Shown: positions 1-64,000 of the stretch, piece after piece
Layout: every line of letters starts with the position of its first letter
Numbering within the stretch: position 1 is the first letter of the stretch
From: Petrosia ficiformis
Taxonomy: Eukaryota > Porifera > Demospongiae > Haplosclerida > Petrosiidae
Direction: 5' to 3'
Length of the DNA: 64,000 nucleotides
NCBI GenBank assembly: GCA_947044365.1
Contig: OX345636.1
Span: forward strand, 3,616,001 to 3,680,000
The notes under the pieces: model-generated
The model's database searches: none
What the model saw: the letters and a program-made list of their open reading frames with translations, nothing else
What the model was told of the DNA's origin: nothing
Made by a program: the position numbers and the translations under genes

Positions 1-190
1 CTTCTGATCTGAGATGTTTGGAGAAAGCTCAGGTGATGACATTCCCACCCACTCAATTATGTAATTGGGTATCCATTGCCAATATATCTTTTAAATTATG
101 TCATTCACTCACATGAGTGGGTAAGGATGCCCCAAGTTATTTATCTTGCACTAAACATTTTTATGACCCGTAGGGCCATCCCTATTATTG
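1..190. repeat. Dispersed repeat, copy 1 (second copy near 15.0 kb)
   Basis: This segment matches 15019-15200 closely and in the same orientation. Both begin CTTCTGATCTGAGATGTTTG, share an ATTGGGTATCCATTGCCAAT core and end in an ACTAAACATTTTT stretch. It is probably a mobile-element end, cut by the window start. No protein can be assigned. Confidence 0.75.
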
Positions 191-411
191 CATTTCCACA
201 GGTTCCATGTATGTTTATATATATATATATAGTTATATATATATATTTGTGGCCAAGGGGAATCCAGGAAGAATGAGTAGGCTTAAAGAAAATGGCATTG
301 ACATACCAATCTTTATGTTATTTAGCTGTAAGTGTTTGTTTAATAGAAGTCTTGATAAAGTAGGGGGACTTAGATACCCGTAGTTTTCCTTGTGTGTGCT
401 TGTCTTCCTAG

Positions 412-850
412 TCATCTGGTTCCTCTACTTTCATAGATCAACTTTAGCAACAGCTTCCTTGTCTGAAAGTTGCTCCCCTGGTCGGTTAGGATTTCTTGTG
501 GAACTCCAACTCTGGTAAAGACTCCAATGAGTTGTTCAGCTATATGTTTGGCATCTATAGTACGTAGTGAAATAGCCTCAGGATAATGAGTGTCGTAATC
601 ACACAACACCAGTATGTATCTGTTTCCTCTCCGGCTTCTGGAAAGTGGTCATACAATATCCATAGCTATCAAAGAAAAGGGTACTGAGATTACTGGTATT
701 GGAATTAGAGTGGCTCGTCTTACTTCATGATGAGTTGTCTTTTGGCAAGTCACACAATTCGGCAGAAGTTTTCAATATCTCTAAATACCGTAGGCCGGTA
801 TAAAATCAGCCTAAATCTCTTTGTCTCGTTTTCTCCTTACCAAGTGTCTG
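412..850 (-). pseudogene. Ty3/gypsy-type integrase remnant
   Basis: The minus-strand frame at 412-609 reads like the catalytic core of a retrotransposon integrase. It has a first-aspartate region (LCDYDTHYPEAISL) and a second-aspartate motif (EILTDQGSNF) about 40 residues later, the spacing expected of the DD35E integrase fold. Sequence upstream on the minus strand (to about 850) still shows integrase-like words such as a zinc-finger-like FCR..V stretch, but it is broken by stops and frameshifts. No protease, reverse transcriptase or LTR is visible, so this is an inactive fragment. A second, shorter copy lies at 19440-19600. Confidence 0.7.
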
Positions 851-902
851 GCAGTAAGAACGTCATGAGAAAGCTCTATCACAATTTGTCGGCACTGAGG
901 GA

Positions 903-952
903 ATACATATATATATATAATTATATATATATATATTATATATATATATATT
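903..952. repeat. AT dinucleotide microsatellite
   Basis: Nearly pure (AT)n with short interruptions. Confidence 0.9.
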
Positions 953-2182
953 TATCTCCTAATTTGAATAATAATATAATGCGGTACTTTTTAAACAATT
1001 AGAAGTATTTATATGTCATTAACATTTACATTACTTGTACTAGAATTGAAGGGCTAAGAAGTAAAGCGGCCTAGCCCACAATACAATATACCAAGGCTAA
1101 CTTTCAAAATGTGTTTCGGGAGCAGATAAAAATCAACAATATGAATTGTTAGATAGGTATATCTCAGTTTTAATATGTTATTACACACTGTTGATGATTT
1201 CCAGTATGTTGTTGATTTGGGGTTGGCCCTCTTTGCCTTCAATTGCAAGTTTAGGTGATTCTTGTATCTATCTGTTCTATTTATTGACTCCATTTTACTG
1301 TATCAAGTACAGTCAAACTTATGATCAATAACTATACTAAAGCAATGAATAATTTATTGTATGTGTGACAATATTGATGCTAAAATATACTGATTGTTTA
1401 CTATTCACAGAGGGTTACAAAATTAAATTTTGACAATTAGCAATTAAATTTCATTATGTTTGTGTGTGATTTAGCACATGCATTTTACATGTATAATGTA
1501 GACAGCTGTTCCTCTTTAATTTTATCACTGGAAGTGTGGTAGTATTGGCTTAAACTGTCAAAAGATCATTATTATTTCTTAATCGTAGCTAAATATAGAA
1601 TGTACTAAATATAGAATAGCCGTCTATCTTATTAAACAACATAGATTACAAGGACTACAATAATCAGATAGATATGTCCAAGATACTACAACAATATGTC
1701 AAACACTACAATATATACAAGACAATCTTGACTAATTATTATGTGTCATATTCCACAGGAAGTACTTAGTATTATTGGATGGTGAAAAATAGAGATTCCT
1801 GCTTCCTGTTGAACACATTCCAAGAAGTTATCAGCTGGTGTTTCTATATTTCTCGATAGGAAAAATGTTTAGAATGTGCATTATATAATATTCTTCAGTC
1901 CCTTTCATTGTTGAAATTGATTTTATTTCTGTTTTCCGTTGATGGTCTTGATCGCCGACTGACCTACATATTTGCAAGTTCAGCTCTTGTAAATCTGTTT
2001 ATCCTATATATAGATCTCAATTATTTACATGTATGTGCAGGATGAACTGCACCCTATCATAGCTGGTGTAATCCTGTTGAATGCATCATATCTACACTAA
2101 ACTTTGGAATTCAGTGTGTAGGACTTGCATTGGTGTTATAGATTGTTAATAGATATTCATTGGTAAATGATAGTATGAAGTG
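953..2182. other. Gene-free AT-rich stretch
   Basis: Short reading frames occur on both strands but none resembles a known domain or has convincing splice borders. Nothing further is recognised. Confidence 0.5.
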
Positions 2183-2455
2183 TTATATTGACCCAGTGAG
2201 CAAGATATTCAAAAAGAAAAAAGACAGTCCAGAGTGACTTAAACAGCAAAGAACAGAGCAAGAGAAAATTTCGGAAGCAGAATTTCTGTTAGCGCAGCAT
2301 ATAAAGTTAACGTGCAATAATTGACCACACCCACTACAAAATTTAAACATTTTCGGCGCGCTTCGTGTGCCAGGGTGTGTGCTTACTATTCTACCTACGC
2401 TACCTAATGACCGTCGTAGATGAAAAAATGTTAGCGATGATAAGCAGCAAGGCAT
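2183..2455 (-). pseudogene. Possible mobile-element N-terminus with degraded zinc-ribbon
   Basis: The minus-strand frame contains MFKFCSGCGQLLHVNFICC. This resembles a short N-terminal zinc ribbon (CxxC...CxxC) in which the second pair is damaged. The surrounding DNA carries the GCGCGCCGAAAAT...GGGTGTGGTCAA word that recurs near 13.45 and 56.8 kb, which suggests a dispersed repeat rather than a unique gene. The assignment is weak. Confidence 0.25.
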
Positions 2456-2797
2456 TGAGATTCAATGCTTTTATTTTCTACAGATGATTAATGTTCAAAA
2501 CAAAAGCAAAAAATCAATATACTTACAGCAAGACAAGTTATCTAACTGTACGAAGTATATTAGAATCAAGTATGCTCCACACCAACAGCGAACTTGTGAA
2601 AGGTTATATAGCAACTTTTCTATCTGTCCAGTATATGGTAGAACTGTATAAATAACTTATCAGTTAGCAAGGAAATGACAGTATCATTCCCCTGTACGAA
2701 TGAAGATATAACTCCTTTCTGGTTGTCTTTTAACTTGTGAATACCCAACGTCTGTACCTCAAGTACCTCACATGTTCATATCACGCCCATCTGCAGA

Positions 2798-3007
2798 CAC
2801 TGCAAAAACTAACAGGTTTCCTGATGTGCGTTAAGAGAAACCTATAAGGAAACATGTGTAGAATCCACTGGAAACATGAAGACACGGCATGTTTCTGAAA
2901 TATGCTCAGAAACATGCCATGTCTTCATGTTTCCAGTGGATTCTACTCATGTTTTCTTATAGGTTTCTCTTAACGCACATCAGGAAACTTGTTATTTTTT
3001 TGCAGTG
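2798..3007. mobile_element. Fold-back MITE with near-perfect arms
   Basis: The whole 210 bp is one long inverted repeat. It starts CACTGCAAAAA and ends TTTTTGCAGTG, and the two arms pair almost throughout around a short centre near 2900. A trinucleotide AGA flanks both ends and may be a target-site duplication. No protein is encoded, so it must have been mobilised in trans. A diverged relative lies at about 23990-24150. Confidence 0.85.
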
Positions 3008-3019
3008 AGATTCCGTGTC

Positions 3020-3290
3020 ACAACTCAGCTATGCAAGTTTGACCAGACTCTTTTCCAGTGTAGCATTTGAGAGTCTGGCTTGCGAGACTAACTGCTTTTC
3101 TTTAACTAACGAAGCATGCTTTTCTGTCTATGGCTTACTTAGAAGGTTTTCTGTCAAACTAAATAAGTTAAAAGGCACTGCATGCCTTTTAAAATGGCAA
3201 AGTTTACAGGCGAGTGAAGATGTGGGCATAGACCGTCTGGACTATTAAACGTTCAAAGTGCTTGCATTGCTGTCTTTCTGCTGCATAAAT
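3020..3290 (-). repeat. Dispersed repeat (family also at 18.9 and 47.5 kb)
   Basis: On the minus strand this shares the words GCCCACATCTT and AAACATGCTTCGTTAGTT-like sequence, in the same order, with 18870-19085 and 47455-47665. The copies are diverged. No coding content was identified. Confidence 0.6.
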
Positions 3291-3299
3291 TTTTCCAGC

Positions 3300-6200
3300 A
3301 AGAATACTGAGTTCACACATGTGAGAGGGGCATTTCAGTCATTTAAATGCCCACAATTTTTTTTCATAAAAAGTTTAATTGTGACTCGAAGTTGAAATTC
3401 AAAAAAGTACCCGGGAACTGCTTCTCTTCATTCTATCATTATGGCTTCGTAAAACTGCTTCCTTACAACAAAAGCAAAAATTAGTTTATTCTTTCAACTG
3501 TTGTTTCATAACCAGTATCATGTAATAATTATCATAGCATTTCATTCAACTCTCTTAGACTAAATGTGTTATTGTCTCTTCTGTTCCAAAAACAGCCGAT
3601 TCATTTAAAACTTGTAAATAATGCTACACAGGGAAAAACAGGCATGGACTAAACTCCAATGTTCCACAGTTTTAGCTTTGGTTTCTCAGATATATATAAA
3701 TAGATAAATGAATGACATTTTCATTCACTTCTTGTTTCAAACAAAACTTAAAATTCTGCATGCGTTATAATTCAAATGAAATATATTTGCACAGCACACA
3801 CAGTGACTCTGTTCTTCATATTATATGAGGTGAACCTTGTTCCATAATAGTATACATTTTTGTATTATGGCAATTGTTTATACCATCATCATTATAATTG
3901 CAACCGCTTGCATTTGCATGTCAAAAAGTAAGCCAGGGTATAAATTTTGGTAATCATAAATATTAGAATGTTTTTATTCAAGTTGAAATTCAAAACAAAA
4001 TAAATGCTCATTCCATAGTAATCACAGTTAACATAATAGTACCTCTCCTACTCTTAGTTTACATAAGAACTGCATGGCAGCATTCTATTGGCAACATGCA
4101 CATAGCCACCTGACTTATATCAAAAAATTGTGTCTGAATTAGTGATACAAATCATGTAACCCAATGAACTGATAACTTTTTATGTATGATATAAGTATAA
4201 CAATTATAGCATTGAAGATTTGCTTCAATATATATTTAATTTTACTATATAATGCATAGATTTGTTGTAGCTAGTTCAAACATTAATAAACAAATAAGCA
4301 TGCACTTAATGTACATACAAACAAAGATTATAAATAAAACTTTAAATTATAATAATTATCATAAAGATAATACTGCTAGAGATGCTATAGCACTTGTATA
4401 ATTAATTACCTGAGGGAACTTTGTGAGATAAGCTGACAGAAAACTCACTGTATATATACATAATAGTAAATGAAAAAGAAGTAAATTACTTTAAGATCAG
4501 AGACAAAGAAAATGTATGAAGTAATAAGTGTTTGTATATACCTAGAGAAAAACAGAGCTGCCTGCTAATGACCTCTCTCACACAACAGATGATAAATTAA
4601 GAATAATTATGTCTGTGTTAACTTTTAGAGATTAAATCTCGCAAAATAGTAGCTAATAACATATCTGTTGGAAATAAAATAAATACATTCAAACCTAAGC
4701 AATAGTTCTTGTACAGCAAGAACAAAAATAGTTATTGTAATATAATTGAAATGCAGCAAACCTCTGTAGCAAAACCTACATAACAGAATATTTATGTTAA
4801 CTTGAAAACCGATATGACATGCATATGTAAAGTACCATGGGAAAATAATATAGACTTTATTATTATAAGATCTCCTTGAACATACAGTTCCAGAAGAATT
4901 GTTAACTTACGATAAACGCGTTGTAGAGAACAGAGAAGAACAGACGAAAGTAGAGTTTCGACACCCCTACGCATTCTGGCATTGCGCATGCGTGAAGTTT
5001 GAAAAGAATTTGCGAATTTACTACTAGACACGTCCATGTGAACTGAAAGTCGATCTTGCATAGCCATCACCTCCGCTTAAATACACCTGTAAATTCTAAA
5101 ATAAACAAGTAAATTTACAATTGTCTACCTGCTGTCAGTGCCACCCACACCTTTGAACAGATACGAGGCCCTTTTCTCTGCTGAAGTTACAGAAATACCG
5201 ATTTGCTATTTTGAAAAATATCACCAACATACACTTGTAGCAGAAAGCTACTTTTATGATATTGTCCTATTCACAATCACACACAGAATTTATCATGAAA
5301 ACATAAACATGCAGTTACTATCATCAGAAAATTTAAATTGAAATTAACATAATAATAATTATTATTATTAATGTCAATAACAAACTGATCAAGTGTTAGC
5401 GTTTCCATTAAATTACTATAATTATTTACATGTATCAGAGAGCAGCACTAGCATAAAGCAATCTGATTGATAATACTTGTATTTTATGTAGTAAATAGCT
5501 AATTATAAAATGTATTTCGTAAAATAATTTCTAAGACACAGTTCTACAAATAGTTCCAGGCATGAGACTTTCACAAATGACTGTTGAATGATGTATGGAT
5601 ACCACAAAGCAATTTATTATAGGTATAATTATGTCTTGTTTTGCTTACTTTCAAATAATATTGTGTATAAGGAATATCAGATATCTTGTGTTTTTGAAAA
5701 ATAATATAAGATCACAATTTTAATGCATGACAGTACAATATAATTATAATAATATCTTATTGTACAGCATATTAGGAACCTCAGGTGATCCCTGTAAATG
5801 TAATCCCTACATGAATAGCTACTATTGTATTTTCTTAAGATCAGTACATGATTAGCTGGATACGTTTGAACTATCAGTTATTATAATACATATCCATTTT
5901 TTATAGTGATAGCATAATACACTGTATAATTTCAAATATCAACATAATAGTAACTGATAGTACCAGATGACTGGTATAACGTTTCACACCTCTGAATAGC
6001 ATAGTATATTAGTGATATTAGTTTACATTTGTCAATGCTTACAGACTGATAGGATTCTGTTAAGACTAGCGCTGTTGTGTACTTTTCAATTACATTTAAT
6101 GTATACAATCAGATGACAAACATTATGTAAACATTGTTATGTAATAACGCGTAATATAATGTCGTACTGAGTTAGCAGAATATGATAGCTGCCATAGCAA

Positions 6201-6470
6201 TAGTAGTATTTACATGCATTGAGTGCATAATGGTATATCTCAGTCATTCTTGACTTATAATAGCTCCTGTCACAATGTATATGTGTATATACAGTTGTAC
6301 ATATGTACATGCATGTATAAGTAGAAGTAGTTAAATTAATCTGTGTACATGTTCAATCAATGTTATTCAGCATACACTTTAAAAGGTGTCCGAAATTCCA
6401 AAGTACCACCCTTTTGAGAAACCCTGACTTTATACACTTGTACATGTACAGGCGTAGTTTAACATTTATA
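3300..6470. other. Gene-poor AT-rich stretch, one possible first exon
   Basis: This is mostly low-complexity AT sequence. On the minus strand, an ATG near 5067 opens about 50 codons that run to a canonical donor (GTAAGT, about 4910-4915), in a locally CpG-containing patch. It could be the first exon of a gene running left, but no matching acceptor or downstream exon was recognised. Nothing else is supported. Confidence 0.3.
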
Positions 6471-6474
6471 AATA

Positions 6475-7390
6475 TAACAAGAATAATAAAAAACATTCCA
6501 AATAAAATGAAAGAAGATGTAGGGATGTCAAAACCCAAAAAGCAAGTGAACAAGGTTGAATTAAACAAACTACTTCCATATACCCCTCCCTACATAAGTC
6601 CTTACACTGCTATAAAGCAAAATACAAAAAGCTGTACTTATGTAGGGTTATATGAAAGTGGTTTGTTTAATTCAACCTTGTTCACTTGCTTTTTGGGTTT
6701 TGACATCCCTACATCTTCTTTCATTTTATTTGAAATGTTTTTTATTATTCTTGTTTCCATTGTTTTTTTTTTCAGAATGGTCTGAATATTTTTTGTAGGT
6801 TGCAGAAATACTGGTGTAAGTTATATATCATATGAAAGCATTCAATCATAAGTTTGTTCATCAATGAAGGTATATATCAATTACTTAAGAATTGATTATC
6901 ATTCTTTTTCACTTACAGATGATGTCTATTTTCTATTTTACTTACAGAACTGTCTGCAGTCCTACAAGAAGTAGAGTCAGTAACTGTGTCAACAATTCAC
7001 TATTCCAATGCTTATCATAGTATATAATATTATTATACAATAGCTTTAATATTAATAATTATTATATTCATTATTGTAAGAATTTATTTGCTCACAAACG
7101 TTACTATGCTTACGAGTTCCAATGCTTTCTCCTCCATGTTCCGAGTACACAAATGCGCATGCATAATTAATTTCGATTAATGAATACACTTATAAAAATG
7201 GCGTCCACGAGAACAAATCTTTGTAGTTGTTGAGACTCTCTTCTTTCATAATATCTGAGGATATCATCTCAATATTTGTAGACCAGAATTTTACTATGAA
7301 TGCGACTGGAATCGTGCTAGAATCATTGTGATAGTTCAACAAACAAAAAAAATGATTTGTCTGAAAAATAATCATAACATAAGTGCTCAA
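6475..7390 (-). repeat. ~0.9 kb composite repeat unit, inverted copy
   Basis: The unit has two parts: a ~600 bp body (6783-7390) and a ~280 bp fold-back (about 6477-6756) whose arms pair around 6615. The same body and fold-back occur in the opposite orientation, twice in tandem, at 16690-18560. The body includes a reading frame fragment (YHNDSSTIPVAFIVKFW...) present in all three copies. It has no known domain. This is probably a mobile-element family. Confidence 0.8.
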
Positions 7391-7529
7391 AACGGCTATA
7401 GAAGATCACAGTGCTAAGAGGCTGCTATATAGTAGTGATGGAATTCAATTTATTAACAATTAAAAATATAATTTTAATTTCGCTTCCGCGCATGCTTAGT
7501 CAGCAAAAGTGAATTTACAGTGGAAAGAA

Positions 7530-8285
7530 ATGGAACTAAGGAAGAGATCTAGAGAACCTAAAGATTATATCAAAGATAATTTCAAACTGCCAAGGTTAAG
7601 GCGAACCTCTGGTAATTCTCGAAAAGACAATAAGCTGTATGAGTTAGAAGTTCTGGAGGAAGATGATGGACGTGTGAAAGTACACTACCTTGGGTATGAC
7701 TCACAATACGATGAATGGAGAGACAGAGACGACATCGTGTCTCTTCAACCAAGAAATGAAGGTGAATTTATGATTGATAATTGTTTGTTGTCTCTTAGGA
7801 AATTATGTTACCATTGTTACTAATCAGCATATAAAATTTATTATTTTTCTATAGTATATATCCCTTTTCACCTACACAATGAGTTGGCATACCAAATTAA
7901 AATGTCGCTGAATTCTAGCTCAAGATCTGGCCCAGATGTTAGGATTGAAATGCCTTTTGACAAAATCTTATTCTCTGGTGGACTTCAACTGGCTGGAAAG
8001 CTTGCTCGAACCTACCATGGACACACCATTTACAAAATACTGACTTACAGTGATTTGAAGCCCTTATTAGGAGCTATGTGGCATGTAAGGTTCTTAAACA
8101 AGCAAAAAGATTTTTACTATGTAATTCAAAACACTGTGAATTTTTATCTTCATCAACGATTACCTATTGTGGACCCTGTTGAACCCTCATGTACCACAGA
8201 TGGTGGCTTTGTCTTAATATTTCGTTTTGTAAGGGGGGGTGGTGTTCGTCGTCATTGGGAACAAGATATAAGTAAAATAAAATAG
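7530..8285 (+). CDS. Tudor-knot/chromo-barrel domain protein, two exons
   Basis: Exon 1 is 7530-7761 and exon 2 is 7855-8285. The intron is 93 bp, phase 1, with GTGAAT at the donor and TTTTTCTATAG at the acceptor. The joined frame gives about 220 residues. I chose the ATG at 7530 because the frame upstream has only non-ATG starts. Residues ~40-70 hold a Tudor-knot signature (GRVKVHYLGYDSQYDEWR), the fold used by MOF/MSL3/MRG15-type proteins to bind methyl-lysine or nucleic acid. After the splice the frame continues smoothly (IPFHLHNELAYQIKMSLNSS), followed by a conserved-looking block (VRIEMPFDKILFSGGL) and an ALLGAMWHVR-like region. The N-terminus is basic (RKRSRE), which suits a nuclear role. 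The function is inferred only from the knot. Similar proteins can be domesticated from, or carried by, mobile elements. Confidence 0.7.
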
Positions 8286-8856
8286 TCAGTTTATTACTAT
8301 ATATTGTCTCCTTGTTAAGGTCCATGTTATTTGAACCAGTACATTCTCTTTGTCATTTCTGTCTGACTGTGTATGACAATTATTTCTTTTATTAGTTAAC
8401 AGTTGGAAATCAATTAAATTTATCAGTTTAATCTATTATTAACATTATCATTACAACTGTTATAAATTACTGTGAAATCTGAAATTAAATGTTATTAGTA
8501 ATAGTTACAATACTGTGATAAACTAAACTGCTGTCTTCCATGCTTCAGTTTTTTAAACTTCAATCGAACAAAATTGGCTTGATTAACCAAAATTTTATGA
8601 AGACTTTCACTATAGTTGACTGTGCTCTTGAGGTGGTTACTTAATACCTTTATCCAATTCTCAACTATTTCACGAGCTGGGCTAGAACTGGTACATCTAG
8701 TTAAGTCAAACATGAACCTACTGTATAGAAAAAAATTGTAATGATGAATGGAAATCATGATTGTATAAATTATTGTCCTTACTTGGTAACATATAATGTC
8801 AGCATTTCAGCAGAAAAAGACGTATTCATTTTGGAAATAATCACCATACAATCATA

Positions 8857-9461
8857 CTGTAAATCCCATAATGTTAACGGTCCATTAATGTTAACGAAAT
8901 TAACGAGAAGTTGATTTTCGTTAAAATTAATGTTTAAGTAAAGTTTGCACATGCGCAGGTAAAAAATCACGTTGTCTAAGCTAAGTAAAGATGTCTATCT
9001 GTCGTTGGTTGACACCAGCCAGGTCCTCCAGTCTATCTTTCTTGCCAGATCCCAGTGGAGATGGGGGTGTTGCTGCTGCCACTAAAGAGCTAAAGAGCTG
9101 CAGCCCTTGGATGTTGGAGTCAATGGAGACTAAACAAATGATGAAAGCTTCGTTTTCAAGATGGTACGCAGATGAAGTGAGAGTAGCTATGGATGAAGGA
9201 AAGTCTGTGAGCGATATGAAGGTGGATCTTAGAGCTTCGGTGATAAAGCCCTTGCCTGCCAACTTGGTGATTTAGCTATCTCCACACTATCTGACAAGAA
9301 AGAAACTGTAAAGAAACCTTTTGAGAAAATTGGTATTTCTGAAATTTTTGAAAATGAAAATCCTTAAAAAAAATGAAAATCGTTAACATAAATGTTCTTT
9401 AAACCCTTACACATTCATAAAACGTTAAATATAATGGTCGTTAACATTATGGGATTTACAG
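8857..9461. mobile_element. Tigger/pogo-like DNA transposon, non-autonomous
   Basis: Perfect 23-bp terminal inverted repeats (left 8857-8879, right 9439-9461, starting CTGTAAATCCCATAATG) are flanked by TA on both sides (8855-8856 and 9462-9463), the target duplication typical of Tc1/mariner/pogo elements. The element is 605 bp. The plus-strand frame at 8991-9275 ends in a segment (FSRWYADEVRVAMDEGK, then VDLRASVIKPLPANLV) resembling the region after the DDE domain of Tigger transposases. The catalytic domain itself is missing, so this is an internally deleted derivative. Confidence 0.85.
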
Positions 9462-9835
9462 TATACGCAAAGAATCCACACGAGTTGCTGCGTATGACCG
9501 TATATTCCAATTTGTAATATAGCGTATAAGAAATTTGAAATGTTTCAATCTAGTTAATAAATTGCAGGTACTAACCAACTTTGAAATGGACAGCTAGCAA
9601 GACTTACCTGTGGTTTCAGTAAAAATGACGGTGTTAAATTCCACTCGAGAGCTACAAATATGGTATCATATGAAAGACTATAAACTAAGGCATATAGAGA
9701 TGAGTTCAAAATAGTGCATTCATTTATTATAACAATTCTATGCAGCAGTTTACACAAAAATTGAGCTACTTTTTGGCGATAAAGGTGTTACTTAACGCCA
9801 CAAAGTGTGAAATATCCGCTTATTTCTTCATATGT

Positions 9836-10070
9836 ATGAAGCAGATTTTGCCAGTTTTGCCACTCGCCGGTTCTCTACCTTAACGACAATTTTGGCCATC
9901 TAGCAGGTGTTGGTAGTCATAAAAACACTATATATGAATAGGTATGTGTGTATTAAAACGTATATGTGTATATTACCAGAGATTTCACCTCATCATTTGC
10001 AATTAAAATGTATGGGCGACCATTTTTTTTCTGTGCCATCCCTACATAGAGAGTACTACCGTACTCTCTG
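9836..10070 (-). repeat. ~230 bp repeat, inverted copy
   Basis: The reverse complement matches each of the two tandem units at 16218-16676. Shared words include GTACGGTAGTACTCTCTATG, a cATACCTATTCATAT core and GAACCGGCGAGTGGCAAAA. Confidence 0.85.
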
Positions 10071-13000
10071 ATTAAACCTATGCAAGTGTTATCATTATTG
10101 AGAATTTGCACTCAACCTTCTTATCCTATATATACTTATTGTATAATGTGCATACCTTCAGTTCCTATGTAATGTTGTAATGTTCAACATAATATATAGA
10201 ACATTTGTAGGTTACATCTTTAATATTATTTTTATATGCTGTTACATGTTCAACTAAATCATTTTTTTAAGTAAGCCGAGATTCACTACATTGTATTATT
10301 ACTTACTAAAGAAATGAAAAAGCAAGCTAGAATGACACATAATTGTGTACATGTAATTATGTACATGTATTAATACATGTAGTGCTTGAGTATGTATATA
10401 TATATGTATACATGTACATAGTTCTAGTACTTTAATGCACATGCAGTTGTAAATGTACTTGTTATATTTATGTGCTTGTGTAGCAACACTATTTATGGTA
10501 TTATAATAGTAGTAATCTGTAGTATAATTATCACTCCCATTCTAACATGAAAACAATAGATGTTATTCACAATGATTAGTATACACATGAATTTGTACTT
10601 ATAGTAACAAATAACATATGGTACACTACAAATATTTGAGTTGTAATGAATAATGTTATATATGTGATGACATACTATATGTATAAATTACATCGTATTG
10701 TATCATTTATATACTAGTCAAAACAGACATTGATGAAGAAATAAAATATTACATTACCTAGCAAAAAAACTAGTCAACATTTATGAAAGAAAATATATTA
10801 AATTTCTTTTCAAATTTCCCATTAATTTTAACGCCACTGTAGATGTTTTATTAATGTCCTGTTGATGTATAACCATATGAACAATGAACATTAATTGTTA
10901 CGTATTAATTACCACTAATACTTGTTTATCTATTACGGATGATGATGTAGTTATGACAGAACTATTGGAAAAGTTGCTACATATAGTACTTTATACTTGT
11001 TTTTTCACCTGTATTACAACAACAAGTGAGAATTATTTTAATATTACAATACTATTTCTGATGAGTGTAACACGTCATTTGTTATCATAAGTACAAATGT
11101 TTTACAATACTAATTACATACTCTGAAATGATAATAGTGCACCACTAATTTTATTATTCGTAATTATTATGTTGTTTGTTACTATACTACATTATGACAT
11201 GTTCTTTATATATATATATACTAGTCAATATGTAGAGATAAATAGGTACCGTATATACACTAAAGAGAATGTGAAGCATGATTGGGAGTAATATTCAGTA
11301 ACTAAAGAATTGAAGCAGAATGTTTCAACCTGTAAGTCTTCTTCAACTGTAAGCTCAAGAAGACCTTCTGGTGGGACTCTGTAAGCTGACAAAGATCTTT
11401 GTGTCAAAATGCTCTTTTCATCATTTATTATAAGCATGATGAACATATAATATGCAGCACTTTACCATTAATTAAATGCCACGAGCATTATATACTTGCA
11501 TCTAACTTTCCACAAACTTCAAAACTATCTTAGAACTGTTTCAAAACTTCACATATCATTATTTGCCTTATAGTGAAGTTTATAACTTAATTTAAATTAC
11601 TGTGTTAATTCCATGAATGACTGAGCAAGACAGACTCAATGAGGAGGTGGTTGATACCCCAACATTCTGACATTGAATGCTTCTCGATCCTGATTTCCTT
11701 GCTTGCAATAACTATGTAGCTATTATTTATAGTATATTTGTAGGAATCTTCTAGCTTTGTAGAATCACTTCCATACAACTGTAGCTGTGTATATACATAC
11801 AAAATCCTAATTTAGAGAAAGCCAGCTAATAGTATGTATTACTACGATTTATCAAAACTTCCTGTTGTGTATATAAATACAATTATGTTTCTTTCAGAAT
11901 TTATTGTATTATTACAGCTGATGAAGGTGGTGAATGAAAATTTGTTTGCTAACTATTTGTTTTTCAGCAAACCGGTTTTTGTTTTTAATTCAGCAAGTAA
12001 CGAAAAGGAAACGTATTGTAGTATAAATCCACATGCTATAGGGCTAATTCTACACTCAACATGGCATCTCTTAATTTCATGTCTGTTTAGTGAAAATACC
12101 GATACAATAGCTATAGATCAAATGATTAAGTCAAGGAAACATGTGAACTTCCGTCAGCAAACTTAAGGACTTAATTAAGCGAAACTGTAGATGACAGAGG
12201 CAGAGAAATGGAAAACAACACAAAGGAAATAGTGTGTTATTTAATATGTGGAAGTCATACAAACAAAAATGTAGGTAATCCCCATAAACTATATACTAAA
12301 CTTGAAGTACTTGCCTTACAGTTGGTGATAATGAACAATATATTTTACATCTCTTCTTTGTAGCAAACAAGTGACAGACATACACAAAACAAACTAAAGT
12401 AACATTATTGCACTAGTTTGCATTTTCACAGTGAGGGTTAATAATATGTGTTTATATACTACACCCAGCATGTCTCAGTAGTATCTTTAGTTCTTTAGTT
12501 TTAAAACAGAAAATTTCAACCTGAATATCATAATTATTAAACTGTAAGCCACATGCGAGCTATTTGAAAATGTAAAACCTTTATGATAACTTGTATAACT
12601 CACAGTTACTGTTTCCCAATTTTGAGAAGGGGTCTGCAGACTATTGGACACATCCAAACATAACTGATTCTGTTTTATAGCAACGAAAAGGTGGAAAATG
12701 TGCAATAAAATTTAAGGCTCAGTCCATATCTCATTGTTTAAGAGAAAGAACTGCTGACTTTTGTAAAGTGTAAAGCTGAAACTGTGGTCATTGTAAATTT
12801 TACAATTGGAGGACCAGACAAAAATAAGAATGTTTTATTCACGGTATATGTAAAAGTATAAAAAAGGGGGATTTTTAAATCAGAGGGTGTTTATGTCATA
12901 ATTTTACAAAAAATGTTGTACCTGTACTTTTTTCAGCAAGGAGAAAGATGTGTTGAAGCAATTAATATTCAATCCTTATCTAATGAAGACCTGAGTTATA

Positions 13001-14516
13001 GTATATTTGTTTTGTATACCTTTCAAGTATTGGAGCACCGGTATTTCCTTTTTTCACTGCATTCATGTTTTTGTAGGCAACAGAAAAGGGTAAATACTAT
13101 TATTTTTGAGAAAGAGAGAAGATATTGCAAATTAGTAACTCAAAGAAGGACTACAATTCCAAACTATCAGTTTCAATTTTCAGTGAGCACCTTAGTTAAA
13201 GAGTTGTCTTTTGAGAGGACTTGACAGTTTACTAAATTTTTTTTTTTAAGTAATAGTAGTTCATTTATTTTTTTCACCTATGTCACCAATGAAATTGGAT
13301 CATGAGAGACGACACTACGGGCAGCGATTGTGATCGCTATCGAAAAGCCACTATTATAGGTGTGGCTTGCGGTAAGCTAAAGCAAGGGCGTCGCAAGCAA
13401 AGACAAGTAGGTAGGGCAGAAAGTATTGAAATTCCGCGCGCGTAGCGCGCGGAAAAATTTTTTCGCTAATTATTTAATCATGAGAGGTGTGGTCAATCGT
13501 TATCATTGAAAGTGTCGGCCGAAGGTACGTAGTCTATTTCGTTTACAGACATTGATTCTTCAGCTATTGACATCAAGGACTTGTGAACATGGAGCATTAA
13601 ACAGTGGTTTCCTGGCTCATTGTTGGGAAAAGTGAAGCTACCTGGAGTTTGGTTCTTTTCAACAGGAAAGACTGTTGAAGGATTGTGTATATGCCTAGTT
13701 CACTAGAACTGGACTGGATTGCAACTTCCTCTGTATTGATGTTCACAGGAATGCAATTGGTTTTATTATCAGTTTTTGTAACAATAATAAAATTTATTTA
13801 TATACTGTCATATAATAACTATTGACCTTTCAGCTTCTTAAATCCAAAATCAAGAAGAGATGCAGTTTTCCTTTTGGACATTCCAGTTTTACACGCACAC
13901 GCGTTAAGGAATGTTAGCCACACCCATTATTTTTACAATAATTTATACTGTTAATTTAATTAAAAAAGGAAATTATTGGTAGGGCAAATGCCCTACCTGC
14001 CCTACCAGTGCAGACGCCTATGTAAAGGACTCCACGTGATGAAGCGCCTGTACGTGGGTAGGGGAGATACTTAAACTTGAAAATACGTCTATCAAAACAT
14101 TTTTTCAGGCAAAGTTCGGGATGGTAGTCTGCAGCACCAACAAGTGAGTCTTTTCAGTCTCAAGTTGTTTGTAATTATTCTTTTTTATGTGTTATTTTAG
14201 TCTTTTAGCTTTGGATGACCTAACAAGAGATAAAAGTGGTTCTGGATAGACAGCTAGGTTAGTATAAGAAACCATTTACTAGTTTAGACCAAACACTTGC
14301 CTAATAAGCAAACATGCTGTTTTCTAAAATATAATATATGTCTTGTGGTTGTTGCTATAACTGTTCATGTACCGCTAGTCACGATTTTGTGTGTGAAGTT
14401 AATCTATGATGTCCACCTTTACCTTGTCATATTAGTCTTTTGACAATTTTCTAATTAATACAAAATTGGTGGATTGTAATTTTATTAATTATGTTTACAC
14501 ATAATAATATATTGAG
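10071..14516. other. Gene-free AT-rich stretch
   Basis: Reading frames are short and show no domains. A more GC-rich island at about 13310-14060 carries the GCGCGCGGAAAAATTTTTTCGC / GGTGTGGTCAAT words shared with 2.35 and 56.8 kb, and a palindromic GTAGGGCAAATGCCCTAC. It is therefore probably an old transposon. Nothing else is recognised. Confidence 0.5.
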
Positions 14517-14590
14517 CAGCCACAACTGGCTTAGAAAATGGGCAGCCACACTTGCTTAGAAAATAAGCAGCCACAATTGCTTAGAAAATT
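14517..14590. repeat. 25-bp tandem repeat, three copies
   Basis: Three consecutive units read GCAGCCACAnnTGCTTAGAAAAT with few changes. Confidence 0.85.
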
Positions 14591-15018
14591 CGAACTATTT
14601 CAACTTGAAGGCCTGAAAATGATGGTATATACATGGTTTATATACACTGAGGTAATGATTTGTGTGGAGTACAAGGTTAAAAGATTGTTCATTACCACTC
14701 AACTCAACAGTAATGTAAACAAACTTCTGCTTCATATAGTTCTCTGTCAGTCCACAGAATTTGGTTTATTTCACTCTCCAAGCTTTATGGGGTGGAATAA
14801 AAATCAAACATCAAAACGTACAACAGCATAATTATTTTGGAGCCTCTATAATAATGATAATAATTATTATTGTAGTAATTGTAATTATTATAATTACTAA
14901 TATTTGTTATACAAGGCTTATCTTCAGAACTTTTAGAAAGTAAGGTAATATCTGCAGTCAATCCAAATTAGACAAAATGAAATAACTAGGCAAAATAATG
15001 ACGGAGAAAAAACTGACA

Positions 15019-15200
15019 CTTCTGATCTGAGATGTTTGGAGAAAGCTCATGTGTGTTGACATGCCCGCCCACCCAATTATCTAATTGGGTATCCATTGCC
15101 AATATATCATTTAAATTATGTCATTCACTCACATGAGTGAATAAGGAAGGAAGCCCCTAGTTATTTAAAACATTTGCTCCTGCACTAAACATTTTTTTAT
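15019..15200. repeat. Dispersed repeat, copy 2
   Basis: Same orientation and nearly the same sequence as 1-190, including the ATTGGGTATCCATTGCCAAT core. Confidence 0.75.
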
Positions 15201-16217
15201 CTACAAAGCCTTTATTCACGTTTGTTGATTACTAATATAACTATCTCAAGATGAGTATGTGAAGTAATATCTAATTGCAGAATAGGAAGTTTAAATGTAC
15301 ATGCATGTATGGCTGGGTGGTATTGAGTAATATAGTACCACAGCATTTTAAAATAAATACCGACTAACCACATGTTCTACAAATGGTCACACCCACGAAT
15401 GTTTTTTAAGCATCTAACACTGCCCAAAACGCTGCATACAACTTGTTCAGACTACTACAATACCAGATCTATCTGTGAAACTTACATTTTTTTGGCATAC
15501 TGTTGTATAAGCTCACCAAGAAGTTGCTCATCATATGTCAATTCACTCATGCGACCAATCTAATAGTCAACACACAAATTTACGATCTTCTGTTGAAGAA
15601 TAGATATCTACCACTCCTTTAAAACTCAATTGCTACTTAAAGGCTTAAAGTCTAACAAACACTGCTAAAGCACTATTTGAGCTGGCCATGTGCTCAATTA
15701 ACCGCATATTTCAGTATTTTGGTATGCAAAATTTTGTAATATCGTAGCGCAGTATTGGAAAGAATATAGAATTTCAAATCCAGGGCCGCCGGAATAGGAG
15801 GGGCAGGGGCGGCCAAGGCCGCCCCACTTTTTGAAAGTTTAATGAGATATTATAAGTAATTAATTACACGTTAATGAGCCACGCCTCAGCAAAAAATAAT
15901 TATATCGGGCAACAAACGAGCCACACCTCTCTGCTGCTTGCAACTGTGTAGCTAGCTACACACGCACAGAGTCAGTCTGTGTATAAAGTGTTAATAAGTG
16001 TTGATAAGAGAGTACAGCGCTGCAGCTGTAGTTTATACATACACAATAATAGTATAGTATTTGAATTAGTATATATATATAATCATCTCCATTATACACT
16101 TACCATTATTAATTAGAACATATAATAATATATATTGTATGAATTTGTGAAACACCATAAGTTAATGAATATTAATAAGCCCCCCCATGTTTCAACCTCT
16201 TCCGGCGGGCCTGAAAT

Positions 16218-16676
16218 CAGAGAGTATGGTAGTACTCTCTATGTAGGGATGGCACGGGAAAACAATGGCCGCCCATACATTTCAATTGTAAGTGATGAGC
16301 TGAAATCTCTGGCAATATACACATATAAGTTCTAATACACACATACCTATTCATATCTAGTGTTTTTATGACTACCAACACCTAGATCGCCAAAAATTGT
16401 CGTTAAGGTAGGGAACCGGCGAGTGGCAAAAATGGCAAAATCTGCTTCATCAGAGAGTACGGTAGTACTCTCTATGTAGGGATGGCATGGGGAAAAAATG
16501 GCCTCCCATACATTTCAATTGCAAGAGATGACCTGAAATCTCTGGTAATATATACAGATAAGTTTTAATACACACATACCTATTCATATCTAGTGTTTTT
16601 ATGACTATCAACACCTTCTAGATGGCAGAAGATTGTCGTTAAGGTAGAGAACCGGCGAGTGGCAAAACTGGCAAAA
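16218..16676 (+). repeat. Tandem pair of ~230 bp repeat
   Basis: Two direct units (about 16218-16450 and 16451-16676) each start AGAGAGTA(T/C)GGTAGTACTC and end GAGTGGCAAAA(A/C)TGGCAAAATC. One inverted copy lies at 9836-10070. The short frame through the first unit is not conserved as protein between copies. Confidence 0.85.
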
Positions 16677-16689
16677 TCTTCATATTATT

Positions 16690-18560
16690 ATTTTTATTTT
16701 TATTTTATTTCAGACAAATCATTTTTTTGTTTGTTGAAATGTCACAATGATTCTAGCACCATTCCAGTCGCATTCATAGTAAAATTCTGGTCTACAAGTA
16801 TCGAGATGATATCTGCAGATACTATGAAAGAAGACAGTCTCCACGACTATAAAGACTTGATCTAGAATTGGACGCCATTTTCCTGAGTGGAATTTAATTA
16901 CGCATGCGCTTTCGTGTACACTAGTCTCGAACATGGAAGTTGAAAAGGTGGAAGTGCGCTTGTTGCATTTGTGAGCAAATATATTCTTATAATAATAATT
17001 ATTAATATTAAAGCCATTGTATAATAATATTGTATACTACAATGTATGATAATCATTGGAATACTGAATGGTTAACACAGTGACTGACACTACTTCTGTA
17101 AGTGAAATAGAGAATATACATTATCTGTAAGTGACAGAGAATGATAATCAATACATCAATACAAAATACTGACTTTTATTGATGAACAAATTTTAATGCA
17201 TTTATGATTGTATGATTTCATAATGATATATCGTATTCCTGCAATCTACAAAAAAACCTTCATACCATTCAGAAAAAAAACAATGGAAACAAGAATAATA
17301 AAAACATTTTAAATAAAAATGAAAGAAGATGTAGGGATGTCAAAACCCAAAAAGCATGCAAACAAGGTTGGGAAGCTAACATAGGACCCAAAATCACTTC
17401 CATATAACCCTACATAAGTACAGCTCTTTGTATTTTGTTTTATAGCAGTGTAAGTACTTATGTAGGGTTATATGGAAGTGGTTTGTTTAATTTGGGGTCC
17501 TATGTTAGCTTCCCAACCTTGTTTGCATGCTGTTTGGGTTTTGACATCCCTACATCTTCTTTCATTTTTATTTAAAATGTTTTTATTTATCTTGTATTAT
17601 TATTATTATTATTATTATGATTATTTTTCAGACAAATCATTTTTTTGTTTGTTGAACTATCACAATGATTCTAGCACGATTCCAGTCGCATTCATAGTAA
17701 AATTCTGGTTTACAAATATCGAGATGATATCCTCAGATACTATGAAAGAAGAGAGTCTCAACAACTACAAAGATTTGTTCTCAAATTGGACGCCATTTTA
17801 ATAAGTGTATTCATTAATCGAAATTAATTATTTGTGTACTCGGAACATGGAGGAGAAAGCATTGGAACTCATAAGCATAGTAATAACGTTTGTGAGCAAA
17901 TAAATTCTTGCAATAATGAATATAATAATTATTAATATTAAAGCCATTGTATAATAATATTATATATTATGATAAGCATTGGAATACTGAATGGTTGACA
18001 CAGTGACTGACACTAGGACTAGGACTGCAGACAGTTCTGTAAGTGAAATAGAGAATAGATATCATCTGTAAGTGAAAAAGAATGCATAAATAATTGATAT
18101 ATACAACAAACTGACCTTCATTGATGAACAAATTTTAATGAATATATGATTGTGTGATTACATGATATAATATAACTTACACCAGTATTTCTGCAATCTA
18201 CAAAAAAGTATTCACCCCATTCAGAGAAAAAAACAATGGAAACAAGAATAATAAAAAACATTTTCAATAAAAATGAAAGATGCAGGGACGTCAAAACCCA
18301 AAAAGCATGTGAACAAGGTTGGGAAGCTAACATAAGACCCAAAATTAAACAAACCACTTCCATATAACCCTACATAAGTCCTTACACCACTATAAATCAA
18401 AATGCAAAGAGCTGTACTTATGTAGGGTTATATGGAATTGGCTTGTTTAATTTTGGGTCTTATGTTAGCTTCCCAACCTTGTTCACATGCTTTTTGGGTT
18501 TTGACGTCCCTACATCTTCTTTCATTTTTATTGAAAATGTTTTTTATTATTCTTGTAAAT
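16690..18560 (+). repeat. Two tandem copies of the ~0.9 kb composite repeat
   Basis: Copy A is body 16690-17280 plus fold-back 17280-17605. Copy B is body 17615-18230 plus fold-back 18235-18560. Each fold-back has arms carrying AGATGTAGGGATGTCAAAAC and its complement, around a centre with CCTACATAAGT. Both copies keep the frame fragment STIPVAFIVKFW. The inverted third copy is at 6475-7390. Confidence 0.85.
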
Positions 18561-18869
18561 ATCTGCACAGCCCTACATGTATGGTAACATGTACTTTATA
18601 CCAGGCAGAAAATCACAGTATTCGTCAGCTTCATCCACGTCCCTTGTCTGCTGTATAGTATCAGATTTATAGTAGCAACTACATGTACATATTTATTAGT
18701 CTCTAAAATAAACCTGCACAGTACTCTGCATTCGTTAACTCTATTCCCTTTAAACCCGATAATTAAACTTGACCGTTTTCATACATTGCGAAATTAATTA
18801 TCAAGGAAAAAGTGTGGACAGAGCCTATATTTTCACCTCTATAACTCTACGGTTTTATAGCAAGGCTGA

Positions 18870-19085
18870 ATATTTAGTAGTCGATAGGGCAACGCCCACA
18901 TCTTTACTTACCTCTATGACTTCAACATTTTACACAACATAGACTTATAACTTACTTGGTTAGAGAGAGGAGTTTATAACAAAGTCGTAGATACCAAAAA
19001 CATGCTTCGTTAGTTGGAAGAAAGTAGCAAGACGAGTGTTTGGAAGTGCAGTGGTCAGTGCCAACAGAGCTCTTAGCATTTTTGT
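18870..19085 (+). repeat. Dispersed repeat (family with 3.1 and 47.5 kb)
   Basis: It shares, in order, TTTAGTAGTC, AACGCCCACATCTTTA and AAAAACATGCTTCGTTAG with 47455-47665, and with the reverse complement of 3020-3290. Confidence 0.6.
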
Positions 19086-19439
19086 AAGTTCGATCGCTTA
19101 TAACTTTGGATTGGTTCCTCGTATAGCTTCAGGTTTTGCACTGCATAAAGCACATTTAGTGCACTGTCTTGTGTAAAAATTTAGTTTAAAAATACTGAAG
19201 CAGTTTAAAAATACAACCATTAATACGCATGACGTCTGTAGACGTCATTCGCTGTTAACGGTTAAACGTTCATGACGTATTAGACGTCATCCGCGGCTAT
19301 ATAAACATCTGAAATATACTATATCTTACTGTAACAGAGTAAACAATATCATTTACATCATATTTTTTTGTTAAACAGCTATATTTGTATAAGTTTTAAC
19401 CATTACATGCAAATACGTTTTTAATTAAATTATGACATG

Positions 19440-19600
19440 CCAATCTTTAGTGTTATTTTGCTGTGAGTGTTTTGTTTAATAGAAGTCTTGATAAAGTAGG
19501 GGGCACCCATGGTTTTCCTTTCGTGAGCTTGTCTTCCTGGTTCCTCCACTTTTCATAGATCTACTTTAGCAACAGCTTCCTTGTCTGAAGTTCATCCAGA
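19440..19600 (-). pseudogene. Second copy of the gypsy integrase-end fragment
   Basis: It matches 300-470: the words TAGAAGTCTTGATAAAGTAG and CTTTAGCAACAGCTTCCTTG are shared. There are small deletions. Non-coding remnant. Confidence 0.65.
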
Positions 19601-19962
19601 ATTAGAAACAAAATAGACATGTTTATGCAAAAAATTACTATGTTCGTAATGAATAGTACATGTGTACTATAAATAAGAACCATAATAAGCATACTCATAT
19701 ATAATGGAAAGTAAATCATTTACAATGCTTCTAATCAATAATACATGTTACTATCAATTATACCATAATAGACATGTTTATAACAGAAGCATATTATGAA
19801 TGACTAATCTAGATGTGTTAGCTGTATTACAATTGCCCTATAGTTATGAATGAGATTCCTACTCCATGCTCTAGTCTATCAGAAAGGTCATCCTTCTCTG
19901 CTTTGCAGTAGATAAGCCCTTGCAATAAATTTAATATATATATATAATTATATATAATTTAT

Positions 19963-19964
19963 AT

Positions 19965-19999
<35 letters not shown>

Positions 20000-20001
20000 T
20001 T
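19963..20001. repeat. (TTTA)n microsatellite
   Basis: About nine consecutive ATTT units. Confidence 0.9.
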
Positions 20002-20430
20002 AAAACAAAACAAAGTGAATCATAATTATGCTTAATTACATGCATGCATGATTTTTAGTAATTTCCATTAAACCATAATTGTCTTGTAACTGCTGATCTT
20101 TACAGCATGAGTGTAATGAATGGAATGTAATTCTTATGAGTGGGAGAAATGCTGACATGTATCACACCCTGTGATTGCTATGGGAATGATACTATACATA
20201 CATAATTTTAATATGCATAGGAAGCAGCCATTGAGAATAGATGTAATGATTTAGCCATCACTGAGTTGTTGGGGGATGACCCACCAACCCAAAACATTTT
20301 GTATATATGGGATGGAAAATGTAATACATGTAGGTTGTAACAGAACAATATCTATACCTGTACTTTTACTGATATCAACTACTACCAAAAGCGAAAAGTG
20401 CCCATATTTATTACAGAACAAAAATCTTCC

Positions 20431-20475
20431 ATTTTCGATAGATCATGTCTAAAATAGACATGATCTATCGAAAAT
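20431..20475. repeat. Perfect 20-bp hairpin
   Basis: Arms 20431-20450 and 20456-20475 are exact reverse complements around the loop AAAAT. One arm reads ATTTTCGATAGATCATGTCT. Confidence 0.9.
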
Positions 20476-20954
20476 ACAAGAACCTTCCAGAAACTAATCA
20501 AAGAGGTGACAAAGTATGATATCACAACTTTAATGATACAGAACCAATAAATGATTTTTAAAACATATATATATATAATTCATCCAATTACCAATCCTTG
20601 ACAGTAATTGCATCACCATGAGAGGTAGAGACAGAACACTATGAGTCATTTTCAATATTTTTAGTTACATCCTCATCTTCTTGGACTCTCAAACTGTTGG
20701 TAAAAGGCAAATCATCTGCTGTCCTTTACTACTTTTACATGCCATGCGCAATTTATTGGGCAGAGAATGGGGATGTAACTTTCACTAGAAGTGTGGTTTG
20801 AAATCAAAATGGCAGCACAACTTGACCAGAAAAGAAAAACAATTAAAATGCCCAGACAAAAAAAAGTATAATCCAGGCATATAAAGAAATAAACAGAATT
20901 GTAAAAACATTCAGCTTCATTCTAGATCCACACTTGCATAGGCAAACTGGATTT

Positions 20955-21195
20955 AAAAAGGAAGGTTTACGTTTGGGATGGCGAAATATTTAGGACAGGC
21001 TGTCAATATTTTTGCATTCATCAATTTTCTGTGTGACTTTGTTGGTGTACCACACCACTGCCTACCTGTTAGTCTTAAGTGGCATGTAATATATATATAA
21101 TATGCTCAAGAATTTGATTGCCTAGAATGTATAATGACAGTTGCATGAAGAAGCACCAAGTATTGCACATTGCTAATAAAGTAGGCAAGTATTCT
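20955..21195. repeat. Dispersed repeat (also at 49.44-49.76 kb)
   Basis: It shares AATTTTCTGTGTGACT, CACTGCCTAC, GTGGCATGTAATATATAT, TTTGATTGCCTAGAATGT and GCAAGTATTCTT with 49440-49760, in the same order. Confidence 0.75.
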
Positions 21196-22137
21196 TAATA
21201 ATTATATTTATTTATCAATGTTTGTCCCTGTTTATTCTATATATTTGTCACTGTACAGTATAAAACATAATGGTGTCTGTTACTTGCATGTTTCAAAATG
21301 AAGGTAATTTAAATTTATCTATCTACCCATCCAGTTTTGTAATGTTTCACATTCATATTACAAGTATCATGTTCAGGTTATACGCTGTTGTAATTTTCAC
21401 CAGGATATTGAAAGAAAATACACACCCGGGTTAATGGAATGCTAAAATTCATTGAAATTCACAGGGTCTTGAATGTAGCACACCCTAAATTACTGTAGAT
21501 TACGAAGGTATTCCAATGTGGTGACAGCAATCTGTTGTCCAAAATGCTCAAGTTTTGTTTTTAATGTGATCACATTCAAACATTCATTCAAGTGTTTGCC
21601 CTTTGATGTTATTGTAAAGTTAGCTTAGCGCATCATACTTGGAAAATGTCAGAAGACATTTATGACCTTTATATACCACAACACATAAATGATGTTAGAC
21701 TGCACATATTATATGCAATTCTATCGTTAACAATTCCTTCTTGAGTACTTATTGAGCTAAAAACTAAGTTTTTGTGTCCATTTGTACTTATGTTTTCTGA
21801 TTCTGAATCACCCCTTAATTATGTATATACCCAATAGTCACTATAAAAAAATATTTATCAAAAATTAAAATTAATGCTACAGAAACTAAACTATAAAAAC
21901 AAAATAACAAAAATACATCTACAATTCATTCAAAATAAGGTCAAGAAAAGCATTACATAAACATTAATGAAATGTAAACAATAAAAGAATTTTACATGTA
22001 AATAATTACAGAAACTAGTTATTATTATATATTTGCAAAAATGTATAACTAAAACTAATATAATAATTATGGTGTTTCCTTACAACAAACTAATAATTAA
22101 AACTAATAATAGAAGAGTAATGAAATTAACATGCATT

Positions 22138-22634
22138 CTATTTAGAATGTATGGTAATTTTAGAGACTAGAAAACACAATTTATCATCATTCATATATTT
22201 GTCTTCCAGATCATTATGACATAAAAACTTTAGTTCAAAACCTATAAATGTGAAATCTTTTGAGTGTTTATGTCTTTTATCTGCACTATATTGTATTGGT
22301 ACAACATGCTCCACATGTTCCCTATCCTCACTCCAGTTGAGCAGTTGAATGGTAATCTCACCATTGAAATTCCTTTTAAATCTATTGTCATTCTCGTCTA
22401 AAACTACCGCCACAAGGACACTTACATATTCACCTCTACCATCGCTAATGCCATTAGCGAATGGTCCTAAAAATAACTGGTATCCCCCAACTTCTGTATA
22501 GAATGGTTGACACCTGTATATATCTCCAACTCTTTTATTCTCACTAAAGTTGTACATAGTGAGAGTACATGGAGGGAGGAGGTATGGAATCTCGGTTGCA
22601 GGTTTAGGAATGTACCAATTAGGCACATGTGGAC
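22138..22634 (-). CDS. Death-MATH gene exon 14: MATH domain 5 and stop
   Basis: A terminal exon of 165 codons plus the shared first codon. It keeps the lead-in VPNWYIPKPATEIPYLLPP and the core GGYQLFLGPFANG, EYVSVLVAVVLDENDNRF and ITIQLLNWSEDREHVEHV, then ends KITIHSK followed by TAG. It is the most divergent domain: GTH is replaced by GEY, and MKGE..D by LDEND. Confidence 0.9.
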
Positions 22635-25600
22635 CTATAACATAATAAACAAATATATTATATCAGTATTAATAATGATAAGTTATGGGTTTGCACTAAG
22701 GAATATACATAAATATTAGTTTGTAAGTTTGGATATAATATTTCGTACAGTAGCATCAGTTTGCTTGCTATAGGAATAATTATCATTACTTTTAATAATT
22801 ATAATGTACACTCATATCTTTCAGCTATTAGTCAATTTTTACTAGGTTCATTTATTTACCAAGCCTTCTTAGATGATAGAACTTCCTTAACTATTCCTAA
22901 AAAAAGTGGTATAAGAATGATGCTATTTGCTATTAAAGAGGCTATCTAGCTACCAAACTAATTAAAATTTGTGTTCTGCAGAGTGTAATATATAAAGTAC
23001 TTCTAAATCCAAACCAGTGTATGAGTAATTGTTTAAATTATAAATGTGTTCCTTGTGTTACAACTGGTCATAGTATTGTATTCATTTGGTTTCATCTAAT
23101 CACATTATATTACAAATTATATTAGTCTGGTTGAGATATTATGGTACAAGACATTATCTAGCTAGGCAGACATGAATCTACCTGTATGCATGCACATATG
23201 TTATATATATTACCTGTATGTACAGTCACTTTAGACACTCTGAAGCACAGTGTGTCCTTATTGAGATATTCTGTGTTGTTACCAGCATTATACTCCAATT
23301 CCTTGTGAGAGATGAAATATTGTATTATTGCAAAATTTGGTGCTCTCTCTCCATCTACCACTCTTGTACGAGCTGCTATTCCTACCCTATAGTGTGGAAT
23401 GATCTTCTCCACATGTCCTTTATCCTCCCTACAGTTGAGCACTTGAATAGATATTTCACTATTGAAAGGCCAATTCAATGACTCATCGTACTCCCCCTTC
23501 ATGAGGCTTACACCTACACTTACATGTGTATCTTTACCACTATCCATCCCATTGGCATGCACGATTAGTTGTAGTTTATATCCGTCTGGTCCAGAGTAAA
23601 AAGGCGGACTGAACCACTTATCACTAACACGCTTATGTTCATTAAAATTGAACATCGGTAATGTACATGGAGGGAGGAGGTGTGGGGACTGAGTTTCAGG
23701 AAGGACATACCATCTTGGTGCAACTGCATCTATGATAATAAATATAACAGTAAATACAGAAATATAATCATATACTTACATAATTATATAGTAACTTCAA
23801 GAAGTAAAGTAACTATACGTGGTGTAGTATATTTATAACATTTTACCATTGAGACTATAAGTACTGTGAAGAAAAAGCTTTAACTGCAATAAAGCAAGCA
23901 TATTACAATGACAATGATATATAGAAATGCATTGTGCACAAAAAAAAAGATGGAGATAACTGCATTTACTGTACTCTTCGATAGGAGGTTTTCTGATGTG
24001 CATGAAAGGAGTGCTGTAAGGAAATGTAACAAATAGAAACACGAGGACATGGCATTTCATAATAATATTGAACATGCCATATCTGTGCTCTTTCACCAGT
24101 ATCCTAGTAAGTTTACATCACATTTCCTTAGAGGTTCATCCATTTGAATAGCCATGGAGTGCCCTTTCAATCATGCATCTAAGTTATTTAGTCTCATTTT
24201 GGAGTTATAACATCGTACGTCTGCAACATGTTAACTGTTTTCTTAGTTAACGTTATTTAGTAAACCCTATGATAGTACGCAGCGCATACATTAGGATATT
24301 CACTGACATTCTGTAAAATTGAAACTGAATAATTATTATCATGTAACAACTGGAATTAAACTGTTTAATCAATCACCTAGCATGCTTAGTATATAAAAAT
24401 GCAGTATTTCAATTAAGTCAGGAAATAATGCAACAATTATGTATATAAATACCAATGTATAAAATATATATCACAACAGTAAATTAGTATCCTTCCTAGT
24501 TTTTCTGCATAGTGTAGTTATTTACTTAAATAAAGACATTGTATACCAATCCAAGTGAAAGATTGTTGTGTTGCAGACTGAAGCAAAGAAAGAAAGAGGT
24601 TTTGATAGTTTGAAACCTTGGCTATCTCTTTATTTGTGATTTCTTTCATTGTTGTAAAAATTAAGTGGATCTTCAAGAGTGAAATGATTGGTACCAGTAT
24701 GGCTTTGATTTTTGGACAGCCTTAAAGCAAATGTAGTGGACTGTCTGGTTTAGAAATTTCTTACAAAACATTTAGTATCAAAACACTTCAAAAATGCAAC
24801 CATTTGTCCATTTCATATCTTTAGATATCACCAGGAGTTACACATTAATTGATTTTGATGTCTGCACACATGAACAGGAAATAAAAGGTAATGTTATATA
24901 TGATATCACTCAAATTTGTTGCAATCAATAGTAACTTCATAAATATATATCAATTTAGGTATCCAAATTAAGTAGAGGGGAGGTTAGTTGTTGTAAGATG
25001 CTAATGGTAATACTCCAACTATAAGTTGACAAAATGGGAGAATAATAGAAAGGAGTTACACAATAATAAATAGGTATTGATCAGATAACAGCTGATGCTG
25101 ATTGTTCAGCAATCATTCTATCAGTGCTAGCTATAAATAATTCAGGGCTGTTGTTAAATGTGTGATACAAATATTGATTCGTATTACCTGTATGTAAAGT
25201 GACTTTTGAAATTTCAAAACACAGTATGCCATCTTGAAGATATTTGATGCTCTCATCTGGATTGCACTCCATATCGATGTGAGAAATGAACTCTGAATAA
25301 CCAAAACCTCTACCCTCTTTATCTGTCGCTCTTGTACAATTCTCCAATGTTGCAGCAGAGTAGTCGAGAATGTGTACCACATGTCCCTTATTCTCCTTCC
25401 AGTTAAGTAGTTGAATAGTAATTTCACCCTTGAAGGGCCATTTCAGCATCTCGTCATGTTCACCTTTCATCAGAATCACATAGATGGAAACATGTGTGCC
25501 TTTACCATCAATAGTACCATTAGCATGAACTTGTAAATAAAATTTATATCCATCCATTTCTGAGTAGAACGGGTTGCTATACCATATTTGATTAACTCGC

Positions 25601-28600
25601 TTATATTCATGAAAATTGAACATTGATATAGTGCATGGAGGGATGAGGTATGGCGACTGTGTACTAGAAGAAATATACCAGCTTGGCGCATCAGGGCCTG
25701 TAATAATAAATATAATTGTCAATAGTACAAGAACAGCACTGATATAATTATTTAACAATAATGTTATAATACACTATTTATTATATAGCATGTCAGAAGT
25801 CACTACGAGATAGAGCACATATACTGAATTTTAACGATTGAGTATATATGCAATTCTATAGCATTGGTAAAATTATGTAACTGCATGTATACTAATTAGT
25901 GGAATGAATCTAAATGTGTTTTGTATCATTGCAGAAGTCATATATAATAAAATTTGAGCAAATGCACTGAATCTACATGATTGAGCATATATACAAACAT
26001 GTGGATGTTCACTTTATTTCGCATAACAAATGAGTGGCCAATCTTGATGGAATTAATCAAAAACAGAAGGTTTCAATCTGTTAGATGACAATCCAAAGCT
26101 GCTATACATGTACGTCAATACAAGCAATGTGTAAATTATAGAAGTGGTGATCTTTTCTTAGGTGATTTTTTCTTAGCAATCACTGTGTCCATGCTTATTG
26201 CACAGAAAACATGCACATTTTCTTTACCCCATTACCAACAACTAAAACTCTTTATATAATATCTGAAAATAGTCAGGAAGTTAAGTAGGGATTGAACCCA
26301 GATCCTTGTAATATCTCTGTAGACATCATCAGACCCACCAGACTACCTTCATGGCTGAGTAGTGTATGATTCATAGGTGTATCTAGGCATGGGCAGACCA
26401 GGGCACTGCCCTGGTGAAAAATTGTAATTATAATACTTGTATAAATGGGAAATTAACTTATGATTATTGAATACTAGAGTTATTGCACACCGAAAATGCA
26501 GCATGCTGTCAAAAAAGGTATAGAAAATCATTCTGTAGTACGTATCAGGTCTATCTAAGTTTATTCTCAGACTTTGGCAGCCATAATTTGCTAAGGGTGT
26601 ACATAGTTAATTATAACACCCAAGAATGCTCCCCATTTAACTAATAGCTAATTAAATAATGAGCCCTGGCAGTTCATAATGATTTGATATGCCTATGGTA
26701 GGATTGTACTAATCCCAAAGCAAGATTTAAACCTAGTTATTTCTAACTCTCTCAACTAAACAGTGTAATGAAAGCTTTCTTTGTGATCCCTTTACCAAGA
26801 ATCATAAATTATGTGCCATTAGAATGAATAGACAACATTTCAAGTATGACCAGAACAATCATGGACATCTCCATGCACCCACAATTCAAACACTGTTGGT
26901 ACACATACCTGAAGTCTACATAGCAAATCATTTATTGGCCAGTGTTAGGCAAACTAAGAACACAATGCCAAACCACACACTCCACCCCAGAACACAACAC
27001 AAGCCCCGCCAGAAGATTGAATGCATAAGGCTTGTGCAAGGCATTATAATAGAAATAGAAACAAAGAATAATGGGAGGGCACTTCATGTACATGTAGCTA
27101 TGCTTGCAGTGATTCTTCTTCTCTTGAAGTATATGTACTAGATTCTTCTTGAACACTGTTTGTGAAATATTTTTAACTTTTATTATATTATTCATTGATA
27201 ATAATTATAGGGAAAATGCCTGCTACTTTAACTGTTAATTAATTAAAGTATACGCCATCCTATAACCATAATGCGAAATCTAGTATTAGTGGAAGATGAT
27301 TTTAAACATCATAACAGAAATGCAAGTATATAAGTAGTAACATTTCATTGGGTAAAAAATTGGAATTTGAAAATGTTTGGGGAGGGCCTTGTGTAAGTCT
27401 TATGCACAAACCTTTCATAATAATTAGTATGTATATGTGACCGGCTCTTAGTAATCCAGGTTTAGGGATTCCAATTTCAAACATTTTTTTGTCTTACTTA
27501 ATTAGAGCATTAAATTACCCCTAGAATAGCATATCAGGCATCCCAATTGAGATAAGACAAAGCCACAACAAACGAGTAAATTGTTTGTGTCATTAATCTT
27601 CCATATAATTGCATATTTTTATGCTCAAAATTGTATTTTAATCTATAAGCCTGGTTTTCTCAGAGCCAGTACTATAATTATGGTTTGACTTATGATTTCA
27701 ATATATTTTTCATAATCATAATTGTTTGTCTGCATGGAAAGAGATTCTTTTCAATTTGTTATTATTATTACCAAAACCCCCACCCAAGTACTATGCAAAA
27801 CAAAAAACACTCTAGTTGGATTAGTTGCATGCAATGGAAATGCATGAGTTATTGAATGACATCACTTGTCACAAGTAGAGGTGAGGTGAATATGAACCGT
27901 TTTCAAATTAATGTTAATGATATTTACCTTTTAGTAGATTAACGTTTGACACATGGAAACACAGGCTGTCATTACGAAGATACTCCGTGCCCTTGTCACT
28001 GTTGTATTCTAGATCAGTCTGGGAGATGAACTGATTTTGAAATAAACCATATGGTGGCATTATATCTTCAAGCATTCTTTGCCGACAGTCTAGTGGGGTA
28101 CTATCGTTGAAGGAAATAATTCTCTCCACATGTCTGTTATCCTCCCTCAAGTTGAGAAGTTGGACCGTAACTTCAAACTTTGCAGGCCAGTCTAAGTTGT
28201 CATCATTCTCACCTTTCATTATAAACACCCCTGGAGACACATGTGTACCACTACCACTGCCACACCCGTCAGCATCAACCACTAATTTTAACTTATATCC
28301 ACATTTTGCTGTGTAAAATGCTGGACCATGCCATCTACACTTAACTCTCTTGTATTCAGAGAAATTCGACATGGTTAATAGGCATGGAGGAAGAAGATGA
28401 GGGGATTTGATGGCTGGATATGTGGACTTGTACCAACTTGGTGTAATGACATCTTGACCTGTAAGTAAAATTAAAAATGAAAATTAATATATTAATTATT
28501 GTGTTGTTATAAATGTTATGTTCAAAGGAACATGTGATTGATACAATAATGATGTTATGTACCTCCCTACTATATAAATAAATTATAGTGTATCCTGAAA

Positions 28601-31600
28601 AATCTGAAAAGGATGATCAAAGGTGAATCTTTGCACACAACCGTACCACAATGCAGACAACAGGATTGGACAATGAAATTGTTTACACCACGTCACAGCA
28701 ATAATACTAGCTGTGTACCTGTAATACTAGGGCTGTGTAAAACTTTAACTCCAATCTTAATGCTCTGAACTGAAATACTTAAAAGCTTATTGGAATTATA
28801 TCTGAAACAATAGTTCTCTTTACAACGAAGCTGAAAGAAATGTTGATGTGCAAATCTTATTATTTCGCAAACTTAAAAAAAAAAGGCGGTGGACACTTAT
28901 AATAGCTGCTTTCGTGATACATTGATTTTAGTTTCTGCACTACAACATTACACGTATTTGTACAAGTGGAAATTGTATGAATGTTTCAAGAATATCTGAC
29001 CAGGAGCCCATAATGACATTGATCAGAAAGCGCAAGTGTAGGAGCAGCAGACAACCAAGCATTTGGTCAAACTATCTATCTGACCGTCTTTTGTTATTTT
29101 AGAATCCACGTGTATCCATGCCTTGGTTAAAATTATGGCTTCTAGAAAATGAACAGCTACTACTAACTTACAGTGGAAACATTCGATAACAAATTTATTC
29201 GATTTGTTAATACACAACTTTTCACAGTCAAATTTCCGTGGGCACAGCAGCAAATTGTATTGCACATGCATATTGGAATTACAATAATTATTATTCTGAT
29301 ATTTATGTTAGAGTTTTATGGCAGCAAGTCGAATAACAAATAGTTTATTAGTTAATACAAATCGATTATATTGAAAGAAGATAGATAACTAACTTAGTCT
29401 AACTATACATAAATGAACTGATTCCTTATATAGAAGGATCTACAGAAACAACTAGAATGTTCTACAAAAACATGTGCATAAGAAACTTCTAGAACAAATC
29501 ATACAACAAAAGTATCAAAGCATATCACACAAACACCTACAAACAATCTAGTTTTAAAGTGTTAATTCCAATAATTTATTACATGTACATACACAGGAAA
29601 AGCAAGCATGTTTGAGATCTAATCCGGAAAGCATGTGTACAAGAAGATCTGGGATGCAGTTGTAGAAGATAAATTAAAGTGTGAGAGACATATCCAATCA
29701 TCATTATCAATTTGCTATTGCTGTACTTAAGGATAAAGTCACACTCTCAGAGAAGTTTTCTCTATATTTTTGACTTATGGTGGATCTATTAGATGTTGAG
29801 TTACAGCTAGCAGGTGTTATTCTGCAGACCTATCACAAGGTGGCCTCGAAACACCATGTGTATAGAAATAGATACGCCTGAACTTTTTTTATCAGAATCC
29901 TCTCCAATAAGAAGAGGCCGACCTCTTTTTTTTTTTTTGTCAGAAGCTTCTTTGTAGCATTTTTGTCACCTCACCATGACTCTTCTTCAATTCAAGTGTA
30001 TAAGCCTTTCTCCATTCACATACACTTCAAATTGGGGTACTTTTTGGCATAATATGGAACAGTAAAAATTACACCCTCCTCCACTCATTTTTGCCAATCT
30101 GGGATTTCTGCTCTGTAGTATACTTAATATATGTTCCTTTTTTAAATTAATCACTGGATGGAGTTGACAAAAGCTATGGAAGAGCAAAGTATGATCCTGT
30201 ACCATGGGGATCTTGTAGCCCATGATCCTGATCTTCTTTATTAGCAACAGGTTTAAAATAAGCAATTATCTGCACTTTGCTGACTATATAAAATTATAAT
30301 CAATTATCATGTGTCCGGGTGTGGACTATACTCTATTCACGTTCAGCAGTCGCGAACGTTTTTGGTTATAACTTACTTATACATCGTCATATTGACACGA
30401 CCATGCTACTCGTCGTAACTTGCCGATTCCTACAATTTGCAATATGATCACGAATCATAAACTATACGAATTGTAAAATTAAGCTCTATGCTTAAGGACA
30501 GGAAGTCCTAAGAGCACAAAGATACTTGAAAATAAGTAGCTTATAAGTAGATACTATGTAATAATAATCTGCAATTAAATATATATCTATTCTCCATCAT
30601 TACTGATGCTGCCATCTGATTCTGAATTGCTACTTTCTTCTTCTGAACACTCATTTGATTCTCCTCCAAAATAAATAGAAACTCCTCTATGTATTCTTCT
30701 TGTATCTAAATTCAATAATTTACACAGTGAAATTCGTCCTCCTTTAAATAACATCTTCTCATTTAGAACCTGCAGTAGCTTGTCCAGTGTTGAATACTCT
30801 TTTTATTCTCACAAAACTCACGTACGATACGATGAATAGTATCAATATCAAAGGCATCAACATCTACACATTCTCTGCTTTACTTATATCTCTTATTTGG
30901 TGATGTAAAAGAACTTCCATCCAGCTCTCTTTTCTCCAGTAGGACACGATTGACAGTGCGCTCTGAGAAGCCAGTGGCTTCAGCAGTTTTCTTACATAAC
31001 TTTGGTGGAGTGGACTTCTGTTTTTTACTTTGCCGATCAAAATATAGTCATGTACATTGCAAATAACACTCTTCGAGGTGCTCTTAACTCGTTTTCTCTT
31101 TGGCATTGTCAATTGTATATACAGATGCAGGTGGCTAATCACAGCAACAGTTTATCTAACTTTCCTGGCAAGACATGCAGGTACACACGAGGTAAGTACA
31201 ACCTCATGCATGTGAGAAACCACAAACAGGCAATAAGCTTATATTCCAACGATGCAATTCTTCCGCTGTTGCCTTCCGCGACTCCTGAATGTGAATAGAC
31301 TATAGTCTGGTTAAATCTTCGCAGATTTACTCTGTGAAAATATGCCCCTCAAAATGTTTCTGGTATAATTATGTCTACGTTGCCTGTAAAACACATTACA
31401 GAGAAAGAATTGAATGATAATATGAATTGTGTAGACTGTGAAAATATTACTTGTGAAGCAATTGACCAAGCAGTAAGAAGCCTTCACTGCAATCACTTCA
31501 ACCACAAAAGACAAACGCTCTTGAATAGGACTAAACAGTTGTTTCTCACCTTTCCAACACATGCTCTCACTTTTCTGATAGTAGGTGACTCTATTTCTGC

Positions 31601-34600
31601 CACTAGAAGTGTTTGTTTACTAGCAAGGAGATCTGGGATGCAGTTGTAGAAGATAAATTAAAGTGTGAGAGAGACATATCCAATCATCATGATCAATTTG
31701 CTATTGCTGTACTTAAGGATAAAGTCACACTCTCAGAGAAGTTTTCTCTGTATTTTTGACTTATGGTGGATCTATTAGATGTTGAGTTGCAGCTAGCAGG
31801 TGTTACTCTGCAGACCTATCACAAGGTGGCCTCGAAATACATGCATATACAAATAGATAGGCCTGAACCTTTTTATCAGCATCTTCTCCAATAAGAAGAG
31901 GCCGACCTCTTTTTTTTTTGTCAGAAGCTTCTTTACAGCACTTTCATCACCTCACTGTGTCTCTTCTTCGATTCATGTGTGTAAGTATTCTACACACACG
32001 TGTTGGGGTACTTTTTGGCATAATATGGAACAGTGCAAACTACACCCTCTTCCACTAATTTCTTGTCAATTTGGACTTTCTGCTCTTTATTATGCTTAGT
32101 ATATGTTCCACTTCTTTGATCACCAGAGGGAGATGACTTCAGTTCTGCCATTGATGCTCTCGCCTTCAAGTTTGCAGAAGCTATGGAAGAGGAAAGTATG
32201 ATCCTTGAAAGTATACCATGGGGATCTGGTAGCTTATGATCCTGATCTTCTTTCTTAGCAATAGGTTTAAAATAACAATATATATAATTAATTATCATGT
32301 ATATGGGTGTGGACTAGTCTGGTTAAATTTTATTTAATTCAACCGTGAATATATGCCCCCTCAAAATGTTTCTGCTCTAAGTTTCCTGTAAAACATGTTA
32401 CAGAGAAAGATTGGATGATAATATGGGTTGCATAGACTGTGAAAATATTACAAAGTAGCAAGAAGCCTTCACTGCAATCACTTCAATGACAAAAGACAAA
32501 CACTCTTGATTAGGACTAAACACTGGTTTCTCACCTTTTCCAAAGCGTGCTCTCGCGTGATTCTAATTCTGCCTCCAGACATGTTTGTTTACTAGCCAAC
32601 CTTGGTGATCTTCGAGGAGTAGATGCCATATTTTACAAAGGTGAGGTACACATCATCATGGGTTGTAAAAATAGTAACAGATGGTTAGACATAATCAATT
32701 TAATTAAATGTGTGGTAGTCTGCCACTCCACTTTCTGGTCAATGTCATTATGGGCTCCTGGATCTGACAGAATTTTGAAAAACCTCTAAGGGTTAAAAGC
32801 TAGCTGAAGAGATTTTCTGAGCATACACATTTTGTATAGTAATTAGTTAAAGCCAGTAATAGTGCTTGAAATCTTCTAAATTTCCAGAGAGAAATGGAGC
32901 AAAATATTTCCCACTTTTTACTTTAACAAACTCATTACAATTGGGCACAATTTGGTTAAATGAGCTAAATGCATGCACTATTTAGGGCTGTATGGAAATT
33001 CCAATAAAGCTACATTTGTTGTAATTACAGCAGGTTGTTGTTAATTTGTTAATTTGTTATTAAAAAGGTGTTGTTATGTTGCTACGAAAAGACACTGTTC
33101 ACTCATTTGTATATATGGTTGTATGTTTCTGCACTACACATTTCAAAGCATGAAGTAGTACTCCATGTCGGAAAAGGAGCCAAGTTTGGGGTAGAGAAAG
33201 TGAACGGTGGCCAAAATATATGCAATAGAGTCGCCAGTGTTGGAAGTGGGAAGAATTTTGAAAACAAGCTCAGTCTTCTAAGGGTTAATTAAACATAACG
33301 CAAAAGGAGATTAGAATAGCATGTCGATGTATGTATGATGCATAGACTTGCTTTCTAGCTAGTTCTAGTAAGACAGAAAGAGACATTAGGAGAATAAGTG
33401 AAAAACAGAGTTCGCTTGCAGACTTGGCTGGATGCTGTGTTTGCAGTAATCGGTAAGCAAGGTTGAGGTGACTGTTAGATTGCTCCAGGAGGTCTAGAAA
33501 GTTGTATAAAACCTGCACTCTGTATTGCTGAGCCACACCGCATAATAGCTTGACCAAGGTGGGTGTGGTTATAATAATTATGTGGTTGCAAGATTGAAAG
33601 GGGAATACAGGTTAAGGAAGTTGCCTATTGCGTCATTTGTGGGACTTAGTCAATTAATAGGCATGGTGTGTACGTGCTATTGAGATACAGAGCATGATCG
33701 TAGCTTGCATAGAACTACAATAGCTGTTCTATCTGAAATACATTTCTAAAGTTCTATAAAAAATCTTTTAAAAAGTGAGTAGAGTAGATAATCAATAGGC
33801 GGTTCTGTTTCAGGCACGAAAAAGTCACCCAACTAGTAAATATTGGACAATTGTAGGGACACCTTTTTCTCCATATATGCTATTATTTGTAAATGCTCTT
33901 AGGAATTATAAATAGTTATCACCTGCAAAGTTTATGATATTGGTTATCAGTTGCAAATAGTTTGCAACTGATAACCAATAGTTTATAATTGTACTTTATG
34001 TATTAATTTTATAATCATTGTAGCCAATTGATGGTATATACATAGTCATATTATAGTTTTGGAGTATATGCAAGTGATTTTCCTTTACATAGCTTATGAT
34101 TATTATTCCTTAATATCAGTTATTGAATTAAGGCAATTGATTATTGTTCAATGCTGATCAGCAAAATATATAAGTGACTGCATGCAAAATATGATCATGT
34201 CCACATTTCTAAAATAAAGCAAAAACATTTAATACCCGTGATTTTAGCACCCATTATTGAATAATTATGTACAATCTAATATCAATTCTTCAGCATACTC
34301 GATATTAATTTCACTTCCTGTGCTAAAAAGTGAGCTATTGAATACAGGCTGAAATGATTTTGCTGGAAACTCACAGTCTGAATTTGGTAACACAATTATT
34401 ATAATTGCCGAGGGCCTTAGTGCGAGGCATATAAATCATGCAGTGTGGAGGTTGTATCTCAGCTAGCATATGTATAATATATTTTGTCTGCATTCAGGAA
34501 TCCAATTAAAACAAAAATAATTAGTTCCGAGACTTTTAGACACTCGCCTTGCTGCTTTTGTTTGCAGCTAACGGAGAATGATTTTGGTATTTCTGGCTTT

Positions 34601-35121
34601 CTTATAGAGTATTCTGTCTAACACAAGTGACTATTGGAGTTAGAGGGAATTTTGTCTTGCAAGACTGCCTAAGCAAACATTCCAATTGCCAACGAGAGAA
34701 GGACATAGGAGGATCAGCCTCATGTATAATTATGTAACTGTAGCATGAAATCAATTGGGCTCCTGCAATCACCAAGGGACAAAAGGAGAAGGCTAGATAG
34801 GTAGTAGAGACGTTCTCATCATGCGCTAGGCTGTTCCTCGGTGTTTTCATGAAGAGAGTTCTGATGTTAATACAACAATTATATAATCCCCTTTGTTTCT
34901 TGTATTTCATGTATTTTACAAATTGTCTGTGCAAGTAAACTTAATATCTTCACTCTCGAAGCTAATTATATATGCTTATGTGTGTGAGGCTGATCTGCAT
35001 ATATATTATGCCTAGTAATTATTATGCAGTCATCATATTATTATAATAATAATGTCACGAATCTATTGTCTATAGTCATTTCCAGAAAATGCTGAAAATT
35101 ATATAGTGTCTGGGGTATATA

Positions 35122-35167
<46 letters not shown>

Positions 35168-38100
35168 ACAATTTTGATGATAGCATAGATTATATGTCAC
35201 ATAATACTTTAAACAATGCATGCACTGAAATGATATTTCTGTTACCTGTTACTAAGGTCACTTTGATAACTTTGAACTGCAGCATATCGTCTCGAAGATA
35301 TTGAGTGCCTTTCTCTGGGTTGTAGGATAGATCACTATGTCTGATAAACATTCGGCAAGACATGCCTCCAATTGCTTTTTCTCCAGTCGACACTTGGTCT
35401 AGACAATATGAGGGTGCCATATTGTGACTGAAGATTTTCTCCACGTGTCGTGTATCCTCTACCGAATTGATAAGCTGGACGTTAATATAACCTTCAAAAG
35501 GCCATTTCAACTGGTTGTCATTGCGGCCCTTCATAAGATATACAAAGACAGAGACATGTGTACCTTTAGCACTAAAGAAACCATTTGCATCGATTCGTAG
35601 CTGTGCTTTGTATCCATTGGGTGCAGTATAAAAGTGAGGGCTATACCAGGACTCATCGTTATTTTTGTATTTGGAGAAATTATTCATCACTATTTTACAC
35701 GGAGGAGATGCTAAAAAAATTAAAAGGTTATACTCGTAATTACACGATAATCAAAATGAAATGCTATTTACCACATGATGTATGAACAATCATTATAATT
35801 ATAATTATTTTTGTATTGAATTCTCAACTCTAGGAATTGTTATATAGAGAACAGGTAACTCTTTTAAATTATGTCTTGTAAAACCAAAACCTCCTCAAGT
35901 TTGTCCCATGTTTTGGTGCAATACTAATACTACTTTTTGCATAGCACTTAATGATTAGGATCACCATTCCCAGGCTTATGAAATTTTAAAACACCTAATT
36001 AAAGGGGCACATGTCAATAGCTTACCTTTGCTGGCAAATCCCTGACTTTCAATCTCAGTCTGCTTCAATTTGGCATCTAGATGGCATGAATATAACATAA
36101 ATTGCTACACTAAACGCCTCATTCTTATTACCCATCAAAGGAAGTGCAGAAGAATGTTGGCCCAAGTATTCACTCTTTTGTGATTGTTCACTTGTAATAG
36201 GATTTTGCTTTGATTCAAACATTGCAACTATGTATAAAGATCATCTGTAATGCATATAATTATTATTTGTATACGAATTAACCTTTATTGTGAATTCCAA
36301 ACTGAAATTTTGATATTTCAGACTCTTGATCGTTGTTCAGTTCTTGAACTGGTGCTAATGTACAAAGAAAAGAATATTCTCCAATATTAGCTCAGTATTG
36401 ATATAAGCAGCAAGTAATATAATTAGCTATTAGTCTCATTATTATATTTATAAGCTGCATGAATGTAATTTTCTATCTGGGGTATGGAATTTTTGATTAT
36501 CCATACAACAAAATTATTTACATGTTCATTTTACCACAAAATATTATAGGTTTAATGAAATAGGAGTGCTCCCACATTAGAAAGATGTTGAGGCAGTTGG
36601 TCTCAGTCAGAGGAACACTGTTTCAGCTAATAAAAGTTTCAGATGAGTTCAAATATTTGTGCTTACTGCACCACATGAATTTGCCCTAGTATTTACATTC
36701 ATTAGGCATTTAGTCCTTGTTCTACTGCATACATTTATCATTCAGTCGGGCAGCATTAATGATGTCCATAATTATCTTTATAATAATCATCGTCATTTAT
36801 GTGAAACATTAATTTTGCGTCAATACCTTTTCTCTGATCGGACAGTTTTTTTCTTGGTGTTGGCACTGGTAATTTCTTCTTTTCCTTCTTTTGTTCTGCA
36901 ATTAACAACAAGCACATTTGATAATTTGTGACTCATATAATATAGTCAGTCAATATTGATATTGACTTCCATCAAAAATTAATCAGCTATTTGCATGCGG
37001 TATATTGATCAATGCATGTTGGGTGTAATGCAACTCACGTAAATCATGTACATACAAATCCACATTTTCATATATCGATGTTTCTTCTGCTTCTACTACT
37101 GCAAGATGTATACATATTTTGAAGTCATAGCAAGTTAAATATGAAACAATTATAACTATTTTTGTAATAATTTTGATGTGGTTAGCAATACTATAATTAG
37201 CTCTCGATTATTAGTATCACATTATTAGTATCACATTATAATAATGAAATTTTTATTATTATTATATTATCTTATATTAAGAGTCGTGTTGTCTGTGTGG
37301 AGACAGCTAATTGTATAATGGTATTAATAATCATAAATCCTTTAACAAACATACTTAATTAAGAGCTTTAGACAATAGACGTCTAACATTATAGATATAA
37401 ATGAAAATAATTATAAAAACATAATTATTATTATAATACATAATGGTGAGTTACAACCTAAATTTTACTGTTTTGTTTTCATGATAAATATAATAGAGGC
37501 TATTTTATATGCTCACTGCATGTACAACATTCATTCAACTATATATGATCTCCTCAGTCCATAAAGAATGGTATCTACAATTAATATTTTAGTAATGCCT
37601 CGAGAGATTTTCTAAAATAAATTATAGCTGAGAAAGTGGTCCAACATATATAATTATTATTTCAGTGTAGACAGAAGACTTTGTTTCTTTCAATTAATTA
37701 ATGCATTTTTAAAACCTCTTTTGGGATGTATTTCTATTCATTGCTTAATATAGTTCGACAGCATATAAGTGAGTTGAATAATGATACTTACACTCACATT
37801 TGTAATTCAGCCCCAACTTTAATTTTGTCCCTACCCCAACAACACATATTATAGCTACCTTGTTTCATGTCTGGCATTTTTTTTCTTGGTGTTGGTACTG
37901 GTAATTTCTTGCCTTTCTTTTGTTGCTCTATAAAGAAAACATTTCTTATTTAACATTTAAATAAACATGTGAGCTCACTGTTTTTGCTCATAGTATTATG
38001 CACACAAATTACCTTGCACAACAGAACTCCTTGCATTATCTATTGGTTCATCAATGTCTGGTGACAATGGTAAAGTTTGCTTCTCGATTGGTGTCTCTGA

Positions 38101-39182
38101 ATCTAATAAAATATTGTTTATTAAGTCACAACTGTTGAAAAGCTGGTTTGTGATTGTGCAAGCTGAAGTAACCAGTTTGGCCATATAAAAATTATGGCTA
38201 TCAAACTACTTTAAGTATACATGTCATGAATATATATACAATTATAATTTTTAATAATCATAATCATCACTAAAATTTACAAATGTAAAATTATAATATA
38301 ATTCATCCTTTGTAATATCAAGAGTAATATCCATAGTAAGGTACCTTCTCATTCCAATTTCAAGGCATTAGTTTTAAGATATCATGTAGCTAATATATGT
38401 AAATTATTTGTAAGTGGGCCCAGATAACTGATGTTCAGAAATATAAAATGGAAAATTCAACTCAAATTATACAAATTTCAATGGGCTACCTGTCTCCTCA
38501 GAGTTAATTTTCAAGAATGTTGATGATTCTTTAGTTGCTTTAAGATTCACACATATTTAAAAGAAAAAGAAAAGAAAGTATTAATTTTGCAATAATTATT
38601 GCAATAATAATTATTATTCTGTTACAAGTATACCTTAACAGTTCAATCAGATATATTACAACAAATCAACAGCAAGGAAAAATAAAACAATGAATAAACT
38701 CACATGGATGATTTTTGGCAATATCATTTGCTAATCCTTTTTTGTCTACCAAAGGACTCATTAAAGCATTAGCAAGTACTAGCCATGTTGCACTTCCAGT
38801 ATTGAGCCAGTACTGGAGCATATTACGGTGTCGCTCTAAAAAAGACTGATAATCCACTTGTATTTTATTCAATACAGGAGGAGGTATATCAAGCTCAAGT
38901 CCCAAGTTATACCAATCAGTAATTGTATGGGTAGCTCTCAATACTGCACGCAAATCTACATCTGTATCAAAATGTGACAGATACCAATTATTATATAAAG
39001 TATAAGTATGATATTATTACAGTATGATTATAATTATTATGCAAATACCATAATCCCATTATTTAATATGGTAAGTGAGGAAAGTGGCCTTTTCCTGCTC
39101 TTTGATAAACAAATAACATTTACGTACCTTGCAGTATTTGATCATCTATAGCTGGTAATTCAGATGGCTTTGCAGATGCCAT
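22138..39182 (-). CDS. Death domain + five TRAF-type MATH domains; 14-exon adaptor-like gene
   Basis: Reconstructed exons (minus): 39182-39128, 38961-38704, 38537-38490, 38102-38013, 37927-37859, 37098-37039, 36895-36827, 36354-36283, 36076-36026, 35710-35246, 28458-27928, 25697-25188, 23729-23214, 22634-22138. They join into one open frame of 1096 codons from ATG 39182 to TAG 22138. Every splice is GT-AG and every intron is phase 1. Domain order by residue: Death ~19-105, proline/tyrosine-motif linker ~105-258, MATH1 ~258-413, MATH2 ~413-590, MATH3 ~590-760, MATH4 ~760-932, MATH5 ~932-1096. In known families Death domains assemble receptor complexes and TRAF-C MATH domains trimerise and bind receptor tails. 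No RING, TRAF zinc finger, signal peptide or membrane segment is seen. A cytoplasmic signalling adaptor is inferred. The array could instead be two neighbouring genes divided in the 6.8 kb intron, but no stop or new start supports that. Confidence 0.8.
23214..23729 (-). CDS. Death-MATH gene exon 13: MATH domain 4
   Basis: A 172-codon exon with lead-in APRWYVLPETQSPHLLPP and core words GYKLQLIVHANG, THVSVGVSLMKGEYD, LNWPFNSEISIQVLN and TLCFRVSKVTVHTG. The acceptor is ATTTATTATCATAG and the donor GTAATA. Confidence 0.9.
23990..24150. mobile_element. Diverged copy of the 2.8 kb fold-back MITE (intronic)
   Basis: It shares TTTTCTGATGTGC, AAACACGAGGACATGGCAT and AACATGCCAT-like words, in the same order, with 2810-2990. 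The arms are decayed. It lies in intron 12 to 13 of the Death-MATH gene. Confidence 0.5.
25188..25697 (-). CDS. Death-MATH gene exon 12: MATH domain 3
   Basis: A 170-codon exon with lead-in APSWYISSSTQSPYLIPP and core words GYKFYLQVHANG, GTHVSIYVILMKGEHD, LKWPFKGEITIQLLNW and ILCFEISKVTLHTG. The borders are clear (ATTATTACAG acceptor, GTAATA donor). The open frame runs past both splice sites but is intronic there. Confidence 0.9.
26285..26357 (-). repeat. tRNA-derived SINE-like segment (intronic)
   Basis: The minus strand has a B-box-like GGGTTCAATCCC preceded, about 40 bases upstream, by an A-box-like TAGTCTGGTGG. This is the spacing of a pol III internal promoter. No intact cloverleaf folds by eye, so it is probably a SINE head rather than a functional tRNA. 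Confidence 0.4.
27928..28458 (-). CDS. Death-MATH gene exon 11: MATH domain 2
   Basis: A 177-codon exon, the longest of the five. It starts with the lead-in TPSWYKSTYPAIKSPHLLPP and continues through the core words GYKLKLVVDADG, GTHVSPGVFIMKGEND, LDWPAKFEVTVQLLN and YLRNDSLCFHVSNV. The acceptor is TTTTACTTACAG and the donor GTAAAT. WPF, usual at the core, is WPA here. Confidence 0.9.
29645..30310. mobile_element. Transposon fragment, copy 1 of a duplicated pair
   Basis: It is near identical to 31628-32310. It starts GATCTGGGATGCAGTTGTAG, includes ACTCTCAGAGAAGTTTTCTC and AAGAAGAGGCCGACCTCTTT, and ends near a TATTAATCAATTATCATGT-like segment. Both strands carry eroded transposon coding sequence. 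Confidence 0.75.
30590..31107 (-). pseudogene. DDE-transposon N-terminal helix-turn-helix remnant
   Basis: The minus strand starts at ATG 31107 (MPKRKRVKSTSKSV). After a frameshift it reads KTAEATGFSERTVNRVLLEK and SFTSPNKRYK, then, in another frame, FDIDTIHRIVREFCENKK. This order (helix-turn-helix, SP-K-R linker, FD.D.I...) is typical of the N-terminus of a widespread invertebrate DDE transposon family. The remaining catalytic part is missing and stops and frameshifts are present. Confidence 0.6.
31371..31775 (+). pseudogene. HIRAN-like mobile-element protein fragment
   Basis: The first frame reads MSTLPVKHITEKELNDN... through CVDCENITCEAID. From about 31627 a shifted frame reads IWDAVVEDKLKCERDISNHH and DQFAIAVLKD. 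That pattern (W.A..GE.L.C.RE..N..D..AVAV..) is that of HIRAN-type domains, which recur in transposon-linked invertebrate proteins. It is truncated after FSLYF. A partial copy is at 32340-32600. Confidence 0.45.
31990..32298 (-). pseudogene. Transposase helix-turn-helix fragment
   Basis: The minus-strand frame contains KLPDPHGILSR, SSSIASANLKARASM and YTKHNKEQKVQIDKKLVEEG, then YYAKKYPN. The order (LPDP.G.LS, SSIA.AN, KYT.EQ.AQIGK.A.E.G, .F.K.YP) is a known invertebrate transposon N-terminus. The homologous 29987-30265 is more degraded. No catalytic domain remains. Confidence 0.5.
33150..33292 (+). repeat. Transposon segment also present at 41.4 kb
   Basis: It shares CCAAGTTTGGGGTAGAGAAA, ATGCAATAGAGTC and AAGCTCAGTC(T/C)TCTAAG with 41395-41543. 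Parts of both can be translated as short, non-matching frames. Confidence 0.65.
33939..33979. repeat. Perfect 19-bp hairpin with 3-nt loop
   Basis: Arms 33939-33957 and 33961-33979 are exact reverse complements (ATTGGTTATCAGTTGCAAA) around TAG. It lies in the large intron. Confidence 0.9.
35246..35710 (-). CDS. Death-MATH gene exon 10: MATH domain 1
   Basis: This is a 155-codon exon with the TRAF-C/MATH signature: FYTAPNGYKAQLRIDANG, GTHVSVFVYLMKGRND, LKWPFEGYINVQL, YLRDDMLQFKVIKV. Unlike the other four it begins directly at SPPCKIVMNNF and lacks the ~25-residue PSWY...PP lead-in. The donor GTAACA follows KVTLVTG. Confidence 0.9.
36026..38537 (-). CDS. Death-MATH gene exons 3-9: linker with signalling motifs
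   Basis: Seven short phase 1-1 exons of 48, 90, 69, 60, 69, 72 and 51 bp span this interval. Exons 5 (37859-37927) and 7 (36827-36895) have equal length and nearly the same product, each with KKLPVPTPRKK. That is a proline-arginine motif of the PxxxPR type known to bind CIN85/CMS-like SH3 domains. Exon 6 (37039-37098), between them, carries SIYENVDLYV, where YENV fits the YxN preference of Grb2-type SH2 domains. Exons 8 and 9 are acidic/polar and similar to each other. Exon 3 has the weakest acceptor (no clear pyrimidine tract), and exon 8 has a non-consensus GTTAAT donor. Alternative exon skipping would keep the frame throughout. Confidence 0.7.
38704..38961 (-). CDS. Death-MATH gene exon 2: Death domain
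   Basis: Its 86 residues carry the six-helix Death pattern. The landmarks are TDWYNLGLELDIPPPVLNKI (helices 1-3: W, LG, L.I), then YWLNTGSATWLVLANAL (helices 4-5: W....ATW..L..AL) and a final helix ending LANDIAKNHP. The tryptophan-rich LG.x.LGI start is characteristic of this family. The exon ends at GTGAGT. Confidence in the fold is high. Binding partners are unknown. Confidence 0.9.
39128..39182 (-). CDS. Death-MATH gene exon 1 (start codon)
   Basis: ATG at 39182 opens MASAKPSELPAIDDQILQ and stops after one base of the next codon at a GTACGT donor. That base (G) plus the AT of exon 2 restores an aspartate. An acidic/proline stretch directly before a Death domain is a plausible native N-terminus. 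The upstream frame has no further support. Confidence 0.8.
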
Positions 39183-39734
39183 GATGTACCAATGTGGAAC
39201 CCAATCTGCAAAGTACATGGTAATTACAGTCATAATTGTAATAATGTGGTAACAGTTTAAACCATTATGAGTAGCAATATATTATTATGAATAGATGTAG
39301 GATTAACCATCCTAAAGGTGTTTATAATGTCAACAGAAAGACAAACATTCTCCTTCTCGGAAACATAATGCCAAGAGCAGAACAAGAACCACTGATCTTC
39401 GATCAAGAGGCCAAGTTTAATAATGCACACATAGGCCCTGGTGGCCGCAAGTTTAATAATGCACACATAGGCTACGCTAGGATGTTTTTAGTCAGAATGA
39501 CTAACCACATACACATATGTGTATTAATAGACCATAGTCTTTTCACTAATGTAGGAAACCAAAGTTCTATTATACCTATACAGGCTTAAAGTGTCATCAG
39601 AATCTGCAGAGTTGTAAGTCCACTGGAAAGACCAGAATTTGGACCTTTTAGACCTGTCTGACAGGGACAGAGACAGTATTTTCAAAGTGCAGTGGTGCTA
39701 AATAAAAATTATGTTGTATATATGACCACAGTGG

Positions 39735-40492
39735 TTGCATTGCGGCCACCAGGGCAAGGGCAAGGGTGTAGGATGGAGTAGGGGCAAAAATTGCATGTGT
39801 ATACACGATATACGTTTATTTACACGAAAATCAAGACAAAAACTACATACTCGTGCATATACAGCTTCAAACAGTAAAACAGATGCCAGCCATAGTAAAT
39901 TAACAATGCTAAAAGAAACAACTGGATATGAGGGAAGCGTCAAGGTCATTGTCAACTACAAAGAGTTTTTTGAACTTCCTGAAACCCGACCTACTGCTCA
40001 CTCCAAAAGTTTATCAAGGTGTTGGCTTTGCTGTAAAATATACAAGTTTACTCTTATCACAAAAGGGAATTTGCTTAAGCATCTCCATCAGCTCACCCAA
40101 GAAATCTTCGTGATCACAAAGAAGACGTACGATCAAAGCAATAGTCTAAGGTGCCTCCTGATCAATGTACATTAGATAAGAATGGATCAATGGTAGCTGT
40201 TGTCAAATCTAAGGAACCATTCCGGAACCAAGACAGGATTCTTTTCAGTATCGTGAAAAATCTCTGTGGCCGGGGTGGGCTGCCAATTTGTACTGTTGTG
40301 CAGCATTGGTTTTGGGATTTCATGGGACTAGTTAAACCAAAATTTGCAAATGTTTCAAGAGTTGCAGTATGTTCAAAGGTAGATGAATTGTATAAACAAG
40401 AGAAAAGAAATTTGTTGGCTGAAATTGAAAATTCTGATGTTGATAAACCAACTGTAACAATCGTATTGGAAGTGCCAAACTTGAGAACTTAG
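39735..40492 (+). pseudogene. hAT/ZBED transposase N-terminal remnant
   Basis: The frame at 39908-40170 has a BED-zinc-finger-like pattern (CWLCCKIYKFTLITKGNLLK, then HLHQLTQE). A shifted frame at 40151-40492 reads KNLCGRGGLPICTVVQHWFW, then LVKPKFANVSR and DELYKQEKRNLLAEI. That matches the hAT layout after the BED finger (..LP...V...GF..F...L.P.Y.VPSR......Y...K..L). The catalytic and dimerisation regions are missing and there is at least one frameshift. It lies just upstream of the Death-MATH start codon, on the opposite strand. Confidence 0.55.
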
Positions 40493-41394
40493 TGTTCATT
40501 AAATAAACATTCTTGTAATTATTATGCTACATGTTGCTTTAACTGCATAATTCATTTTTCAGATTACATACATGATATATAAAAATTTAAGATAAAAACA
40601 CTAGATTAAAAGAAAAGAAATATAAACGTACATACAAAAAATGTTTACAATGCATATATACAAGTAATATTATGATGCTACTACCATATAAGTATATGAA
40701 TGAAACCAGTAAATGTGCAATATCTGAGTAGGGGGATGTGCCCCTTCCCACCAAAGTACAGAAGTTAAAACGTAGTGCTCCCAATGATTCCTCAGAAAGG
40801 CTCTATTTATATTGTAAGTTGCACAATGACAGTACAGTGATGTGACTATGTACATAATTGTACACCCCCCTCAGTACCTTTGCCACTCTTTTGTAAATAA
40901 AATAATTCTTAGTATGGTTATTTTACTGTAGTACATACTATCCTCTAGCGCTCTTCAAGGGTTTATTATTTGAAACCATGATGGACAAATTATTTTGCCA
41001 AACAGAAATATATATATACACAGTCATACATCAATGTCAAATGAGAGAAAATTATAATGCTTAAATATAAAGACTCTTAAACAACTCTTTTTTGTCCTTT
41101 AATTAGATGGTGTATGAGATGGAGACAGCTTACACACACACTAGCGATCAGACACACCCACATCCACACATGTGGTCTATTTTGTGAAGATAAATACTGA
41201 AAAAGGTCTTGATGGCACTAGAGTCCCCGGCATTCTTGTGTGCGTACCTGAGGCATTTCCCTTGCTGTAAAACCTGAAATCGTGGGTGTAGCTGGTGCCA
41301 ACATGCAGTGGGGTCATTTTGTTTGCCCAAGTTCCAGTCAAAAAAGGGAGAGCACTGCCTACAAAGCACTTGGGGATTTTCGAGTCTCGGTAGG

Positions 41395-41543
41395 CAAGTT
41401 GGTAGAAGAAGTACTCCTTGTTGGACAAGGAACCAAGTTTGGAGTAGAGAAAGTGAACGATGCCAAAATACATGCAATAGAGTCACCAGTTTTGGTAAAG
41501 AGGATGAATTTTGTAAAACAAGCTCAGTCCTCTAAGCGTTAAT
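41395..41543 (+). repeat. Transposon segment (copy of 33150-33292)
   Basis: It shares GAGAAAGTGAACG, ATGCAATAGAGTC and AACAAGCTCAGTC with the intronic copy. Confidence 0.65.
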
Positions 41544-44500
41544 TAAGTTTTCTAAACTTGTGGGGGCAATAGCTAAACTATTTCTTCACTATAACAGAAT
41601 TTTGTGAGGGCAAGTGCCCCACTGTCCCCCCTGTTCTGCCACCTATGTATTGCAATTGGAAAAATGGAGCTTTTGGCTACATTTCTTCACTTTATTCATT
41701 TTAGAAACTGATTGGAGTCGCATCTGCCTACTCCCTAGTACTACCTTAATTGTTTTCATAGTTACAATAATTATTCTTAACTACAATTCTGAGAAAATCA
41801 GACATCATAATTGTTATCATGTTATGACAAGTGATTTTCCAGTATGAAGTATTGTCCAAATATCGATACCAATACTGATATTGAGTCTACCACACTTTAA
41901 CTCACATACCCATTTAACAGATAAATTTTCACAGTGCTTCCACATTCTTAACAATGCATACTACTCTAGGTTTGTCACTGTGCAGACATGTTAAGAAAAC
42001 TATAATTATATCATTTATTGTTCGTCATCAGTGAGGCGAGTGCTTCCAAGTATTCAAACCTAGTGTAAATTGCTAACTTAGCGCTAGGCTCTAGCTGTGT
42101 GATTTATTATAAATATTGATTGGTTGGTATTCCAGGGAAACCAGATAATGCATGGGTAATGCCCATCCTTTACTTGCTTCCACATTTTAAATAGCATTTA
42201 TAACTTACTTAGTTAGCAGCAAAGATGAGTGCTTGAAACTGTGGCTCGCCCATATATTACACCGAGCATCTTTATCATCGCTTTTTGCACTACTTTATAA
42301 AACATAAAATTAATAAACATTTACTTGTAGTGTGTGCATATTTTCTTTTATATTCATTGATTTTATCACGCATTTGTTTTGCAACCCTTTTAATTGCGTT
42401 TTTTTTGCTGCTAGGCAGGTTAGCTATATCTCTCATTAGCAATTTACAGCTGGTATACATTTCAATTCTAATTAGAATATACATTAAATTAGAGTGACTA
42501 AAATCATAGGTGTGTTTGTGGGTAGTTACTTATCAGCATGGATGACCAATTGGCTGACATAAGGCAAGACATATTGAGCTTGCTACTTCTAACGATTCTG
42601 ACTCTTCAGAGCCACGATCAACTGATTCTCTCTTCACCCGTCGTTCCACATCATCGTCGGCGTGGCCGATTACACTATTGGCCACGCCCTATCATAAATA
42701 TAATTAGCTACGAAAATCTCGGCATCTTTCGCCCACCAATTACCACTCGCCCTTCACTCGTAGCTACACCTATGACTATAATAATTGTATATATCTAATA
42801 ATTATAACAAGCCCGGGCAGCATGTATCTGATTTATAAGCACGATGCCCAGGGACCGTAGGCTGAGAGGAGTACATCATACACAGGTGTTTCAGCACAAC
42901 TAAAAGCAGTTTTGATTAATCATATAATGACAATTTTTCAATGCAGAGTAACAGCGTTTGTAGTGGTTATTTTACTATATTCATATGTAAGAGTATAACT
43001 TTCATGTGATCATAGCGATCAGCACATGAAAGCTAGAAGATTGAGCAGTGTCTTTTTTGTAGTTACCTCGATTGTCGAGAAGATATGATAAATAAAGATG
43101 ACGAATGGAATCGAAGTTCAAACGACTCTACTGGAAAACAGGAACCTTTCACGCGAACTAGTGGTATTGATTTCTGTAGTTTAATAGTAAAACTAAAGTC
43201 TCAATGTCATGTTTAGTTGCTACTATTTTTGTAATATGTAAAAAGACAATATGTATATATTTGTGTGGGAGCATTGTAATGATTACTGTAGTGCCATTGA
43301 GCAATGAACATTTCAATAGTCCCCATAGTTTGTCTAGATGGTCACAGCATCTTTAATCTTCACTTTATAGCCAGTGCAAAAGAAACATTCTTGGGTGAAA
43401 CCAGAAGATGATGTTCCTGCAAAACACGAAGGAGTCCTTCTGCTTGGTTTGGTATTCATATGTATGCTCTCTTGATAGAATTGAAAGAACACTGCTCCCT
43501 GCTCTCCCATAAATGCCATCCCAAATTTCCATCTTGTGATGAAAGGTACCATAGGCATCTCTTACACATGCATTGTAGGTGTTACGGTTGAATTAAATTC
43601 CTTTCGATAAAAGCCGATAAATGTTTTGATCAAAGACTCTGAAGATTGTAAGTGAAATTAAAATGTTAACCCTCTACATGAACTCTTAGTTCCAGCATAT
43701 GCACATTATTTAGGAGCTGTCCATTATACATACAAGTTGTGATACATGCTGAGAACTGTTTTTATACTTTACGTACAGTTGTTGTACACTCTGGAAGTAA
43801 TATTTGACATATTTAATGCTAATGTAATACATGCTAAGCATAGTATAGACTATAGAGATATTCTTATTTTACGAAAGGCACAATCTAAGTGTTGTTGGTG
43901 AATTTGTGTACATTATGTAATATCTGTAGTAATCGGTGGATGTGATTTCCAACAATTCCAACAAATGTCAGAGAATACAGATTGACAGAACTATTTACAT
44001 CTAAATTAAAAAAAATGGCTTCTGTAATATTCAATGACCTTTTCGATATCTCTACCTTAGAAATTCCTGATGATTGTCATAGATGAAGGTGATAGTTCTA
44101 AATGAAATTATTGTTGATTTCTTTGTTGAAAGAGTGCCATATAGACAACAATATTTACCTTTACATCAGTTTTAATATTAACAATTTAAAAAAATAAATA
44201 TATAAATTATATCTATTTTTTTGTCGCTATTTCCCGACAACCGTATACATAACATGTATTTTGGGGGCTCTCAGTTGACACATCAATGCTAAAAAGCCTT
44301 GTGTAGACTGTTTCCAAACCCTGCAGAGAGCTGGAAAGGATTATTAATCCAGCTATGGAAGAAGCATGAAGTATTTAGTTACTTTACTTATTTTTTGTTT
44401 ATTACTGTATATAATATTTAGAATTGTTATGTAGTATGCAAAAAGTAGCAATACAAGCTGACTGGAATATAACTATTTTACCTTTGATCTTCCGATTCCA

Positions 44501-45446
44501 TGGACTAAGAAAACTTTGTGGTAAAAAGAATGGATCATCAAAGATCTGGATATTACAAACTCCGACCGACAAATTCAGAGATGCGCACTTCCTATTCTAT
44601 ACTCTGGTTGCTTGGGAGATGTATATAATGTGTTTCAAGTTCTCATGAATACTATAAATAGTTACAATTATTAGTTGCTAAGGTAATACCGTAAATCATT
44701 AATCTCAGATCGAAACGCTCTATTAACTGGTTTATATCACGTGGGTGGGTAGTTGCTAAGATACATTGTTATAGTTGAGTTGAAGTGGAGTTCGCTATTT
44801 CTTGAAGAGCTAGCGTCAATTTGGATTTAGAACGACAACTATACCATCACCTGTGAGTTTGCTAAGCTTTATGTTTATGTTCCTGATATGAAATTGTTAA
44901 TGTTGTGAACTTGTCATATAACAGCTTTCCAATACCTAAACAAAGTTTTGCTCAATTTTGGACACACAATAGTGTCACCCCTGTGTTTCATAAGTCTTCT
45001 ATCCGAGTTCCAGAAGTCAAGTCGTTGCTGTTGTGAACCTGTAATATCTACGATCATCGAGCGTGTTGTCTGTCTTGAACAAACTGACTTCGTTTGGTGA
45101 AATAATTCTAGTAAGAATGTAGCTATTAGTCCTAGATTTATTTTATGTTTGTACTATTGCAATCACCAAAAATATTTCATTGTTCAGAGGGATGTGGTTG
45201 TATTATTTGCACCGCAATATTCTTACCAACGGGATATATATATAATTTATAATAATAATTATTATTACAAGTACGTATGGAACTGCCTTGCACGTACTTT
45301 GCAAATTAAAATCGGGTGTATTTTTGTAAATTACCCAAAAATACGTGGGTGGACCTGTTATCAGCTTATAATATATAATTATCATAAGGGTTGCCATGGA
45401 AACATTTGATCTTTCAAAATAAAACCAAAAGTTTCTTAGAAACTGG
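41544..45446. other. Gene-free stretch with weak mobile-element traces
   Basis: The minus-strand frame at 43334-43558 contains FGMAFMGEQGAV...ESIH, reminiscent of a MGEQGAESIH word seen in some invertebrate transposon proteins, with an apparent insertion. A palindrome TGGCC...GGCCA lies near 42662-42687 and another flanks GATCATAGCGATC near 43000-43030. No supported gene. Confidence 0.35.
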
Positions 45447-45480
45447 GTTGATGCTGAAGTTGATTAACTTCAGCATCAAC
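45447..45480. repeat. Perfect 15-bp hairpin
   Basis: GTTGATGCTGAAGTT (45447-45461) pairs with 45466-45480 around GATT. Confidence 0.85.
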
Positions 45481-45486
45481 AGATAA

Positions 45487-45634
45487 CTGTTATATTTACA
45501 ATGTACAATGGATATCAAAGATCATTTGTATGGGCACATTTTCTGTTATATCCTTATAGGTATGAAATAGAAACAACCATTGGAACATTCTTTGTTTAAT
45601 AGTGTATATATATTATAAACATATAATTATATTA

Positions 45635-45707
<73 letters not shown>

Positions 45708-46233
45708 ATGTTATGCCATGAATACAACAGAATTTCATACATCAATATTTGGCTGGGCAAGCTTAACTGTATTCATAGGATGAATCTGCATCCTATAAAT
45801 ACTTGGCCCACCCAAACATTGACCTATCAAGTTCAATTACATTTATGGGAAGGCCTATGAATACAATTGAATATGGCCCACCCAAACATTTCATCACTGT
45901 TACAAGAAAGTTGGCATATATCAATATTTAGGTGGCCATAAATACTTGGCCCACCCAAACATTGACCTATCAAGTTCAATTACATTTATGGGAAAAAGAT
46001 TCATCCTATGAATACAATTGAACATGGCCCACCCAAACACTTCATCACTGTTACAAGAAAGTTGACATGGACTACAAAAGCATTGTCGCATAAGACTGTA
46101 GTTAATAATCATCCTTACTGTTATATTTACAATTTACAATGGATATCAAAGGTCATTTGTATGGGCACATTTTCCTTATAGATATGAAATATAAACAACA
46201 TTCTTTGTTTAACGGTGTATATAATTATATATA

Positions 46234-46276
<43 letters not shown>

Positions 46277-46515
46277 GTTATGCCATGAATACAACAGAAT
46301 TTCATACATCAATATTTGGCTGGGCAAGCTTAACTGTATTCATAGGATGAATCTGCATCCTATAAATACTTGGCCCACCCAAACATTGACCTATCAAGTT
46401 CAATTACATTTATGGGAAGGCCTATGAATACAATTGAATATGGCCCACCCAAACATTTCATCACTGTTACAAGAAAGTTGGCATGAGCTACGAAAGCATT
46501 GTCGCATAAGACTGT
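45487..46515 (+). repeat. Tandem duplication with AT microsatellite inside
   Basis: Copy 1 (45487-46103) and copy 2 (46118-46515) both start CTGTTATATTTACAAT, run through an (AT)n tract (45636-45718; 46236-46274), then carry TTGGCTGGGCAAGCTTAACT and AACATTGACCTATCAAGTTC. Copy 1 has an extra internal repeat of the CTTGGCCCACCCAAACATT block (45790-45910 and 45935-46070). Confidence 0.9.
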
Positions 46516-47454
46516 AGTCTAATAAGAGTATAATAATAATTTTCGATGCTATATTGATATTCAGCTAATGCATAACATATTAGTTTTATAAAGTATGTAG
46601 TTCTGCCCCTAATTTCACATTTGACTACTGTTAATTGTTAGTGCAGTGGACGTAACCCCATGAAACTGTTTTACATCACAAAAATAATTATAACACTATA
46701 GTTCACTTTAATATTTCTAATTTTGTAGCCTATGTGCATATTATGTTTATTACTGTATACTGTGGCCTGTTCAAATAATGGAAATCATGCACTTACTGCA
46801 CATAGAACCAAATAAAGATAATAAGGATATTTGACCTTATAATAACTCCAAGAATTAATGAAAATATAATGCAATGAAGATACTACTGCACTAGTATAAT
46901 TAATTACCTGCAAAAACTTTGTGAACCAATCTAGTAGGAAATCCGCTCTATATGTATATAATAATTCATTATTAAAATGAAAACAATTGTTGTAATTTAT
47001 CACTGAGGATCAATGGCAAAAGAAAAGGTAAAGTTGTAAGTGTTTGTATATACCTGGAAAAATACTGCTACAAGAGACCTTTGTTTATATTTCACATATA
47101 ACGGATGATAAGCTGTCAATATCTGCTGTTAACAGGTAATGAAGAAATCTCTGCCAAAAAGTAATAACATTACTATATATTATGTTGGAATTATTGCTTG
47201 TTAATAAATTCATACAAGAAGCCAACTTACTCACTTTGTGGCGTCGAGAACCGGAGATTTGCGACACTCTTACGAGTACAGGCATTGCGCATGCGTTAAA
47301 CTCCTGTATAGACACACCCACGCATACGTGAGAGAATGAATGGCGTTATACCACTTTGAACTTTAAATATAACCTTTACATTTGTAAAGCTCAGTATTCT
47401 TGCATTTGCTAAGTAAACCATTTATGTAAAATTTATGTAGCAGGAAGACAACAA

Positions 47455-47665
47455 AGCGAGCGCTTTGAAAGTTTAGTAGTCCTGACGGCCAACGCCCACA
47501 TCTTTATATGTATATAGCTAACTTCCACATTTTTAAAATAACAATGCTTATTTAGTTCGACGGAAAACCATAAATACACAAAAAACATGCTTCGTAAGCT
47601 AAAGAAAATCAGCAGGGTGATTATTTGAAAGTGCAAATGTCAGTAGCAACGCTACCTGAAACTTA
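47455..47665 (+). repeat. Dispersed repeat (family with 3.1 and 18.9 kb)
   Basis: It shares TTTAGTAGTC, CAACGCCCACATCTTTA and AAAAACATGCTTCGT with 18870-19085. Confidence 0.6.
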
Positions 47666-47815
47666 ATTAACGTCAAAAGCAATTAATATAATGAATGAAT
47701 TGAATTTGAATTATATTAATGACACACAACACAGTTGATATATATACATACACACACATATAATGTGTATATACAACATAAGTTGTCCAGCCTCTTAGGT
47801 TTATGAGTGAAAGAG

Positions 47816-48670
47816 TTAAACAAAAAGAACTGAAAAGAAAAAGCATATGGTGACAAGTAAATCTAATGATGATACCATGAGATCCCTTTTGTTGCTGTTC
47901 TTCAGTAATTTATCACACCTCACTGCTTCCTGTATAAGCTGATCGTATTCTCCTCTACACCACATGGCCATTCTATTTTCCAGAACTCTTCTAATGTCAT
48001 TTCCTTTCCTAATCATCCGATCTCTTTGCAAGACAACAGCACAGAATACAATGAATCTATCAGCAGGATAATTACTGCATGCTAATTGCGTAACTTCCTT
48101 TGACAGTAGCTCAAAATACTTCATCCCAATAGCTCCACCAGGAAGATCATACTGCTTGCCTTGTAACTGAACTATCTTTTTCCAACTCATTCACTCATTC
48201 CATACACATACTTCATCAACATTGATCGAACTGTTATTATGTTCAAACTTTGCCCCAAAAGCTTGCACCATAAGATCATCTACATCGACATACCCATCAG
48301 CACTAAGACTATCATTACCAACAACAAATGACCTTCTTTCAGAGGGAGCAACACTTGTACTAGTCAAACTCTGGTTAATATGGTTATTATTCTGTGAACT
48401 ATGCTTGTTCGACCAAACCTCAGACCGATCAACGGGATTACAGGGATCGACAAGATCACTGGGTCTCCAAACTGATAAGTGATGATCTTGTATTCGACCT
48501 TTCTCCTGTCTGCTTTGCAAAGTGATACTACAAGAACCTGATTTTCTAGGTAGACATGATACATATGGAGTTCCATTCTTCACACAAATACAACGAACAC
48601 ATCTTGCTCTCACACCATTACATGTACAGCATGCCATTTTTTTAATTATTGTTATTATAATAATTTCCAT
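47816..48670 (-). pseudogene. Cysteine-rich retroelement-like reading frame split by one stop
   Basis: One minus-strand frame of about 284 codons is interrupted only by a TGA at 48191-48193. The N-terminal part has a compact cysteine cluster (CCTCNGVRARCVRCICVKNG, then SCLPRKSGSC) like a zinc knuckle. The second part reads QYDLPGGAIGMKYFELLSKE, CSNYPADRFIVFCAVVLQRD and LIQEAVRCDKLLKNS. Proteins of this layout in invertebrate genomes commonly precede a reverse transcriptase, so it may be the first part of a non-LTR retroelement. No reverse transcriptase follows before 47.6 kb. The stop sits inside a direct GAATGAGT-GAATGAGT repeat. Confidence 0.55.
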
Positions 48671-49249
48671 TGCTGTACAGAGGGGGAATGCTGCAGCAGT
48701 TTTGGCTTCCCTTGGGCCTAATGACCTTTAATTTTTTTCTTTCTTCTCCTTTTTCTTCTTATTATTATTATTTTATTACTACTACTTTATATAATGTTGT
48801 TTTATTTGAATACAGTTAATATAAAAGTCATTTCTGTTTTGTAATATCAAGTATGTAACCGGTCTCTCCAGTTTTGAACATCAGTTTTCTGATATGTAAT
48901 TATGATTTATTATTATTATTATTATTATTTTACTTTTTTCCCAGGTTGAAATACTTATGAATTCTTCATTAATTATTGTTGGTCTCCTGAAACTAATGTA
49001 ATGATGTTATAAAACCTATTTCATCAGTAAGTTCATGCACACATATGTACTAGCAAAATTAATACAATGGGCTGGCAGTAGTATAAGGCCATACTCGTAC
49101 ACTATCAGCCAATTAATGCGAGAGATATCATATGATGCAAGAAATAACATTGATATGCTGGAATAATGCCTGATGGACAGAGAGTTTAAAATGCAATACA
49201 CCATGAAGGATTGTTGGTTTAGGAAAGTTGAGCTTACTATATCATTTGT

Positions 49250-49569
49250 GTAGATTTGAACCATATCCTCTAGGACTATGGTGTGTTACCCATATGGACC
49301 CTACAATCAAGAAGGTATGCTTATAGCTAGCCCAGGGATTGAAGGGCATGATCAACTTATTTCCTACAGAAGTGGCATCATAAAGTAAGAGTACAAGCCA
49401 ATATCTATAGCTTGGAGGCTCATAGGCTCTATTTGAAAATGAAAGTTTACTTTTAGGATGGCTAAACATTTAGATCAGGCTGTGGTCACTATTCTTGCAT
49501 TCATTAATTTTCTGTGTGACTATGTTGGTGTAACCAACCACTGCCTACTTACTCTCAAGTGGCATGTAA

Positions 49570-49658
<89 letters not shown>

Positions 49659-49760
49659 CATTTAACAATTTGATTGCCTAGAATGTTTAATGACTGTAAA
49701 ATGCAGAAGCACCAAGCATTGCTCTTAGGAATATAAAAGTAAGCAAGTATTCTTGGTGGA
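49250..49760. repeat. Dispersed repeat with long AT tract
   Basis: The first half (49250-49440) matches 61205-61440 (TTTGAACCATATCCTCTAGG, GAAGTGGCATCATAAAGTAA). The second half matches 20955-21195. An (AT)n tract of about 90 bp occupies 49569-49658. The copies together suggest an element of at least 500 bp. Confidence 0.75.
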
Positions 49761-49797
49761 GGTCAGATATTGGAGAGTATAATAATTTAGAAATGTA

Positions 49798-52604
49798 ACA
49801 TGAAGACAAACAGTATAAACTTTGCTAGAGCATTTGTACTTATAGAACCTCATTTGCTACTAGATATTTATACAAATCAATAATGATAAGTAATGATGTG
49901 TATAACTGTCTTAAATTCAATTATTAGTTTCCCTGGTATTAAAGACATTCCTATTATTCCTGGTCATATAGACATTGCTTTGATAGAGTATAAGTCTGAT
50001 TCCCACACTACTCAAGCTTAGTTATTTTACATACAAGATTTGAGAAATGCTTTTACACCAGAAAATAACATAATAATTTGTGTACATATAAACTATTCGT
50101 AGTTGTTATTAATTTTAAAAAGGTTGTTATTGCTAGTTATTTAATCAATTAATGTGAGCTTAACATGTAGCTCAAGTAGCCAATTAAAATACGTTTGGTG
50201 AGTTAGTAGAATCTAAGAGAGTGTAAATGATGTGTTACAATAGTATAAAAGTTTATATTGAGCCATTAAGAGTTGGTGGTGTAGGTTCAAGATTGGTATC
50301 ATTCTATCTTGGCTATTGCATGACATATTGGTTCAGGATATATTTATGGCACTTATTCTTTCTTCTTATTATTCAATTACCCTTAGGAAACCCCAAACAC
50401 TGGTCGCATATTTTTAAGCTTATTCTGGTATCTTATTGATCGCTTATCTTATTAAGCTTATCGATTATGTGTTTGTGTCACTTACTCCACTTTAATTATT
50501 TATAGTAACAAGACGTATAGAAAAAAAGAGCCTATATGATTGCTTTGTGGTGTCCAGTATTTAGTAATCATGGCTGACTTTAACATGCCCGAAACACAAC
50601 AGCCTATTCCTTAAAGGAAATATAAACCTTGAGCTTGACTCAAGCAATATAGTAACATCCTGTCACACATTTCAAGACAAGTATGCTAATTACTATTTAG
50701 CATGATCTTTAATTCTTAAGAAACAGAGGTCATGTGAATATTACTCTTAATGTAACTCCCAGAGGGTACATCCAATCTCAAATTTGGAAATGCAGTTATC
50801 ATTTAATATCAGATATTTGTATCCTGACAGACTGTTTAAATCCAACGTGATTATAACAATTTTCCTTCACTGTTCAGATTAGAATTATCCTTCAAATAAA
50901 AATAAAAATTAATAGTATACCATGCTCATTTTAACGTTTGTTCAATGAAGACTACAATTTGCATGGTTATGTGAAATTGAATATAATTGGGTGAAGTATG
51001 TAATAAATAAAAAAATGTTTTAATATCAAACATGAACCCAAACACTATAAACTTTGCAAGAGCATTTGTACTTATAGAACCTCATTTGTTACTAGATATT
51101 TATACAAATCAATAATGATAAGTAATGATGTGTATAATTGTCTCATTCAATTATTAGTTTTCTTGGCATTAAAGACGTTCGTTTTATTCCTGGACATATA
51201 GACATTGCATTGATAGAGTATGAGTCTGATTCCCACACTATACTCAAGATTTGATGCTCTTACACAAGAAAACAATGCAATATGTTTATATAAACTATTC
51301 ATAGTTGTCAAAAAGGTCGTTATGTAATCGCTAGTTATTTGATCAATTAATGTGGGCATAATATGTAGCTCAAGTGGCCAATTAAAATGTATTTGGTGAG
51401 TTAGTAGAATCTAAGAGAATGTAAATGATGTGTTACAATAGCGTAAAAAGTTTGTGTTGAGCCATTAAGTGATGGTGGTGCAGGTACAATTCTAGAGCTT
51501 AGCATTTGATCCTTACATATTGTTACCGTAAACTATTGCATTTCATTTTCATTTCATTTGTGGATTAGAATCTTTCTATCTTGGCTATTGAAATAATGGT
51601 TCAGGATATATTTATCGCCCTTATTCTTTCTTTCTTTCACTTTAATTATTAATTTTATAGTGACAAGATATATAAAGAAACAAGTGTATATAAAGAAAAG
51701 AAATCCCTATGATTTCTTTACAAATTTAAGTGAGGATAAAGTATCCCTATGACTGCTTTGTGGTGTCCAGCATTCAGTAATCATGGCTGACTTTATCAAG
51801 CATGAAAGATAACAGCTTATTATAGCTATTATTTTGATTATCTACTCTCCTGACCTTTCAAAGGACCTTGTAGAACTTTAGGAATAAATTTCAGGCAAAA
51901 TAGCTAGCTATTAGTGCCAGTTTCTTCTACGTAAGCTACTTAGCTACAGGCAGCTTTCTTTCTGCAGGTCTATAGAGCTCGAGCGCGCATTCTTTTACGC
52001 GCCAGACCCACTAATTGACCGAGCCCCCGAGAATGACGCAACATCCTTAACTACGTATACAACGCATACTCGCGCAAGTGGACACAAGAAAATAATTATA
52101 TATACATTAACCCCGTGGAAAGCAATCATAGAGATGGCCCTACGGGCCATAAAAAGCCTATATGATTGCTTTGTGGTGTCCAGTATTCAGTAATCATGGC
52201 TGACTTTCCATGCCTGAAACACAACACTCTATCATTTTAATTATCTACTCTCCTTACCATTTAAAGGATCTTGTAGAACTTTAGGAATATTAAAAGTATA
52301 CACTTAAGAATCAAAGGTCATGTGAATATTATTATTAATGTAACTCCCACAGAGTAAATCCAAACTCAAAGTTGGAAATGCAGTAATATCAGGTATTTGC
52401 ATCACGATTGACTGTTGAAATCCAACGTGAATATAACAATTTTTTTTCACTATTCAGATTATAAGTATCCTTCAAATACAAATAAAAATTAATATGTATA
52501 CCATTCCCAAATTTGTTTAATGAATAATACAATGGCTTACATGGTTATGCAAAATTGAAAATAATCGGGGGAGTATGTAATAATAAATAAATAAATGTTT
52601 AATG
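49798..52604. repeat. Partial triplication of the 3' flank of the glycosyltransferase-like gene
   Basis: Copy 1 is 49798-51020 (complete), copy 2 is 51029-51830 (first two thirds) and copy 3 is 52140-52604 (last part). Landmarks are AACTTTGC(T/A)AGAGCATTTG, GCTTTGTGGTGTCCAG(T/C)ATT and ACATGGTTATG-like sequence, then AATGT(T)TTAAT(G/A)TCAAAC at the end. Copy 3 ends at the stop codon of the gene at 52605. A GC-richer unrelated insert (about 51930-52130) separates copies 2 and 3. The triplication holds no gene. Confidence 0.8.
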
Positions 52605-55600
52605 TCAAACTTCTCCAGTCCTTTTGTGTCTAACTGCAAGTCCTTGTGGAATAGCTAATGATAATTCTGATACAGCCTGAAATAGATAACCAGAGAAATA
52701 ATCATTACTGAAGTGTTTTTCAGTCACTAGTCCCGTTGTGCCCATGTTACAGTTTCTATTGTGAGGAGCTCTGTCGAAGTAGTGTATCAGCAGTGTTAAA
52801 TAAGCTAACATCACATGTCTAGTACCTCCCATTACTCCTGCATTACGAAAAGGATAACGATTTGCTGCATCACTATTGATTTCTGACTGATGACACGGTT
52901 TTAAAATCCTGTTGCCAGCCCAGCTCCTACGTAATGAATGGTCAAATGGCTTGTCCATTCCCATGTACAAGTAATCTCCAATTACATCCCTAACCTTAAA
53001 AGGATCTTTCAGAAATATGACATCCCTACAATCTGTCAGAAGAACTTTATTGATTTCAGGATGACTTAGAAGATAGTCATATTCTTCATAAAATCTTGCA
53101 TCATTGGTACTTCTCCCATTTAGACTGTTTACTTTTACAAATTCGACATGTCCAGGATATAGTTCTATTAAATTATTTTGAAACTGTTCATTCAGGCTAT
53201 CTTGAAAGATAACAAAATGAACTCCAAACTGTTTACCAGTTAAAAACCATGCTTCAAAGAATTGAAATAAATTTGGTAGAATATAATAGCTCTTATTAGG
53301 AACATTCTTTGAAATTGTGAAATAAGTCAACATAATAACATTCTTTTTTGGAAGTTGAAGAAATGTGGAATACTCACTAATCCATTTCTGTGTTTTGATA
53401 TTATCTGGATTTGTTGTAATCATGTCAATGGATATATCATTTCCCCAAACTTCTGTACAATGTAATCCACTACATTTCATTGATACAGTAATTCTTTCAA
53501 TTGTATCAGCAATGAATACTTTATCAGTCAATGGATGATATGCAAAACCTGATCCTTTCCCTTGCCATGGCCCATAAATGCCATCAAGTTTTAGTGTTGC
53601 TGTACTAAATTTATTACTATGTTCATAATAGTATAATGATAGTTCAAATGTTTTCAATAATGCTTTTTGAATGGAAGGTAGTTTATTATCTTGCAGTGTA
53701 AGAAATAAGAACTTCAAAGGATAGGATTTTGCCTCCTCCAATAAAATTATAAAATTCACTAGTAATTGTGAAGATTTCAGATAATTATATAAATCATTTT
53801 CTTCACTTTTCCCATCAAATAGTAGAGAGGGTACATAAATTATAACACCTTCTTTATGTTCATTTATTAATGATTTTACTATTTTATCATCAGTGAAATT
53901 CACATATTTGGGGATTAAACCTTTTCCACAAGTTTATCTCGTCTGTACCAAGTCATAGGTTCTAATGGTAAGACAATCAAATCATCTCTGAGTGTTACTT
54001 GATATCCCGTATCATGAAGACCTAAAGCTATTCTTGAACCGAGGAAACTAGTACTACCAATAATAAGTACATTTGGACTAGTCAACTGCTTTGCTGAGAT
54101 TGTTTTAGAAACCGTAGAGCTATTTGGTTTTATCTCAGGACCATCTGGTTTTGTCCGAGGATCATTTGAATTTATCTCATGACTATTGGGTTTTATCTGA
54201 GTACCATATGGTTTTATCTCAGTACCATTTGGTTTTATCTCACCACTCTTTGGTTTTATCAGAGTTTTTGATGTGTTTTCCCAGTGCTTTGTAACTGAAA
54301 CAGCTTCTATGGTGACATATATTATGAAAATATAATGAACACACAATATGTATATAAAATGTTTGCCTCCATTTTGGAATACCTATATAACTATAAGTAT
54401 AAGGTGTGGCAATGCATGTGTCCAGGCATCCCTAGGATTTTACTCTTGGCTCTCTCTCTGAATCAACATATTGACTTACCATCTTGTTTTATGCGATAAT
54501 ATGAGGTTGATAATAGGTTCTCAAATGGGTGTTTAACTGAAATGGTAAATCGTTTATTATGAAATATACGTTACATTGTAAGTATATGGATGTAATGTGT
54601 GAGTGTAAGCAATTCTTAGTTTGATAGTCACTGAAACAATGTTATGTTAAGTAAAAAAAAGTTTAATAACCAAGGACACAAAATGAATATTTTAGTTTAC
54701 AAAATAAATGTTTTTTCTGGGCATAATGCAAAGAACAAACTCGCACTTTGACCGGACAAATCTAGTGCTTATATTAATTTTCTTAATAACTACATTATCA
54801 ATGAATAAATTAAACATTAAGAATTATTAGTCTGACTAAACGGTTACAGACACTATCATGGTAAGAGAAATTGGCTACCAAAAATTAATATTATTTTGTT
54901 GAGATATAATATCTTTTTCATGGAAAATATGATAGAGATGGAATTGAATGTTTTGAAAATATTTTGCAGTAAGCTAAATGACAGAATCTTATAAATGTTT
55001 ACTTTATCAGCTAGATAATCACACACAATGATATGTACATTTGCACTAGTCACTTGCTGTGCTCAGATTTTGAATAATATACAAAAGATGACAGATTTTC
55101 ATGAAATAATAATTACGATAATCACACATTTAAAAGATAGTTTATATCACTGCAAAATTTAAATTCAAACAATTATTGGTTAGTGCAGTTACTATGAATA
55201 GCATAAACTTCAATCTAGTTTGTAATGCAGGTTTTTGTGGCTACATGCATGATATTACTAAACATGGATGAATCTTTACATGACATACATACTTACGTTG
55301 AGGGTTAATCGATTTTGTATTTATATCCTTCATTATAATTATGTAATAATGTATTACAATGATAATTAAAGGTTTGACATGTCAGTTACGACCAGACCTA
55401 TATGTACATGTGTAAGTACCAAGTACATGTACTAATGCTTTGATTTCAGTACTTCCCAGATAGAAGCATTTGTATTTGGTTAGAATACTGCATCCATTAA
55501 ATACACAGTTAATGAACTTATTCCTGGAGGTTGATTGTGAAAACAACACATACTCAACAGTTGAGGATCGAGTTACAGAGTACAGGCCAGTACAAATAAA

Positions 55601-56730
55601 GTAGCTGTAATGACATTAAGTTCACCAAGTATAAAAATGTACACTAGAATAAATTAAATTATGTTTTTGCAGGTTTCCAAACACTTTTGTTGGCCAAAAC
55701 TGTCAGATATACTATCACTTTAAATTAAGTAAACTCTGTGTAAGAAATATGAGTAGACAGCAATTGATTTGAATATGAAGCAGTTACGGCAATAAGCATG
55801 TGTGAATCCCTAACAATCTGAATAAACTGAGTTGTTACATGCTTGCAACTCCAAAAACAGAATTGTAAAGTATTGGATAGTGCATGCTGTTGCAAGGATT
55901 TAACAATTAGTTGGTTATTCAGGATACATACATCTAACATCATAGCTACTTTGTACTAATTATATTAAAATAAATAAAAGATATATGTGCCAATTATAAT
56001 CAATTGTCATGCCTAATATCTCACATTAGACTCACAAAGAAGCCTACAATGAAATTACTTATTCTGCTTCTTTCTACATCTATTAGATAGGATAGGAAAA
56101 TTGAAATTACAATTATTGAATTATAATTACATGTATATCCATGGCAATCTAAACAACCATTATTCCTTGCAACTGTACTAACCAATAAATTACCAGTAGT
56201 TATTTTGACAATTTTATTTTTGCAGTGCGTGCAACTGTACTATAACCAATGATTTTAAAATTTGTTTTTGCACAAGTGTTAGGGAAATAAAATTAGATAC
56301 AAAATGATGTTTTGTTAACCAAATCAATGTTTTTCTTCTTTCCACTTAGAATGTTGAGTCTTACAAAATATGAGAGTTATAAAGTTGAAAAAAGCTATAT
56401 AGATCTTAAGGCTCCGCCCACACAATATTTCCTAAGTAAATTTAGGTTAATAACGAAAACACTTGTTTCAATTATAGTTGGCAAAGGGTTAAAGAGATAA
56501 CAACGTAATCATACACAATCATACACAATACATAATGTATAATAGTGTCCAGACATTTAAGAGACATATTTTAGTGACATTGCGTCCATACTACACAATT
56601 ATACGTACTATAATAAATACATAATTATACTGAACTTACAGGAACTGGTACCATCGCCAGAAAGCAGCAATATATACAGTAGAACTACTAAACTTAAGAG
56701 TAACAGGTGATGGCGTTTAACAACAGCCAT
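52605..56730 (-). CDS. Type II membrane protein: epimerase-like domain fused to glycosyltransferase-like domain (frameshifted)
   Basis: Exons on the minus strand are 56730-56640, 54536-54480 and 54306-52605. Introns are phase 1 with clean borders (GTAAGT donors at both; TTTCAG and CCATAG acceptors). Exon 1 is a short basic N-terminus followed by a hydrophobic anchor (HHLLLLSLVVLLYILLL), as in Golgi type II enzymes. Exon 3 begins with a seven-residue repeat stem, then an NAD-epimerase-like (SDR) domain from VLIIGSTSFLGSR to DGIYGPW, then a GT-A-like domain with VLLTDCRDVIFLKDPF (DxD-like) and FRNAGVMGG. One base is missing in an A-run (53922-53925), which puts a TAA after DKLVEKV. Counting one restored base, about 616 residues are encoded. 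An assembly error, a recent null allele or -1 frameshifting are all possible. The substrate is unknown. Confidence 0.7.
54117..54263 (-). repeat. 21-bp coding tandem repeat (seven-residue stem repeat)
   Basis: The stem is about seven copies of a unit like IKPNGTE (IKPYGTQ, IKPNSHE, TKPDGPE). It lies within exon 3 and includes NxT/S sequons. Confidence 0.85.
54480..54536 (-). CDS. Exon 2 of the glycosyltransferase-like gene
   Basis: This is a 57 bp exon (KHPFENLLSTSYYRIKQD) between a TTTCAG acceptor and a GGTAAGT donor. Only one of its three frames is open, and that frame fits both neighbours. Confidence 0.7.
56640..56730 (-). CDS. Exon 1 of the glycosyltransferase-like gene: signal anchor
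   Basis: ATG at 56730 gives MAVVKRHH followed by about 15 hydrophobic residues and SGDGTSS, then a GTAAGT donor. The leftover T joins the TT of exon 2 to make phenylalanine. Charge asymmetry (KRHH before the hydrophobic run) favours cytosol-in, lumen-out topology. Confidence 0.75.
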
Positions 56731-56789
56731 CTCCGGAAACTCAATCGTAGAAATTGAGGTGGAAGCAAAACTTATAGGGCGTATCCAGG

Positions 56790-56850
56790 AAGGCGAAGCG
56801 CGCCGAAAATTTTAGCTAATTCATTATTGATGATGGGTGTGGTAAATTAA
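56790..56850 (+). repeat. Recurring GC-rich word upstream of the glycosyltransferase-like gene
   Basis: GCGAAGCGCGCCGAAAATTT, then AGCTAATTCATTATTGATGA and GGGTGTGG. Related words occur at about 13437-13495 (+) and 2320-2370 (-). It is probably the end of a dispersed element rather than a promoter, but it lies only 60 bp upstream of the start codon. Confidence 0.5.
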
Positions 56851-57146
56851 TAATACTAGTAACAATTGACTAAGCCAGCCTAGCCTACTGCTAGTTACGC
56901 CGCCCTTGCCATTGAGCTGGGAGAGGCCGCTGCTTTGAGCTCACCGCAACACCAGATTCTTAGGGGAGGAGTCTAATTCCACATGTAAATTGCGGATGAA
57001 GGAAAATAGCTGTGGACAACTGGACACTTGTGAGTAATTATTCTATGCATTTTTGATATTCACCATGGTTCCTAATGTAAAATGATATTGCTCAGTACTT
57101 AAAAGAGCTACAGTAATGCAAGTATACACAGAACACACTGATGATA

Positions 57147-57198
57147 GTCTCGCGTAGCCAGACCCAATCTACGGTTGGGTCTGGCTACGCAAGACTAA
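57147..57198. mobile_element. Hairpin mobile-element end
   Basis: GTAGCCAGACCCAA and its complement pair around TCTACG, flanked by TAGTCTCGC/GCAAGACTA. Such TAGTCT(C)GCGTAGCCAGACCC ends occur in many marine invertebrate genomes. Confidence 0.6.
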
Positions 57199-59600
57199 AT
57201 ACAGCACTACATGGAAAACTAGACACTACCAAGCAATTGTCAATAATGACAACAATTCATTACATTATACAATAATTAAATCATTATTGCTGGGTAATGA
57301 AGGGAGTTAGAGTAACGAAACTCAATCAGGATAAGCAGGTGTGGTATCTTTTCTTTTGATATTAATTATTATACTGTGGTTTTGTGTGTGTATTTAAGAT
57401 CCTGTATTTCCTGTTATGTTCAGTTTGATTTGATTGCTCTGTAAATTGTTCAACTAAGATATTACAACAGGTACATGCATAACATACAGCACCACTTGGA
57501 AAACTATGTGAGGTAACTGAAGTTAGTGAAATGAGAGACTTTGGTGATTGCATTAGTTGATCGACTTATTGAACAACTGATTGGAAGTTTTAGCAAATAA
57601 GTATTAAAATTCCTTTTACACATATAATTAATTTGTCAATCTCATCAGGTTCATCCTACCTTTCAAAATGTACTGGCACTGATGATAAAGAAATGAGTGA
57701 AATATACTGCGCATGTGATTATGTAAAAATAAGATATTAATAAAGACCATAATTATAGTGATCATATATACTATTTGTCCAGAGTGATGATGAAACCTGG
57801 ATTATAGCAGTCTCTATGTTACAACACCACCAAATAGTAAGATTGAAGTAACAGATCTCTGGAAGAGTAAACTCAAAGAGCATGGCAAAGTATTTGTATC
57901 ATGCATGGGTCAGTTTGTTGATAACTATAACAGATAATATAAAACGCCATTATTATTCACATATTTTTGAGAGTCCAAATTTCATATCATAGAGAGCAGC
58001 TAGACTAGAGTTGAATTTCCTGTATACCAAGTGCTAAACATCTAGAGAAATATAAATATGGAAAACACTGTTTCCCTGTAAAAGTCAGTTAGAGTACAGC
58101 ATGAAAACATTTATTCAACGAGTCTCTTTTGTTGGAGTGTGGTAGTTATGTCCTTCAGTGGAAAAACACTGAATTACAGACTCTTGGCTGTAATTGTATG
58201 GACTATAAATTATTATGCTTTCAGTGCAATAAAATAGATACAATATTGCATGTAATTATGCCTTTCCTCTCAGGTACACTATGGAGAAGATTTGCATTGT
58301 GGTCACTGTATGTTGAAATTTGTATTTGTAATAATAATCATTCTGAGAAATGTGTTTATAATTATAGATGTTACACTGGTGTGGAATGACATTGGGTGGA
58401 TAATAATATGATGATTCCTATATATATATACCACAGAAAGGAATGCTTTCTGCCGAATACAGATAAAGCATTCAAGCTATTACATTGCCATTTTAAGAAA
58501 TTATTTATTTCATTGATTTCAAATATGAACTGTGCACTGCTCTTTATGGAATGACAACTTTTCTCTTTATCCAATAGGCAAGGGTTCTTTGACTGTTGAA
58601 CATCCCTCAAATGCCTTCAAATTGTACTACGAAGAGACTGTCCATGATAATAAGATCTATCTATCCTTTTGTAGACTGAGTTTTAGCCACTACCAACACA
58701 CTAACAATCACTATAAAACAAAATCACTAACAAATATTCTACTCACTTATTGAGCACTAGTCTCGCAAATCAGACTAGTTGAACACCGATCACTGAGAGA
58801 GGGAGAGTATTGTAGATTTCATTGGTCAATTTTGTTCTGCAACTGGAAAAGGCGCACTTGTAGTTTGTGTAAATACGGTTGGATACATCTTATGTGCTTT
58901 ATCAAACTCAGCTCTGCCTCGTTTGATAAAGCACACCTAGGCTGCACTTTAATTAAAAACTTATAATATCATTATTTGCTGGCTAAGTCCTGTAACTGTA
59001 TACAGACCTACACAGAAAAAGTTGGTGTGCTGTTTGAGCACACTCTACTGTGCTATTTCAGCACAAGGTTTGTTGAAATGAAGATTTATTTAACACAGGA
59101 TACATGTTGCTTTAGCAATAGACTGTGTAAAAAGTCAGCACACTATGCATGTAGTACTATTGAATGCATTGATACTGAAAGCAACATCACAGGTAATGTG
59201 CTGAATTGAGAATAACAATTGTGTTAACATGAGGTAAATGTGTTATTGTGGCGCAAAGTATGCTAAACTGATGGGTGTAATAATAATTAATTCATTTATA
59301 TGTACATTCATGCTCATATACAAGTTGACCACCAATTGGTATATAGATTAGATGCTTAGGATATGAACTACAATTTAAATTAATGAGTTACTTGTTGTTG
59401 ATACTACATATTATACATTATTCAGTTACTTCAAACACTTCAGAGATCCTCTATTCAACATTTGTTCTAAAAAATGTATTATTATTATTGACAGATTTAC
59501 AAAATTATCCAGGACAAACTTTGAGTCCATCACATAAGTTTATCACATAGCCTTTAATTTCAGTTTGTACACATTTCATCACCCCATGGACATTATTCCA
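57199..59600. other. Gene-free AT-rich stretch
   Basis: Short frames only. An inverted repeat TGTGCTTTATCAAAC...GTTTGATAAAGCACA lies at about 58894-58936, near a TAGTCTCGCAAATCAGACTAG palindrome at 58759-58779, so 58759-58936 is probably a small mobile element. Confidence 0.4.
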
Positions 59601-59628
59601 TCCCCAGTGTGTATCCATGACAACAGGT

Positions 59629-59703
59629 GCCTATAAATGTGTATCTAGTTCTACTGATTCAGACTCTGCAGAAGCACACATTACAGCTTTAAAAGTAATT
59701 GAA
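59629..59703 (+). CDS. Possible exon with immunoglobulin-like domain end
   Basis: After a CAACAG acceptor, the frame reads GAYKCVSSSTDSDSAEAHIT and ALKVIE, up to a GGTATTG donor. GxYxCV...S..AEA.IT resembles the last two strands of an I-set immunoglobulin domain. No partner exons were found, so a chance frame or isolated pseudo-exon is quite possible. Confidence 0.25.
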
Positions 59704-59879
59704 GGTATTGATTCCTTTCAAATATTTCACTTTATTATTACTGTTTGTTAACAGAATAAATCTGTCATTACTTTGTGTATTTATTTTACTAGTTCTATAT
59801 ATTAAGTGGATTTCAGCGTACTGTAACAACACATTGTGTCATATTTACATGTATGTTACTCTATTGTTGTTTTCTGTTT

Positions 59880-60246
59880 CAGCCTGGCAGTGATATTGAC
59901 AAAGCAGCTGTTGAAAGATCTTTTCCAGAGCCAGGATTGGCTATATTTGGAAGTAATGATTATGGCTATACAAACACGAAGGGTTTTATTTTTACAGAAG
60001 GTTGTCGTCTTTGAAATAACTGAATTTTCAGTACCAGAAGCATTCACAGCATTGATAGCCCACTATTATGTGTTTGATGTAAGCTATTCCAAGCCACCAC
60101 CAGCTTCTGGTGTACTCCTGTTTATCCAGGAGCTACTGATGGAAATGCATGAACAGAAAGTTAAAAAATCTCCTCATTATTCATCATTAATTTTGTTGAC
60201 TCAGTCGTGGTTCCAGATCTTTAGTTCATGTTATGCATTTATTTAA
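59880..60246 (+). pseudogene. Degraded mobile-element-like reading frames
   Basis: Two overlapping frames, PGSDIDKAAVERSFPEPGLA and, shifted, FSVPEAFTALIAHYYVFDVS then LLFIQELLME. The second resembles a YYVFNVEYP...LFLE word of uncharacterised transposon-linked proteins. The frame shift suggests a decayed copy. Confidence 0.3.
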
Positions 60247-61204
60247 CTCCAGTATCAGATTTTATTTCATCTTTTATTCATTTTTATTTGATAGGTATAA
60301 CATTTCATTTTATGTTCATTATTTTAGTTTCTGGTGAAAACTGTTTTAACCACATTATCATCTTTAGTTCCTAACTTCCTATACAATCTTTTGACATTGC
60401 TTTGTTAAGCTACATGTATCTAGTATTCAAAGTTTATTTCATCTTACATTCATTCTAATTTGATAGGTAACATCCCTTTAATGTTCATTATTATTTTAAT
60501 TTTTGGTGAAAACATTTTACATACTTTAAAAACACACTATAGGTAACATGGGGATTATAGCACAGTAATACCGACATATCTACTTTAACACATGTGTTAA
60601 GGTAGCACAGTTTCACATTTAGCACATGTGCTACTGTGCCAAAATTTGGCACATTTGGTTAATACATTTTTATGTGCTATTTTAACATGTTTATGTTTTC
60701 TGTGTAGCTCGATCGTGCATACACAGTATACTCATCATAATATTATAATAATATCACATATAGCTCTATTTTATATATGTTGATTTATGTAGGAAATTCA
60801 GTTAGTGTCCTAGATGTAATATATACAGTGACCCTTATAATACAAGCTCAGGTATCATTAGACTGTAAGTTAGCTGTCACAATGATAAATATTATAAATC
60901 AATATATAACAGCCATCAAGAATATTGCAACAGCAGGTTGAGCAGTAATATAATGTTGTAAATCAACCTCTCCTACATGCTGCCAAATAATTAATGCACA
61001 ACAAACATTTTGATGGGCGTTATCATTATTTACCACAACTTTTTAGCACTAAAAAGTTGTGGTATATAATTATATATAGCTTCACATGTAGTAAAGTAAA
61101 AGTGAATAATATTGAATTAAACAGTTATAGAATAAAAATGGGGATACAAACCCAAGATTGATCCGCTACTGTAAAGGAGGACCAGTCAATATACGAGTAG
61201 TTAT

Positions 61205-61440
61205 TTGTTTAGATTTGAACCATATCCTCTAGGACGAAGATTGATGGTGTGTTTTTTGGACCTCATGAGCAAGATCTAGAGGGCATGCCTATAGGTACCC
61301 TTAGTATTAAAGGACATTATCAACTTATTTTCTATAGAAGTGGCATCATAAAGTAAGAGTAAAAGCCAATATCTATATCCACTGTATTTGCAGGCCCATA
61401 GGCTAGCTGCAGGATTTTAAAAGGAAGGTTTACGTTTGCA
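61205..61440. repeat. Dispersed repeat (matches 49250-49440)
   Basis: It shares TTTGAACCATATCCTCTAGG and AGTGGCATCATAAAGTAAGA, plus the AAGGTTTACGTTTG word also seen near 20960. Confidence 0.75.
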
Positions 61441-61524
61441 TAGTTTAAGATATGGAAAAAAAATATAGACTACATACTTCAATGCTTCATTGTGCTAAGT
61501 TAATTACTGCTTCAGATTTCAATG

Positions 61525-61800
61525 CATAGCTTCGTAGCTTCGAAGATTCGTATATAGCTTCACAGCTTCCTAGATTCATAGCTTCACACCTTCTAGCTTC
61601 ATAGCTTCTTAGCTTCACAGCTTCATAGCTTCACAGCTTCATAGCTTCACAGCTCTAGAGCTTCGTAGCTTTTAATAGCTTCACAGGTTCGTAGCTTCAC
61701 AGCTTCCTAGCTTCTCAGCTTCGGAGTTTCTTAGCTTCATAGCTTCTTAGCTTCAGAGCTCATAGCTTCACAGCTTCACAGCTCAGTAGCTTCACAGGTT
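61525..61800. repeat. AGCTTC minisatellite
   Basis: There are about 30 imperfect units of 8-9 bp with the core AGCTTCaN (TAGCTTCACAGCTTCATAGC is typical). Units alternate in the two bases after TTC (CA or TA). No coding frame is indicated. The pattern fades out toward 61910. Confidence 0.9.
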
Positions 61801-62245
61801 AATAGATTTTTAACTACTTACTTCACAGCTTCCTATATCGCTTCCTAACATGCAATTGAGAGCTTCTATATAACTAAGTTCACAACTTAATTCTTTGTTG
61901 TGTATAATTTTAAAAAGCTTCACAGCAGCATGAAGCATGCATGTTTCTTCAGCTCATATAGCAGTTTGATGTGGCTGCTGTTCAGTATGCATGCATACAG
62001 CAATCATGAACATAAAATATAATAAATTCAGAACTCATGCAAACTCCTCCTATACAGAGTTTTAACATTCTAGCTTTTCAACTTCACACCTATATATGTA
62101 TCATGGATAACACGTTTGAACGTCAATTATTATATAATACAACAAGTTCAGTAAATTAGCAGAAGCTGCACTTAACATATTTTCTCTTTGCTGGTCTTTT
62201 TCTAACAAATCCTAATGATTGAAAGTGAAACCATTGGGGACAGGG

Positions 62246-63095
62246 ATCCCAGGGCCAAGATGAGATAGGTAAGAAGATACATCTATTTTGGACTGAAATA
62301 TACGATATATTACGGCCGGATGATCCACAACTCGAAAATATTAGAAAATTACTTCTGGCACTTCATTACGAAAGACCGATTACAGAGTTTCACCTGGAAC
62401 TTGAAGGCACTCCTTTCCTGTTCCCAATCTTGTGCAAATTAGTATATCTCGATGAAGAAGATACACCACGATCATATCTATCTGTCAGGCCTTTCTTGAT
62501 CGAACAAGCTATAACAGGGTTGTCTAAAAAGATTGGTGCAAAAAGCGATGAGCCTGCTGCCATCGGCTATTCGTATGAAATTTCTGTGTTACATTTAGTG
62601 TCTGAAACAGTTCTTTATACTATCACTTCAGACAGTAGTGATTCAGTAGAAGAATTAGAGCTTCCAATGCTGGCAGTGGTACCAAAGAGATTTGTTGTTG
62701 AATCTTTCTCCAATTTTACGTCCCTGCCCAGTAGCCTAATATATATGACAGAAAAAGGAACGCAGGCTATAGATGCTTTTGTGAAAATAAATGATGATAG
62801 TATTGTTTTGATACAAATATCAATACAAGCGACTAATAATACAAAGAAAGTGGAGTCAATCCATGGTACACCAACATTCTTTCGTCGTATGTTTGAAAAT
62901 CATGTGCTGAATATATATTATCTGTACCTTAATCCAATGTGTGATGACGCAATTGATCATCTTAAAGATTACTTTTTTGCTGCACTTCCACAAAACGTGA
63001 ATACCGACTCCTTAACCTGGCATTTTTGTATGCCCAGTAGTCCTGCCAAATTTATGACCGAGTACTGTCGAATAAAGAGTATGATGAATCTATAA
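62246..63095 (+). CDS. Unidentified protein, possible PD-(D/E)XK-like nuclease fold
   Basis: The frame is open from about 62246 (after a TGA at 62238-62240) to TAA 63093-63095, about 280 codons. There is no ATG near its start, so it is probably a terminal exon. It begins DEIGKKIHLFWTEIYDILRP. A segment QAIDAFVKINDDSIVLIQIS has the D...(x)n-I.LIQ spacing seen in PD-(D/E)XK-type domains, including those of Crinkler-like and similar effector-type families. The C-terminus ends TWHFCMPSSPAKFMTEYCR. No transmembrane segment. Family membership is a guess from the motif alone. A mobile-element origin is possible. Confidence 0.4.
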
Positions 63096-64000
63096 CTAAA
63101 CAAACTCCAAATCCATAACTAAACAAACTCCAAATCTTTTTGATTAAGTTCATTAGGTCCACAAGATTTTTTGTTGTAGTTTGCTTAATTTTTTTTTTCT
63201 TACTTTCTAGTTGTTTAATTAATTTCTTATTTCCTTGTGTGTAAAATAATAATGAAAAGATAAAAAATGAAGTTACTGCCACACTTCAACTACACAGTAA
63301 CCACACCTATTCAAACAGGTCTAGACATATATTACAAACCAAGTAGCTATAGATCATTAATCCCCACATCACCCACAGAGGGTTTTAATCATTGTGTGTG
63401 CATTCACAAAATTTCTGGAGAAATAACATCATACAAGAATAGCAAATATAATCTGAAAAAAACATGTTATCAAGTTATATTAGTGACTGTTCTAAGGATA
63501 GAAATATATATTTGGTCTACCATCCATTAGCAAAAACTACCACTTTCTAACGTATAAAAAAATAAACAACTGAACTTTTTAATTAAAATAACTGTTTCGT
63601 CTGTTTGTACTTGGTAGTTATGAACTAGTAGACTGTGATTCAACTGCTCCAATAGTGTATAACTTTGCCATTATGTTGTCCCGTTGATTAATTTAATTAA
63701 GTGATGTTTCGATTTGGCCACACCCCTCACAAGAAGTTCAGGTAGCTTTTTCTTACTAGCCATAATGACAGGTATGACACTAAAAAAAAAAAAGCAACAA
63801 CTTTTATCACTTTGCAAATGTTTTACATGATATGCACTCAGGTGGTAATTATGAAACATTCAAGTTTCATAAATTTTCTCTCTGAGAATAAACCGGCCAA
63901 AAACGTTGGTATTTTATTAAAAACTGATTGGAGAAATCAGAATAATGCAGAGTATCAATTTACTTTCTCTCTAGCTACATGTACAAGTATTTACGATTTT
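63096..64000. other. Gene-free 3' end of the window
   Basis: AT-rich. A 24-base direct repeat around CTAAACAAACTCCAAATC follows the preceding reading frame (about 63096-63140). Nothing else is recognised. Confidence 0.5.

Follow-up and report, generated by a model that had tools for sequence, protein, structure and literature searches.

Predicted Gene Structure and Domain Content

A gene of the sponge Petrosia ficiformis is predicted to encode a Death domain followed by five tandem TRAF-type MATH domains, and its product is probably a recognition scaffold; the gene belongs to a large family of this sponge that carries varied heads on tandem MATH domains. This reading starts from features read directly in the sequence, namely which domains are present, exon boundaries that are in phase 1, an array of paralogues, MATH exons that are nearly identical although their heads differ, and an excess of amino-acid variation at positions that align with the peptide groove of TRAF2. 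The gene lies on chromosome 1, minus strand, at positions 39182-22138 of the window (the whole 64-kb stretch of DNA analysed). GT-AG splicing yields a frame that opens with an ATG at 39182 and closes with a stop at 22138, in full agreement with the original prediction of a single gene with one Death and five TRAF-type MATH domains, and comprises 12 coding exons with all internal junctions in phase 1; the product has 1056 residues plus stop rather than the ~1096 residues first estimated. The joining of the exons in one mRNA is predicted by splicing, with supportive evidence from the paralogues. The features are as follows.

39128..39182, minus strand: coding exon 1 with the start codon at 39182, MASAKPSELPAIDDQILQ; splicing, conserved in paralogue L063
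38704..38961, minus strand: Death-domain exon; Pfam PF00531, 23.8 bits; 72-74% identical exons at five array places
38013..38102, minus strand: linker exon S (30 aa); phase-1 frame and splice sites only
37859..37927, minus strand: linker exon C, KKLPVPTPRKK; splicing, repeated as exon C2
37039..37098, minus strand: linker exon V, AEETSIYENVDLY; phase-1 frame and splice sites only
36827..36895, minus strand: linker exon C2, KKKLPVPTPRKK; splicing, likeness to exon C
36026..36076, minus strand: linker exon K; phase-1 frame and splice sites only
35246..35710, minus strand: MATH1 exon; PF21355, 87.6 bits; 66-68% identity with MATH1 in seven genes of the TRADD-N class
29679..32538, no strand: repeated DNA in the 6.8-kb MATH1-MATH2 intron; direct repeats of 176, 96, 89 and 62 nt
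27928..28458, minus strand: MATH2 exon; PF21355, 68.8 bits; 62-64% identity with MATH2 in those seven genes
25188..25697, minus strand: MATH3 exon; PF21355, 92.4 bits
23214..23729, minus strand: MATH4 exon; PF21355, 81.4 bits
22138..22634, minus strand: MATH5 exon with the stop codon TAG at 22138-22140; Pfam MATH_2, 54.4 bits, and PF21355, 51.1 bits

The start exon has a counterpart in L063 (72% over 18 aa; locus 9934-9987 = C1:6,826,333-6,826,386), which has an in-frame TAA three codons ahead of its ATG, and MATH5 is 45-53% identical to array MATH exons whose match reaches a stop. MATH1 and MATH2 are 7.3 kb apart from start to start, versus 1.5-1.6 kb in seven paralogues, a difference that could be explained by the repeats in the intervening intron, which are probably inserted. 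Linker exon S is the weakest part of the gene model. A possible homologue of linker exon C in L063 lacks the KKLPVPTPRKK motif. The linker also carries PxPxPR and YxN motifs, of the SH3- and SH2-ligand type; they were set aside as a functional clue, being absent from the candidate linker exons of L063.

The TRAF-mep_MATH profile PF21355 matches five stretches of the whole window protein with 361 bits (cut-off 27.4). The five TRAF-type MATH domains originally proposed are thus recovered, but not with the PF00917 profile that had been named for the purpose, which stays under its cut-off (17.1 versus 21.2 bits). A genome search with PF00917 gave no match in P. ficiformis and none in 14 control genomes either, and therefore shows nothing; PF21355, not PF00917, is the right model for these domains. 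The solved structures nearest to MATH1 are TRAF5, TRAF2 and TRAF3. The product ends, as TRAFs do, in a TRAF-type MATH domain but has no RING and TRAF zinc fingers, in agreement with the first description: a Pfam scan of the 1056-aa product up to E 1 found no RING, zinc finger or BTB, and not a single cysteine lies ahead of MATH1.

The PxQE-binding hot spots of TRAF2 listed in the available text of PMC6125299 are R393, Y395, F410, L432, F447, S453-S455, F456 and C469. When nine of these were compared (L432 left out, and with an uncertain loop register around 453-456), MATH1 was found to keep R393, F410, F447, S455 and C469 and MATH2-5 to keep none, so that the hot spots of the TRAF1/2/3/5 ligand class are mostly not kept and the usual ligands of TRAFs would not be expected. 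Eight of the nine are present in L002, a TRAF MATH of canonical appearance from another part of the genome.

The identity of the Death domain derives partly from relatives, the window exon being marginal by itself. Against PF00531 (cut-off 22.6 bits) the exon alone scores 23.3-23.8 bits, bearing out the expected Death match, and the whole 1056-aa product 18.3 bits, below the cut-off. When the exon was aligned with eight homologous exons of the same genome, all nine members matched Death at E 0.01 or better, a count that is partly by construction because several of the loci came from a Death-profile search, and the best solved structures for this profile were the Death domains of RIPK1 (E 5.6e-6) and FADD, with PIDD and TNFRSF25 lower. 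The window exon alone gave no significant match in the solved-structure search (FADD at E 0.63), and the Death exon of the close paralogue L063 alone scored 16.5 bits, under the cut-off. The gene thus shares a Death domain with TRADD-type adaptors, with marginal scores in the whole-protein scan and the single-exon structure search. The predicted fold of the exon alone (pLDDT 61) is too uncertain for use. Among 115 candidates of a protein collection, where scoring covers word-sharing proteins of a limited length range, no relative of the Death part (residues 1-110) was found, and hence no Death-MATH protein of another organism.

The proposal that the protein fuses both halves of the TRADD-TRAF contact had to be abandoned for this gene, since TRADD uses its TRADD-N domain to recruit TRAF2 (available text of PMC8195603) and no TRADD-N match was found here: neither PF13820 nor PF09034 was found in the Pfam scan of the product, and a TRADD-N-type query had no match within the 64-kb window, its nearest match lying outside at C1:3,701,297. 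The gene accordingly lacks the TRADD-N next to a death-fold domain that marks the known sponge expansion. A TRADD-N-type exon, whose N-terminal part is helical, does precede the MATH exons in eight paralogues; scoring a sub-threshold 13.9 bits itself, it was identified via a homologue at C1:33885639-33886283 (E 3.4e-24), which matches PF13820 with 26.5 bits (cut-off 22.5).

Paralogous Array and Probable Exchange of Heads

A minus-strand array 2.6 Mb from the window gene, at 6.26-9.30 Mb, holds ~140 MATH exons in 47 blocks, some of which may join or split genes; two MATH2-like exons are left out of this count, as they are of the spacing trials described below. The blocks are headed by a RING/zinc-finger-coiled-coil mark (32 blocks, six of them by weak matches of 24-39% identity), a TRADD-N-type exon (eight) or the same Death domain as in the window (five), with no head found in two; MATH exons come after the head in 29 of the 32 blocks with a RING-type mark. 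The RING heads score 17.5 bits versus a Pfam cut-off of 27, yet are 41% identical to the RING region of protein P0003. Sub-threshold matches of the array coiled coils to Bacillus_HBL were discounted as chance coiled-coil similarity.

Death exons 72-74% identical to that of the window occur at the five array places, each with three to four same-strand MATH exons downstream, and no other head was found between Death exon and MATH exons in these five genes. By spacing, this linkage is only moderately improbable, because in 2.8% of trials with random placement all five exons came to lie no more than 16 kb from a MATH. All seven MATH1-like exons lie 3.6-4.6 kb downstream of a TRADD-N-type exon and 1.5-1.6 kb upstream of a MATH2-like exon, which indicates that head-MATH1-MATH2 is a conserved unit. 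In a tree, MATH1 of the window groups with MATH1, and its MATH2 with MATH2, of one TRADD-N-class gene (support 100/100 and 100/99), a one-to-one correspondence with that class; the window Death exon pairs with the Death class. At 89.1-92.5% identity, the first MATH of D8267, a Death gene, matches the third MATH in four TRADD-N-class genes and the fourth MATH in one; since near-identical MATH exons (89-92.5%) follow different heads, the heads have probably been swapped. Of the site pairs, 397 of 1128 and 929 of 2556 show all four allele combinations, which points to much recombination. Of the early-lineage scaffold originally envisaged, what therefore stands is a single predicted sponge gene in which a Death domain is combined with five MATH domains of TRAF type and no E3 module is present; it is one of many members of a large reshuffled family and not a lone ancestral scaffold.

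Variation at the Putative MATH Groove

Using a set of positions aligned to the TRAF2 peptide groove and wider than the published hot-spot residues, we found that a MATH exon present in 12 copies (median identity 89%) has an entropy of 0.84 at the groove versus 0.19 elsewhere, a difference reached by none of 50000 random sets. For a second MATH exon, in 16 copies, the values are 0.88 and 0.36 (40 of 50000 random sets). This among-copy excess was measured in the array; the window gene is covered by its five MATH domains compared with each other (1.87 at the groove versus 1.04 elsewhere, 0 of 20000 random sets). dN/dS is 2.00 at the groove versus 0.42 elsewhere in the 16-copy exon, where groove dS is unremarkable (reached by 3798 of 5000 random sets), and 0.98 versus 0.42 in the 12-copy exon, i.e., about 1 and not above. 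A narrower test with the ten hot-spot residues listed in the available text of PMC6125299 passed at 5% in three of four sets: of 50000 random sets, 140 reached the excess of the 12-copy class, 23 that of the window MATHs and 569 that of nine MATHs on chromosome 13, whereas the 16-copy class, with 3053, did not pass at 5%. Residue sets slid by two scored nearly as high, and higher in the 16-copy class (0.87 and 0.81 versus 0.73). The aligned positions would form a ligand-binding groove, and their variation may have been selected for recognition.

Alternatively, copies and head combinations could be by-products of recombination in a neutrally turning-over array, with a groove that varies since constraint went with the canonical TRAF ligands. 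The abundant recombination, the groove dN/dS of about 1 in the 12-copy class and the failure of the narrow residue test in the 16-copy class speak for this account; it is nevertheless unlikely given the elevated groove dN/dS at unremarkable dS in the 16-copy class and the rarity of broken frames, internal stops being found at 4 of 150 scored MATH places.

Proposed Function

In the recognition scaffold that we favor, the diversified groove of each MATH domain would hold a peptide ligand, upon which the Death domain would recruit partners through Death-Death assembly. The head may set the outcome, with RING heads leading to ubiquitin transfer and Death heads to death-fold assembly; since the window member has no RING, it would signal via its Death head or compete for ligands with its RING-headed sisters. 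The latter, taken alone, would make the protein a RING-less decoy TRAF whose MATH domains titrate ligands from these sisters, with the Death domain a minor tether and no signalling by assembly. The prevalence of RING-type marks in the array and the absence of one here suit such a decoy, which we judge slightly less likely still than neutral turnover, as the Death exon is better conserved in its five sisters (72-74%) than MATH1 (66-68%) and MATH2 (62-64%) are in theirs, which argues for a function of its own. Least likely of all are two adjoining genes, a short Death gene (39182 to about 36026) and a tandem-MATH gene from MATH1 or before: the 3-kb gap with five short linker exons (three placed by frame and splice sites only) across which joining is predicted, an in-frame Met as ninth residue of the MATH1 exon, at the domain edge, and array Death genes that open with other MATH types and hold no MATH1- or MATH2-like exon (0 of 5) would all allow it, but MATH1 comes after a head exon in seven of seven paralogues, its acceptor carries on the phase-1 linker frame, and linker exons C and C2 share 53 of 69 nt while their flanks are unlike.

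Going further than the recognition scaffold itself, and with confidence that falls somewhat short of even, the family may constitute a sponge system of hypervariable intracellular recognition, in which recombined and selected tandem grooves would read self or foreign peptides and RING, TRADD-N or Death heads would direct the response to ubiquitination, adaptor signalling or death-fold assembly. The window gene would be its Death-headed, five-groove form, and sisters would join TRADD-N and TRAF-MATH, which are partners in vertebrate TNF signalling, in one polypeptide.

Comparison with Known Systems

The closest published parallel is the Death-like plus TRADD-N (NCOA6 clade) expansion of Amphimedon, also a sponge, which is likewise large and combines death-fold domains with variable C-terminal parts, MATH among them (eLife 2021;10:e70394, PMC8195603, available text). 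Its unit is Death-like plus TRADD-N, whereas in the window gene Death is followed by MATH domains and no TRADD-N was found. According to the same text, an expansion of TRADD-N in an organism is not matched by an expansion of MATH; P. ficiformis, in contrast, has a MATH expansion beside the TRADD-N type. Beyond the Amphimedon sentence in the available part of that paper, no Death-MATH fusion was found described among the open-licence papers searched.

With vertebrate TRAF1-6 the gene has the TRAF-type MATH in common, and array sisters also share a RING-like/zinc-finger and coiled-coil head; TRAFs have one MATH each, with PxQE hot spots conserved in TRAF1, 2, 3 and 5 (PMC6125299, available text), whereas the window gene has five, no RING and hot spots mostly not kept. 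TRADD, like the window gene, is a Death-domain protein concerned with TRAF-type MATHs but binds the TRAF2 MATH in trans via TRADD-N, a domain that the window gene lacks and whose counterpart precedes the MATHs of eight paralogues. The nematode MATH-BTB genes are also expanded, with positive selection in the substrate-binding domain and a suggested action on foreign proteins (PMC4334554 and PMC5392922, available text). Their outlet is Cullin-linked ubiquitination, whereas the sponge heads are of RING-like, Death or TRADD-N type and the MATHs are tandem; the window product has no BTB. Protein P0001 (1013 aa, ENA source) has five tandem TRAF-type MATHs and is 31% identical over 79% of the window protein, but also matches zf-TRAF (27.5 bits against a cut-off of 27) and has no Death domain.

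With similar MATH chains, different heads and most variation at the likely ligand-binding groove, the gene family would be a candidate recognition repertoire. If so, the two adaptor halves whose contact in vertebrate TNF signalling is made in trans would be joined in cis and shuffled in one sponge array, a departure from the remark, in the available text of PMC8195603, on TRADD-N expansions without MATH expansions. A conserved adaptor in its known role, the TRAF-type MATH would here have been turned into a diversified recognition surface, providing a sequence-level candidate for a microbe or self recognition repertoire in an animal without adaptive immunity.

Structure and domains of the window gene

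Splicing of the minus-strand gene predicted 12 coding exons, which encode 1056 residues and are separated by introns with GT-AG sites, all internal junctions being in phase 1. The gene and the other features of the window are as follows.

C1 (chromosome 1) 3,616,001-3,680,000, within the 191,215,263-base assembly of the haplosclerid demosponge P. ficiformis (G000): the window
Window 39182-22138, minus strand: predicted gene, ATG at 39182, stop at 22138
Window 52608-53933, minus strand: 442-codon open frame, no Pfam match at E 0.001
Window 62229-63092, plus strand: 288-codon open frame, no Pfam match at E 0.001

Five short linker exons (S, C, V, C2 and K) lie between the Death exon and the MATH1 exon. 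C and C2 are identical at 53 of 69 nucleotides inside but at only 15/30 and 8/30 in the adjoining flanks, and because this likeness ends at the splice sites both are supported as coding; S, V and K were placed by frame and splice sites alone. The start exon is kept in L063, an array paralogue with a Death exon, in which an in-frame stop precedes the ATG. Directly upstream of the window start codon, 39183-39206 encodes an in-frame WVPHWYI after a possible splice acceptor, resembling the linker that opens the MATH2-5 exons (e.g. APSWYI, VPNWYI); perhaps the start exon derived from an old MATH exon, or a further exon is hidden upstream. The MATH1-MATH2 intron holds direct repeats (29679-32538, spacing ~2.0 kb and 0.99 kb), probably inserted mobile DNA.

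Each of five exons carries one TRAF-type MATH, the joined product giving five stretches (361 bits), and the Pfam scan of this product listed no RING, zinc finger or BTB. The solved structures nearest to MATH1 are TRAF5, TRAF2 and TRAF3 (E 3e-14 to 5e-14). Exon 2 encodes the Death domain; taken alone it scored 23.8 bits for Pfam Death (cut-off 22.6), falling to 18.3 bits, below the cut-off, in the whole 1056-aa product, and the exon alone had no significant match among solved structures. When it was aligned with eight homologous exons picked from the same genome, some of whose loci had come from a Death-profile search, Death was found at E ≤0.01 in 9/9 members, and in a search of solved structures the Death-exon profile ranked the Death domains of RIPK1 and FADD highest, followed by THOC1, PIDD, TNFRSF25 and ankyrin.

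A MATH gene array with three kinds of head

In the P. ficiformis genome, 150 or more MATH places exceed the cut-off of PF21355, the Pfam TRAF-mep_MATH profile (150 of 350 candidates scored); among those listed, 75 lie on C1 6.1-9.6 Mb and 38 on C13 by hand count. Merging three match lists by hand gave at least 140 minus-strand MATH exons on C1 6.26-9.30 Mb, hereafter the array. A second dense cluster, with long open frames (L011, L014, L016, L024, L025, L027, L029, L030), occupies C13 5.00-5.17 Mb, and a further MATH locus grouped with it, L026, lies at C13 5.42 Mb.

Three kinds of upstream exon were placed against the array MATHs: Death, a 224-aa TRADD-N-type exon and RING/zinc-finger-coiled-coil. 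The array comprises about 47 blocks, 32 with a RING-type mark (six of them weak, at 24-39% identity), eight of TRADD-N type, five Death and two with no head found. At least one MATH follows in 29 of the 32 RING-type blocks, and three MATHs in 20 of those 29. The eight TRADD-N-type places are 59-100% identical, one having an internal stop; six of these genes carry five MATHs each, another carries six and the remaining one three, counts that include two extra exons from a later MATH2-like search. The five Death exons are 72-74% identical to that of the window gene, and their genes carry three or four MATHs.

The TRADD-N-type exon, whose N-terminal part is helical, itself scored 13.9 bits, below the Pfam cut-off, and has a homologue (E 3.4e-24) at C1 33.886 Mb that exceeds this cut-off. 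RING heads were likewise sub-threshold (17.5 bits; cut-off 27) and share 41% identity with P0003, a TRAF-like protein, across its RING and first zinc finger. Judged by sequence matches, the expansion of the TRADD-N-type exon extends beyond the MATH array, 131 of its 139 matches in the genome lying elsewhere and eight within. Most of these 131 are on C3, C5 and C8.

The window gene joins parts of two classes

Seven exons match window MATH1 at 66-68% identity (next best 54%) and seven match window MATH2 at 62-64% (next best 58%); both sets come from one group of seven TRADD-N-type genes, in which they are the first and the second MATH, respectively. In all seven, the head lies 3.6-4.6 kb upstream of the MATH1-like exon and the MATH2-like exon 1.5-1.6 kb downstream; none of 100000 random placements put all eight TRADD-N-type heads so near a MATH. 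No exon like MATH1 or MATH2 occurs in any of the five array Death genes. In a tree built from 20 MATHs, the partners of window MATH1 (support 100/100) and window MATH2 (100/99) were their counterparts in T6898, a TRADD-N-class array gene; the placement of MATH3, 4 and 5 stayed unsettled. Since its Death exon pairs with the Death class and MATH1-2 with the TRADD-N class, the window gene is, on sequence comparison, the Death head of one class joined to the MATH1-MATH2 front of another. Sharing also runs in reverse, the first MATH of one Death gene being 89.1-92.5% identical to the third MATH of TRADD-N-type genes (n=5; the fourth in one). Death, RING-coiled-coil and MATH exons are all bounded in phase 1, so that head swaps would be frame-safe; the TRADD-N-type exon end looks like phase 0.

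Variation at positions aligned with the TRAF2 peptide groove

The TRAF2 residues holding the receptor peptide are given in PMC6125299 as F410, L432, F447, F456, C469, S453-S455, R393 and Y395. Window MATH1 keeps R393, F410, F447, S455 and C469, five of nine hot spots checked (L432 left out), and MATH2-5 keep none of the nine; L002, a canonical-looking TRAF MATH elsewhere in the genome, keeps seven, the exceptions being S454 and C469. A wider groove set added TRAF2 399, 400, 448, 449 and 466-468, which we take to be groove neighbours.

With this wider, partly assumed set and alignment columns taken as independent in permutation, one array MATH exon compared across 12 copies (nine from TRADD-N-type and three from Death genes; median identity 89%) had an entropy of 0.84 in the groove versus 0.19 elsewhere (0 of 50000 random sets) and a dN/dS of 0.98 versus 0.42. 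Among 16 copies of another MATH exon (12 RING, three Death, one TRADD-N type; median identity 83%) the same set gave entropies of 0.88 and 0.36 (40 of 50000) and dN/dS of 2.00 and 0.42, and among window MATH1-5 entropies of 1.87 and 1.04 (0 of 20000). In strand beta3 of both copy classes, 393, 395 and 399 are variable and 394, 396 and 397 nearly fixed; other sites also vary there (392 in the 12-copy class, 391 and 400 in the 16-copy class). When the set was restricted to the ten published residues, 140 of 50000 random sets matched the excess of the 12-copy class, 23 that of the window MATHs and 569 that of nine C13 MATHs, whose variation is greatest close to the TRAF2 hot spots; 3053 of 50000 reached that of the 16-copy class, which is not significant at 5%. 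Residue sets slid by two also score high, in the 16-copy class higher than the published set. All four combinations occur at 397 of 1128 and 929 of 2556 site pairs, a pattern suggesting that copies have exchanged short segments.

Relation to known systems and proposed mechanism

For Amphimedon, PMC8195603 lists MATH among the C-terminal domains of Death-like/TRADD-N proteins, and it states elsewhere that organisms with expanded TRADD-N are without corresponding MATH expansions; Petrosia departs from the pattern described there, having both expansions. P0001, a 1013-aa relative, also has five MATHs, but with a zf-TRAF match. We propose that the diversified grooves of the MATH chain would bind ligands and that the head would set the outcome, by analogy with nematode MATH-BTB genes, which are proposed to couple MATH ligand binding to Cullin-linked ubiquitination (PMC4334554, PMC5392922). 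Because the head of the window gene is a Death domain, ligand binding would in this case gather Death domains and their partners.
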